Translations under genes and position numbers: made by a program
Notes under the pieces: model-generated
What the model saw: the letters and a program-made list of their open reading frames with translations, nothing else
The model's database searches: none
What the model was told of the DNA's origin: nothing
Shown here: in pieces, positions 1 through 47,481 of the stretch
Numbering within the stretch: position 1 is the first letter of the stretch
Layout: the number at the start of each line of letters is the position of its first letter
NCBI GenBank assembly: GCA_030595835.1
Contig: JAUVLG010000011.1
Coordinates: 1-47,481 of the forward strand
Direction: 5' to 3'
Source: Candidatus Eiseniibacteriota bacterium
GTDB lineage: Bacteria; Joyebacterota; Joyebacteria; Joyebacterales; Joyebacteraceae
DNA length: 47,481 nt

Positions 1-626
1 TCCATGGTGCCGGCCGTGATCGCCACGCCGCCGCCCATCAGCCGCGTGACCATTCCCACGATGGACGCAGCGAGCCCCGCGACGGCGAAGAACATCGCGA
101 ACTGCCTGAGGTCCTTGGGGTTCCGGAGCAACGTGACCAGCGTGTAGAACCAGATGAAGTAGAACACATGTTCCTTCAGGTACAGCAACGTCATCAGAGT
201 GATCTCTGCCGAAGTATTGACATTGAACGACCACAGGGAAGAGAGGAGGATGAGGAAGCCGAAGACGAACAGATGCCGGTCGAGCCGGGTTCGCTGGATC
301 ATCGGCCCCTTCGATGCGAACTTCGCGTCGGCCATGTACCGAAACACATACGCCACGACCACGCCCACCAACGCGATATTGAACCCGCTGATGTGGAACA
401 CCTTGGGGGAACCCAGCGTGAAGCCGGGTCTCGCGAAGGGCAGGATGAGCGCGAGAGCCAGAACGCCCCACTCGATCCGAAGGGATGTCACGGAGAGGAC
501 CGCCGCGGCCATGAAGAACACGACGAGATGCAGAGGAGAGGGAATCCGGACCCTGGTAAGAAGCATCAACGCGGCAACGCCGTAGAAGGCAAGCGCCAGG
601 ACCCACACGGGCCACTGCTTCCGCAT
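1..626 (-). CDS. O-antigen ligase / polymerase-like membrane protein (partial, N-terminal part)
   Basis: The reading frame runs from an ATG at 626 off the left edge, giving 208 residues with no stop. It opens MRKQWPVWVLALAFYG and shows at least five hydrophobic segments separated by short loops, including AAAVLSVTSL, LALALILPFA, NIALVGVVVAYVF, LFVFGFLILLSSLW and FAMFFAVAGLAASIVGM. This layout is that of the Wzy/WaaL (O-antigen ligase) superfamily, which polymerises or transfers undecaprenyl-linked glycans on the periplasmic side of the inner membrane. The conserved large periplasmic loop would lie beyond the window, so polymerase and ligase cannot be told apart. A GTGAGGA stretch lies a few bases before the ATG. 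It is the last visible gene of the polysaccharide operon, 151 nt after the CpsD-like gene; I saw nothing clear in that gap. Confidence 0.72.
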   Translation of the reverse strand, partial: MRKQWPVWVLALAFYGVAALMLLTRVRIPSPLHLVVFFMAAAVLSVTSLRIEWGVLALALILPFARPGFTLGSPKVFHISGFNIALVGVVVAYVFRYMADAKFASKGPMIQRTRLDRHLFVFGFLILLSSLWSFNVNTSAEITLMTLLYLKEHVFYFIWFYTLVTLLRNPKDLRQFAMFFAVAGLAASIVGMVTRLMGGGVAITAGTM

Positions 627-777
627 CTGATCCTCACTCCTGTCCCAGATGCCCCTGACGCCTCGTCTCAGACCGCCCACCGCAACCCTCCTGCCAGAAC
701 ATCAGACGTGCCACGCACGGACACGCGCGCCGCGCGCGACGTCAGGAGCGCCGGTCGAGCGGCGACATCCGGCCCGT

Positions 778-1527
778 CTACAGCCGGTTGTAGATGAACT
801 TGGGGATGTAGAATCTTCTCCCGTTCAGCACCGAGCCAAGCACGTTGGCGCCCGCGTCGTCCAGCAGCGCGAGAACCCGCTGTGCCTGAGCGTGCTTCGT
901 CGTGGCCGACCGGACCACCGGAACAACTCCGTCGACCTTGCGCGAGAGCTGGATGCCTTCGGCAAACGGGATGAGCGGTGCGGAGTCGATCACGATGAGC
1001 TCAAAGCTGTCGCGGAGTTCGCTCAACATCCCGTCGACACGGGGGTCGACCAGTATCCGCGGCGGCGCCACGGCCGGCCGGCCGGCTGGGAGAAGCGTAA
1101 GATTGGGAACGTCGAGATCCCGCAGGCAGCCCGCCAGTGCGACGTCCGCCAACACGTGGTCCGATATGCCCGGCGTCCTCTGAACCCCGAAGGTATCGTG
1201 GAGCACGGGCCGTCTCAAATTCGCATCGACGAGGAGCGTTTTGACCTCGCCGTTCACGGCGAGGGTCGCTGCAAACTCGCGCGCCACCGTGCTGGTACCG
1301 GCGCCCGGCTCGGCACTGGCCAGCATGACAACTCTGGATGACAGGTCGGGCAGAGCAAGGTAGACGTCAGAACCCAGAGCCTGGTAGGCCTCGATGTCCG
1401 ACGTGGGCAGCCCGACGCGGCTCGCCCCGAACACGACCGGCGGGGAACCCGCGGTGGCGTCCGCGCCCACCACCGGTCTCTCCTGCTCTCTTCTCGACCG
1501 GTCCATCGCATCCGTGATTTTGCTCAT
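778..1527 (-). CDS. CpsD/CapB-like P-loop protein of exopolysaccharide synthesis, degenerate Walker A
   Basis: A 249-aa cytoplasmic protein of the bacterial tyrosine-kinase (BY-kinase) fold, normally the partner of Wzz in controlling polysaccharide chain length. Walker A' is LLVDANLRRP (98-107) and Walker B is LIVIDSAP (177-184). The Walker A loop reads GAGTST (75-80), so the nucleotide-binding lysine is threonine at position 78. The C-terminus (RRFYIPKFIYNRL) has only two tyrosines rather than the usual tyrosine cluster. It may therefore be an inactive or atypical family member that still binds its partner. GxGTST-type relatives without the lysine are, to my recollection, known in this family. 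ATG start with GAGAGGG upstream. It follows the ExeA-like gene by 49 nt. Confidence 0.82.
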   Translation of the reverse strand: MSKITDAMDRSRREQERPVVGADATAGSPPVVFGASRVGLPTSDIEAYQALGSDVYLALPDLSSRVVMLASAEPGAGTSTVAREFAATLAVNGEVKTLLVDANLRRPVLHDTFGVQRTPGISDHVLADVALAGCLRDLDVPNLTLLPAGRPAVAPPRILVDPRVDGMLSELRDSFELIVIDSAPLIPFAEGIQLSRKVDGVVPVVRSATTKHAQAQRVLALLDDAGANVLGSVLNGRRFYIPKFIYNRL

Positions 1528-1576
1528 TGCGCCCTCTCACCTGGTTGCGGGTCATCCGTTCCCGCGTCGTGTGACG

Positions 1577-3298
1577 TTACTCCTTGTGAACCCACGCGCT
1601 GTCGTAGCCGAGACGTCTGAGCTCATCGACGATCTTTCGCGCCGAATCGAGCGCCGGGTAACCGCCCCTGACAACCACCCTGTGCCACAGCCCCCCGTCA
1701 CCGATATCTACGGGGATCACGTCCACAAGGAAACCCCGCTCCGCGAGGCGCGATGCCTCTGCCGACGCCGAATCCGCATTCCTGCTGGACAGGACGACCG
1801 CTCTGTAAGGACCGCCGGGACCAGTGGTGGCCGGGGGCTCCTGCCCGGAGCTCACGAACTCCGACTCCGCCGCCGCCCCGCCCGTGCCGACCTCGTCTCC
1901 ACCTGCTACCAGGTCATCATCCGCTGTCTCGTTACCACCCGAATCTTCGGTGTCCGCCCCGGTGGCGCGATCTGCTTCGCTGGCGCTGGCATCGTCGACG
2001 CTCGTCTCGACGATGTCGCTCACCGCTCCCCTCACCCCACCGGCATCCCCGTCCTCACCGACCGCGGTTCCGCCTGCATCTGCGGACCCCTCGCGGTCAG
2101 CGATCGAAACGACTCGCGGTCCACCGCTCCGCCGGTCCACCGACGTCCGCCACCACCCCGTCCCGATGGCGGAGACGATGACCACCGCAAGTGCCACGAC
2201 CACCAGCAGCGCAGGAAGCACCCACGCCGGCAGCACCCTGTTCTTCACCGACGCTCCGATGACTCGCACCCGCCCCTGGATAGAAATCGCGCGGGGGGTA
2301 GTCAACTCCCGCGGGCGCGCGGGGTCAAGCGCCTGCGGAACAGCGTCCACCACCTTCCGCGCAACCGGATTCTCCTCCCGCATCGTTCCAGGCGCCGCCG
2401 TGAGCACTGGTCGTGGGGGCGGTGCGTCGACCACCTTGCCCACGTGCACGGAAGACGCTTCGTCCGAAGCGGCAACCCGAGATGCTCCCAGCTCCGCGCC
2501 CTCGATGTCCTCGATCGTCTCCAAGACGAGCGCCTTGCCGATGCGACTTCGATTCGCGCCGTAACCGGCTACGAGTGCCCGGTCACAGACGATGTTGATC
2601 ATCCGCGGCACGCCGCCAGCGTAGGCGAAGATGGCATCCACCGCACCCTTGTCGAAGATCGCGGGCTCCGTGGCCCCGGCGACGTTCATCCGGTGAGCGA
2701 TGTACTCCCCGGTCTCCCCGGCCGACAGGGGGGTCAGGTGGTATCTGATCCCGATCCGCTGCTTGAGCTGCCGCAGATCCTCCTGGTCGAGCTTCGTCCT
2801 GAACTCCGGCTGTCCCGCAAGGACTATCTGCAGGCTGCACTTGCCCTGAGAGCGCAGGTTCGACAGAAGCCTGATCTCCTCCAGAACAGGAAGGGACAGA
2901 TTCTGCGCCTCATCGACCACCAGCACCGAGTTCCTGCCAACCGCGCTCCATTCGTCCAGGAACTCCTGGATCTCACTGAGTCGTTCGAGCTTCCCCCCGC
3001 CGTGATGCTCCAAACCAAACTCGCGGACCAGAAGCTCGAAGAGCTCATCCTCGGAGATCGTCGTATGTGACAGCCGCGCCACCTTCGTGCGCGCGTCGAG
3101 TCCCAACACCAGGGCGTCCAGCATCATCGTCTTGCCGGTGCCTATCTCACCGGTCAGCTGGACGAAGCCGCGCCTCTCTTCGACCGCGTAGGTCAGGTGC
3201 GCGAGCGCCTCCCGATGCCGCGAACTCAGGAAGAGATAGCGCGGGTCCGGCGTAAGTTCAAACGGCCGCTCGGCCAGGTTGTAGAAACGCGTGTACAG
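1577..3298 (-). CDS. ExeA/GspA-like AAA ATPase with C-terminal SPOR domain (CTG start)
   Basis: A 573-aa membrane-associated ATPase. The opening YTRFYNLAERPFELTPDPR is the standard N-terminus of ExeA and of the ATPase found with XrtA/PEP-CTERM polysaccharide loci. Walker A GEIGTGKT is at 50-57 and Walker B VVDEAQN at about 127-133. An acidic and proline-rich linker, one membrane segment (about 355-379) and a SPOR domain (about 499-573), which in other proteins binds denuded peptidoglycan, follow. The frame has an in-frame TAG four codons before CTG 3296-3298 and no ATG, GTG or TTG before the P-loop, so CTG is the only credible start. GGAGGGG stands just upstream of it. The first ATG (3127) would remove Walker A. 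It follows the Wzz gene by 9 nt. It probably energises or anchors the export machine. Confidence 0.85.
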   Translation of the reverse strand: MYTRFYNLAERPFELTPDPRYLFLSSRHREALAHLTYAVEERRGFVQLTGEIGTGKTMMLDALVLGLDARTKVARLSHTTISEDELFELLVREFGLEHHGGGKLERLSEIQEFLDEWSAVGRNSVLVVDEAQNLSLPVLEEIRLLSNLRSQGKCSLQIVLAGQPEFRTKLDQEDLRQLKQRIGIRYHLTPLSAGETGEYIAHRMNVAGATEPAIFDKGAVDAIFAYAGGVPRMINIVCDRALVAGYGANRSRIGKALVLETIEDIEGAELGASRVAASDEASSVHVGKVVDAPPPRPVLTAAPGTMREENPVARKVVDAVPQALDPARPRELTTPRAISIQGRVRVIGASVKNRVLPAWVLPALLVVVALAVVIVSAIGTGWWRTSVDRRSGGPRVVSIADREGSADAGGTAVGEDGDAGGVRGAVSDIVETSVDDASASEADRATGADTEDSGGNETADDDLVAGGDEVGTGGAAAESEFVSSGQEPPATTGPGGPYRAVVLSSRNADSASAEASRLAERGFLVDVIPVDIGDGGLWHRVVVRGGYPALDSARKIVDELRRLGYDSAWVHKE

Positions 3299-3307
3299 CT
3301 GCCCCTC

Positions 3308-4669
3308 CTAGCCTCTCGGCCTGTATCGAACGATCGCCAGCACCTTGAGACCCAACTCCCTCTCGATGTCCGAGCGCCGGACCAGCGACTGGTCCATCCG
3401 CTCGACAGCGAAGACAAACGCGAAACCAAACAGAAGCGTGAAGAAGGCGAAGACGGACTTCATGTTGATGCCGGCCTTCGACGCCTCCACGGGCACGGTG
3501 GCCCTCGACACAACGCCCACGTTGAGCAAGCTCGGGTCGGTTGCGGCGGTGATCCTGAACTGCTCGCGCCTGTCCATGACAACCGCGTACAGATCCGCAC
3601 GGATCGTCAGCTCCTGTTCGAGCATGCGAATATGCATGTTCTCCTCGGTGAGTCTCAAGTTCTCCGCGTTCAGGTTGGACAGAACTCTGGAGACTGCCCG
3701 GCGTTCGACCTTCAGCTCCTCGAGCCGCATCTTCTGCCGAAGCAGCGCCCGCTCGATCTCGGTCCCGACCATCTCCCCGATTGACGCCAGCTCGCGCTCG
3801 AGGCGCTTGATCTCCGGGTGGTCCGGCGCGTACCTCGCCTGCGCCGATGCGAGCTTCGCTCTCATGTCCAGCAGCCGGAGCTGGGTCTCCCGGACCGTCG
3901 GCATGCTGTAGATATCGCCGCTGGGTGCGTGCGTGATGTCTCCCCCCGACGCCAGCCACTCCTCGGTCATCGCGATCTTGCCTTCCCAGGCGTAGATTTG
4001 GGAGTCCAAACCCGTCAGATCATTCAGGAACCGATTCACCAGGGCCATGTGCTGATCGGCCTTGTAGTCCCGGGCGAGTTGTCCCTCTTCGGCGCGGGAC
4101 CTCGCGATCTCCATACCGATCGAGTCCTTCTGGGCCTTGATCCGCTGAGCCTGCTCCTCGAGGTAACGGACGGCATCATAGTCGAGCGCGACCCTGGCCC
4201 GAACGGCCAGGTAGGCGTCGAGCGCTGCGTTGACCACTTCCGCCGCCCTCTCGCCGTTGGGATGAGAGAAGCTGAGCTTGATGATGTTGGACTCGGGCTC
4301 GGCCTCTCCTTTGATCTGGAGGTTCACGTTGTGGATCACCCGAGCGCGATTCCGCCCCTCGGCCAGACCAAGCCTGTCGACGACTTCCTCAGCAACCGCG
4401 GGACTCGTGATGATCTCGATCTCAGAGTTCACTACCTCGCCGCGCCTCAGTACCGCGCGGCTCTCCGAGGGCATCTGGTAACCAAGCGGCAGGCGGCGGA
4501 TCATGACGATGGCCTCCGCCTTGTACACGTCCACGTCCGTCAGCAGACCGTACGTAAAGATGCCGCCCGCTACCAGCAGAAGGGCGATTATCAGCAGCTT
4601 CCTCCGGAAGAACACATAGAGTATCTCCTCCAGAAGAACGGCTTCTGTCTGTTGGATCTCCCGCTTCAA
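3308..4669 (-). CDS. Wzz/GNVR-type polysaccharide chain-length determinant protein
   Basis: A 453-aa inner-membrane polysaccharide co-polymerase. TM1 is at about 24-43, followed by a long periplasmic region rich in charged coiled-coil helices, then TM2 at about 402-422 and a short cytoplasmic tail. This is the Wzz/GumC layout; such proteins set glycan length together with Wzy and link to the Wza pore. The start is TTG at 4669, with AGGAAGG just upstream. The tail after TM2 holds no kinase domain, consistent with the separate CpsD-like gene downstream. It lies 24 nt after the Wza-like gene and 9 nt before the ExeA-like gene, so all appear co-transcribed. Confidence 0.88.
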   Translation of the reverse strand: MKREIQQTEAVLLEEILYVFFRRKLLIIALLLVAGGIFTYGLLTDVDVYKAEAIVMIRRLPLGYQMPSESRAVLRRGEVVNSEIEIITSPAVAEEVVDRLGLAEGRNRARVIHNVNLQIKGEAEPESNIIKLSFSHPNGERAAEVVNAALDAYLAVRARVALDYDAVRYLEEQAQRIKAQKDSIGMEIARSRAEEGQLARDYKADQHMALVNRFLNDLTGLDSQIYAWEGKIAMTEEWLASGGDITHAPSGDIYSMPTVRETQLRLLDMRAKLASAQARYAPDHPEIKRLERELASIGEMVGTEIERALLRQKMRLEELKVERRAVSRVLSNLNAENLRLTEENMHIRMLEQELTIRADLYAVVMDRREQFRITAATDPSLLNVGVVSRATVPVEASKAGINMKSVFAFFTLLFGFAFVFAVERMDQSLVRRSDIERELGLKVLAIVRYRPRG

Positions 4670-4693
4670 CCCTTCCTCACCTTCCCGCGACCG

Positions 4694-5434
4694 CTACTCG
4701 TACTGCCTGAGCGGTCTCTTGTTGGCAATATCGTACCCACGCAGATAGAACAGCTGCGCCGGCGCGATCCTGTTGAAGAACAGGTCCACAAATCCGTCGA
4801 CCTTGCCAATGACGGACGTCGGAACGAAGACGACGTCGTAGGGCTCGAGAATCAGGTCTTGCGACAGGTCTCCCGCGGACCACAACTTCGAGACGTCGAT
4901 CCTGATCGCCGTCGCCTCCGCGACGCCGCTCGTGCGGACGACCATCACACTGCTGGGTTTCCCGGTTGGCAGGATCCCACCCGCCTCCGCGAGCGCCATG
5001 CTCACACGGATGACTCCCGCCCCCACAACCAATCCCGGCTTCTCCACCTCTCCAAGCACATATACCGGCTGCTCCGCGACCTTCTCGAGCACCACCGACG
5101 CTCCCGGATCCAGGAGCAGATCAGTCATCCTCTCCTCGATCTCAACCCGGATCTCCTCCACCGTCCTCCCCACCGCGACGATCTCGGCACCGGACAGCAC
5201 CGTGATAGTACCCGCCGGCGAGATCGGTGCGCTGTAGTCAAGCGTCCGGTCTGCCTGGAACATGATGCTCAGTACGTCGCCCAGCCGCACTCGATACGCG
5301 GCAGACTCCGCCACCGGCTGCTCGAAGTCGGCGACGTCCACGACGCCGCCACTGTCGGTCCCGGCACACCCGGCAATACAACATAGCGCCGCTCCGACGA
5401 TCGTCAGGAGCAACCCCGCTCTGCTCTGTGTCAT
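4694..5434 (-). CDS. Wza-like polysaccharide export lipoprotein (Poly_export/SLBB)
   Basis: A 246-aa outer-membrane polysaccharide export protein. A signal peptide ends in a lipobox (LCCIAGC, Cys 23), then a Poly_export domain starts at YRVRLGDVLSIMF and an SLBB domain follows with VYVLGEVEKPG. It is shorter than E. coli Wza (about 380 aa), as is usual for the exosortase-linked exporters. I chose ATG 5434 because it places the signal peptide at the N-terminus; an in-frame GTG at 5473 would add 13 residues and cannot be excluded. It is the first gene after the sigma-54 promoter at 5504-5518 and leads the Wza-Wzz-ATPase-CpsD-Wzy order. Confidence 0.87.
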   Translation of the reverse strand: MTQSRAGLLLTIVGAALCCIAGCAGTDSGGVVDVADFEQPVAESAAYRVRLGDVLSIMFQADRTLDYSAPISPAGTITVLSGAEIVAVGRTVEEIRVEIEERMTDLLLDPGASVVLEKVAEQPVYVLGEVEKPGLVVGAGVIRVSMALAEAGGILPTGKPSSVMVVRTSGVAEATAIRIDVSKLWSAGDLSQDLILEPYDVVFVPTSVIGKVDGFVDLFFNRIAPAQLFYLRGYDIANKRPLRQYE

Positions 5435-5503
5435 CCCGATAGCCCCCACGCGCGTTGCGCGTCCGCCCCACACCAGCTGCGGAGCGTACTCAACCGCCCT
5501 AAA

Positions 5504-5518
5504 GCATAACTCGTGCCA
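5504..5518 (-). promoter_or_regulatory. Sigma-54 (-24/-12) promoter of the exopolysaccharide operon
   Basis: On the minus strand the site reads TGGCACG-AGTT-ATGCT. It differs at one base from TGGCACG-N4-TTGCW and has the required GG-N10-GC spacing. A transcription start near 5492 would lie just upstream of the wza-like start codon. Expression would need an enhancer-binding activator. Confidence 0.75.
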
Positions 5519-5608
5519 CAGTTACGATGCTCACGCCGCCGACACGGGCCACCCAGCTCCCGGTGGCTGACCGTGCATTCGCCAATCCGAACCGCAATCC
5601 GGGGATCC

Positions 5609-5620
5609 TTGCGCGCGCAA
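5609..5620. promoter_or_regulatory. 12-bp perfect palindrome in the sigma-54 promoter region
   Basis: TTGCGCGCGCAA is a perfect palindrome about 95 bp upstream of the sigma-54 site. It is a possible activator-binding site, but GC-rich palindromes of this length can arise by chance. Confidence 0.25.
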
Positions 5621-5692
5621 TGGCACGGACGCACGGCCTGTGCCCCACGCGGGCCCCCTTCAGCGCATGCTGCATTCGGGCGACCCCACACC

Positions 5693-5715
5693 GGTTGCGC
5701 ACCAAGTGCGGAACC
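5693..5715. promoter_or_regulatory. Inverted repeat, candidate upstream activating sequence
   Basis: The arms GGTTGCGCAC and GTGCGGAACC are separated by CAA and match at 9 of 10 positions. The repeat sits about 180 bp upstream of the sigma-54 promoter, a usual distance for an enhancer-binding protein site. The remainder of 5435-5723 also has two CAATCCG copies 12 bp apart and no convincing gene. Confidence 0.4.
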
Positions 5716-5723
5716 GCGACGTC

Positions 5724-7277
5724 TCAGTCAAGAGCGTACAGACTAACCGTGGCGCCCGAGAAACTGCGCGTGTCCAGCTTCTCGTATCGTTCCTCAAGCA
5801 CGGACGGCGTCCGACGGGCCGCATCCATGTGCCACAACCGCGAGTCGACGAACCACAGCCTCCTGAACCCGTCCGTGCGCTCGTCCAGAACTCGCTCCAC
5901 GGCCTCCGCCGATCCTGTCTGGCCCCTGTAGAGGACGAAGTGTTCCGCTTGACCGTCGAAGTAGAATGTGAACACGTCTCGCACGACCGGTACCAGCACG
6001 ATGTCACCGGGACGCTCGTTCTCCGACACGTAGCGCGCCGCTCCGCGGATGTCCTCACGGGCATACGCAGGCACGAAGTAGTGGTTCCGCAATGACACCA
6101 AAGAGAATAGAGCAACCGCGACCCAAAGCCAAGCACCGCGGCGCATCGGAAGCGAGACCACGCCGGCGGACAGGGTGACTATCACAACGGGCAGCATCAC
6201 GGCCACGTAGCGCACGTTGAACGGCTTGATGTTCAGAAGCGCCAGCAGAGCCGCGGCGACGAACGGGATGATCACCACTGACGCAACCAGGCGCCCCGCT
6301 TCCCCCTTGCGCCACAGCCACCTGAACCCCAGCAGGAACCCCGCGGCCGCTACCAGTCCAGCCGGGACAACGAGCCACAGGTAGCGCAAGAACGCCCCCA
6401 ACGGCGAGTCGGTGTGGAGCTCGTAGCTGCTGGGACCGAGGCCGAAGCCGTAGAGCATCGTGAAGACCGAGTATGGGACGGCCATCGGCGAGAATGTCGT
6501 CGCGCCCCGCACAAGTTCGTCCTCCGCGGCCAGCGGCGCGACCACCACCCTCTCGGCGACCCCGTCCACCTCGACCCACCGGGTCAGTCCAAGGAACAGA
6601 GGCACGACCAGAGCGGCGATCACCAGACAGGCCCCCACCCATCTCCAGAGACGACGGTCACGCATCAGACGGCCCACGCCGAAGATCGTGTGCGCCAGCC
6701 AGAGAAACGCCGCTGACAGATTGCTATAGAGGCCCAGCGTCACGCTCACCACGTACAGCACCCACGCCCGGTCGCCCCTGGCAATGATCCTCCAGGCAGC
6801 CAGTGTCGACACCGTAGACAGCAGGATCAGGAAGGAGTAGTTCCTGACCTCCTGCGAGTACCAGATCGAGAAGGGCGACATCGCGAAGAGAGTTGCGGCA
6901 ACCAGTCCCGTGCGCCGTCCGGCCATGTCCCGTCCGAGCAGGTAGATCAAGGGGATCGTACCGGCGCCCGCGACGGCCGAGAGGCTCCGAAGCGCTACCT
7001 CCGACGTGGACAGCTTCGCGATGAAGTGAATGAGAAGTGCGTGGAGAGGGCCCTGGATGTTCGTGAACACGTCCCGGAAGCCAAGAGACTCGCCGATGTT
7101 GGCCGCCTGGAGCGTCAGTATCTCATCTACCCAGAAGCTCTGCTCCCCCAGCCTGTAGAACCGCAGGAGCGCGCCAAGCAGAACGAGGAGCGGGAGAACC
7201 ACGCGAAGTGTCCGCGCTCCCACGTCCGGTCCGGCCGTGGAAGCCGGGCCAGTAGAATGTGCTCTCGAAGGACTCAC
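5724..7277 (-). CDS. GT39-like (dolichyl-phosphate-mannose mannosyltransferase family) membrane glycosyltransferase
   Basis: A 517-aa polytopic membrane protein with about ten hydrophobic segments. After the first membrane helix comes FWVDEI (Asp 51-Glu 52), the acidic pair that forms the active site of GT-C fold enzymes using polyprenyl-phosphate sugars. RDMAGRRTG in the next loop is also typical of these ArnT/PMT relatives. It presumably transfers a sugar from a lipid carrier on the periplasmic face; the acceptor is unknown. GTG 7277 has AGGAG 8 nt upstream. The longer frame from GTG 7337 would begin almost at the predicted transcription start, so I reject that start. It stands alone between its own promoter (7345-7374) and the sigma-54 region. 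Confidence 0.8.
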   Translation of the reverse strand: MSPSRAHSTGPASTAGPDVGARTLRVVLPLLVLLGALLRFYRLGEQSFWVDEILTLQAANIGESLGFRDVFTNIQGPLHALLIHFIAKLSTSEVALRSLSAVAGAGTIPLIYLLGRDMAGRRTGLVAATLFAMSPFSIWYSQEVRNYSFLILLSTVSTLAAWRIIARGDRAWVLYVVSVTLGLYSNLSAAFLWLAHTIFGVGRLMRDRRLWRWVGACLVIAALVVPLFLGLTRWVEVDGVAERVVVAPLAAEDELVRGATTFSPMAVPYSVFTMLYGFGLGPSSYELHTDSPLGAFLRYLWLVVPAGLVAAAGFLLGFRWLWRKGEAGRLVASVVIIPFVAAALLALLNIKPFNVRYVAVMLPVVIVTLSAGVVSLPMRRGAWLWVAVALFSLVSLRNHYFVPAYAREDIRGAARYVSENERPGDIVLVPVVRDVFTFYFDGQAEHFVLYRGQTGSAEAVERVLDERTDGFRRLWFVDSRLWHMDAARRTPSVLEERYEKLDTRSFSGATVSLYALD

Positions 7278-7344
7278 CCTGGCAACTCCTACAGAAATGT
7301 GCCCGGCCAGCGAGCCGGCCGGGACCCTGGATGCCACACGCTGC

Positions 7345-7374
7345 AGGATAGAAGATAGGAGTCCGGCGTGTCAA
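7345..7374 (-). promoter_or_regulatory. Sigma-70-type promoter of the GT39-like gene
   Basis: Minus strand TTGACA (7369-7374), an 18-nt spacer, then TATCCT (7345-7350). The predicted start near 7338 leaves a leader of about 60 nt before the GTG at 7277. Confidence 0.65.
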
Positions 7375-7402
7375 ACCAAACGGGGTGGCCGAGAAAACGC
7401 AA

Positions 7403-7458
7403 ATCCGGCAGCGTTGCGGTGTGAGTGAGGACCAATGTCGACGCAGTCGCTGCCGGAT
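7403..7458 (-). terminator. Hairpin after the sugar phosphotransferase gene, probable terminator
   Basis: A perfect 11-bp inverted repeat (ATCCGGCAGCG / CGCTGCCGGAT) with a 34-nt loop lies between the stop at 7514 and the next promoter at 7374. On the minus strand it is followed by TTTGCGTTTTC, a moderately U-rich tail. The loop is longer than usual for an intrinsic terminator. Confidence 0.45.
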
Positions 7459-7513
7459 CCACAAAATCTGTAAGCGTCCTGAACAGGCACTTGACCCACT
7501 CAGGGGGTCCCGT

Positions 7514-8206
7514 TCAGAACGCCCCCTTCCTGAGAAGCACCGCCGGCAGTGTCCTGGCAAGAATCTTCACGTCTACACTGAACGACTGCCTTCTGATGTA
7601 CTCTATGTCCAGCCTCATCCACTCTGTGAAACCGATGTGATTCCTGCCGCTGATCTGCCAGAGACACGTGAGGCCCGGCAGCACGGCCAGCTTCTGCCTC
7701 TGCCAGCTCTCGTAGTTGGCGACCTCCGCCGGCAGCGGGGGTCTCGGACCAACCAAGCTCATGTCGCCCCGAAGGACGTTGAACAGCTGCGGGAGTTCAT
7801 CCAGGCTCGTCCGTCTCAGGAAGCTCCCGAACGACGTGATGCGGGGATCATCACTGATCTTGAACACCGGCCCCTCAAGTTCGTTCAGGTGCATGAGCTT
7901 CATCTTCATCTGCTCCGCATCCTGGACCATCGACCGGAACTTGTAGAATTCGAACTCGCGCCCGTCCTTCCCCACGCGCATCTGCTTGAAGAAAACCGAA
8001 CCTCGGGAATCCAACTTCACCAGGATCGCCAGGACCAGAAACAACGGCGACAGAAGAAGCAGACCGACCACACTGGCCGCGAAGTCCAGCGGTCGCTTCA
8101 CGTAGCGCCGGTAGAGCTTCCCGCTCCCAAAGCGCTCGCCACCGCGCGCTCCTCGAGCGAACTCCGCAAGCGTCCCGTACCCGAATCTCTCGTCCACGAA
8201 ATACAC
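7514..8206 (-). CDS. Undecaprenyl-phosphate sugar phosphotransferase (polyisoprenyl-phosphate hexose-1-P transferase)
   Basis: A 230-aa initiating transferase that moves a sugar-1-phosphate from a UDP-sugar to undecaprenyl phosphate, the first step of lipid-linked glycan assembly. Motifs in order: KRPLDF (37-42), one membrane (re-entrant) helix (43-63), YKFRSM (88-93), DDPRIT (119-124), SLDELPQ (134-140) and GDMSLVGPRP (147-156). The Asp-Glu of SLDELPQ is the catalytic pair in the PglC/WcaJ family. It is a short-form enzyme without the five-helix N-terminal domain of WbaP. The GTG at 8206 is the first start after an in-frame stop at 8285-8287, with GGAG about 11 nt upstream. The gene lies just downstream of an intrinsic terminator (8242-8278), so its expression probably depends on readthrough. 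Confidence 0.9.
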   Translation of the reverse strand: MYFVDERFGYGTLAEFARGARGGERFGSGKLYRRYVKRPLDFAASVVGLLLLSPLFLVLAILVKLDSRGSVFFKQMRVGKDGREFEFYKFRSMVQDAEQMKMKLMHLNELEGPVFKISDDPRITSFGSFLRRTSLDELPQLFNVLRGDMSLVGPRPPLPAEVANYESWQRQKLAVLPGLTCLWQISGRNHIGFTEWMRLDIEYIRRQSFSVDVKILARTLPAVLLRKGAF

Positions 8207-8241
8207 AGCTGTCGTATCTCCAGACTCGTGGTGGCCCCGGC

Positions 8242-8278
8242 AAGAAAAAGCCGGGTGTCGACTGATGTCGCACCCGGC
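8242..8278 (-). terminator. Intrinsic terminator in the leader of the sugar phosphotransferase gene
   Basis: On the minus strand an 8-bp GC stem (GCCGGGTG / CACCCGGC, outer coordinates 8250-8278) with a 13-nt loop is followed at once by TTTTTCTT (8249-8242). It lies between the promoter at 8471-8500 and the GTG at 8206. I see no promoter between terminator and gene, so transcription of the gene must pass it. Confidence 0.8.
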
Positions 8279-8464
8279 GGAAGATCAACCTGATCGCAGT
8301 AGTCTGCCAAGGGTGCTATCGAATCGACGTCGCGGCACTGGGGACCATGAGAACGACCCGCCTGCGCCACCTTCCCAAACGGCTATTCGATTTGAGAAGA
8401 AACCCTTAGCAGTCTTGCTATGTGAGTCCTTTCGTTCACGGCTACCCAGTCACTTCCAAGACTC
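8279..8464 (-). ncRNA. Untranslated leader RNA upstream of the sugar phosphotransferase (unrecognised class)
   Basis: From the promoter at 8471-8500 a transcript would begin near 8464 and run about 185 nt to the terminator stem. It can form small hairpins: GTGA / TCAC (8422-8439) and TAGCA-loop-TGCTA (8407-8420). I do not recognise it as a cyclic-di-GMP, ops/JUMPstart or other known leader. It could be an attenuation leader or a free small RNA of about 225 nt ending at the terminator. Confidence 0.4.
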
Positions 8465-8470
8465 AATGAT

Positions 8471-8500
8471 ATTCTATCACAAGCTTTGCCCATTTGTCAA
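8471..8500 (-). promoter_or_regulatory. Sigma-70-type promoter of the leader RNA and sugar phosphotransferase
   Basis: Minus strand TTGACA (8495-8500), an 18-nt spacer, then TAGAAT (8471-8476). The -35 box begins 3 bp after the stop codon of the upstream gene. Confidence 0.72.
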
Positions 8501-8503
8501 CCG

Positions 8504-9469
8504 CTATCGTCCCTTCTGCCACCCGTCGAGTTCCGCCCGAACGCAGGCCCAGAGCAGCGGAAGGAGGATCTCGTGGCGCCCCCTAAGTGCAATACCCATA
8601 CCATGTTCAGCGGTCGGCCTGGCGACGACATTGAGCATGGCCCGATAAGGCTCATTCATGTCCAAACCTATGGCCGTGAAGGCCCCGGTCACAGCGCCCA
8701 GATTCCGCGCGACTGAGAAGGCCTTCAGGAAAACCTCGGGCAGGATGACCGCTGAGCCGATGTTCACGATCACTCCCCCGTCGAGCCCCCCGACCACCTC
8801 CGAGAATATCCTGAAGTCGCGCAGACTGGTATCGCCGATGGCCGCTCCGTCGGCCGAGGCGTGCTGGTGGACGATGTCGGTCCCAAGAGCGACGTGAACC
8901 GTCGCCGGGATCCCGAGCCCGTACGCACTCCCGAGTATGCTCGCATCCAGATTGGGGGCCGGCCGCTCACTGAGCGCGCGGCCGAGAGATTCGCCCAACC
9001 CCTCACGGTCCTTCGCCCCCCGCGACGTGGCCTCGTTCATCGCGTCCGCCGTATCACTGCACATGCCGAACGTACCCTCCGCAAGATGCCGAGCGACGTT
9101 CTCCGAGGTTCTCCCCCACATCGCGATCTCGAAATCGTGTATTGCCCCGGCGCCGTTCGTCGCTATGGCCGTGACAACTCCCCTTTGCATGAGATCGATA
9201 AGAAGACGCGACAGACCGCACTTCACAACGTGCGCGCCGAACATCACCACAACCGTGCGACCCTCCCTCGCCGCGCTCGCCAGCGCGCCGACAGCTCTCC
9301 TGAAGTCCGTTCCGGCGAAGAGATCGGGCACCGCCCTCAGGAGACTCGACACATCGGGCGCTCGCTCGTCCGGGGTAACGAAGCTGCCAACCTCTATCAA
9401 CCCACCCCGCTCCTCTATTGACACGCGGCGGAGCCGCGACAGATCGGCTTCTCTGTGACGCGAAGGCAT
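8504..9469 (-). CDS. Deoxyhypusine-synthase-like protein of unknown function
   Basis: A 321-aa soluble protein. Two stretches resemble the Rossmann-like core of deoxyhypusine synthase: VVVMFGAHVVKCGLSRLLID then IATNGAGAIHDFE (compare the V-T-x-G-x-x-x-x-D-L region), and later GTDIVHQHASADGAAIGD then DGGVIVNIGSAVILPEVFLK. Near the C-terminus, ARP then LLPLLWACV matches the end of the family. The lysine that forms the enzyme-bound intermediate in true DHS (in a V-S-W-G-K-I context) is not visible, so the usual aminobutyl transfer is doubtful. ATG start with GGAGGAA upstream. It is the last gene of the GT9-GmhB-DUF3108 unit, 21 nt after DUF3108. Its substrate is unknown; the family assignment is from memory of motifs. 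Confidence 0.55.
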   Translation of the reverse strand: MPSRHREADLSRLRRVSIEERGGLIEVGSFVTPDERAPDVSSLLRAVPDLFAGTDFRRAVGALASAAREGRTVVVMFGAHVVKCGLSRLLIDLMQRGVVTAIATNGAGAIHDFEIAMWGRTSENVARHLAEGTFGMCSDTADAMNEATSRGAKDREGLGESLGRALSERPAPNLDASILGSAYGLGIPATVHVALGTDIVHQHASADGAAIGDTSLRDFRIFSEVVGGLDGGVIVNIGSAVILPEVFLKAFSVARNLGAVTGAFTAIGLDMNEPYRAMLNVVARPTAEHGMGIALRGRHEILLPLLWACVRAELDGWQKGR

Positions 9470-9490
9470 GGTTCCTCCTGTTGTGCTGCA

Positions 9491-10327
9491 CTACTGTTGA
9501 ACGTTCGCGTGGTCGACGTCCGTCAGTACGGCAGAGATGGAGCCTACGATGACCTTGCTCTTCATAAGAACGGGAATGCACGCCGCGTCATCGGTCAGCC
9601 ACACGGTCAGCTTGCCCTTCTGGTTGAAGAGCCCGGCGCCCCGCACGAAGGGCTCCACTACTATGCAATCGAACCGGCCGGCGGGCACTCTAACACGCTC
9701 CTTACGGAGCACCTTGATCTCGAGCGGGTAGTTCTTCTTGTCAGCATGGTTGTCGATGAACACCGACCGGCCGACGGTGAGATCCATCATGCGCACGTAG
9801 TAGAGCGACGAGAGAACGTCCTGCGCCCCGACGGATATCGGAACGAGCCGGCCCTTCTTCTTCGGGTAGAGTGCAACGTGCCGGTCGTGGTCGAACAACA
9901 CGAGGTCGTGCGCCCGGAAGTCGCCTTCTCGGAGCCGCTTCTCGAACCGGCGCGGGACGAGTTCTCTGGTGTCCAGGTAAGACTCGGCGACGTCCCTCAC
10001 GGTGAAGAACGCGGAGAAGAACGGATTCGACTCCGCAAGCGAGACGATGCGGTAGCACTCGTAGCCGCGCTCCGTGACGATCTCCGGTATGCCAAGCGTC
10101 GCGGTCCCGGCGCTGACGAACCCGTACTTGATCTCGAACGACAGCTTCTCTCCCACACCGAACGGTGGAACGGCGACCTCACCGGAGGGACCAAGCGCCG
10201 CGCGGCCACCGGCCGCTCCCACGGAAGTCACCGCTGAGGCAACGGGCAGAACGAAGAGCAGCGCGACGCACAGAAGCACCGCTCCACTCGTCACACGCCT
10301 TCGTCTGTGCTCCGTCCCGGCTCTCAT
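9491..10327 (-). CDS. DUF3108 domain protein, exported
   Basis: A 278-aa protein with an N-terminal signal (arginine-rich start, then AVLLCVALLFVLPVASA) followed by a DUF3108 domain: FGVGEKLSFEIKYGFVSAG, then SNPFFSAFFTVRD and ESYLDTRELVPRRFEKR, ending with a KGKLTVWLTDD strand. DUF3108 proteins are periplasmic or outer-membrane-associated beta proteins of unknown role, related in shape to LolA/LolB-type folds. ATG 10327 overlaps the stop of the phosphatase gene by 4 nt (ATGA) with GGAGG 7 nt upstream, so translation is probably coupled. A longer reading from 10372 would lie inside the upstream gene and spoil the signal peptide. Confidence 0.8.
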   Translation of the reverse strand: MRAGTEHRRRRVTSGAVLLCVALLFVLPVASAVTSVGAAGGRAALGPSGEVAVPPFGVGEKLSFEIKYGFVSAGTATLGIPEIVTERGYECYRIVSLAESNPFFSAFFTVRDVAESYLDTRELVPRRFEKRLREGDFRAHDLVLFDHDRHVALYPKKKGRLVPISVGAQDVLSSLYYVRMMDLTVGRSVFIDNHADKKNYPLEIKVLRKERVRVPAGRFDCIVVEPFVRGAGLFNQKGKLTVWLTDDAACIPVLMKSKVIVGSISAVLTDVDHANVQQ

Positions 10328-10926
10328 TCCTCGTCCTCCGGCTCCCACCCTTGTCTCCCATCGAGGATCCACCGCACCGCCGCGCCCAAGTCCGGCACGT
10401 GGGCCGCCACACTGAGGCCGCGTTCGCGCGCCAGCTCACGGTGCGTAGCACCCTTGCCCGTCATCACGAGGACGGCGGGAATGCCGGCCCTGTTGGCGAA
10501 CTCGACGTCCGTTATCTGGTCACCAATCATCGTCGACTGCGCCATATCGATGTCCAGATCGCGAACGGCAAGCTCCAGCATCCCTAAGGCCGGCTTCCGG
10601 CAGGTCGCGTCGCGCGTGTACCGCTCGACGGTCCCGTCGGTGTGGTTCGGGCAGTAGTACGCGCCGGCAAGTTGGGCACCCTCGGCCAGGAGCAGCGACT
10701 CAGTGGCCGCGTGCACGGCCGCCATATCCTCCTCGCTCATTAGACCCCTGGCGACCCCCGATTGGTTGCTAATTATCACGGCGAGTACGCCGGCCTCGTT
10801 GAGTTCGCGAATGGCGGCGGCCGCAACGTCGATGAGCACGATGTCCTCGGGGCGTGTCACGTAGCCCCGCTCCGAGGTAATGGTCCCGTCCCTGTCCAGA
10901 AACGCAGCAGCTCTTCCATTAGTCAT
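10324..10926 (-). CDS. gmhB: HAD-family D-glycero-D-manno-heptose-1,7-bisphosphate 7-phosphatase-like
   Basis: A 200-aa cytoplasmic phosphatase. Asp 11 and Asp 13 of FLDRDGT form the HAD nucleophile and acid pair, SNQSG (53-57) is motif II, and GDQITD (135-140) carries the magnesium-binding acids. These and the length match GmhB, which makes heptose-1-phosphate for ADP-heptose in LPS core synthesis. The zinc-loop residues differ from E. coli GmhB (recalled as C92, H94, C107, C109): here C92 and C109 are kept, 94 is Asn with a His at 95, and 107 is Ala. It lies between a GT9 gene and DUF3108. It could be a related histidinol- or other sugar-phosphate phosphatase, but context favours heptose. 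Confidence 0.8.
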   Translation of the reverse strand: MTNGRAAAFLDRDGTITSERGYVTRPEDIVLIDVAAAAIRELNEAGVLAVIISNQSGVARGLMSEEDMAAVHAATESLLLAEGAQLAGAYYCPNHTDGTVERYTRDATCRKPALGMLELAVRDLDIDMAQSTMIGDQITDVEFANRAGIPAVLVMTGKGATHRELARERGLSVAAHVPDLGAAVRWILDGRQGWEPEDEE

Positions 10927-11053
10927 CGTTCACCCACGCCGCACTCGCCGGTTCCGCATCAACAGACGCTCCGAGCGCCATGCAGACGAGCGCCGCCAGA
11001 AGGCGGCGCCGGCACGGTCTCACGTGTCCTATCAGCCTCAGGAAAACACCCAT
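10919..11053 (-). CDS. Possible 44-aa exported or membrane peptide
   Basis: An ATG at 11053 with GCGGAG 4 nt upstream opens a 44-codon frame ending in TAA that overlaps the gmhB start by 8 nt. The peptide has a basic stretch (RPCRRR), a hydrophobic core (LLAALVCMALGASV) and an ASA-A site resembling a signal-peptidase cleavage, leaving only a few mature residues. It fills the 140-nt gap between GT9 and gmhB. It may be a leader peptide, a small membrane protein or a translational coupling device. No family recognised. Confidence 0.4.
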   Translation of the reverse strand: MGVFLRLIGHVRPCRRRLLAALVCMALGASVDAEPASAAWVNDD

Positions 11054-11066
11054 GAAACTCCGCCCG

Positions 11067-12296
11067 TCAATCCGCGGCCGTCAAGAGGACTGCCTGAGTC
11101 CGTTCGATGAACTCCTGAATGGGGAACCGCTCGCCCGGCCTGAGTTCGACGATCTCGAGGAAAGCGGAATCCGGGAACGCGGCGTCTCGAACCTCGACGG
11201 GCGTCATGAGAGACACGGTCGGTATTCCCATCGCCACGGCAAAATAGACAAGGTCGGTGTTGCTTGCCACGAACAGATCGCACTGCCCCAGCAAGCTGAC
11301 GACGTCCCTCATGCGACGCTGCTGGACCACGATCGGCTCTCTCGCCAGCATCGCCTCGAGCTTCCCGACGAGCCAGTGGTGCTCGGGCGCGGTCAGAAGA
11401 ATGGCCCTTGCCTGATAGTCCGAGCAGAGCTTGTCCAGAAGGCGCCCCTGCTGCGACACCGAGAGCGACGTCCCTCCACGGCCGGGACCGGGGTCGAAAC
11501 CCACGAGAAGCTCGTCCTCGCGGGGCTTGCGGAAGTGGACCAGCTGTTCTGCCAGCCTCCTCTCTCGCTCCGGGACCTCCCAGGAGAGCCCGAGACCCGA
11601 CACGTCGATGCCCATGACCCGCGCTATCTCGATGCCGAGCTGCGCCCTGGTCTGTCCCGAGACGTTGCTGGAGACCTCGAGATTGAGGAACGGATGGCTG
11701 TCTTCGCTCTGGAGCCCTCCGCGAACGGGGGCGTGGGAAAGGTAGCAGAGGAACGCGCGTTCGATGTCGAACTCTCTGTCGAGGATGATCGCGATGTCAA
11801 ACTTGTAGGATCCGATCCGGTGACCGAGCGCGAGCAACTTCGAGAAGCGCCTGATACCACGCGGCAGTGAGTAATCGATGACGCGGTCGACCTCGCCGAT
11901 CCCCTCCAGGAGATCCTGGTCATCCTCGTGAACCAGTACGGCGATCTTCCCGGTGGGGAATCCGCGCCGCAGCGCCTTCAGTGTCGGCATGGAGAAGAGA
12001 GCGCCCGCGACTCCTCTTTCGGGAATCACGAGAATCTTCTCAACGCTGCGGAAGGCCTCTCCGAAGGAGATGGGTTCCGCACGCTTGAACCGCATCAGAT
12101 ACCAGGAGATGATGCGTCCCAGCTTCGAGGGCTGGCGGGCCGGCAGGGCGCGCTCGCTCGCGTGCGCCGCGGCGCCTCCCGCGTCTTCGGGATCCTCCCG
12201 GACCGGGAGCGGTTCCTCCAACTGGCTATCGGTCCGACCCTCGGTCGGCAGTTCGTCTGCTGGCATCTTGTCGTCCCCGGACATCATGGCGGACAC
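11067..12296 (-). CDS. Glycosyltransferase family 9 protein (LPS heptosyltransferase-like)
   Basis: A 409-aa cytoplasmic, membrane-peripheral GT-B enzyme. After about 60 disordered, acidic residues comes EKILVIPERGVAGALFSMPTL, the N-terminal GT9 signature, then IAIILDREFDIER and VGFDPGPGRGG in the second Rossmann domain, and LFVASNTDLVYFAVAMGIPTVSL, which corresponds to the sugar-nucleotide region. GT9 enzymes add ADP-heptose to LPS inner core. The usual signature G-P-S-D-S-G-x-x-H is altered to ASNTDLVYFA, so the donor is uncertain. GTG 12296 gives the longest frame; ATG 12287 is an alternative and neither has a clear ribosome site. Its promoter is at 12402-12431. Confidence 0.78.
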   Translation of the reverse strand: MSAMMSGDDKMPADELPTEGRTDSQLEEPLPVREDPEDAGGAAAHASERALPARQPSKLGRIISWYLMRFKRAEPISFGEAFRSVEKILVIPERGVAGALFSMPTLKALRRGFPTGKIAVLVHEDDQDLLEGIGEVDRVIDYSLPRGIRRFSKLLALGHRIGSYKFDIAIILDREFDIERAFLCYLSHAPVRGGLQSEDSHPFLNLEVSSNVSGQTRAQLGIEIARVMGIDVSGLGLSWEVPERERRLAEQLVHFRKPREDELLVGFDPGPGRGGTSLSVSQQGRLLDKLCSDYQARAILLTAPEHHWLVGKLEAMLAREPIVVQQRRMRDVVSLLGQCDLFVASNTDLVYFAVAMGIPTVSLMTPVEVRDAAFPDSAFLEIVELRPGERFPIQEFIERTQAVLLTAAD

Positions 12297-12401
12297 ACGA
12301 ACCCACGCGGGCGGGCACGCCGTCTAAGCGTTACGCTCCGCGGTGGCAGCATGCGCGCGAGTGCCTGGAACCGCAGTCTCTAGGGGTCACTTCTGCGTCG
12401 A

Positions 12402-12431
12402 AGGCTATCAGACGCGTCTCTCGAGTGTCAA
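12402..12431 (-). promoter_or_regulatory. Sigma-70-type promoter of the GT9-gmhB unit
   Basis: Minus strand TTGACA (12426-12431), 18-nt spacer, TAGCCT (12402-12407). It leaves a leader of about 100 nt before the GT9 start, in which I see no clear structure. Confidence 0.55.
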
Positions 12432-12508
12432 CCGTTTTCTCCCAAGCTAACCTCATGCGGGACAAGCACTTTCGGCGAAACGACCGCCACCCCGAGCCCG
12501 GTCTCTGG

Positions 12509-12514
12509 TAAACT
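12509..12514 (+). promoter_or_regulatory. Possible extended -10 element of the spermidine-synthase-like gene
   Basis: TGGTAAACT has the TGn extension and a TAAACT box, 10 bp before the ATG at 12525. There is no good -35 box and the transcript would be almost leaderless, so the call is weak. Confidence 0.3.
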
Positions 12515-12524
12515 CCGAAACACC

Positions 12525-14897
12525 ATGACCAGACATCGCACAGGAATGCACGAACTCAGTACGACGCGCCGACCGACGGCGCCCCGCGCGAATCACCGCG
12601 CGGGGCTCAGAGGGGCACTCGCCTCAACGGGCGCCGTCACACTGACGGTCCAGGTTCTCCTGCTGAGAGAGCTGATGATAGCGTGGCAAGGGAACGAGAT
12701 GTCGTTCGGCATCGTCATGACCGTCTGGCTCGTAGCCGGGGGGATCGGTAGTGCCGCGTACGGCCTCGTGTCGAGCAAGGTAGCTCCCACCAGAGCCAAC
12801 CTTGCTCGCGGCCTCATGGCGCTCGGGATCCTCGCCCCGACCGCCCTCTTCGCAGCGCGTGCCCTGAGGGGAGCCATGGGACTTACCGCGGGAGAGATCT
12901 CCGGATTCGCCCCTCTGGTACTCGCGTCCCTTCTCTCGCTCGCCCCGTTCACGATCGTCGCCGGGCTGTTGTTCGCGCTGTCGACGTCGGTCGTGCATCG
13001 CGAATCCCGCGGCGGCCGAATCGCCGCGGGAGAGGTCTATCTGGTGGAAGCGATCGGCGCCGCCGCCGCCGGACTCGTCGTGAGTTTCGTTCTGCTTCCC
13101 AGACTCAGCCCGGTCTCGATCGCGTTTCTGGTGACGCTTCTCGCGAGCTGCGTGTCCCTCCGACTCGTCCTCTCCTCGCAGTCGGTATCCTCGCGTGGGC
13201 GCCCGGTGAAGACACTTGCCGCCGGGGTCGTCCTCGCCGTGGCCTCGGCGGTGCTTGCCGGTCCGCCGTCCACGCGGCTCGACGATGCTTCGGTGCGAGC
13301 GCAATGGCGCGACATCGGCTTCGTGTCCCAGACGAACTCCGTCTACGGGAGAATCGTCACTGCCAGCATCGGCAGTCAGAAAAGCATCTATGAGAGCGGC
13401 GTGCTCGCCGCCTCGGCGCCCGACAGACTGAGCGCCGAGGAGACGGTGCACCTGCCGATGCTCGTGCACCCGGCGCCGTCTCGCGTGCTTCTTTTGGGAG
13501 GGGGCCTCGGGGGCGCCGTGGGCGAGATTCTCAAGCACCCGGATGTCACCCGCGTCGACTACGTCGAGCTGGACCCGGAACTGATCCCAGCGGCCAGGCG
13601 GGCGTACGGCGAGGCCATGACGGACGGGCTCGACGACGCCCGTGTGAAGGTGCACTTCGCGGACGCCCGTTTCTTCGTCAAGCGCGCCACCGCACCCTAC
13701 GACGTCATCATAGTGGGGGCTCCCGACCCAACGACCGCCCAGCTCAACAGGTTCTACACGGTTGAATTCCAGCGGGAGGTCAGCCGCATCCTTGCCGACG
13801 ACGGCGTTCTGGGGTTCTCCGTCCAGTCGGCCGAGAATTACATCGGCGCAGAGCTGGCCGCGTTCCTCGCGTGTCTGAAAGCAACGACCGAATCCGTCTT
13901 CCCCGCCGTCGCCATGTATCCGGGCGACCCGTGTCACATCGTGGCCTCGCGGTCAGGAGCCGCATTCACGCGGGACGCCCTTGTCCTGAGTGAACGCGTG
14001 AGCGAGCGCGGGCTCGACGTCGCATACGTGCGCGACTACTACCTCTCAGACAGGCTATCGGTCGAGAGGGTCGCGTCCTTCGACTCGGCACTCAAGGATA
14101 TGCGCTCGCGAGTGAACACCGACCTGTCTCCGGCGGCGTACTACCTGAGCATGGTACTGTGGAACAGACAGTTCTCGGGCGCCCCCCGCGTGCTCCTGGC
14201 CGCGCCCCGCTTCATCACGGAGAGAAACGCCATTCTGCTGAGCCTTGCCCTCATCGTTGTTCTGGCCGCGCCGTCGCTTCGGCGCCCAGGATCTGAACGC
14301 TTACGATCGCGCGCGGTCATGGCCGCGGTCTTTCTGGTCGGAGCAACCGAGATGAGCCTGGAGCTGACGGCTCTCCTGGCGTTTCAGAGCATCTACGGCT
14401 ACGTCTACCAGAAGCTCGCGCTCATCGTTGCCGCGTTCATGGCCGGCCTCGCGCTCGGGGGCTGGCTGGGCACGAAGGCAGCCGCGCGTGGAGCCGACGC
14501 GAGGTCGTTCGTGGCGCTGCAACTCCTCATCGCGGCGGTCCCGATCGCTCTCGGTGCCACCCTGACGCGCGTCGCGGCCCTCCCAACCGAGCACCTGCAT
14601 ACCTGGGCGGCGCTCTTTCCACTGATCGTTGTTGGCGCCGCGCTGCTGGCCGGACTGCAGTTCCCCCTGGCCGCGAAGCTCATGTCACGAGAGCGCCGGA
14701 ACGTCGGTGCCGTTGGCGGCAGGCTGTACGGCGCCGATCTCCTGGGTGCCGCGGTCGGCGCGATCGCTACAACGATCTTCCTGCTGCCGATACTGGGAAC
14801 CGCGGGTTCGATGCGCGCGCTGACCATCGTGAACCTCGCCGTGTTCGCGTCGCTCGCTCTCTCTCTCGTCCCGGGGCGACTGGGGCGGCCTGTCTGA
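12525..14897 (+). CDS. Large membrane protein with a central spermidine-synthase-like domain
   Basis: A 790-aa protein with about six membrane segments (residues 30-230), a soluble domain (about 265-540) and five or more membrane segments to the C-terminus. The soluble domain has the SAM-type nucleotide motif LLLGGGLGGAVGEIL and VDYVELDPELI, then YDVIIVGAPDPTTAQLNRFY. True spermidine synthases read V-D-S-S-D-P here; the first Asp is Gly in this protein, while the second is kept. Such fused membrane/spermidine-synthase-like proteins are widespread, and their reaction is unknown to me. It is the only plus-strand gene, divergent from the GT9 unit and convergent with the beta-helix gene. ATG 12525 lacks a ribosome site; ATG 12546, preceded by AGGA, is an alternative. 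Confidence 0.82.
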   Translation: MTRHRTGMHELSTTRRPTAPRANHRAGLRGALASTGAVTLTVQVLLLRELMIAWQGNEMSFGIVMTVWLVAGGIGSAAYGLVSSKVAPTRANLARGLMALGILAPTALFAARALRGAMGLTAGEISGFAPLVLASLLSLAPFTIVAGLLFALSTSVVHRESRGGRIAAGEVYLVEAIGAAAAGLVVSFVLLPRLSPVSIAFLVTLLASCVSLRLVLSSQSVSSRGRPVKTLAAGVVLAVASAVLAGPPSTRLDDASVRAQWRDIGFVSQTNSVYGRIVTASIGSQKSIYESGVLAASAPDRLSAEETVHLPMLVHPAPSRVLLLGGGLGGAVGEILKHPDVTRVDYVELDPELIPAARRAYGEAMTDGLDDARVKVHFADARFFVKRATAPYDVIIVGAPDPTTAQLNRFYTVEFQREVSRILADDGVLGFSVQSAENYIGAELAAFLACLKATTESVFPAVAMYPGDPCHIVASRSGAAFTRDALVLSERVSERGLDVAYVRDYYLSDRLSVERVASFDSALKDMRSRVNTDLSPAAYYLSMVLWNRQFSGAPRVLLAAPRFITERNAILLSLALIVVLAAPSLRRPGSERLRSRAVMAAVFLVGATEMSLELTALLAFQSIYGYVYQKLALIVAAFMAGLALGGWLGTKAAARGADARSFVALQLLIAAVPIALGATLTRVAALPTEHLHTWAALFPLIVVGAALLAGLQFPLAAKLMSRERRNVGAVGGRLYGADLLGAAVGAIATTIFLLPILGTAGSMRALTIVNLAVFASLALSLVPGRLGRPV

Positions 14898-14967
14898 CCA
14901 CCCGAACGGCCTGCACCATCCGCTTCCTGCTTCCTTAGGCGGGCGCTCCGGATTCGTACGTGAAGGC

Positions 14968-14992
14968 GCCCCCGACGCTCACCGTCGGGGGC
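14968..14992. terminator. 10-bp GC hairpin between convergent genes, probable bidirectional terminator
   Basis: GCCCCCGACG and CGTCGGGGGC flank a 5-nt loop, 70 bp after the stop at 14897 and 110 bp after the converging stop at 15105. Neither side has a strong T-run. The rest of 14898-15104 shows nothing I can name. Confidence 0.5.
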
Positions 14993-15104
14993 ACCTGTGT
15001 ATCTTCCGTGTTCGTGTGTTCACAAGCACAGGGGTCAGGCGCCGGCCACGCCCTGAGCAGAAGACCACTCACTCACGAGCGACCCCCTGCCACGCCGGCA
15101 GCTC

Positions 15105-16142
15105 CTACCTGTACATCGCCTTGATCGCTCCCCACGTCGTCGCCTCAACGGGAGATGACTGGCAGCCCGTGCAGACCGCGTCGAGCGCACCGATCATCTC
15201 GCCACCCTCGCCGGCCCCGATATGCGGCGACTCAGTATCATCCAGACACACGTGGTAGTCGTATCCGGCCGAGCCGAAGAAGTCGCAATAGAACGGCTCG
15301 GACGAGATGTTCCCATACAGGCCCGTGAGGTCGTCCAGAGACCCACCGTACTCCTGAGGGCCCACTCCCGAGTCCGGGAACATCTGGTCGTTCCAGAAGA
15401 CGTTGCAGTAGGAGATGGTCGGCGTCGCGATATAGGCGTGGATACCGTACTTGCCGTTGTTGGTGACCGCCGTGTTGTGGATCTCGGCGTTGCCGCCGCT
15501 GACATAGACGCCGTAGTCGAAGTTGTCGACGAGCGTGCACCTCTCAATGATGACGGGCTGGGCTCCGTTACCGTAGATGAACATACCGTTGTGCGAGCCG
15601 CGAGCCACGACAACACGCTCGAACATCGGCGCGGAGTCGGCACTGCTGCCCTCGGTCCGAACCACGATACCGGTGGCGCTGTTCTCGATGCTGACGTCCG
15701 TCACCGTCGGACTCGCCGCGTCGAGGCAGCAGATGCCCGCGGCAAGGTTCCTGCCGTCGCCGTCATCCATGAGCCCCTTGTCCCTCGAATCACCGCCCAC
15801 GATCGTCACATTCGAGATGAGCATGCTCCGGCTGACGTTCTGAAGGAGGATACCGTACTCGGCATGCGTGTGGTCGATCTCGACGTCGCTCCCGTCAGCT
15901 CCCAGAAGAACGATGTCGCTCGAAATCCCTACGATCGCGTCCCGAACCCCCAGCGGCGTGTTGAACGAGTGAACACTGTCGTACGTGCCGCTCATGACGA
16001 GGACGGTGTCGCCGGCGTCAGCGAGAACCACCGCCTGCTGGATCGCCGTGATACCCAGCTCTTCGTCCGGCACCATGATCGTGACCGCTCCGGCAGCCGC
16101 GGCCAGCAGGCTGATCAGAAGCGTCAAGAGGACAAAACGCAT
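15105..16142 (-). CDS. Secreted right-handed parallel beta-helix protein with W-G-x-I-K-type C-terminal tail
   Basis: A 345-aa exported protein. The signal peptide MRFVLLTLLISLLAAAAGA is followed by an N-terminal strand region (TAIQQAVVLADAGDTVLVMSGTY), typical of pectate-lyase-like NosD/DUF1565 folds, and about eight beta-helix coils (GILLQNVS, GIVVRTEG, GMFIYGNG, YGVYVSGGN, YGIHAY). Near the end, GNISSEPFYCDFFG resembles the repeated Asn-rich coil cap of these proteins. The last residues, TTWGAIKAMYR, look like a sorting or anchoring tail. ATG 16142 has GGAGG 6 nt upstream; the in-frame ATG at 16148 would touch that site. No catalytic residues are evident; it may be a surface adhesin or a polysaccharide-binding protein. 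Confidence 0.83.
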   Translation of the reverse strand: MRFVLLTLLISLLAAAAGAVTIMVPDEELGITAIQQAVVLADAGDTVLVMSGTYDSVHSFNTPLGVRDAIVGISSDIVLLGADGSDVEIDHTHAEYGILLQNVSRSMLISNVTIVGGDSRDKGLMDDGDGRNLAAGICCLDAASPTVTDVSIENSATGIVVRTEGSSADSAPMFERVVVARGSHNGMFIYGNGAQPVIIERCTLVDNFDYGVYVSGGNAEIHNTAVTNNGKYGIHAYIATPTISYCNVFWNDQMFPDSGVGPQEYGGSLDDLTGLYGNISSEPFYCDFFGSAGYDYHVCLDDTESPHIGAGEGGEMIGALDAVCTGCQSSPVEATTWGAIKAMYR

Positions 16143-16222
16143 CAGCATCCTCCTTCTTGTTTCAAGAGAGGGGTACAATCCAAGGTCGCCGACGACCCCT
16201 TTGGGGACGCCTACAACCAGTG

Positions 16223-16251
16223 ACTCTAGTGCAAACGGGCGCGGCTGTCAA
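16223..16251 (-). promoter_or_regulatory. Sigma-70-type promoter of the beta-helix gene
   Basis: Minus strand TTGACA (16246-16251), 17-nt spacer, TAGAGT (16223-16228). The leader contains a small CCCC/GGGG hairpin before the ribosome site. It lies in the 121-bp gap after the radical SAM gene, so the beta-helix gene is a separate unit. Confidence 0.72.
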
Positions 16252-16263
16252 CACCGTCGTGCG

Positions 16264-17394
16264 TCACTGCCAGACACCGTCCACGGCCGCTCCGCACTCC
16301 GAACACCGCCCGTCGACCAGTCCCCTCACCTCCACCGTGTATCCGATCCTGTGGATCAACTCTGCCGAGCAGGCGGGGCAGTATGTGTTATTCGCCTCGT
16401 GCCCGGGCACGTTCCCTATGTAGACGTACTCGAGCCCCTCCTCGAGGGCGATACGACGCGCTTCTTCGAGCCTCTCGACCGGCGTCGGAGGGAGATTCTG
16501 CAGCTTGTGCTGCGGATGGAAGCGGGAAAAGTGCAGTGGCACATCGGCGCCCAGACTCTCGCGAATCCACCGGCACATCGCTCTGAGTTCCTCCGGGTCG
16601 TCGTTCCTGCCGGGCACAAGCAAGGTGGTGATCTCCAGGTGCACGCCCTCCTCCCTGAGTATTCTGAGCGTGCGAAGTACGGGCGCCAGCGAACCGTCCG
16701 ACATGTCGGCGTAGTATTCCTCCGTGAAACCCTTGAGATCGATGTTGGCCGCATCGAGGTACGCACAGAGTTCCCTCAGCGGCTCGGGCATAATGTAGCC
16801 GTTGGAATGATAGACGTTCCGGATGCCCTTGGCGTGCGCGAGTCTCGCGCAGTCCAGCATGTACTCGTAGAAGATCGTGGGCTCCGAGTACGTATACGCG
16901 ATCGACGGACTTCCGCTCCTGACGGCGGCGGCCACGACTTCTTCCGGCGGGAGATCGTAGTTGGCCAGCTCCTCCGGCCGCGCCTGAGATATGTGCCAGT
17001 TCTGGCAGAACTTGCAGTCCAGGTTGCAGCCGGCCGTCGCTATTGAGAACGCCGTGGTCGTCGGGAGGAAGTGGTAGAAGGGCTTCTTCTCGATGGGATC
17101 AACGTGAAGGGCGCAGGGATTACCGTAGGTCAGCGTGTAGTAGACGCCGTCCCTGTTCTCCCTCACCCCGCAGTACCCGCGGCCCCCCGGGGCCACGACG
17201 CATCGCCTCGGACAGAGGCCGCACCTCACCCAGTTCCCGTCGAGGCTTTCCCAGTACGACGCCACCCGGGGACGCGTGAACCCAACCACGGCCGCACCCG
17301 ACCCGCCCGCTGCCAGACCAATGATCCCCGACACCGCTACGAAAGCGGCGACTGCGATCAGGAGGACCGCCCATGGACCGTGTCTCTCTCTCAT
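16264..17394 (-). CDS. amrS: AmmeMemoRadiSam system radical SAM enzyme (AmrS) with N-terminal membrane segment
   Basis: A 376-aa radical SAM protein. The cluster-binding motif is CNLDCKFC, following the family feature CGLCPRRC and preceding a C-terminal zinc-ribbon-like pair (CPAC, CSEC). GNPCALHVDPIEKKPFYHF, AYTYSEPTIFYEY and HSNGYI are characteristic of the AmmeMemoRadiSam family. The N-terminus, after ATG 17394 (AGAGG upstream), is MRERHGPWAVLLIAVAAFVA and forms one membrane helix, which is unusual for a SAM enzyme. The longer GTG start at 17418 adds only eight polar residues. It is the last gene of the long array, 57 nt after the Memo-AMMECR1 fusion. Its reaction is not known. Confidence 0.87.
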   Translation of the reverse strand: MRERHGPWAVLLIAVAAFVAVSGIIGLAAGGSGAAVVGFTRPRVASYWESLDGNWVRCGLCPRRCVVAPGGRGYCGVRENRDGVYYTLTYGNPCALHVDPIEKKPFYHFLPTTTAFSIATAGCNLDCKFCQNWHISQARPEELANYDLPPEEVVAAAVRSGSPSIAYTYSEPTIFYEYMLDCARLAHAKGIRNVYHSNGYIMPEPLRELCAYLDAANIDLKGFTEEYYADMSDGSLAPVLRTLRILREEGVHLEITTLLVPGRNDDPEELRAMCRWIRESLGADVPLHFSRFHPQHKLQNLPPTPVERLEEARRIALEEGLEYVYIGNVPGHEANNTYCPACSAELIHRIGYTVEVRGLVDGRCSECGAAVDGVWQ

Positions 17395-17451
17395 ATCCGC
17401 CTCTGCTTGCCGCTCCACCCAGGAACCAAAGCGATATCCCCGCGGGAGAAC

Positions 17452-19032
17452 CTACTCCTCTCCGAAGACCTCGGCCGTGAACCTGAGAATGGTGACACCC
17501 TCCTGCTTCCAGGAATCCTGCGGAAGCCCCGCCTTCATGCAGGTGTGCTCGAGGAAGGTCTCACGATCCCAACCGTAGTCGGTCGCCACCTGTGGCAGAA
17601 GAAGACCGCTGCGCCCTCCATGCTGTATGATGAGGCCGTGAACTCCCACCTCGATCTCGGACACGTCCTCGACCACGGTGAGGGGCGACATCACTGAGAT
17701 CTCCACGGTCAGCTCATCGAGTTCGTCGGCACTCACCGGGGGAAAGCGCGGATCATGGAACGCCGCCTGCACGGCCATCTCCATGACCGTCTGTTCGAGC
17801 GGTTTGTACGCGCGCACGTGTCCGATACATCCGCGGAGAACACCGCGCTTCTCCAGTGTGACAAAGGCCCCGCATTCGGTTTGGAGGGTCTTCGAGGTGA
17901 ACTCAGCGGGCGGCGGCCAGTTCCCGGCGAGCTCGGCGGCCATCGAGCGTCTGGCCAGCGACAGGAGCGCGCTCCGCTCATCCCCCGTGAGCCCCTCGTA
18001 CGGAGCGTCGTCCGTCGCCACGTCGGAACTCGCAGACTCGACGCCGGTCGCGCCGGCGGTGGACTCATCCCCGCTCTTCGCCGTGGGCGCACCGTGAAGC
18101 ACCGCCGCCATGTAGCCAACCACCTGCGACTTGTCCCCGGTGACATCTCCGGACGTCGCGTAACCAACGACCGTCGAGGTGCGCGCTCCGAATTCACGCG
18201 CCGCCATCATCACGGCCGCCGTAGGCCCTCCCCCGCAGGCTTCGCACTCGCCGCGTGCGAGCGACGCAAGCAGTCCCTCCGGATCGAAGTCCTCAATCGC
18301 CTGGATCACGTGCGAGTCCAGTTCGACGGCCTCGTCGTGGCTGTGGTAGTGGGACAGGTCGGTACTCGCAACCAGGAGCACCCGCTTGCCCGCGGACCCT
18401 CTGACCGCGCCGACGATCCGGGAAGCGAGCTGACGCACCGCGACCTCGCTCTGGTCCCCCATCACGATCGGAACTATGTGGAAGTCGCCGAGCGCTCGTT
18501 GGAGGAACGGCACCTGTACCTCGAGCGAGTGTTCCTCCGAGTGGGCGCGCGGTTCGAAACCGGAACCTCCGGAGGGATCGGCGATCCCGTCGGCCAGTTC
18601 GCGGTCCACCGGAACGACGCCCAGAGGCGTCTGGTACCCGACGCCTCCGAACACCGAAGCGCCCCGGAAGGGAAACCTGTGTGAGGGCGCAACCACGACC
18701 ACCGTGTCGAACGACATTCCCCTGACACACGCGTAGGCGCGTCCCGCCACCGCCCCCGAGTACACGTACCCCGCGTGCGGCGAGATGATCCCCACGATCT
18801 CCCCGTCGAGCTCCCGCGTGCCGGCGGCATCGAGGAATCCGTCGACGTCGTCGGCCAGCACTTGGGGATCTGCCGGGTAGAACGCTCCCGCCACAACCGG
18901 GCGGCGCACCTCACCGGCCGTTTCCTCTCTCTCCACTTTCACGTTTCCATCGCCTCCTTCGGCGCCGCATCCGGTGGCACAGAGAAGAAGCGCCAACAGA
19001 ACCGCCGGAACGCATGTATGCTCTCTCTTCAT
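17452..19032 (-). CDS. Fusion of AmmeMemoRadiSam proteins B (Memo) and A (AMMECR1), predicted lipoprotein
   Basis: A 526-aa two-domain protein. After a lipoprotein-like signal (basic start, VLLALLLCATGC) comes the Memo domain (about 45-320) with VVAGAFYPADP, ISPHAGYVYSG, APSHRFPF and ACGGGPTA, which hold the His and Cys residues conserved in Memo. A linker of about 35 residues leads to an AMMECR1 domain (about 350-520) with LRGCIGHVRAYKPL and AFHDPRFPP. These two, with AmrS encoded next to it, complete the AmmeMemoRadiSam system, whose function is undefined. ATG 19032 overlaps the nadB stop by 4 nt. The export signal on this protein and the membrane helix on AmrS suggest an envelope-located system. 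Confidence 0.88.
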   Translation of the reverse strand: MKREHTCVPAVLLALLLCATGCGAEGGDGNVKVEREETAGEVRRPVVAGAFYPADPQVLADDVDGFLDAAGTRELDGEIVGIISPHAGYVYSGAVAGRAYACVRGMSFDTVVVVAPSHRFPFRGASVFGGVGYQTPLGVVPVDRELADGIADPSGGSGFEPRAHSEEHSLEVQVPFLQRALGDFHIVPIVMGDQSEVAVRQLASRIVGAVRGSAGKRVLLVASTDLSHYHSHDEAVELDSHVIQAIEDFDPEGLLASLARGECEACGGGPTAAVMMAAREFGARTSTVVGYATSGDVTGDKSQVVGYMAAVLHGAPTAKSGDESTAGATGVESASSDVATDDAPYEGLTGDERSALLSLARRSMAAELAGNWPPPAEFTSKTLQTECGAFVTLEKRGVLRGCIGHVRAYKPLEQTVMEMAVQAAFHDPRFPPVSADELDELTVEISVMSPLTVVEDVSEIEVGVHGLIIQHGGRSGLLLPQVATDYGWDRETFLEHTCMKAGLPQDSWKQEGVTILRFTAEVFGEE

Positions 19033-20651
19033 GACCGTGAGCTCCCTTCCAGGACGGTGTCCCTCAGGAAATGCTCGTCGTCTCTCTCCGGGAAGTCCTC
19101 CATCCAGTGGAGTCCCCTCGACTCCTTCCGCAGCCGTGCACTCGCGATTATCAGCTCCCCGACCAGCGAGATGTTCCTGAGTTCGAGAAGGTCGCGGCTG
19201 ACGGGATAACGCGCAACGTAGTCGGCGATCTCCGCCTTGATGGCGGACATCCGAAGGGCGGCGAACTCAAGCCTCCTCTCGGTCCGGACGATCCCGACGT
19301 AATCCCACATGATCCGACGAACGATGTCCCAGCTGTGATCGATGAGCACGCCCTCCGGGACAGGACCGGCCTTACGCCCCGACCACTCCGTCCCGGCGGC
19401 TTCCGGAGACACGGACGCACCGTTGTCGAACGCGTCCACGGCCGATCTGGCGGCTCGCTCGCTGAACACGACCGCTTCCAGAAGGGAGTTCGAGGCCAGT
19501 CTGTTCGCGCCGTGCATACCCGTGTGGGCGACCTCGCCGATCGCGTACAACCCCGGCAGGTCTGTTCTGCCCTCGAGGTCGACGGCGACACCACCGCACA
19601 CGTAGTGCGCCGCGGGAACGACCGGCACCGGCTCCTTCGTCATGTCGATCTCGAGCTTCAGCAGATGTCCGTTTATGTTCGGGAAACGCGACCTCACCTT
19701 GTCCGGGTCGAGATGGGTCAGATCCAGATGGACGTGCTTGTCGCCCGTCTTCTTCATCACCCGGTCGATGGCGCGCGCGACTATGTCCCTGGGCGCCAGA
19801 TCCTCCCTGGGATGTTTGCCCTCCATGATCCTCTCACCGCTCAAGGTCCTGAGCACGGCGCCCTCGCCACGCACGGCCTCCGAGATGAGAAACGACTTGA
19901 CGTCGTGGTGATACAGACAGGTGGGATGGAACTGGATGAACTCCATGTTGCGCACGGGCACACCGGCCCGGTACGCGATGGCGATGCCGTCACCGCTCGC
20001 GATGTCGGGATTCGTCGTGTAGAGGTAGACCTTCCCGCACCCTCCTGTCGCAAGCGCCGTAACTGAAGCTACGACGGTCCTCACCACACCCGCCTCGATG
20101 TCCAGCACGTGAACGCCGACGCACCTCCGTCCCTCCGCCGACTCGTCGACGACTACGTCGATCGCGACGTGGTCTTCCCACACCTCGATGTTCGGGGACG
20201 AATGGACCGCCGAAAGGAGCGCCGTCTCGATCTCCTTGCCCGTCATATCGGCCGCGTGCACGATGCGCCGGGTCGAGTGGCCGCCCTCTCGCCCAAGCGA
20301 GAAGTGCTCGGAACCGTCGTCGGCGACCTCGGTCGAAAACCGCGCGCCCCACGACATGAGCCGGGCCACGGCTCCGGGGCCGCTGCGGACAGCGATCTCG
20401 ACCGCCTCGCGCCGACAGAGACCGACGCCCCCGACAAGCGTGTCACGGATGTGCTGCTCGAACGAGTCGGTCCCCTCGACGACGGCGGCTATACCACCCT
20501 GCGCCATGTTGGTCGCCGACTCCGCGTCGTCTTTCTTCGTAACGACGATAACGCGGCCCCGCTTCGCGACCGAGAGCGCGAACGTCAGACCGGCAATTCC
20601 GCTGCCGACGACTACGAAGTCGGCGGATTCGTGAGCCCGTTCGGCCGGCAA
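19029..20651 (-). CDS. nadB: L-aspartate oxidase
   Basis: A 540-aa FAD enzyme that oxidises L-aspartate to iminosuccinate, the first step of de novo NAD synthesis. The FAD-binding motif VVVGSGIAGLTFAL lies near the N-terminus, followed by the family features ESATNMAQGGIAAV, GREGGHSTRRIVHA, PRDIVARAID, and HYVCGGVAVDLEGRT and GANRLASNSLLEAVVF. I chose TTG 20651 because GGGAGGA ends about 5 nt before it and the length then fits the family. A GTG at 20726 would add 25 residues including a CPCARTCC patch without homology. It is paired with nadA upstream, and its stop overlaps the Memo-AMMECR1 start (ATGA). Confidence 0.93.
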   Translation of the reverse strand: MPAERAHESADFVVVGSGIAGLTFALSVAKRGRVIVVTKKDDAESATNMAQGGIAAVVEGTDSFEQHIRDTLVGGVGLCRREAVEIAVRSGPGAVARLMSWGARFSTEVADDGSEHFSLGREGGHSTRRIVHAADMTGKEIETALLSAVHSSPNIEVWEDHVAIDVVVDESAEGRRCVGVHVLDIEAGVVRTVVASVTALATGGCGKVYLYTTNPDIASGDGIAIAYRAGVPVRNMEFIQFHPTCLYHHDVKSFLISEAVRGEGAVLRTLSGERIMEGKHPREDLAPRDIVARAIDRVMKKTGDKHVHLDLTHLDPDKVRSRFPNINGHLLKLEIDMTKEPVPVVPAAHYVCGGVAVDLEGRTDLPGLYAIGEVAHTGMHGANRLASNSLLEAVVFSERAARSAVDAFDNGASVSPEAAGTEWSGRKAGPVPEGVLIDHSWDIVRRIMWDYVGIVRTERRLEFAALRMSAIKAEIADYVARYPVSRDLLELRNISLVGELIIASARLRKESRGLHWMEDFPERDDEHFLRDTVLEGSSRS

Positions 20652-20770
20652 GCGTTCCTCCCGTTGAGATGCCTCACAGCACGTTCTTGCACAAGGGCAT
20701 TTGCGCTCCTGGCGGCCACTTCGCACACCGACCGCTCAGGGATGATCTGCACTTCGATGTTCCAGAGTGG

Positions 20771-21694
20771 TCAGCACTCCAACATCCGTGTCAGGGCGCT
20801 CTGCGCCCGGATGCGGACGTCGTCCGGCACGACTATCTCGTGTTCCTCGGTGTCCAGGGCCCATACCACACCCGGCAGGTCGATCATCTTCATGTCCCGA
20901 CATACGGCGAACGGCGATAGCGGGTAGAACCGCTTCCCCGGGTGGTCGCGCTTCAGTCTGTCGATGAGCCCTATCTCGGTACCCACTATCAGGCTGTCGT
21001 GCTCGGCCGCGAGGTTTACCATGCCCTCCGTCGACGCGACGAAGTCGGCCATCGAAATAACGTCCGGCGGACACTCCGGGTGCACCACGATCGGCGACTC
21101 CGGGTGCGCGGCGGTCGCGACGACCACGTCCTCAGGAACGAACATGTCATGCACGTAGCAGTAACCGTCCCAGGGGATTATCGTCTTGTCCGTCTGAGAG
21201 GCCACGTATGCGGCGAGGTTCCTGTCGGGAACGAAGAGGATCTCGTCTGCGTCCAGCGATTCGGTGACGCGCACGGCGTTCGATGATGTGCAGCACACAT
21301 CGCTCTCGGCCTTCACGGCGGCTGATGTGTTCACGTAGCAAACCACCGGGGCCCCGGGGTGCTCGGCCTTGAAGACCCTGAGCTGCTCGGCCGTTATCAT
21401 GTCGGCCATCGGGCAGCCCGCGGACAGCGACGGCAGAACGACCCTCTTGGATGGATTGAGTATCTTCGCGCTCTCGGCCATGAAGAGCACACCACACAGG
21501 ACAATGAGCTCGGCATCGCTGGTCGCCCCGAGCTGGGCGAGAACGAGTGAGTCGCCGACGGAATCCGATACCCTCTGGACCGCATCGACTTGGTAGTTGT
21601 GTCCGAGGATGACGGCGTTTCTCGTGTGCTTGAGTTCCTCGCAGCGTGCGACGAGCTCCGCCTCAGACATCCTCGCGTACTCCTCGAACTTCAT
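20771..21694 (-). CDS. nadA: Quinolinate synthase
   Basis: A 307-aa [4Fe-4S] enzyme that condenses iminosuccinate with dihydroxyacetone phosphate to quinolinate, directly downstream of NadB in NAD synthesis. The three expected cluster cysteines are C94 (AGCPMADM), C179 (WDGYCYVHD) and C265 (FAVCRDMKM). GHNYQVDAVQ near the N-terminus is also diagnostic. It is the short form, close to archaeal and Thermotoga enzymes. ATG 21694 has GGAGGG upstream and overlaps the lpxK stop by 4 nt. nadC is not in the window. Confidence 0.95.
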   Translation of the reverse strand: MKFEEYARMSEAELVARCEELKHTRNAVILGHNYQVDAVQRVSDSVGDSLVLAQLGATSDAELIVLCGVLFMAESAKILNPSKRVVLPSLSAGCPMADMITAEQLRVFKAEHPGAPVVCYVNTSAAVKAESDVCCTSSNAVRVTESLDADEILFVPDRNLAAYVASQTDKTIIPWDGYCYVHDMFVPEDVVVATAAHPESPIVVHPECPPDVISMADFVASTEGMVNLAAEHDSLIVGTEIGLIDRLKRDHPGKRFYPLSPFAVCRDMKMIDLPGVVWALDTEEHEIVVPDDVRIRAQSALTRMLEC

Positions 21695-22854
21695 TGTTCC
21701 CTCCGTCTCAAGAGAACTCCGTTGAGAGCCTCCACCAGGAGCTCCTTCCCACGCGTGATCTCGAGCTCAATGCCAAGTGCCACGAGCGGAACGCGGGACC
21801 GCCATGGCCTCAGCCTGACGGCGTCCTTCTCGGTGGTCAGTATCGTGTCCGCGCCAACCTCGCGGGCGGCCTCGACGACGACGTCGACGTCGTCCCCGGA
21901 GTAGTTGTGGTGGTCGGGCAGCGCCAGACGGCCCCGGACGTTCATCCTGAGCCTCGCGAGTGTGCGCTCGAAGTCCAGCGGGTCCGCGATGCTCGACAGC
22001 GCCAGACAACTGCACTTCCTGAGATCGGCCGCCCTGACGGTGTCACCAGTTCCGACGTCCCAGAACACTACCGGCTTCATCCTTGTCTCGATCACCGCCG
22101 CGGATGGAGCCAGCGGGCCCAGCGCCCCGATGACGCGGTCGGCTCCGGCCGCGCGATCGCACCTCGTCGCTACCAGGACATCGGCACGCCCAACGCCCGA
22201 GGGGTGCTCACGGAGAGGACCACCTGGAAGAAGGTGTCCATTCCCCACGGGAGCTGCGGCGTCCACGGCCAGGATGTCCAGATCCCTCGCCAACTGCACG
22301 TGCTGGAACGCATCGTCCAGTAGTATAACATCTGCTCCCAACTCTTCCACAGCGAGTCGAACACCCATGCGCCGGCGCTCAGACACGACGATCGATACGC
22401 CTTCCATCACGAGCGCCATCATGTATGGCTCGTCGCCGGCGTCGCGCCACTTGACGAGGGATCCCTCGCCCCGGGACACCACGAGGGGGCCCTTGGAGCG
22501 CCGGCCGTATCCGCGGCTCACGACGGCGACCTTCCGGCCCTTCCCCGCCAGGTGCCTGGCGAGGTACATGGTCAGGGGCGTCTTTCCCGCCCCCCCCGCT
22601 ACGAGGTTCCCCACGGATATGACGGGGACATCGAAGCGGGCGGGTCTGATCGCCCTGACCCACAGCGACACGGCGGCGCCGATCCCGTACAGCACTGACA
22701 GGAGAACGAGCACGCCGGCGACCGCCACGTTCAGCCCCTCGGGCTCGTCCCGACCCATCGCGAGTCCGCGCCACCAGTCGACGAACCTCGCGAGCCCGGT
22801 CAGGGCCGCGGGCTCCTCGCTCAGCTTCCGGCTGGGATCATCCCGATGCGCCAT
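21691..22854 (-). CDS. lpxK: Tetraacyldisaccharide 4'-kinase
   Basis: A 387-aa inner-membrane kinase that phosphorylates the 4' position of the lipid A disaccharide. It has one N-terminal membrane helix (about 44-64), the P-loop ISVGNLVAGGAGKTP (about 80-94), SRGYGRRSKG and the LDDAFQHVQLARD motif typical of LpxK. The extra residues before the helix are longer than in E. coli LpxK. ATG 22854 has GGGGTG about 5 nt upstream; TTG one codon earlier is possible. It lies 68 nt after the acyltransferase gene and overlaps nadA by 4 nt. Confidence 0.93.
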   Translation of the reverse strand: MAHRDDPSRKLSEEPAALTGLARFVDWWRGLAMGRDEPEGLNVAVAGVLVLLSVLYGIGAAVSLWVRAIRPARFDVPVISVGNLVAGGAGKTPLTMYLARHLAGKGRKVAVVSRGYGRRSKGPLVVSRGEGSLVKWRDAGDEPYMMALVMEGVSIVVSERRRMGVRLAVEELGADVILLDDAFQHVQLARDLDILAVDAAAPVGNGHLLPGGPLREHPSGVGRADVLVATRCDRAAGADRVIGALGPLAPSAAVIETRMKPVVFWDVGTGDTVRAADLRKCSCLALSSIADPLDFERTLARLRMNVRGRLALPDHHNYSGDDVDVVVEAAREVGADTILTTEKDAVRLRPWRSRVPLVALGIELEITRGKELLVEALNGVLLRRREQ

Positions 22855-22922
22855 CAAGCACCCCGATCGATTCCAGGAATCCGACAGTGCGCGCGGTCGC
22901 GCCCCGCCGTTCGGCCACGGCT

Positions 22923-23600
22923 CTAGGCGCCCTGGCGCGCGACCGCCTCTTCGGCCTCTGCGTTCACACGACCGAGCGCCGCCTCAAGCAGGGCCGCCTT
23001 CTCCTCGAACGGAGCGAACTCGTCCCACTCGAGCGGCTCACCATAAACGACAGCGACGCGGGAGAAAGGCAACGGGACCATGAAGCTGTCCCAGCTCGAC
23101 AGCCGTCTTGCGCGGGCCGCGGCCACACCAACCGGGACCAGCGCCCCACCCGACTTCTCCGCCAGGTAGAATATGCCCCGCTTGATGCTCCGGGCGGGGC
23201 CCTTCGGGCCGTCAGGCGTGATCGCGAGGTCGAGCCCCTCGACCGCCCTCGCGAGCATGCGCAGCAGCCCTCTGGCGGAGCCCCTGGTCGACGAACCGCG
23301 CACAACACCGTAGCCGAACGCCGTCATCAGCCGCGCGCTCATCTCCCCGTCCCGGTGCCACGACGAGAGCACCTGAATACTCCTTCCCCTGCAGATGTAC
23401 TCCAGAGGAAGCAGCACGCCGTGCCAGAACGCGAACACCACCGGCCGCCCGGATTCGTGGACGCGCTCCACGCGCTCGACGTGGATCTCGGTCGCGCGCC
23501 AGGTGGCGCCCAGCAGACGCACCAGAACCGGCCCTACAAGCCCGACCGATGCTACGAGGATCCTGTCCACTACGGACAGCTTTGTCCTCCCGGGGCTCAT
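22923..23600 (-). CDS. DUF374-type lysophospholipid acyltransferase family protein
   Basis: A 225-aa membrane-associated acyltransferase. VVFAFWHGVLLPLEYI and SWHRDGEMSARLM match the DUF374 branch, where the usual H-x4-D catalytic motif appears as HRDGEM. GVVRGSSTRGS and LAITPDGPKGPARSIKRG, which bind the acceptor phosphate in this fold, are also present. Genes of this branch commonly lie beside lpxB and lpxK and may add secondary acyl chains to lipid A. ATG 23600 overlaps the lpxB stop by 4 nt; the much longer open frame upstream is a shadow of lpxB. The acyl donor and acceptor are not settled by sequence. Confidence 0.88.
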   Translation of the reverse strand: MSPGRTKLSVVDRILVASVGLVGPVLVRLLGATWRATEIHVERVERVHESGRPVVFAFWHGVLLPLEYICRGRSIQVLSSWHRDGEMSARLMTAFGYGVVRGSSTRGSARGLLRMLARAVEGLDLAITPDGPKGPARSIKRGIFYLAEKSGGALVPVGVAAARARRLSSWDSFMVPLPFSRVAVVYGEPLEWDEFAPFEEKAALLEAALGRVNAEAEEAVARQGA

Positions 23601-24733
23601 TCTACGCCACCGATCATGTCCAGGACCATTCGCGCGACCCTGTCGCTCGCACCGGGGTCGCCGAGTTCGCGCCGGACGTCGAGCAGGTCGTGGGACATCC
23701 CCTCGCGAAGGACCGGATTGGTCAGGAGCGGGGCGACCTCCCGAGCCATGCGAACGGCGGTCGCGTCTCCCTGCACGAGTTCCGGCACGATCTTCCTGTT
23801 CGCCACGACGTTGACGAGCCCTATGTGCGGGACCTTTACCAGCGCACGGCCGACCACGTAGGACAACCACGCCAGCCTGTAGACAATGACCATCGGTGTG
23901 CCCAGACACGCCGCTTCCAGCGTCGCGGTCCCGGACGATATCAGGAGAGCGGTCGCTCCACGCATAACCTCGTGCACGGCGCCAGGTGGCAGTACCTCCA
24001 CACCCAGACGCGCGGGGTCGCCATTCCGGACCAGAAACGCTTCACTGATCCCGTGTGCGCGCCCGAGCCGAACGGTGAGGCCGTCTATCTCATCCCGCAG
24101 AAGCTCGACGGCACCCAGCATCGCGGGCAGAAGCCGCTCGATCTCGTGTTTGCGACTGCCAGGGAGAAGTCCGAGCACCACCCCGTCCGGTGAAGCGGCG
24201 TGAGGCGGATCGGTCAGGGCCGGCTCCTCGAGCAGCGGGTGCCCCACGAAGTCAACGTCCACACCCCGCTCCCGATAGAACTCGACCTCGAACGGGAAGA
24301 TGACGGCCATGCGGTCCACACGGGCCGCTATCTTCCGCACCCTTCCCTCCCCCCACGCCCAGACCTGCGGGCTTACGTAGTAGAGGACGCGCACTCCGAT
24401 CCGGCGGAGCCGCTTGGCAAGCATGAGATTGAAACCGGGGTAGTCAACAAGAACGGCCAGGCGCACGTCTCTCTCGGACGCGAGAGCAACGAGACGGTCC
24501 ATGGCGCTTCTCAGGAACGGAATGTGACGCAGCACCTCTACGAGACCTACCACCGCGAAGTCGTCACAGTGGTAGACAAGCTCACAACCGGCGTCGCGCA
24601 TCCGGTCGCCACCGACACCGAATGTGGCGATCGCGGGGTCGAGCTCGCGCAGCCGCTCGACGACCTTGGACGCGTGAAGATCGCCGGAGGCCTCACCCGC
24701 AACCACGAGCACCGCGTTTCGCACTGTGGTCAT
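23597..24733 (-). CDS. lpxB: Lipid-A-disaccharide synthase
   Basis: A 378-aa GT19 enzyme that joins UDP-2,3-diacylglucosamine to lipid X, making the beta-1,6 disaccharide at the inner face of the membrane. Features: VVAGEASGDLHASKVV at the N-terminus, DYPGFNLMLAKRLR, YYVSPQVWAWGEGRV, DFVGHPLLEE, LLPGSRKHEI and ISSGTATLEAACLGTPMVIVYR, all family signatures in the proper order. Length is normal. ATG 24733 has GGAGG 6 nt upstream. It lies 89 nt after the GnnA-like gene, a gap with nothing I could name, and overlaps the following acyltransferase gene. Confidence 0.96.
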   Translation of the reverse strand: MTTVRNAVLVVAGEASGDLHASKVVERLRELDPAIATFGVGGDRMRDAGCELVYHCDDFAVVGLVEVLRHIPFLRSAMDRLVALASERDVRLAVLVDYPGFNLMLAKRLRRIGVRVLYYVSPQVWAWGEGRVRKIAARVDRMAVIFPFEVEFYRERGVDVDFVGHPLLEEPALTDPPHAASPDGVVLGLLPGSRKHEIERLLPAMLGAVELLRDEIDGLTVRLGRAHGISEAFLVRNGDPARLGVEVLPPGAVHEVMRGATALLISSGTATLEAACLGTPMVIVYRLAWLSYVVGRALVKVPHIGLVNVVANRKIVPELVQGDATAVRMAREVAPLLTNPVLREGMSHDLLDVRRELGDPGASDRVARMVLDMIGGVE

Positions 24734-24822
24734 CGCAGCCTCCGATACTCTCTCCGTGCCGGAGACGTCGGAACCTCTGTTGAGGAAGCGATCGTCAACG
24801 CCGCCGCTAAGGCCCGGCCCGG

Positions 24823-25785
24823 CTAGCCAATCTGCTGGAGGATCTCCATCGCAACCTCGAGCGCGCGAAGACCGTCTTCCCCGCTAACCAACGGCGCCGA
24901 GCGCCCGGACGCGGCGTCGACGAAGGCGCCCAACTCCAGTTCGAGTGAATCCTGCGAGTCCAGCGGCAGGTCCTCGTAGTCGACGACGTCCGCGAGACCG
25001 CCCTCTATCTCACCCGAGGCGATCCGGCGAAGCTTGTCCTCTGACACTCCCTTCCTGCGGAAGACCTGCGCCCTCGGCGTGAGCGTGTCGACGGTGACAT
25101 AGGCGTCGGGCTGGAAGAAGCGGATCTTCCTCACCTTCTCTCGGGACACTCTGCTCGCCGTGATGTTGGCCACACAACCGTCCGCGAAGGAGAGCCGTGC
25201 GTTCGCGATGTCGATGGACGGCGAGAGCACCGGGATGCCCACTGCGTCAATCGACGTGACGTCCGAGTCGACGGTCCCCAAGATTAGATCGATGTCGTGG
25301 ATCATGAGGTCCAGCACCACCGCTACATCCGTCCCCCTGGGAACGAAGACACCCAACCTGTGCACCTCTATGAACTTGGGCGCGTCCAGCACGACCATGG
25401 CCGCGCGGACTGCCGGGTTGAAGCGCTCGATGTGCCCGACCTGCACCACCAGGCCCTTCTCGCGCCCCAGGTCGACGATCTCTCTCGCCTCGTCGACGGT
25501 CTTGGCAACGGGCTTCTCGATGAACACGTGGACACCGGCCTCAAGACAGCAACTCGCCACCTTGTGGTGCGAGACGGTCGGCGTCGCGATGCTGACCGCG
25601 TCCACACCTCCGAGGAGCTCCCCGAGGTCCGCGATGGCCGTCGTCCCGTACTCACTCGCAATCTCGGCTGCCCTCGCGGCGTCGCTGTCGTGGACGCCCA
25701 CGAGCTCACAGGCACCGAGTTCCGAGAAGACCCTCGTGTGGAACCTCCCCAGATGACCCACCCCCACAACTCCGACTCGGAGCAT
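24823..25785 (-). CDS. Gfo/Idh/MocA oxidoreductase, UDP-GlcNAc 3-dehydrogenase (GnnA)-like by context
   Basis: A 320-aa NAD(P)-dependent oxidoreductase. The Rossmann motif GVGHLG is at 8-13, the EKP motif at 90-92, and HDID at 163-166 holds the conserved active-site residues of the family. It sits between lpxA and lpxB, where Acidithiobacillus carries gnnA and gnnB. GnnA oxidises UDP-GlcNAc at C3 so that GnnB can put in an amino group, which gives lipid A with four amide-linked acyl chains. No aminotransferase is next to it, so the GnnA call is by position only. Similar lone oxidoreductases lie in this place in Geobacter-type lipid A clusters. ATG 25785 has GGAGGG 6 nt upstream, after a 17-bp hairpin. 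Confidence 0.82.
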   Translation of the reverse strand: MLRVGVVGVGHLGRFHTRVFSELGACELVGVHDSDAARAAEIASEYGTTAIADLGELLGGVDAVSIATPTVSHHKVASCCLEAGVHVFIEKPVAKTVDEAREIVDLGREKGLVVQVGHIERFNPAVRAAMVVLDAPKFIEVHRLGVFVPRGTDVAVVLDLMIHDIDLILGTVDSDVTSIDAVGIPVLSPSIDIANARLSFADGCVANITASRVSREKVRKIRFFQPDAYVTVDTLTPRAQVFRRKGVSEDKLRRIASGEIEGGLADVVDYEDLPLDSQDSLELELGAFVDAASGRSAPLVSGEDGLRALEVAMEILQQIG

Positions 25786-25845
25786 CTTGAACCCTCCGTA
25801 GCGCTCTTGCCACCAGCCACCTGCCGGCAGAGCACGAGATTCGGC

Positions 25846-25882
25846 GTGCGAAAAAGCAGGGGCTCCCCCCGCTTCTTCGCAC
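25846..25882 (-). repeat. 17-bp intercistronic hairpin between lpxA and the GnnA-like gene
   Basis: The minus-strand RNA can form a complete 17-bp stem (5' arm GUGCGAAGAAGCGGGGG) closed by a GAG loop, with two G-U pairs. The complementary strand would have two A-C mismatches instead, so the structure fits minus-strand RNA. No U-run follows, which argues for an RNA-processing or stability element rather than a simple terminator. Confidence 0.65.
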
Positions 25883-25900
25883 GCGTCCAGTGTCGCGAGC

Positions 25901-26680
25901 CTACTTGATAATACCTCGAGTCGAGTTCTCGATGAACCCGACGAGTCGCGAGATCTCAGCGTTCATGGGAAGCATGGACCTGATGCGCTCGACCGCCTGC
26001 GTCGTGTTCAGGTCAGACAGGTAGAGTATTCTGTACGCCTTGCGGAGGTAGTTCAACGACTCCTCCGAGAAGCCTCGCCGCAAAAGGCCGATGGTGTTCA
26101 TCTCGATCGGGCGAGTCGGGACACCGCCTATCTTGAGATAGGGAGGCACGTCCTTGGTCACGCGGCACGCTCCGCCGACGTAGCTGTGAGTCCCGATATG
26201 GACGAACTGCTGCACGGCAGTCATGCCGCCGATGATGGCGTAGTCCTCGACGATCACGTGGCCGGCCAGATTGACCGCGTTCGTGATAACCACGTGGTCC
26301 CCGATGACGCAGTTGTGAGCCACGTGCGCGTACGCCATGACCAGCGTGTCGCTACCCACGCGCGTTGGCTCATCGTCCTCTCCGGTCGTCGCCCGATTGA
26401 CCGTCGCGAACTCACGGATGGTCGTGCGGTCCCCGATGACAAGACGTGTCACCTCACCGTGGTACTTCAGGTCCTGCGGATCGGTCCCGACAACCGCCAG
26501 GTGACCCAGCACGCAGTCCTCGCCAATGGTCGTGTTCTTCTCCACCAGGGCCATCCCACCCACAACGGTCCCGCGACCTAGCTCTACGTCGCGGCCGATG
26601 ATGGCGAACGGACCTATGCAGACGCCCTCGCCTATCCGCGCGCTCTCGTGTACTACTGCTCTCTCGTCTATGCCAGTCAT
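25901..26680 (-). CDS. lpxA: UDP-N-acetylglucosamine acyltransferase
   Basis: A 259-aa left-handed beta-helix acyltransferase that adds a 3-hydroxyacyl chain to UDP-GlcNAc, the first step of lipid A synthesis. Hexapeptide repeats run through residues 1-190, and MAYAHVAHNCVIG carries the catalytic His. TDPQDLKYHGE and EFATVNRATTG are LpxA signatures, and the helical C-terminus (NTIGLLRRGFSEESLNYL) is typical. ATG 26680 lies 6 nt after the lpxC-fabZ stop. Whether it prefers UDP-GlcNAc or the 3-amino sugar (which the next gene might help to make) cannot be read from sequence. Confidence 0.96.
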   Translation of the reverse strand: MTGIDERAVVHESARIGEGVCIGPFAIIGRDVELGRGTVVGGMALVEKNTTIGEDCVLGHLAVVGTDPQDLKYHGEVTRLVIGDRTTIREFATVNRATTGEDDEPTRVGSDTLVMAYAHVAHNCVIGDHVVITNAVNLAGHVIVEDYAIIGGMTAVQQFVHIGTHSYVGGACRVTKDVPPYLKIGGVPTRPIEMNTIGLLRRGFSEESLNYLRKAYRILYLSDLNTTQAVERIRSMLPMNAEISRLVGFIENSTRGIIK

Positions 26681-26686
26681 GTAACT

Positions 26687-28000
26687 CTAGGTCTCTCTTT
26701 CCACGACCTGTGACCACAGGTCGCCGTCGGCCACAAGCTCGCCTCTGACGTAGGCGGCCCCATGCATCTTGCATGTCCCGCCACGTAACCTGAGGAGCTC
26801 AAGCTCGAAGCGCACGGAGTCGCCGGGGCGCACCGGCCGCCTGAACCTCGCCTTGTCGATGCCCATGAAGTAGACGAGTTTCTTCTCGCACTCTTCCATC
26901 CTCGACAGAAGCAGAAAACCGCCGACCTGTGCCATCGCCTCCACCAGAAGTACGGCGGGAACGATCGGATGGCCGGGGAAGTGCCCCACGAAGAACCACT
27001 CGTTCACGGTGAAGTTCTTCATGCCGATAACACGCTTGTCGTCGAGTTCGAGTATCTTGTCGACCAGCAGGAACGGGAAGCGGTGCGGAAGTATCTGCTC
27101 GATGGCGTCGATGTCCCAACCCGTCGTGCCGCCGTACTTGATCTTGCCTTGCTGGATCGCGCTCCGAAGCCGGTCGACGAACTGGACGTTAGTGGAGTGA
27201 CCCGACTTCGACGCGTAGACGTGGCCGCGCAGAGGCATCCCCAGAAGCGCGAGGTCACCCAGCAGATCGAGAATCTTGTGCCGGACAAACTCGTCGGGGA
27301 ATCTGAGGGCGCCTTGATTAACGATACCGTCCGTGCCGACGACGATGGCGTTCTCAAGACTGCCGCCTTTGATGAGCCCCATCTTCTGAAGATCCTCAAC
27401 GTCGCTCTGCAGCGCGAACGTCCGGGCTGGGGCGATCTCCTCGAGAAACGTCTTCTCGGTGATCTCGAAGCTGGCGTACTGCGTACCGATGGTGGCGTTC
27501 TCATAGTCGATTATGAAAGAGAGCTTGAAGCCGTCGTACGGGCTCGCGGTAATCTGAACATCTCCGTCATCGAACGAAACAGGTTCGGTGATCTCCAGAT
27601 ACTGGAGCGGAGCATTTTGTTCAACGATCCCGGCCTTGGTCAGTATGCCAACGAACGACTCGCAGCTGCCGTCCGTGGGTTCGGCGGGTTCGTCGGCGTC
27701 CAACTCCACGATGGCGTTGTCGATGCCCAGACCCGCGAGCGCGGCGAGCACGTGTTCGACGGTGTGGATCTTCACGCCCTTCAGCGAGAGCGTCGTACGA
27801 CGGAGGTTGCCGCCGCTCAAAGCAACGTGCTTGATGGAAGCCGGAATCTCCGGAGCACCCGGCAGGTCGACTCTCACGAACACGACACCGTGGTCTGGAG
27901 GAGCCGGTTTGAACGAAACCGTCACCTCCTGGCCAGTGTGGATGCCGACGCCCGAATACGAACAGCCGCTCTTGAGTGTTCTCTGCCGCGTCCTGAGCAT
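26687..28000 (-). CDS. lpxC-fabZ: Bifunctional LpxC deacetylase / FabZ 3-hydroxyacyl-ACP dehydratase
   Basis: A 437-aa fusion. The LpxC half (about 1-290), the committed zinc deacetylase of lipid A synthesis, has HTVEH (79-83), RHKILDLLGDLALLG and GHSTNVQFV, supplying zinc-binding His and Asp and the general base. The FabZ half (about 300-437), a fatty acid dehydratase, has ILPHRFPFLLVDKI and GHFPGHPIVPAVLLVEAMAQ with the catalytic His and Glu. Combining the two enzymes that compete for 3-hydroxyacyl-ACP is typical of Bacteroidota and relatives. I chose ATG 28000, which shares one base with the lpxD stop (TGATG) and has GAGGAG upstream; a GTG at 28021 would lie within lpxD. Confidence 0.95.
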   Translation of the reverse strand: MLRTRQRTLKSGCSYSGVGIHTGQEVTVSFKPAPPDHGVVFVRVDLPGAPEIPASIKHVALSGGNLRRTTLSLKGVKIHTVEHVLAALAGLGIDNAIVELDADEPAEPTDGSCESFVGILTKAGIVEQNAPLQYLEITEPVSFDDGDVQITASPYDGFKLSFIIDYENATIGTQYASFEITEKTFLEEIAPARTFALQSDVEDLQKMGLIKGGSLENAIVVGTDGIVNQGALRFPDEFVRHKILDLLGDLALLGMPLRGHVYASKSGHSTNVQFVDRLRSAIQQGKIKYGGTTGWDIDAIEQILPHRFPFLLVDKILELDDKRVIGMKNFTVNEWFFVGHFPGHPIVPAVLLVEAMAQVGGFLLLSRMEECEKKLVYFMGIDKARFRRPVRPGDSVRFELELLRLRGGTCKMHGAAYVRGELVADGDLWSQVVERET

Positions 28001-29115
28001 CAGATCTCCTCGTCCGGACACTCGCGCCCATCCTCGGTCCGGCCACCGCCTGCCGTGCCGGCGGCGCCCCCGCGTTCCGAGACACTCTCGAGCTGGCTTA
28101 TACGGGACTCCAGGCCCCTGACCTTCTCGACGAGTTTGGGGAGGTGCTCGACGAACGCGTACAACCGCTTCGCCGCGGAGTGCTTTCGGGCAGGATACCC
28201 CGATACGCGTTCGCCCGACGGAACCGACTTGGTCACGCCGGCCTGCGCGGCCACCATCGCGCCGTCCCCTATCTCTATGTGCCCGACGATTCCGGCCTGA
28301 CCGGCGAGGATGACTCCCTTGCCGATCCTGGTGCTTCCGGAGATACCGGCCTGGGCAACGACTATCGAGCCTTCCCCGATCACCACGTTGTGAGCCACCT
28401 GGACCAGGTTGTCTATCTTGCTGCCGCGACAGATGCGCGTCGAACCGAGAGTCGCTCTGTCAACGCAGACGTTCGTCCCGATCTCAACGTCGTCCTCGAT
28501 GACAACGTTCCCGATCTGAGGGACCTTCGTGTGCGAACGAGCAGAGAGGGCGAACCCGAAGCCGTCGCTTCCAATGACGGTTCCGGAGTGAACAACGACA
28601 CGGTCCCCCAGAACGCACCGGTTGCGTATCGTAACGTTCGGGTAGATCGTCACGTCCTGCCCCAGTACCGCCGACGTGCCCAGGAACGATCCGGCGTGGA
28701 TCGCGGCCCCATCCCCAATGGTCACGTCGTTCATCACGACGACATTGGCGCCGATCCTGACCCTCTCACCCAGCGTTGCCGACTGGGCGACTACCGCGGA
28801 GGGGTGAACCCCCTCGCTCACGACGTCACCCTCCGGGGCGAAGAGAACCATAGCCCTCGCGAAAGCGTCGTAGGGATCGTCCGCAACGAGGAGTGAGGTA
28901 CTGCAGTTATGCGATCCGGCCGCGTAGCTCCGGGATACTACGACCGCCGACGCTGACGTGTCCGCCACGTACTTCTCATAGCCGGGGTTGGAGACGAAGG
29001 TCAGTTCACCTTCACGCGCTTCCTTGATCCCCGCGACACCGGTGAGTTTGGTGGAGCCGTCACCGATGACCTCACACCCGACGAAATTCGCTACCTCTGC
29101 GAGGGTAATGCTCAT
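28000..29115 (-). CDS. lpxD: UDP-3-O-(3-hydroxyacyl)glucosamine N-acyltransferase
   Basis: A 371-aa acyltransferase for the third step of lipid A synthesis. An N-terminal uridine-binding domain ([18 protein letters not shown], then [14 protein letters not shown]) precedes a hexapeptide left-handed helix. SDGFGFA and [14 protein letters not shown] (catalytic His) are diagnostic, and the C-terminal helix is followed by about 35 Gly-, Glu- and Arg-rich residues absent from E. coli LpxD. ATG 29115 has GGAGCGGGA upstream. It follows the OmpH gene by 40 nt, the usual skp-lpxD order. Confidence 0.96.
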
Positions 29116-29155
29116 TCCCGCTCCGGATAATGACGGAAAGAAAACGGAGACCGTG

Positions 29156-29686
29156 CTATTCCTCCGTCCCGTTGAGCTTGTCGAGCACCTCCTGGGTGAG
29201 GTCGGTGGAGGGAGCGGCGTAGACGATGCCCATGCGCGCCGCGTCGAAGATCATCACATATTCGCCGTCGACGCCAATGTCCTCCAGTATCCCGTTGATC
29301 CTGTCGAAGATCGGCTGCCAGAGCTCGGCCTCGCGCTGCGCGGCGAGGCCACCGGTACCCCATACTCCATTCAGGAACTCCTCGAACTCCAGCTGCTTCC
29401 GCTGGATCGCCATCTCCTTCTCACCGGCCGCCTCATCAGAGAGCAGAAGCCGCTGGTTCTTGAACTCGATTATCAGTCCCTCTATCTCCTGCTCGTGCTC
29501 GCGGGCCTGGGTCCGCCAGTCGGCGACGCTGGCCTCCAACTGCGCATCGAGATCCCTGGCGCCGACGTACTCGAGCCTGAGCTGCTCGGAGTTGATATAG
29601 CCTACGTCGTCCGAGCACCAGGCACTCGCAGAGAGGAGCATGACGAACGCCGTGACGACGACAGGAATGCGGCAGTAGTATCTCAT
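29156..29686 (-). CDS. OmpH/Skp-family periplasmic chaperone
   Basis: A 176-aa exported protein. The signal peptide ([19 protein letters not shown]) is followed by [13 protein letters not shown], the short strand that begins Skp, then a long charged coiled coil (about 45-130) and a final strand region ([22 protein letters not shown]). Skp trimers hold unfolded outer-membrane proteins on their way to BamA, encoded next to it. The ATG at 29686 has GGAGG 8 nt upstream; TTG one codon earlier is less likely. Confidence 0.9.
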
Positions 29687-29741
29687 CAAGAGAACCTCCG
29701 TGTTCGCCCGGCAACGTCCGGACGTCTATAGGATAGTCGCG

Positions 29742-32129
29742 CTAGAAATCGAAACCGAACTGGTAGTGGACCACCCAATCCTCATCGTCGAACCCGTAAC
29801 CGAAATCCACTCCGATGTTACCGAGCACGGGTACCTCGATACGGACCCCCGCACCGGCCCCCCAGTAGAGGACCGTCGGGTGGGTGTCCGCACCCGATTC
29901 CCATGTGTTGCCCGCATCGACGAAGAGGAGACCGTGCACCGGCAGCTGGCTCTGCTCGCCGGTCACCGGGAACTTGAGTTCCGCCGTCCCCAGAAGCATG
30001 GTCCGCCCACCGTAGAGCGTCTTCCCCTCCGGCAGGATGGACCTGTTCTCGTAGCCTCGGACACCGTTCAGTCCAACGCCACCGAGTTCGAAGCGCGTGT
30101 CATTCGGCACCTTGGGATCGCCCCCACCATACCCCGTGACCAAGCCGCAGCGGCCGCGAAGCATCAGCGTCGTCGTCCAGAAGCCCGGCACGTACTTCCT
30201 GGTATCCAATATGTGGCGCTGGTACTCCACGTCACCGCCCATGGCCCAGCCGAAGAGGTCCGCGGAGAAGCGCGTGTAGCTACCCACCCGCGGGTGGAAC
30301 CGCCTGTCGGTCGTCCGTCGTACGAGCGTGGTCGTCAGCCCGCTTCTCCACTCCCAGCCGTCGTCCTGACTGATCTCGCGGGTCTCCATTATCACGGTCG
30401 TGTCCCCGACGTCGACCTCGTACTCGGCGGATTCCGTCAGCCTGAACTGCTCCAACGTGTACTTCGTGTAGATCATCGTGTAGCGGGAGCCCATAAGGGG
30501 CATTCCCACGCGGACGTCTCCGCCGCGCCTCTCTCGCTCGATCAAGTACGTGCGGCTGTCCTCGTCGCTCGGAGCTATCTCAGCGTAAGCATCAGCATTG
30601 AATGCACCTTCGTAGAAGTCGTCCGAGAACCCGGAGTAGGACCGCTTGTCGTTCGTGTCGAACAGATCGAAGCCGACGGAGAGTCTCCGGTTCATGAACC
30701 ACGGCTCCGTAAAGCCCAGCACCACCTCGCTGTTCTCCTTACCGAATTCCCACTTGAGATCCAGGTAGTGTCCGTTGCCGAAGAGGTTACCCTCAGTCAG
30801 CTCTATGAAGCCCGTTATCCCTCTCTCGCTGGTGTGAGAGACGCCAACTCCCGCGCGGCCGGTCTGCCGCTCCTCAACCGTGAAAACGAGGTCGATGTCG
30901 TCCGGGTTCGAGCTGTCGGTGAACTCGACCATCGGGCCGTCGAAGAAGCCCAAGTTGGCTATCTTCCGCTGGCTCGCGATGATCTCAGACGTCTGATACA
31001 GGTCGCCGGGATGCACCACGAGTTCGCGGCGGATGACCTTCTCTTTGGTTCTCTTGTTCCCGACGATGTGAATCTGTCCGATGTGTGCGGGATTGGCTTC
31101 CTCGACGTAGAACTTGAGCGTGAGCTGGTTGCCGTCCTCGATGTCCTCCACCTTGAAGATGCGGGCGTGAATGTACCCGCGCTCTCCGTACCAATCATAG
31201 GCGGCACGTATCGTCGCGTCGGCCGCCGGCGGCTCGTACACATCTCCGACGGCCATGGTGGTCAGGTTCTCAAGAGCCTCGCTCGCGAACCCCGAGGCGC
31301 CCGTCCACTCCACGCCGGCTATCGTGTAGAGCCCGCCCTCGTCTACGGTGATCGTCAGAATGACCTTCTCGCCGCTCTCGTCATACTCGGCGTCGTACCC
31401 TTCCGTCACGGCGTCTATGAACCCTGCCTCACGATAGCGCTCCGTGATCCGCGTCAGGTCGTCCTCGAGCACCGCGCGGTCGAAATAGGCGTCGGTCCGC
31501 CACCACCGGTCCTCCTTGGTTTCCACCACACCCTTGAGATCGGAGGCGTCGAGCGACTCGTTCCCCTCGAAGAGGATCTTCTTCACGACGACCCGCAACT
31601 GCTCCTCGATCTCGAATGCGATGTTGACCCTGTTGCCGGAGATCTCCTCGGTCGTAGCCGTGATCTTCGCGTGTGGGAACCCCTTGCGCTCGTAGAGCTC
31701 GAGAATGGCAACGCGGGAATCTTCGAGCGCGCTGGCCACGTAGGGCGCCCCTTCTTCCATTCTGAGCGCCAACTCGATGTCCTTCTTCTCCACCCTGTCG
31801 CGACCCGGGAACGTGATGGCTACGATCTTCGGCCGCTCCTCCACGATCACTACGAGCCTGACGCCCCCCTCACCCGTCGACTCCGCCTCCACGCGGACAT
31901 CGGAGAAATGCCCCATCTCGTAGAGCTTGCGGATGCCCTCGCGGACGCTCTCCGACTTGAGTTCGTCGCCTACTCTCACCCCAAAGCCCAGCAGGATCCT
32001 GTCGCGGCTCACGTACTCGTTGCCCTGGGACTCGACGCCACTGACGACCTCGGCCGCGGCGACCACGGTCATCCAGACAACGGCCACGAGGGCCACAGCA
32101 ACAGGAAGAATCAGACGTGCAACACGCAT
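29742..32129 (-). CDS. bamA: Outer membrane protein assembly factor BamA
   Basis: A 795-aa Omp85 protein. After the signal peptide come five POTRA domains (about 25-420; for example VVSGVESQGNEYVSRDRIL and RVVVKKILFEGNESL), then a 16-strand barrel with GVGLNGVRGYEN, which carries the loop-6 VRGY motif, and it ends in HYQFGFDF with the terminal aromatic beta signal. It inserts proteins into the outer membrane. ATG 32129, 8 nt after GGAGG, is better placed than the ATG two codons earlier. It has its own promoter (32164-32192), and its neighbours are tamB and the OmpH gene. Confidence 0.96.
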   Translation of the reverse strand: MRVARLILPVAVALVAVVWMTVVAAAEVVSGVESQGNEYVSRDRILLGFGVRVGDELKSESVREGIRKLYEMGHFSDVRVEAESTGEGGVRLVVIVEERPKIVAITFPGRDRVEKKDIELALRMEEGAPYVASALEDSRVAILELYERKGFPHAKITATTEEISGNRVNIAFEIEEQLRVVVKKILFEGNESLDASDLKGVVETKEDRWWRTDAYFDRAVLEDDLTRITERYREAGFIDAVTEGYDAEYDESGEKVILTITVDEGGLYTIAGVEWTGASGFASEALENLTTMAVGDVYEPPAADATIRAAYDWYGERGYIHARIFKVEDIEDGNQLTLKFYVEEANPAHIGQIHIVGNKRTKEKVIRRELVVHPGDLYQTSEIIASQRKIANLGFFDGPMVEFTDSSNPDDIDLVFTVEERQTGRAGVGVSHTSERGITGFIELTEGNLFGNGHYLDLKWEFGKENSEVVLGFTEPWFMNRRLSVGFDLFDTNDKRSYSGFSDDFYEGAFNADAYAEIAPSDEDSRTYLIERERRGGDVRVGMPLMGSRYTMIYTKYTLEQFRLTESAEYEVDVGDTTVIMETREISQDDGWEWRSGLTTTLVRRTTDRRFHPRVGSYTRFSADLFGWAMGGDVEYQRHILDTRKYVPGFWTTTLMLRGRCGLVTGYGGGDPKVPNDTRFELGGVGLNGVRGYENRSILPEGKTLYGGRTMLLGTAELKFPVTGEQSQLPVHGLLFVDAGNTWESGADTHPTVLYWGAGAGVRIEVPVLGNIGVDFGYGFDDEDWVVHYQFGFDF

Positions 32130-32163
32130 TATCATGCTCCTCCATAGTCCCGCTCAAACCGGC

Positions 32164-32192
32164 ATGCTAGCACAGCACCCCCGCCTTGTAAA
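32164..32192 (-). promoter_or_regulatory. Sigma-70-type promoter upstream of bamA
   Basis: Minus strand TTTACA (32187-32192), 17-nt spacer, TAGCAT (32164-32169), in the 120-bp gap between tamB and bamA. The leader would be about 28 nt. Confidence 0.6.
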
Positions 32193-32249
32193 CGAAAACA
32201 TCGGGCACCGAACGTGCGTGGAGAGCGTTGGTTACAGTCACTCGACGAG

Positions 32250-35200
32250 TCAGAACTCGTACCGGTTCTCGATGGAGATTCGTCTGTCCCATCCGGCAAG
32301 AGCCGGGTCGTAAACGACCCTCAAGGAAAGAGACGTGTTGCGGGATACCTCGTATTCAATACCGAGTTCAGAGCGGAGGCCCAGCACGGACTCACCGATG
32401 TCCTCCTCGTAGGGCTCGACCACCCCGAGATAGGAGACCATCCAGTCCCTGGAGATGTACTTCCCCAGCGTCATCCGCGTGTTCAGAGTGTTTGGCACGT
32501 ACTGGACCGTTCCCTCCGAGGCGGTCCACATATCGAGCTGCGACAGGAAGTGCTCTACGAAATCGATGTCAATGCGCACGAGATCCAGGTTGAGATTGCG
32601 CCGGATCCGCGACTCAATCGGCGCGAGCAGGGGCCTGGCGACCCTGAGCACGAGTTGCGTGCCTATGAGGTCCACGGCCCTCCTGCGCTCCATGGCCGCC
32701 TGTTCCTCGGCCTCCAGGAGGTCGTAGCTCACGCCGTACTGAAGCTTGGACATAATCTTATCCGGCGTATTGTCATCCGGGGAATCAGAACTCAGGACCA
32801 AGGCGCTCTCGTCCAGCGTGACCCCGGACGCGGCCAGCGCCTGGATGCCTTCGGTTGTGTGCACCGACAGACTGATGACCGTTCCGTCCGCGACCCTCGT
32901 CTCGGCGTCGATATGGAAGCGCGGCGGCTCGCGGAAGCCGGGGAACTCAACTGAGACGTCACGGACGCCGAACTCCGTGTGCAGGTAGGTCACGGTGCCG
33001 CGTGTCGACGCTACCCGTCCTGACATGCACACGGTGTGCTGGGACGGGACACCCAGGAAATCCAGGCTGCTCCCGCGCTCGACCTTGAGGTTCGCGTCGG
33101 GCCGCCAGTACCAGAGGTTGCGTCCGGCCTTCACGCGCACCGACCACTCCGAGTCTGACAGGAGGTCACCGATCCCGCGGCCGCCGGATTTGATGAACGG
33201 GTAGGTGAACGACAGGTCGGAGAACTCCATCTCGCCCCACAGAAGAGGGTTCTCGGTCGGCCCCGCCATCAGGAACTCGGCCTCACCGTCCTTACCGCTC
33301 AGGGCCACCCGCCCGAACTCATCGGGGAGCATCAATCCCGGCACGTTGGCCGTGACACCCCGAGCGTCGGTGGATACCGCCAGAACACCCAGGTCAACAC
33401 CGCCGGCCGTGAGCGGGGGCAGTTCCCGGCCGTCGAGAACCCTGCCCCGAACGCTCCTGACCCTCATGGCGCTTCCCCCTATCCGCCCGGCCACCAAACC
33501 TTCCACAACGGCGCCATCGAGGATGCTCACGCTCGCCTCAACATCGTCGATTCTCTCGAACAACCCGGTAGGCACCACGCCCTCGGCCCAGGCCTCCAAC
33601 CGCGCACTTGCCAGGGTGACCGACTCGCTGTTGCCCACGAGAACAACGTTCAGAGTCCCGCTTCCGGGACCGCTCTCGGCGAGATCGGTGAACTCCGCCA
33701 GGAGAGCCATGGGATTACCGTCCACGTCGATGGTCAGCGTCCCGTCGGGTGCGTCGGCTTCTCGCCTGAGCACGCCGTATGGCACCGTTCCCTCCACGAT
33801 TGCTCTGTAGTATCCGCGCCGCTCAAGAACGAGCGGATTGACGCGGACGATGCCGTCGGCGCCGGTCACACGCGCTGAGAACTCGTCGAACGGAACGCCG
33901 AGGAACGCGCCGTCGGTGGACACCACCCGGCCGTCCACGGCCGGGCTCTCCGTCGTGCCGCCGATTCCGACCGCCGCGTCGAACCTGGTGCCCGGGGTCC
34001 CACCCAGCAGGGGTCCCGGAATGCCGTCGCCCGTTATGACCATCTCAAGCGCTCCTTCAGGCTCGGCTCGTCCATGGGCCGTTACCACGGTCCGTCCTGA
34101 TTCCCGAAGCGTGAGTTCCGAAAGGGTCACAACGCCTCCTTCGAATCCTCCCACCGCGAATGCATCGAGACTGTGAATGCCAGCTACGGTCGCCGCACCC
34201 ACGGTAACCCTCGCGGTAGCCACGGGTTCGCGCATTGTCCCGTGCACGGAGATCGACGCGAATACCAGACCGTCGACGCCACCGGGCGCCTCTCCAGTAG
34301 CGGCAGCCAGCACGTCGGGCAGACTCGCGTCGGACACGACAATGCCGACGCTCAGATTCCGATCACCACTGAGCCCCACGCGCACGTCGGCCTCGACGGA
34401 GTCCCCGAGGCGCACGTTGCTCATGGATATCTCCGTGCCATCCACCACAAGATCGGACGTAAACGGCGCGACGATGCCTCCGACCGACGCATCCGGCGAG
34501 TCGAGCGCCAGTCTGAGCCCGCCTCCCCCGTTCTCCCCGACCCTCGTCAGGACGCCCGTGACCCCCACGGTCGCACGCGCCAGGTCACACGTGACCTCGA
34601 CCCTACCCCTAACGGAGAGCGAGTCGGCCGGACCCGTGACGCCTACGGCTCCTGTGAGCGCGATCGGGGGCAGCACCTCGGCCACCGCGGGAAACAGCGT
34701 GTCGATGGACGCGCCCGACAGCACAAGCTCTCCGCCGACGTGGGGCGCATCAAACAAGCGTTCGACGACGCAGGTGGCGGCGTAGGTCCTGTCGGACGAA
34801 CCCAGCGAAGCGCTGAGGTCGCCCCCGGACAGCAGGAAGCCCCCCACACCTGAGCCCAGGCTGGCCGATCCGAGCGACACGTTCTCCCACGTCACGAGCG
34901 ACTCCAAGTTCGGGCGATCCAGCGTCCCGTCACCCGCGACGTCACTCAACGAAACCGTGCCGCTTGCCGTCGTGTCGCCCGTCGCGGCCGCCACGAGTCG
35001 GCCGACGTCCAGGCCGCACGCATCCGCGCCGAACTCGAAGCGCCAGGACAGCTCCGGCCCCTCCTTCTCGAGAACGCCTGAAACGGACACGGCCCCACCG
35101 AAGACGCGGGCGTCGACGCCCTCCACGTTGATGCTTCCCGGCTCGATGCTCGCGGCGCCCGACACGGAGGTCAGCGCGATGTCATCGATGCCGACGAGAC

Positions 35201-36290
35201 CGTCCGAGATGGCCACCACCGCCGTCGGCGAGTCGAAGGGTCCTTCCACGGACGCGGACAGATCGACGCGGCCGCCGATACGTGCCCGCGTCAGTTCCAG
35301 AATGCCCACCACCGGGGCCAGCGGCAGATCCCGTACGTCCAGCCGAACGTTCTCCATCACTCCCGCATCCGACATCACACCGCTGGCGGACCACGACGCC
35401 GACCGCCACCTTCCACGGGCACTCCCGAGAGTGACCGCGCCGCCCTTGAGCCTGCCGCTTGCCTGAATCCCACCGAGCGTTTCTCGGAAGGCGGTCATGA
35501 CCACGACAGCGTCGGCAACATTGAAGCCGAGATCGAGCCCTCGCACCGTGTCGGGAGACGCGGACGCGTGGAACGTGGCCGACACCACACCTTCTCGGAA
35601 CTCGACGGGCACTGAGGGCGGCATGGGAAGCAGTTCGTCCAGACGCGCGTCGGACAGCGTGCCGTCAACCGCCAGCATCCGCAGGGAACCGTCCCAGGTG
35701 AACGTCGCCTCGAAGTTCCTCTCGCCCCCCAGACAGTTCCCGGAGGCACCACCTTCAACCGGACCCTCTCCGTCCCGTTCCAGGAGCAGGTCTATCGAAT
35801 CGATGGTCAGCATCCGCTCCGTCCTGGTGTCGCGGAAGGATATCCTAGCGCCTGAGATGCCCAGATAGTCGGGCAGATAGCTCTCGAGCGATGAAACATC
35901 GAACGGAGGAACGGACCGCGCATCGGGCGCCGGGTCGTGACCGTAGCCAATAACTACTGTGGGATCACTAATGATGATGGCGGAGAGGGAGCGTTGAGGC
36001 ATCAGTCCGCCGGCGATCAGCTTCGGCAGACTGACGTTGACTGTAGCAGAAGGCACCAGCACGTAACCGCCGTTCTCGAGCTGGAGCATGATGTCGGTAA
36101 AATGAAGAGATGCGAGCCCCATTTCGAGCCCGCCTACCGTCAGTTCGCCCGCGACCTCGGGCATGATCCTTCCAAGCACGACGCGCTTGACTTCAGGGTG
36201 GCGCGACACGACCTTGAGCCCCAGGAACGCCAGGGGCAACACGGCAATGACCAGGATGGCCAGAACAACGACCCACCTGCGATGGCGCAT
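32250..36290 (-). CDS. tamB: TamB-like translocation/assembly protein (DUF490)
   Basis: A 1346-aa inner-membrane-anchored protein spanning the periplasm. One N-terminal membrane helix (VVVLAILVIAVLPLAFLGL) is followed by more than 1200 residues of beta-strand- and glycine-rich sequence in the AsmA/TamB repeat pattern (hydrophobic groove), with the TamB C-terminal domain in roughly the last 350 residues and a terminal ENRYEF. Proteins of this family move phospholipid or help insert outer-membrane proteins. Adjacent to bamA with no tamA present, it fits organisms where BamA takes TamA's place. ATG 36290 has only a distant purine-rich stretch upstream (about 11 nt). The 103-bp gap after clpC holds two small GC hairpins. 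Confidence 0.88.
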   Translation of the reverse strand: MRHRRWVVVLAILVIAVLPLAFLGLKVVSRHPEVKRVVLGRIMPEVAGELTVGGLEMGLASLHFTDIMLQLENGGYVLVPSATVNVSLPKLIAGGLMPQRSLSAIIISDPTVVIGYGHDPAPDARSVPPFDVSSLESYLPDYLGISGARISFRDTRTERMLTIDSIDLLLERDGEGPVEGGASGNCLGGERNFEATFTWDGSLRMLAVDGTLSDARLDELLPMPPSVPVEFREGVVSATFHASASPDTVRGLDLGFNVADAVVVMTAFRETLGGIQASGRLKGGAVTLGSARGRWRSASWSASGVMSDAGVMENVRLDVRDLPLAPVVGILELTRARIGGRVDLSASVEGPFDSPTAVVAISDGLVGIDDIALTSVSGAASIEPGSINVEGVDARVFGGAVSVSGVLEKEGPELSWRFEFGADACGLDVGRLVAAATGDTTASGTVSLSDVAGDGTLDRPNLESLVTWENVSLGSASLGSGVGGFLLSGGDLSASLGSSDRTYAATCVVERLFDAPHVGGELVLSGASIDTLFPAVAEVLPPIALTGAVGVTGPADSLSVRGRVEVTCDLARATVGVTGVLTRVGENGGGGLRLALDSPDASVGGIVAPFTSDLVVDGTEISMSNVRLGDSVEADVRVGLSGDRNLSVGIVVSDASLPDVLAAATGEAPGGVDGLVFASISVHGTMREPVATARVTVGAATVAGIHSLDAFAVGGFEGGVVTLSELTLRESGRTVVTAHGRAEPEGALEMVITGDGIPGPLLGGTPGTRFDAAVGIGGTTESPAVDGRVVSTDGAFLGVPFDEFSARVTGADGIVRVNPLVLERRGYYRAIVEGTVPYGVLRREADAPDGTLTIDVDGNPMALLAEFTDLAESGPGSGTLNVVLVGNSESVTLASARLEAWAEGVVPTGLFERIDDVEASVSILDGAVVEGLVAGRIGGSAMRVRSVRGRVLDGRELPPLTAGGVDLGVLAVSTDARGVTANVPGLMLPDEFGRVALSGKDGEAEFLMAGPTENPLLWGEMEFSDLSFTYPFIKSGGRGIGDLLSDSEWSVRVKAGRNLWYWRPDANLKVERGSSLDFLGVPSQHTVCMSGRVASTRGTVTYLHTEFGVRDVSVEFPGFREPPRFHIDAETRVADGTVISLSVHTTEGIQALAASGVTLDESALVLSSDSPDDNTPDKIMSKLQYGVSYDLLEAEEQAAMERRRAVDLIGTQLVLRVARPLLAPIESRIRRNLNLDLVRIDIDFVEHFLSQLDMWTASEGTVQYVPNTLNTRMTLGKYISRDWMVSYLGVVEPYEEDIGESVLGLRSELGIEYEVSRNTSLSLRVVYDPALAGWDRRISIENRYEF

Positions 36291-36393
36291 GTCTGAGAGA
36301 TCTCCCCCGCCCGGTCCTTCGGGCGGCGCGTCGAGTCGAAGCGGTCGAGCGACCGGGCTCCCCTAAGGACGCTCCGGCCGCGCGAGCTCGACA

Positions 36394-38844
36394 TCACTTC
36401 GCCGCCGAGACCCTCTTCCGCGCCGTTCGGAACGCCAGTTCGTCGCCCTTGCGTTCGACTGCAATGCGGCCGCCACCGTACTTGCCCTTGAGAATCTCGT
36501 CGGAGAGAGGATCCTCCAGGTACCGCTGAATGGCCCTCCGAAGCGGCCGCGCTCCGAAGGCCGGATCGAATCCCTTCTCTACCAGGAGGTCCTTGGCCGC
36601 CGCGCTTATCTTGAGGACGATGCCCGCCTCGGCCACGCGCTCCTCGACCTCGCGCAACAGGATCTCGATGATCTCGCGCATCTCTTCCATGCCGAGCGCG
36701 TGGAAGACCACGGTTCCGTCGACCCTGTTCAGGAACTCGGGGTTGAACACGCGCTTGAGAGCCTCCGTGGCCTTGCCCTTCATCTGGGCATGGGTGTCCT
36801 CGGTGCTCCCCTCCTGTGCGAAGCCTATCCCTCGGTTCTCCGTGAGGTCACGAGCTCCCACGTTCGATGTCATTATGACAACCGTGTTGCGGAAGTCAAC
36901 AGTCCGACCAAAACTGTCCGTCAGCTGGCCGTCTTCGAGCACCTGCAGCAGAATATTGAACACGTCCGGGTGCGCCTTCTCGATCTCGTCGAACAACACG
37001 ACGCTGTATGGACGCCTTCGCACCCTCTCGGTCAGCTGGCCGCCCTCTTCATAGCCCACGTAGCCCGGAGGCGCGCCCACGAGCCGAGAGACAGCGAAGC
37101 GCTCCATGTACTCGGACATGTCGAGCCTTATCAACGCATTCTCGTCCTCGAACATGAACCCGGCCAGTGTCCTGGCAAGCTCCGTCTTCCCGACGCCGGT
37201 CGGCCCCAGGAATATGAAGGAACCGATGGGGCGTCTGGGGTCGCGGAGCCCCGCGCGGTTCCGGCGAACCGCCTTGGCAACCGTCGTCAACGCCTCTTCC
37301 TGCCCGACGACCCTCTTGCGAAGCTCGTCCTCCATACGCAGGAGCTTCTGGCTCTCTTCCTGCGCCAGCTTCTTGACCGGGATCCCCGTCATACTGGCCA
37401 CGACCTCGGCGACGTCGTCCACATCAACATTGGCCCGCCGCTGGTTCTTGGACTGGACCAGGTCCTTACGCGCCGCCTCCAGCTTCCGCTGGAACTCCCG
37501 CTCCTTGTCTCGGAGTTCGGCGGCCCGCTCGAACTCCTGATTCTCGCTCGCGGACCTCTTCTCGCACGACACGTCCTCGAGATCCTGCTCTAGTTCCTTC
37601 ACCTCGACCGGGATCGTGCTTATCTCGAGCCGAGCCCGTGCTCCCGCCTCGTCGATGACGTCTATGGCCTTGTCGGGCAGGAATCGGTCGGAGATGTACC
37701 GGTCCGCCAGCTTGACCGCGGCGACGATCGCCTCGTCCGAGATGTCGGCCGAGTGGTGTTCCTCGTACCTGCACCGGAGACCCTTCAAGATCTCGATGGT
37801 CTCATCCAGCGATGGTGGATCAACGATGATGGGCTGAAAGCGCCTCTCGAGCGCACCGTCCTTCTCTATGTGCTTCCGGTACTCGTCGAGCGTGGTCGCA
37901 CCGATGGCCTGGAGCTCCCCCCTGGCCAGCGCCGGCTTCAGCATGTTGGCCGCGTCGATGGCGCCCTCCGCCCCTCCCGCGCCGACGATGGTGTGCAGCT
38001 CGTCGATGAAGATGATGACGTTTTCGCTCTCTCGAATCTCGTTGATCAGGGTCTTCAGTCGCTCCTCGAACTGGCCGCGGTACTTCGTGCCGGCGACGGT
38101 CGACGACAGGTCCAGCATGACGAGTTTCTTGTCCTTGAGTGTCGCGGGCACCTCGTTCGCCACTATCTTCTGCGCCAGGCCCTCGACGATCGCCGTCTTG
38201 CCCACTCCGGGCTCGCCTATGAGCACGGGGTTGTTCTTCTTCCTCCGCGAGAGCACCTGGATCACGCGCTCCATTTCCTGCTGGCGCCCGATAACCGGGT
38301 CCAGCTGGTTCTTCCTCGCGAGCTCGGTCAGGTCGCGCCCGAACTGGTCCAGCGTCGGCGTGTCCGCGGAGCGGGCGGTCCCCTCATCCGGGGCATCCCC
38401 GGCGCTCCCCAGAACCTTCAGCACCTGCTCGCGCGTTCCCCTGAGGTCAACGTCGATGTCGCGAAGGACCTTCGCCGCCACACCCTCTCCCTCCCGGATC
38501 AGGGCAAGCAGGAGATGCTCCGTACCAATGTACTGATGATGGAGGATCCGAGCCTCCTCACGCGCCAACTCCAGCACCGTCTTGGCGCGCGGCGTCCACT
38601 GCGTCTCTTTCATGGTGGAGGTGTACGTCCCGCGGGGGACGTAGCTTTCGACCATCTCCCGGATGGTCTCGAGATCGATGGCGAGTTCGCGCAGCACTGT
38701 CGCCGCGACGCCTTCACCTTCGCGCACGACACCGAGAAGAAGATGCTCGGTCCCCAGATAGTCGTGGTGGAGCCGAGTCGCTTCTTCTCTGGCGAAGTAA
38801 AGAACGCGTCTGACCCTCGGTGTAAAATCTCTCTGTCTCTGCAT
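36394..38844 (-). CDS. clpC: ATP-dependent Clp protease ATP-binding subunit ClpC
   Basis: An 816-aa Hsp100 unfoldase. Two N-terminal Clp repeats (each with LGTEHLLLG or IGTEHLLLA), AAA1 with GEPGVGKTAIVEGLA and FIDELHTIVGAGG, a middle domain containing a UVR motif (EFERAAELRDKEREFQ), and AAA2 with GPTGVGKTELARTLA. The IGF tripeptide in NRGIGFAQEG corresponds to the ClpP-docking loop, so it should feed ClpP (not in the window). The N-domain in Firmicutes binds phosphoarginine made by McsB, encoded just upstream. ATG 38844 has GGAGG upstream. Confidence 0.95.
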   Translation of the reverse strand: MQRQRDFTPRVRRVLYFAREEATRLHHDYLGTEHLLLGVVREGEGVAATVLRELAIDLETIREMVESYVPRGTYTSTMKETQWTPRAKTVLELAREEARILHHQYIGTEHLLLALIREGEGVAAKVLRDIDVDLRGTREQVLKVLGSAGDAPDEGTARSADTPTLDQFGRDLTELARKNQLDPVIGRQQEMERVIQVLSRRKKNNPVLIGEPGVGKTAIVEGLAQKIVANEVPATLKDKKLVMLDLSSTVAGTKYRGQFEERLKTLINEIRESENVIIFIDELHTIVGAGGAEGAIDAANMLKPALARGELQAIGATTLDEYRKHIEKDGALERRFQPIIVDPPSLDETIEILKGLRCRYEEHHSADISDEAIVAAVKLADRYISDRFLPDKAIDVIDEAGARARLEISTIPVEVKELEQDLEDVSCEKRSASENQEFERAAELRDKEREFQRKLEAARKDLVQSKNQRRANVDVDDVAEVVASMTGIPVKKLAQEESQKLLRMEDELRKRVVGQEEALTTVAKAVRRNRAGLRDPRRPIGSFIFLGPTGVGKTELARTLAGFMFEDENALIRLDMSEYMERFAVSRLVGAPPGYVGYEEGGQLTERVRRRPYSVVLFDEIEKAHPDVFNILLQVLEDGQLTDSFGRTVDFRNTVVIMTSNVGARDLTENRGIGFAQEGSTEDTHAQMKGKATEALKRVFNPEFLNRVDGTVVFHALGMEEMREIIEILLREVEERVAEAGIVLKISAAAKDLLVEKGFDPAFGARPLRRAIQRYLEDPLSDEILKGKYGGGRIAVERKGDELAFRTARKRVSAAK

Positions 38845-38877
38845 TGGCGCCTCCGTTTGGCGGCGGGTGAACCCTAG

Positions 38878-39936
38878 CTAGTTCAGTCCGGCCAGATTTC
38901 TGCGCACCAGATCGGCCCTCGCGATGTCGCGTTCACGAGCGGACGGTGCCTTTCCGCGTGTGCGGCTGAGGTGTCCGGGCTGCGTGACCACAAGGAGTCG
39001 GTTGAGAACGGCCAGGTCCGGCGCGTCGATGATCTCCAGCGCCACGCCGAGCCTCAGAGACGACGCCTTCTCCATGACCTCCGTCGACGTTATCATCCTC
39101 GCGTTCGCCAGAACCCCGCGCGCTCGCCAGACCTCGTCCTCCAGATGATGTTCGTCCGTCCGCTTGAGTTCACTTCTCGCCTCGTGCTCGAGGTTGACCA
39201 GCTGTCTGGCCACCCGTTCGACCGTGTTCGCGATGTCCTCTTCCGACTGCCCGAGGGTGGTCTGGTTCGAGATCTGGAAGAACCCTCCCTGCGCGGCGCT
39301 GCCCTCGCCGTAGAAACCTCTCACCGACAGCCCGAGCTTGCTGATGCTCTTCAGGACCTGGGCGATCCTCCCGGTCCGCGAAAGCCCCGCGAGATGTGCG
39401 AGGACGGAGACACGTATTCCCGTCCCCACATTTGTGGGGCAAGCTGTCAAGTATCCCCAGTCACTGCAGAAGGCATAATGCAAGTTCCGCTCCAGTTCAG
39501 AGTCGATGCGCTCGACCAGACGCCAGGCCTCGATCGGGGCAAGTCCGGAGCGGATGCACTGCAGGCGCAGGTGGTCCTCCTCGTTTATCATGCCGGAAAC
39601 CAGCTCGCGCTCGCCGGCGATCACCGCCCTGCCGGCGCCGTCTTCGGCGAAGGCGGCGGAGATGAGATGCCGCTCGACGAGCACGCGACGCGTGACGGGA
39701 TCGACGTCCTCCATCCGGAGCACCAGCGCGTTCGTCAGGTAGTTGCACTTCGACACCGCGGAAAGGACGCTCTCGCGGGCGTGCTCAGCCTCCTCGTCGC
39801 TCGAGCAGCACGGGAACGTCTCGTCGGACAGATTCCTGGCAAGCCTCACGCGCGTAGAGAGAACGACATCCGACTCGGGCCCGGAAGCGTCGAGCCAGCC
39901 TGCCGTCTCACTTATCATTGTCTCGAACGTCCACAT
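38878..39936 (-). CDS. mcsB: Protein arginine kinase McsB
   Basis: A 352-aa guanidino kinase that phosphorylates arginine residues and so marks proteins for ClpC-ClpP. VLSTRVRLARNL (25-36), NEEDHLR (118-124) and ACPTNVGTG with Cys 166 are the catalytic-site features of McsB and creatine kinases. RDIARA (336-341) is the R-D-x-x-R-A phosphoarginine receptor motif that permits cooperative activation. The length is normal. ATG 39936 overlaps mcsA by 29 nt with GGAG 7 nt upstream; ATG 39918 is a less likely alternative. mcsA, mcsB and clpC are consecutive. Confidence 0.95.
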   Translation of the reverse strand: MWTFETMISETAGWLDASGPESDVVLSTRVRLARNLSDETFPCCSSDEEAEHARESVLSAVSKCNYLTNALVLRMEDVDPVTRRVLVERHLISAAFAEDGAGRAVIAGERELVSGMINEEDHLRLQCIRSGLAPIEAWRLVERIDSELERNLHYAFCSDWGYLTACPTNVGTGIRVSVLAHLAGLSRTGRIAQVLKSISKLGLSVRGFYGEGSAAQGGFFQISNQTTLGQSEEDIANTVERVARQLVNLEHEARSELKRTDEHHLEDEVWRARGVLANARMITSTEVMEKASSLRLGVALEIIDAPDLAVLNRLLVVTQPGHLSRTRGKAPSARERDIARADLVRRNLAGLN

Positions 39937-40450
39937 CTCCCGTCTCCGTGCTTCCGAGTTCGCACTCCCCGGACCTGATGGCGTCCCTGAGCTGCGCGGC
40001 CCGCTCGTAGTTCTCTGCGCGCACGGCCCGGGTCAGCTCGCCCTTGAGCCTTGATATCTCCCTGCGGCGGAAGTGGTCGCCCTCGACGGCGCTGGGCGCG
40101 CCTCCGGCGTGCTCCGCGCTCCCGTGGATGCGCCGCAGGAGCGGCCTCAGCTGAGACGCAAAGGCCTCGTAGCAGGTCGCACACCCCAACCGGCCCGCTT
40201 GCCTGAACCCCTCGTAGGTCAGCCCGCACCTGGGACAGGTCGGCGCCGCGTCGGGGGACTCTACCTCGCCTCCGCCCTCCAGGAGCCCCATGAGTATGTT
40301 GACAAGAGGACCCGCGAGCGATGTCAGGGAACCGGTGACTCCCCGCTCGCTCGCGCACTCCTCGCAAAGGTGCCAGGTGGTGAGCAAACCGTCGACGACC
40401 TCAGCGTAGCGCACGGTGGCCGTCCTGCTGCCGCACCGCTCACACTTCAT
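39908..40450 (-). CDS. mcsA: McsA-like zinc-finger/UVR protein, activator of McsB
   Basis: A 180-aa cytoplasmic protein. Four CxxC pairs (C3/C6, C29/C32, C72/C75, C90/C93) should bind two zinc ions, and a UVR domain lies at about 130-165 (SRLKGELTRAVRAENYERAA). This is the McsA arrangement; McsA binds and activates McsB. ATG 40450 is 6 nt after the lolD stop. No ctsR gene is next to it, unlike in Firmicutes, so regulation must differ. Confidence 0.92.
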   Translation of the reverse strand: MKCERCGSRTATVRYAEVVDGLLTTWHLCEECASERGVTGSLTSLAGPLVNILMGLLEGGGEVESPDAAPTCPRCGLTYEGFRQAGRLGCATCYEAFASQLRPLLRRIHGSAEHAGGAPSAVEGDHFRRREISRLKGELTRAVRAENYERAAQLRDAIRSGECELGSTETGDVDVRDNDK

Positions 40451-40456
40451 CTCTGT

Positions 40457-41134
40457 CTAGCCCCTCTCCGTCTCGGTCGCCAGTCCTTCCTTCAAAGTAA
40501 CCACGCGGTCGGCCCGCTCGTAGAGGTCCGGATTGTGCGTGACTATCACGAACGTCTGGCCGCTCGACTCCCTGAGACCCCATATGAGATCGTGGAGTTC
40601 ATCGCTCGATGCCCTATCCAGATTCCCGGACGGCTCATCGGCGAGGACCATCAGGGGTTTCGTGACCAGTGCCCTCGCGACCGCGGCGCGCTGCTCCTCA
40701 CCGCCGGACAGTTCGCCGGGTCTGTGGTCGGCCCTGTCCGACAACCGCACGGCCGCCAGGAGTTCCTCCGCGCGCGAGGCGGCCTCGTCCCTGTCCATAC
40801 CACCGACAAGACACGGCATCATGACGTTCTCAAGTGCGGTCAGTTCTCTGAGGAGATGGTGGAACTGAAACACGAATCCCACCGTCTTGTTCCTGAAGGC
40901 GGCGCGCTCCGTCCCGGACATGGCGAACACGTCGGTGCCGCGGACGTAGACCTTGCCCGACGTCGGAACGTCGAGCGCACCCATGATGTGGAGAAGTGTG
41001 CTCTTCCCCACGCCGGAGGGACCGACTATCGCAACGATCTCACTCTCACCCACGGTGAGATCCACGCCGCACAGCACCTCGAGTCGGTCCGAACCCGTGT
41101 CGTAGCTCTTCCTGATATCCTCAAGCCGAAGCAT
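40457..41134 (-). CDS. lolD: Lipoprotein-releasing ABC transporter ATP-binding protein LolD
   Basis: A 225-aa ABC ATPase of the LolCDE/MacB class, which drives release of outer-membrane lipoproteins from the inner membrane. Walker A GPSGVGKST, signature LSGGEEQR and Walker B VLADEPSGNLD are present, as is the family's FQFHHLLRELTALENV Q-loop region. ATG 41134 has GGGAGTG about 5 nt upstream; TTG one codon earlier is possible. It follows the permease gene by 31 nt. Confidence 0.93.
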   Translation of the reverse strand: MLRLEDIRKSYDTGSDRLEVLCGVDLTVGESEIVAIVGPSGVGKSTLLHIMGALDVPTSGKVYVRGTDVFAMSGTERAAFRNKTVGFVFQFHHLLRELTALENVMMPCLVGGMDRDEAASRAEELLAAVRLSDRADHRPGELSGGEEQRAAVARALVTKPLMVLADEPSGNLDRASSDELHDLIWGLRESSGQTFVIVTHNPDLYERADRVVTLKEGLATETERG

Positions 41135-41165
41135 CAATCACTCCCACCCGCAGCGAGTCCGTGCG

Positions 41166-42398
41166 CTACTCCCGCCTTATCGCCTCGACCGGTACCAGCC
41201 TGGATGCAGACCAGGCCGGATATATGGCCGCAAGGAAACTGATCACCATCGCCGCCGCCGCGACAAGGATGAAGTCGAGCCCGTGCATCTCCACGGGGAG
41301 CGTCTCGATCGGGTAAACGTCACCGGGAAGCGTGACAAACTGGTACCTGTCCAGGAGCACGGCCAGAACGTAGCCGCTCGCGCAGCCGACGATCGTGCCG
41401 AGCGCCCCGATCACCAACCCCTCGAAGACGAAGATCCTCAGGATGGAGCGAGGCGTGGCGCCCATCGACTTCATGATCCCGATGTCCCTCGTCTTCTCCA
41501 TCACCACCATTATGAGCGTGCTCGCTATGTTGAAAGCGGCCACCAGAACGATGAGCGAGAGAATCCAGAACATCACCTTCTTCTCGGTCTTCATCCACTT
41601 GAAGAGGTTGCGGTTGAGCTCGATCCAGTTGTTGGCTCTGTAGGGAAATCCGCCCAACGCCGTTACCACCTTCTGAGCGGTCGCGGGCGCCATGTAGGGG
41701 TCAACGGTCTTGATGGCCACGCCGACGACCCCGTCTCCCAGTCCGAAGAGCGACTGCGCCTCGGGCAGATCGATGTACACGAGCGACTGGTCGTACTCGA
41801 ACATACCGGAACTGAAGAGGCTCCGGATCTTGAAGCGGGAGACCGCCGGCATCGGTCCCATGACCGTGAGCACGTAGTCGAACGGAGACGAGATGGCAAC
41901 GGTATCGCCCACGGTCACTCTGAGCCGCCTGGCCAGCTCGTCGCCGACGATGGCGCCGGGCATCTCACCCGGCGGGGTCGCCAACGATACGAGCGGAGGA
42001 TCTATGTTCTCGAGGATGTCAGTAACTCCGGCCTCGAGCGCGAGGTCTATGCCCCTGACGACGGCGCCGTCCGAGCCGCCGTACCCCTGCAGGACCGCCT
42101 TGTTGTAGGTGAAGGGCGCGGCGGCCACGACCTCCGGGAGCGCCTCTGCCTCCTCAGCGAGCCTGTCGTAGTCCGTCAGGGGATCGTCGCCGTACCTGAG
42201 CAGGATGACGTGCGCGTTGATGCCCATGATGCGACTGTGGATCTCGTTCTCGAAACCGTTCATCACGGCCAGCACGACGATGAGCGCCATCACTCCGACG
42301 ACGACACCGCCCACTGAGATGAACGTGATTATCGAGATGAACCTGGTCTTCCGCTTGGCCCGCAGATACCGCCAGGCTATGAACCACTCGAACGACAC
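41166..42398 (-). CDS. Lipoprotein-releasing permease LolC/LolE
   Basis: A 410-aa inner-membrane permease with four membrane helices: one at the N-terminus (IITFISVGGVVVGVMALIVVL), a large periplasmic MacB-like domain (about 50-270) and three in the C-terminal FtsX domain. RYLRAKRKTRFISIIT and VVMEKTRDIGIMKSMGAT are LolC/E signatures. With LolD it extracts lipoproteins for LolA. One permease gene rather than separate lolC and lolE suggests a homodimer. I chose GTG 42398 because RYLRAKRK should be near the start and AGGAG is about 10 nt upstream; the frame opens at 42452. Confidence 0.92.
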   Translation of the reverse strand: MSFEWFIAWRYLRAKRKTRFISIITFISVGGVVVGVMALIVVLAVMNGFENEIHSRIMGINAHVILLRYGDDPLTDYDRLAEEAEALPEVVAAAPFTYNKAVLQGYGGSDGAVVRGIDLALEAGVTDILENIDPPLVSLATPPGEMPGAIVGDELARRLRVTVGDTVAISSPFDYVLTVMGPMPAVSRFKIRSLFSSGMFEYDQSLVYIDLPEAQSLFGLGDGVVGVAIKTVDPYMAPATAQKVVTALGGFPYRANNWIELNRNLFKWMKTEKKVMFWILSLIVLVAAFNIASTLIMVVMEKTRDIGIMKSMGATPRSILRIFVFEGLVIGALGTIVGCASGYVLAVLLDRYQFVTLPGDVYPIETLPVEMHGLDFILVAAAAMVISFLAAIYPAWSASRLVPVEAIRRE

Positions 42399-42466
42399 TG
42401 TCGGTCGTCTCCTTATTATCTCGGGGCCTTGAGAAGTGCGGCCGGTGCACACACGGTACGAACGGA

Positions 42467-43924
42467 CTACGCCTCCGGACGCATCGCCGGAAACAGTATG
42501 ACGTCGCGGATATTCCGCGAATTCGTGAGGAGCATGACCAATCGGTCGAGCCCGATCCCCAAGCCCCCGGTCGGAGGCATCCCATGCTCGAGCGCACGGA
42601 CGAAGTCCTCGTCCATGCCGTGAGCCTCGGCGTCGCCGCCCTCGCGCGCCTGCACCTGCGCCTCCAGGCGCCGCGTCTGCTCGTCCGGGTCGTTGAGTTC
42701 GGTGAAGGAGTTCCCAAGCTCGAGCCCTCCTATGAAGAACTCGAAGCGCTCCACGATCTCCGGGTCCTCGGGCGTCTGCTTCGCCAGGGGCGAGATCGAT
42801 TTCGGGTAGTCGATCAGGAACGTGGGCGCAGACAGGTTCGGCTCCACCAGCTCGTCCAGGATCCCCTCTATCATGGCGCCGCGCGATGCCCCGTCAGGAA
42901 CGGTGAGCCCCGCTGAACGCGCGGCCGAGCACAGCGCCGCGTCGCTGGCCAGCGCAGCGGCCCCGACCGCCTCCTCCACCGCGTCCATCACCTTAAGTCT
43001 CCGCCAGGGCGGGGCGACGTCGATCTCTCCGTCTGCCCAGGGGAAGAGCGTCCCGCCGTGGACCTCCGTCGCCATGCGCGCCACGAGCGCTTCGGTGATG
43101 TCCATCATGTCGTGGTAGTCGGCATAGGCCTGGTACAGCTCGAGCTGAGTGAACTCGGGACTGTGGGTCCTGTCCATGCCCTCGTTGCGGAAGTCCTTGC
43201 CGATCTCGAACACGCGTTCCATCCCACCGACTATCAACCGCTTGAGGTACAGCTCATCCGCAATTCGAAGGTAGAGCGGCATGTCGAGCGCGTGGTGGTG
43301 CGTCTCGAACGGACGCGCGAAGGCACCACCGTATGACGGCTGGAGCACGGGAGTCTCCACCTCCACGAAGTCCCGCTCGTGCAGGAAGTCCCTCGCTACC
43401 TTCAGCAGCTTGCTTCTCACCTCGAAGGTGCGGCGCGAGTCGGCGTTGGCGATGAGGTCCAGATAGCGCTGCCGATACCTGAGTTCCTTGTCCTTGAGAC
43501 CATGCCACTTCTCGGGGAGAGGCAGCAGAGCCTTCGCCAGGACCGCCAGCCCTCTGACCTTGACGCTCGCCTCGCCGCTTCTCGTCCGGAAGGCCTCCCC
43601 CGTAGCTCCGACTATGTCACCCACGTCCAGGAGCTTCCATATCTCGAACAGCTCCTCGCCGACCTCGTCCTTCCTCACGTAGAGCTGGATCTTCCCCGTC
43701 CCGTCCACCAGATCCGCGAAGCCCGCCTTGCCGTGCCCTCGAATCGCCATCAGCCGCCCGGCGACCGTGACCTCCGCTCCCTCCAGCGCCTCGAAATCGC
43801 CCACAACGGCCGCGGCCGTGTGTGTGCGCGCGGAGCGGCGCGGGTAGGGTTCGACACCCAGTTCTCTCAGACGCGCCAGGTTCTCACGCATCTGCACCGG
43901 CAGGCTCTTTTCGGTATTCTCCAA
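42467..43924 (-). CDS. lysS: Lysyl-tRNA synthetase, class II
   Basis: A 485-aa class IIb synthetase that charges tRNA-Lys. An N-terminal OB-fold anticodon-binding domain (about 40-140; VAGRLMAIRGHGKAGF) is followed by the catalytic core with motif 2 (FEIGKDFRNEGMDRTHSPEF) and motif 3 (GGLGIGLDRLVMLL). Family residues RYRQRYLDLIAN and GNSFTELNDP are present. The start is TTG 43924, with GGGGG and TAAGG just upstream. It follows prfB, a common bacterial order, but has its own promoter. Confidence 0.95.
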   Translation of the reverse strand: MENTEKSLPVQMRENLARLRELGVEPYPRRSARTHTAAAVVGDFEALEGAEVTVAGRLMAIRGHGKAGFADLVDGTGKIQLYVRKDEVGEELFEIWKLLDVGDIVGATGEAFRTRSGEASVKVRGLAVLAKALLPLPEKWHGLKDKELRYRQRYLDLIANADSRRTFEVRSKLLKVARDFLHERDFVEVETPVLQPSYGGAFARPFETHHHALDMPLYLRIADELYLKRLIVGGMERVFEIGKDFRNEGMDRTHSPEFTQLELYQAYADYHDMMDITEALVARMATEVHGGTLFPWADGEIDVAPPWRRLKVMDAVEEAVGAAALASDAALCSAARSAGLTVPDGASRGAMIEGILDELVEPNLSAPTFLIDYPKSISPLAKQTPEDPEIVERFEFFIGGLELGNSFTELNDPDEQTRRLEAQVQAREGGDAEAHGMDEDFVRALEHGMPPTGGLGIGLDRLVMLLTNSRNIRDVILFPAMRPEA

Positions 43925-43980
43925 CGCCTTACCCCCAGCCTGTAGCCCAGTTCCACAGTTCCAATCTCTTTCTGATGTCC

Positions 43981-44009
43981 CTTATACCACCTTGACCGCA
44001 CCAGTCAAG
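43981..44009 (-). promoter_or_regulatory. Promoter of lysS with an overlapping inverted repeat
   Basis: Minus strand TTGACT (44003-44008), 16-nt spacer, TATAAG (43981-43986). CTTGAC and GTCAAG (43991-43996 and 44004-44009) form a perfect inverted repeat over the -35 box, a candidate operator. It lies in the 169-bp gap between prfB and lysS. Confidence 0.6.
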
Positions 44010-44093
44010 TGAGCGTGTCCTTCCGCGCTATCGCCCACTCGACCATCCCAACGCCCCTTGGCCGACCCCCGGCAGCGGTGGCGGCACTCGCGA

Positions 44094-45183
44094 CTACTCC
44101 GTAACCTTGAGATAGGCCTCGATGAACCGGTCGAGGTCACCGTCGAGCACGCCGTTCACGTCGGACGTCTCCACGCCGGTCCTGTTGTCTTTGACCAGCT
44201 GGTACGGGTGCATGACGTACGACCGTATCTGGCTCCCCCAAGCTATGTCCATCTTCTCGCCCTCGGCCTCCGCCTGCTCCTTGCGCCGCTCCTCCTCGCG
44301 GAGCGCGTAGAGCCTGGCCCGGAGGACTTTCATGGCGTTCTCGCGGTTCCGGTACTGCGAGCGCTCGTTCTGGCAGGTCACGACGATCCCGCTTGGCTCG
44401 TGCGTCAGGCGCACGGCCGTCGAGCTCTTGTTGACGTGCTGTCCCCCGGGACCGCTCGCCTTGTAGAAATCGACGCGGAGGTCGGACTCGTCGATCTCGA
44501 TCTCGGCGTCGTCCTCCACCTCCGGGTAGGCGGCGATCGACGCAAACGACGTGTGCCGCCGGTGTGCCGCGTCAAAAGGCGACAGCCTCACAAGCCTGTG
44601 CACGCCCACCTCTGCCCGCAGGTAGCCAAACGCAAAAGGGCCCTTCACAAGGACCGTCGCGCTCTTGACACCGGCTTCCTCACCGGATTGGATGTCGATG
44701 GTCTGCGTTTCGAGCCCGCGCCGCTCCGCCCACGCGAGGTACATGCGCAGGAGCATCTTCGCCCAGTCCGCCGAATCCTTGCCTCCAGCTCCGGGATGGA
44801 TGGCGAGGATCGCGTTCCGCTCGTCGTCACCACCGGAGAGCATCTTCCTGAGCTCAAGTTCCCTGAGCCGCTCTTCCAGCGCGTCCAGTCCGGACACGGC
44901 CTCCTCCAGCGCCTCCCCACCCTCTTCCTCCGCAAGCTCGATGAGAACCGAAAGGTCATCACACTCGGAACGGAACTCGGCCAGGGGCTGCGTCCACGCC
45001 TTGATCGCATTCAACTCCTCGAAGACCCCCTTCGCGGCGCCGGTGTTGGACCAAAAGTCCGGCGACGAGGTGACGGTCTCGAGCTCTAGCTGACGTTTGC
45101 TCTTCGCGGCGACGTCAAAGATACTCCTCGAGTTCTTCCACGCGACTGACCAGCTCTTCCAGAGTTCTCTTCAGCTCACTCAT
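44094..45183 (-). CDS. prfB: Peptide chain release factor 2, with programmed +1 frameshift
   Basis: A 362-aa release factor for UGA and UAA codons, made by joining two frames. Frame one starts at ATG 45183 and after 22 codons meets TGA at 45115-45117. A +1 slip on CTT at the site GAGGAG-TAT-CTT-TGA-C moves to the second frame (45116-44094; 340 residues), as in E. coli prfB. The second part has the recognition motif RLSPFD and SGPGGQHVNKS with the universal GGQ loop. The GAGGAG stretch just before CTT is the internal Shine-Dalgarno sequence that promotes slippage. GGAGG lies about 6 nt before the ATG, which overlaps the coaE stop by 4 nt. Confidence 0.95.
45114..45128 (-). promoter_or_regulatory. 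Programmed +1 frameshift site of prfB
   Basis: Minus strand GAGGAG-TAT-CTT-TGA-C differs from the E. coli AGGGGG-TAT-CTT-TGA-C only in the Shine-Dalgarno-like part. Low RF2 lets the ribosome pause at UGA and slip, so the factor controls its own level. Confidence 0.93.
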
Positions 45184-45794
45184 GCTTTTTCCTCCCGCAG
45201 GTTTCGCGGCAGCGACTCCCAGAAGTCGTCCACCGCGGCGCGCAGCTCCTCGACGGAACCCTCGTTCTCGACGACCACGTCGGCCGCCGCGAGCATCACG
45301 TCGTCAGGCAGCTGCGATCGCATCCTCCTTCTCACGTCCTCCTCTACGAAGCCCGCGTCCACGAGCCTGCGGACCCTCAGATCAATCGGGGCGTGGACCA
45401 CCAGGATGGTGTCAAACAGGTCCAGAACATCCCACTGCACGAGAAGCGCCGCATCCACTACGAGCACGCCGGAAGGACCTCGCCTCTCCAGCTCCTCGGA
45501 CCGCCGCACGATCTCGCGGATGAGCGCCGGGTGCGTGATCGCGTTGAGCGTGCGGAGCCGCTCCTCGGACGAGAAGGCGACGGCCGCCAGTGCTCCCCTG
45601 TCCAGGCCGCCGTCGTCGGCGAGCACTGACTCTCCGAACGCATCGACGATCGCGGCCAGGACATCGGTTCCCTCGGCGACCATGTCTCTTGCCACCGCGT
45701 CCGCCTCTATCACCAGAGCGCCCAACTCGCTCAGTCTGGCTGCGACTTCGCTCTTCCCACTGCCCATGCCTCCGGCGAGTCCGATCCTGAACAT
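45180..45794 (-). CDS. coaE: Dephospho-CoA kinase
   Basis: A 204-aa P-loop kinase for the last step of coenzyme A synthesis. Walker A is GLAGGMGSGKSEVA (5-18), followed by IEADAVARD, the substrate-binding Asp, and ITHPALIREIV, VLVVDAALLVQ and DTILVVHAP in the usual order. Length is normal. ATG 45794 has a weak purine-rich site upstream. The stop overlaps the prfB start (ATGA), and polA is 52 nt upstream. Confidence 0.94.
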   Translation of the reverse strand: MFRIGLAGGMGSGKSEVAARLSELGALVIEADAVARDMVAEGTDVLAAIVDAFGESVLADDGGLDRGALAAVAFSSEERLRTLNAITHPALIREIVRRSEELERRGPSGVLVVDAALLVQWDVLDLFDTILVVHAPIDLRVRRLVDAGFVEEDVRRRMRSQLPDDVMLAAADVVVENEGSVEELRAAVDDFWESLPRNLREEKA

Positions 45795-45846
45795 CGCTCT
45801 GTCCCTTCCGGCGTACGGAATGCGTTCGGGATGGCCGAGGGCGCGC

Positions 45847-47481
45847 CTACGGGTGCGCCTCGAACCAGTCCGGGCCGCTTGCCAGGTTCATGACGAGCGG
45901 CACGTCGAGTTTCATCCCCTCCGGGTTCTCCATCTTCTCACGAACGGCCGCCGAGACGTCATCGAGCGCGTCCTCTGGAAGCTCGAAGACGAGTTCGTCG
46001 TGGACCTGAAGCACCATGCTGCACGGCAGGCCGTCCGAGCGGATCCTCCTGTCGACGCCGATCATCGCCACCTTGATGAGGTCGGCCGCGCTGCCCTGGA
46101 TCGGCGTGTTGACGGCGACACGCTCCGCCATGCCCCTGACGCGCGCGTTGTCAGACTCAAGCCCCGTGATGGCGCGCCTGCGTCCGAGCATCGTCGAGGC
46201 GTACCCCAAATCCGCGGCCTCAGCGGTCACCCGATCGGTGTACTCGCGAACGCCGGGGTAGGTCTGGAAGTACCGATCGATGAAATCGGCCGCCTCGTCG
46301 ATCTCCACGCCCAGGCGTCGCGCCAGTCCAAACCGCCCCATACCGTACATGATCCCGAAATTGACCGTCTTCGCCCATTCCCGCTGCGCCGACGAGACGA
46401 TGTCCTCCGCCACTCCGAAAATGAGTGATGCCGTGGAGCGGTGGACATCCTTGCCGTTCCTGAACGCCTCGACCAGGGTCGCATCACCTGACAGGTGCGC
46501 CATTATCCGAAGCTCAACCTGCGAGTAGTCGGCCGAGAGCAGGAGCTTGCCCTCGCCCGCCACGAAGGCTCTCCGGATCTGCCTGCCCAGGTCGGTCCTG
46601 ATGGGGATGTTCTGTAGATTCGGGTTGCTACTCGAGAGCCTGCCGGTGGCCGCGACCGTCTGATTGAACGACGTGTGCACTCGCCCCGTAACCCGGTTCA
46701 CGAGCTTCGGGAGCGCCTCCAGGTACCCCGTCTGAAGCTTCCTGAGTTGTCGGTACTCGAGGATGAGCGCGGGAACCTCGTGGTCGTCCCGCAGCCTCTC
46801 AAGCACGCTGGTGTCGGTCGAGTATCCGGTCTTCGTTCGCCGGCCCCGCCGTAGCTCGAGCTTCTCGAAGAGCACTGAGCCTACCTGCTTCGGGGAATCG
46901 AGGTTGAAATCGACACCGGCCAGGTCACAGACACGTTCTCTCAGCGCCTCGGTCTCCCGTCCGAACTCCGCGGCCAGGCGCGAGAGAAACGGGACGTCGA
47001 GCTCCACGCCGGTCAGCTCCATTCCAGCCAGCACACGGACGAGCGGCATCTCGACATCGGTCAGGAGGGTTTCGAGCCCTCCCTCCTTCAGTTCATCACG
47101 CAGGAGGTGAGTCAGCCTGAGTGTGACCTCCGCGTCCGCACACGAGTAGTCGGATGCATCGCCGATACCCACATCCGCGAACGACAGCTGTTCGCCGCCC
47201 TTCCCTATCAGGTTCTCTATGGGCGTCATGTGGACGCCGAGGTGCTCCAGGGCCAGCACCTTCAGATTGTGCTGGCGCCGCCCGGGGTCCAGCAGGTACG
47301 ACGCAATCATCGTGTCAAAGGCGAGCGGCGTGACTTCGATACCGTGCGTCAGCAGCACCTTGTAGTCGAACTTGATATTCTGCCCGAACTTCGGGATGTC
47401 CTCGTTCGTGAGGACGGGCGTGAGACTATCCAGCACGAAGTCACGCGGAAGCGACCGACCGGCTTTGTGGGCGACGGGAAC
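45847..47481 (-). CDS. polA: DNA polymerase I (partial, C-terminal part)
   Basis: The C-terminal 544 residues of a family A polymerase; the frame runs off the right edge and its first visible codons (VPVAHKAGRSLPRD) are within the 3'-5' exonuclease domain. Exo II (GQNIKFDYKVL) and Exo III (YSCADAEVT) keep their Asp residues, so proofreading is probably active; Exo I would lie outside. Polymerase motif A DYSQVELRIMAHLSGD (about 318), motif B KTVNFGIMYGMG (about 370) and motif C QVHDELVFE (about 496) are intact, with Phe in motif B, the residue that discriminates against dideoxynucleotides. The 5'-nuclease domain would be beyond the window. Confidence 0.95.
   Translation of the reverse strand, partial: VPVAHKAGRSLPRDFVLDSLTPVLTNEDIPKFGQNIKFDYKVLLTHGIEVTPLAFDTMIASYLLDPGRRQHNLKVLALEHLGVHMTPIENLIGKGGEQLSFADVGIGDASDYSCADAEVTLRLTHLLRDELKEGGLETLLTDVEMPLVRVLAGMELTGVELDVPFLSRLAAEFGRETEALRERVCDLAGVDFNLDSPKQVGSVLFEKLELRRGRRTKTGYSTDTSVLERLRDDHEVPALILEYRQLRKLQTGYLEALPKLVNRVTGRVHTSFNQTVAATGRLSSSNPNLQNIPIRTDLGRQIRRAFVAGEGKLLLSADYSQVELRIMAHLSGDATLVEAFRNGKDVHRSTASLIFGVAEDIVSSAQREWAKTVNFGIMYGMGRFGLARRLGVEIDEAADFIDRYFQTYPGVREYTDRVTAEAADLGYASTMLGRRRAITGLESDNARVRGMAERVAVNTPIQGSAADLIKVAMIGVDRRIRSDGLPCSMVLQVHDELVFELPEDALDDVSAAVREKMENPEGMKLDVPLVMNLASGPDWFEAHP

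Follow-up and report, generated by a model that had tools for sequence, protein, structure and literature searches.

Genes and domains at the locus

The window, by which we mean the whole stretch of 47,481 nucleotides analysed here, encodes on its minus strand a radical SAM enzyme, AmrS, next to a protein in which Memo and AMMECR1 are fused. The features of the two genes are as follows.

16264-17394, minus strand: AmrS, the AmmeMemoRadiSam radical SAM enzyme, 376 amino acids (TIGR04337)
17305-17379, minus strand: N-terminal membrane helix or signal anchor of AmrS, without a twin-arginine motif (sequence, hydropathy, and family conservation)
17170-17223, minus strand: N-terminal four-cysteine motif of AmrS, CxxCx3C...C (kept in 217 of 217 classified AmrS proteins)
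17005-17028, minus strand: radical SAM CxxxCxxC cluster motif of AmrS (kept in 217 of 217 classified AmrS proteins, including 39 of 39 Sec/anchor types)
17452-19032, minus strand: Memo and AMMECR1 fusion lipoprotein, 526 amino acids (TIGR04336 and TIGR04335; PF01875 and PF01871)
18967-19032, minus strand: lipoprotein signal peptide of the fusion, with lipobox ATGC and Cys22 (sequence; kept in family members)
18100-18906, minus strand: Memo domain, in which the His, His, and Cys iron ligands of human MEMO1 are kept (profile match; ligands from PMC11081632)
17464-17970, minus strand: AMMECR1 domain with the LRGCIG motif (profile match)

All three families of the AmmeMemoRadiSam system (TIGR04335, TIGR04336, and TIGR04337) are matched above their cut-offs, with catalytic and metal residues kept. 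AmrS scores 395.8 bits against TIGR04337 (cut-off 220), and a single ORF scores both 284 bits against the Memo family TIGR04336 (cut-off 26) and 188 bits against the AMMECR1 family TIGR04335 (cut-off 99), which, with the lipobox sequence, bears out the initial annotation of a Memo-AMMECR1 fusion carrying a lipoprotein-like signal. Searches of the window genome found its sole Memo and its sole AMMECR1, both inside the fusion adjoining AmrS, and the A, B, and radical SAM parts of the system are thus all present. A second AmrS gene of this genome (L054, contig C231, 5919-6947) is signal-less and has neither Memo nor AMMECR1 nearby. Second AmrS copies in the same bacterial family adjoin RnfB-, RnfG-, and ApbE-like genes.

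The AmrS ORF spans 16264-17418 on the minus strand; its likely start is the ATG at 17394, preceded by the Shine-Dalgarno-like GAGGCGG, with an alternative GTG start at 17418. The N-terminus of AmrS, MRERHGPWAVLLIAVAAFVAVSGIIGLAAGG, consists of a charged tip followed by a long hydrophobic helix. That of the fusion, MKREHTCVPAVLLALLLCATGC|GAEGG, has the charged n-region, hydrophobic core, and lipobox of a lipoprotein, residues 15-22 reading LLLCATGC ahead of GAEGG, and this arrangement is kept in the family.

The AlphaFold (AF2) model of AmrS has a pLDDT of 90.7, with the first 38 residues undefined, and its best match among solved folds is the pyruvate formate-lyase (PFL) activating enzyme (3cb8, TM 0.79 of target), which together with the CxxxCxxC motif at 17005-17028 places AmrS among the radical SAM enzymes, defined by this motif in a partial TIM barrel. 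Although the PFL-activating enzyme (3cb8, 3c8f) is the closest solved fold, it shares only 18% identity with AmrS, is cytosolic, and possesses neither the membrane helix of AmrS nor its additional cysteine sets near the two termini. Human MEMO1 binds iron or copper through H49, H81, and C244 (PMC11081632). The fold of MEMO1 (7kq8) and its His, His, and Cys ligands are common to the window Memo domain, but MEMO1 is a eukaryotic intracellular protein, unfused and with no radical SAM partner.

The initial annotation placed the pair at the end of an outer-membrane gene array. The pair does not end this array directly, since it is separated from the lipid A genes by nadB and nadA. At an ATGA, the stop codon of nadB and the start codon of the fusion overlap, and a nadB-like gene is found in all loci of the same family. 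Beyond it, the lipid A and outer-membrane array occupies 21691-32135 on the minus strand (lpxK, DUF374, lpxB, a GFO/IDH dehydrogenase, lpxA, an lpxC-fabZ fusion, lpxD, and bamA). Lipid A neighbors are restricted to the window's own family, and a role in outer-membrane biogenesis was rejected as a general clue from the neighborhood. Directly downstream of AmrS, at 15105-16178 on the minus strand, lies a gene for a secreted β-helix (NosD-like) protein, found in this position only in the same family. At 36394-40450, also on the minus strand, clpC, an mcsB-type ATP:guanido phosphotransferase gene, and UVR-motif (mcsA-like) genes form an arginine-phosphorylation set of a kind better known from Firmicutes.

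Export signals on AmrS and Memo

All sampled members of the window's family whose locus is intact have a long AmrS that carries an N-terminal helix and adjoins a Memo-AMMECR1 protein with a signal and a lipobox, so a chance origin of the helix was rejected. Nearly all sampled members also possess an additional, signal-less AmrS with no Memo nearby. In distant bacteria, AmrS proteins adjoining Memo-AMMECR1 lipoproteins carry canonical twin-arginine signals, e.g., ISRRKFLKTSAAFCAVG in locus L053. The survey took in about 100 further loci from 290 genomes plus 80 named ones, across Omnitrophota, Desulfobacterales, Bacteroidota, Planctomycetota, Chloroflexi, Acidobacteriota, Elusimicrobia, Verrucomicrobia, and others. 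Signals were called by our own rules (motif, hydropathy, start codon, and Shine-Dalgarno sequence, with alternative starts corrected by hand) and not by SignalP. By these rules, the 219 AmrS sequences placed on a tree comprise 86 Tat-type, 39 Sec/anchor-type, 14 split-type, 78 cytosolic, and 2 ambiguous proteins, an export signal of either the twin-arginine (86) or Sec/anchor (39) kind thus being present on 125 of the 219. The start of the cytosolic proteins lies a few residues ahead of the core, and they offer no alternative signal; the exported and cytosolic classes therefore separate cleanly.

The signals of the two partners are coupled. Where Memo fell within the fetched stretch, it had a signal peptide, anchor, or lipobox in 72 of the 76 loci with an exported or split AmrS, compared with one of four near a cytosolic AmrS and none of 12 standalone control Memo genes from other genomes. 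The fused gene is always on the same strand as AmrS, and fusions lacking signals also exist. The initial annotation had raised the question of whether both partners carry export signals together, and they do; the hydrophobic N-termini, whose absence from relatives would have counted against its reading, are instead kept and coupled, and in many related lineages take the form of canonical twin-arginine signals. Its description of the pair as an envelope-targeted AmmeMemoRadiSam system is supported by these sequences and is, in our judgment, the best reading of the two genes.

In the split-type loci, in about nine of which the anchor, with its EAxYY-like motif, is encoded by a small gene of its own immediately ahead of an AmrS without a signal, the small membrane or secreted ORF often overlaps AmrS (L143, L145, L146, L148, L152, L171, L179, L285, and L287). 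These AmrS proteins lack a signal of their own although their genomes encode TatC. A programmed frameshift joining the anchor to AmrS was rejected because the relative reading frames vary between loci. In L145 and L171, the Memo fusion opens with an AmrS-like EARFY or EAKWY stretch ahead of its membrane helix.

In a FastTree phylogeny of the 219 AmrS proteins, the 139 exported and split rows all fall on the same side of one branch; that side comprises 144 rows, and the support of the branch is only 48. Within this exported clade, Tat and Sec/anchor types have swapped 13-15 times, and the split type arose once. TatC was found in 30 of 30 genomes with a Tat-type AmrS, in 1 of 13 with a Sec/anchor-type AmrS outside the window's family, and in 1 of 18 genomes of that family carrying a helix-bearing AmrS, counts by which the presence of TatC accounts for the swaps. 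The direction of this link is firm and its statistics are modest: of five well-supported independent contrasts on the tree, 3.5 agree (range 3-4) and none disagree. The window AmrS has no RR motif, and TatC is absent from its genome, which rules out Tat export there.

A membrane-bound spermidine-synthase-like partner

A third gene of the window, which the initial annotation had overlooked as a conserved partner and which we call spdM, converges on AmrS and lies 1.4 kb from the pair.

12525-14897, plus strand: SpdM, 790 amino acids, seven transmembrane helices, a spermidine-synthase-like domain, and seven further transmembrane helices (PF01564)
13320-13949, plus strand: spermidine-synthase-like domain of SpdM (residues 266-475), predicted to be extracytoplasmic (Foldseek; loop charge)

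Partners were sought by all-against-all clustering of the ORFs of the loci, which is noisy from antisense ORFs; overlapping ORFs were removed before counting. SpdM emerged as one further family confined to loci with an exported or split AmrS, being present in 87 of 151 such loci and in none of the 78 cytosolic ones, and the 64 loci in which it was absent from the fetched stretch lie partly at contig ends. It is encoded on the same strand as AmrS and less than 150 nucleotides away in 35 loci. Among whole genomes outside the window's family, SpdM is present in 47 of 51 with an exported or split AmrS versus 4 of 45 with only cytosolic AmrS, some of these four having further AmrS genes outside the fetched loci (p 8e-18, uncorrected for ancestry; Fisher p values ignore shared ancestry, and exported AmrS form nearly a single clade with few independent pairs). 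On the tree, 2.6 of four independent contrasts between SpdM and AmrS export agree, and none disagree. Within the open-access literature that we searched, the link of SpdM to AmmeMemoRadiSam was not known before.

SpdM falls below the cut-offs for spermidine synthases, scoring 92 bits against speE (cut-off 249.55) and 207 against PRK03612 (NF002956; cut-off 472), and the alignment shows that the catalytic Asp pair of these enzymes is incomplete, the first Asp being replaced (VNLPDPxTAQxNRFYT). The AlphaFold (AF2) model (pTM 0.90) consists of seven helices, the synthase-like domain, and about seven more helices, and the best Foldseek matches of the domain are the polyamine aminopropyltransferases 1uir and 3anx. 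SpdM shares N-terminal helices followed by a spermidine-synthase-like domain with the membrane- and MFS-fused spermidine synthases (NF002956, NF037959), from which it differs in its score (207 versus 472 bits, NF002956), in the seven extra helices, and in the replaced Asp. The charges of its loops alternate regularly, from about +0.8 to +2.3 in the inner loops and from −0.9 to +0.9 in the outer ones, and SpdM is therefore predicted to have its two termini in the cytoplasm and the synthase-like domain on the outer side of the membrane. That SpdM handles SAM would be a guess from the modeled fold.

Other neighbors of AmrS in the exported clade include Tat-exported DUF362 proteins (24 loci versus none; e.g., 3897-4922 of L247), CcdA/DsbD-like membrane proteins (13 loci versus none; named from sequence and not by family search), and NosR-like proteins, which combine FMN-binding and 4Fe-4S domains (10 loci versus one). 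In three AmrS proteins (L177, L224, and L275), a CxxCH haem c motif lies between the Tat signal and the core. The fused haem c and these neighbors suggest several ways in which electrons could be brought to the outer face of the membrane.

Compartment and possible chemistry of exported AmrS

Tat signals move folded cluster proteins outward and haem c is attached outside the cytoplasm, and an extracytoplasmic location of the Tat-type AmrS relatives is well supported by their sequences. Among 48 Sec/anchor N-termini, the N-terminal flank of the helix is the more positive in 36, the reverse holds in four, and the flanks are equal in eight; several look cleavable, with clean AxA sites, e.g., LFA|EE and AWA|ES. 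The flank charges of the window AmrS itself are ambiguous (N-terminal +1, C-terminal +2), and its N-in orientation, from which we infer a periplasmic face, is read from the charges of its relatives. The initial annotation had correctly placed a membrane helix at the start of AmrS and had further remarked that the radical SAM domain could even face the periplasm, which would be unusual; such an orientation seems to be general in a large AmrS clade, and the window's own charges leave it ambiguous for the protein about which it was proposed.

By every sequence test, the window encodes a member of the AmmeMemoRadiSam system, which differs from the known system in the export signals on both genes, the fusion of A and B, and the added membrane-bound spermidine-synthase-like partner. 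Its proposed localization and its third partner are new within the open-access literature searched, which holds no report of AmmeMemoRadiSam export or of SpdM. Burroughs et al. 2019 (J Biol Chem), in which Memo gene contexts are reportedly described, lies outside that scope. A study of extracytosolic flavinylation (Meheust 2021) makes no mention of Memo or AMMECR1. Like the hydrogenases and formate dehydrogenases, the Tat-type AmrS proteins would be folded, cluster-bearing enzymes with RR signals, but to our knowledge no Tat-exported Fe-S enzyme of this kind is a radical SAM enzyme. Some Tat-exported Fe-S enzymes leave the cell as hitchhikers (PMC10924467).

In our view, the AmmeMemoRadiSam system of the window is probably a variant located outside the cytoplasm. 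AmrS, a PFL-activase-like enzyme, would be anchored in the inner membrane and extend its catalytic domain into the periplasm, the Memo-AMMECR1 lipoprotein would share that compartment, and the nucleoside-binding, spermidine-synthase-like domain of the 14-helix SpdM would face it as well. In related forms, Tat would export AmrS folded and loaded with its clusters, and Tat-less lineages such as that of the window would use a Sec-type anchor. Beyond the cytoplasm, SpdM may supply or recycle SAM or a molecule derived from it, and electrons may reach AmrS through envelope carriers, i.e., fused haem c, NosR-like flavoproteins, and CcdA-like proteins. The AmrS radical may then act on a substrate that sits in the metal-binding Memo and AMMECR1 domains; for both the electron routes and this action we offer a guess.

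The usual view of radical SAM enzymes is that they are cytosolic, since the cytosol is where SAM, reductant, and Fe-S assembly occur. A widespread clade of AmrS with Tat or Sec signals, accompanied by an exported partner and a membrane protein with a SAM-binding fold, would imply either that SAM chemistry takes place outside the cytoplasm or that the fold has been put to a new use, and radical SAM chemistry may run in the cell envelope too. Memo and AMMECR1 are long-unsolved proteins, both linked to human disease, to which export of the system would give a compartment, partners, and testable predictions. We know of no SAM pool in the periplasm and of no Fe-S clusters built there, and for a Sec-exported AmrS the latter is a hard problem. 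Only tentatively do we extend the proposal to the clade as a whole, with radical SAM chemistry outside the cytoplasm for which SpdM would provide SAM or a relative of it, and haem c, flavin, or thiol carriers the electrons, with an envelope substrate modified by AmrS together with Memo-AMMECR1, and, in Tat-less lineages, with a 4Fe-4S enzyme matured after Sec export.

Another arrangement of the Tat-less window lineage, which we consider unlikely, is that AmrS is only tethered, with its N-terminus outside and its catalytic domain on the cytoplasmic side, where SAM and the assembly of Fe-S clusters are available, so that it and Memo-AMMECR1 would lie on opposite faces or AmrS would act on its partner before export. 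The absence of TatC from 17 of the 18 family genomes with a helix-bearing AmrS, the window's flank charges (+1 and +2), and the split-type AmrS lacking a signal are consistent with such tethering, but the more positive N-terminal flank in 36 of 48 relatives (less positive in four, equal in eight), the cleavable-looking signals, and the predicted outside location of Memo and the SpdM domain speak against it, and the repeated swapping of Sec and Tat types within one clade argues for a single side.

Still less probable is an exported AmrS without SAM radical chemistry, its clusters serving redox or metal handling with Memo and SpdM being an unrelated transporter. The lack of any known SAM in the periplasm would fit it, as would the binding of iron or copper by human MEMO1 (PMC11081632), but in all 125 exported copies the CxxxCxxC motif and the second, N-terminal set of four cysteines are invariant, as they are in all 217 classified AmrS, exported and cytosolic; the predicted fold matches the SAM-bound PFL-activating enzyme, and the fold of SpdM is one that binds SAM-like nucleosides. 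The His, His, and Cys ligands of Memo have been retained in all, or nearly all, of the exported fusions, as has the LRGCIG motif of AMMECR1. Finally, GTG codons just ahead of the core in the window would allow the AmrS helix to be an annotation artefact and the protein to be cytosolic, which is highly improbable since the protein sequence of the helix is conserved throughout the family, the helix of several members starts at an ATG with a Shine-Dalgarno sequence while GTG codons are missing around the core, and full Tat signals occupy the equivalent place in distant relatives.
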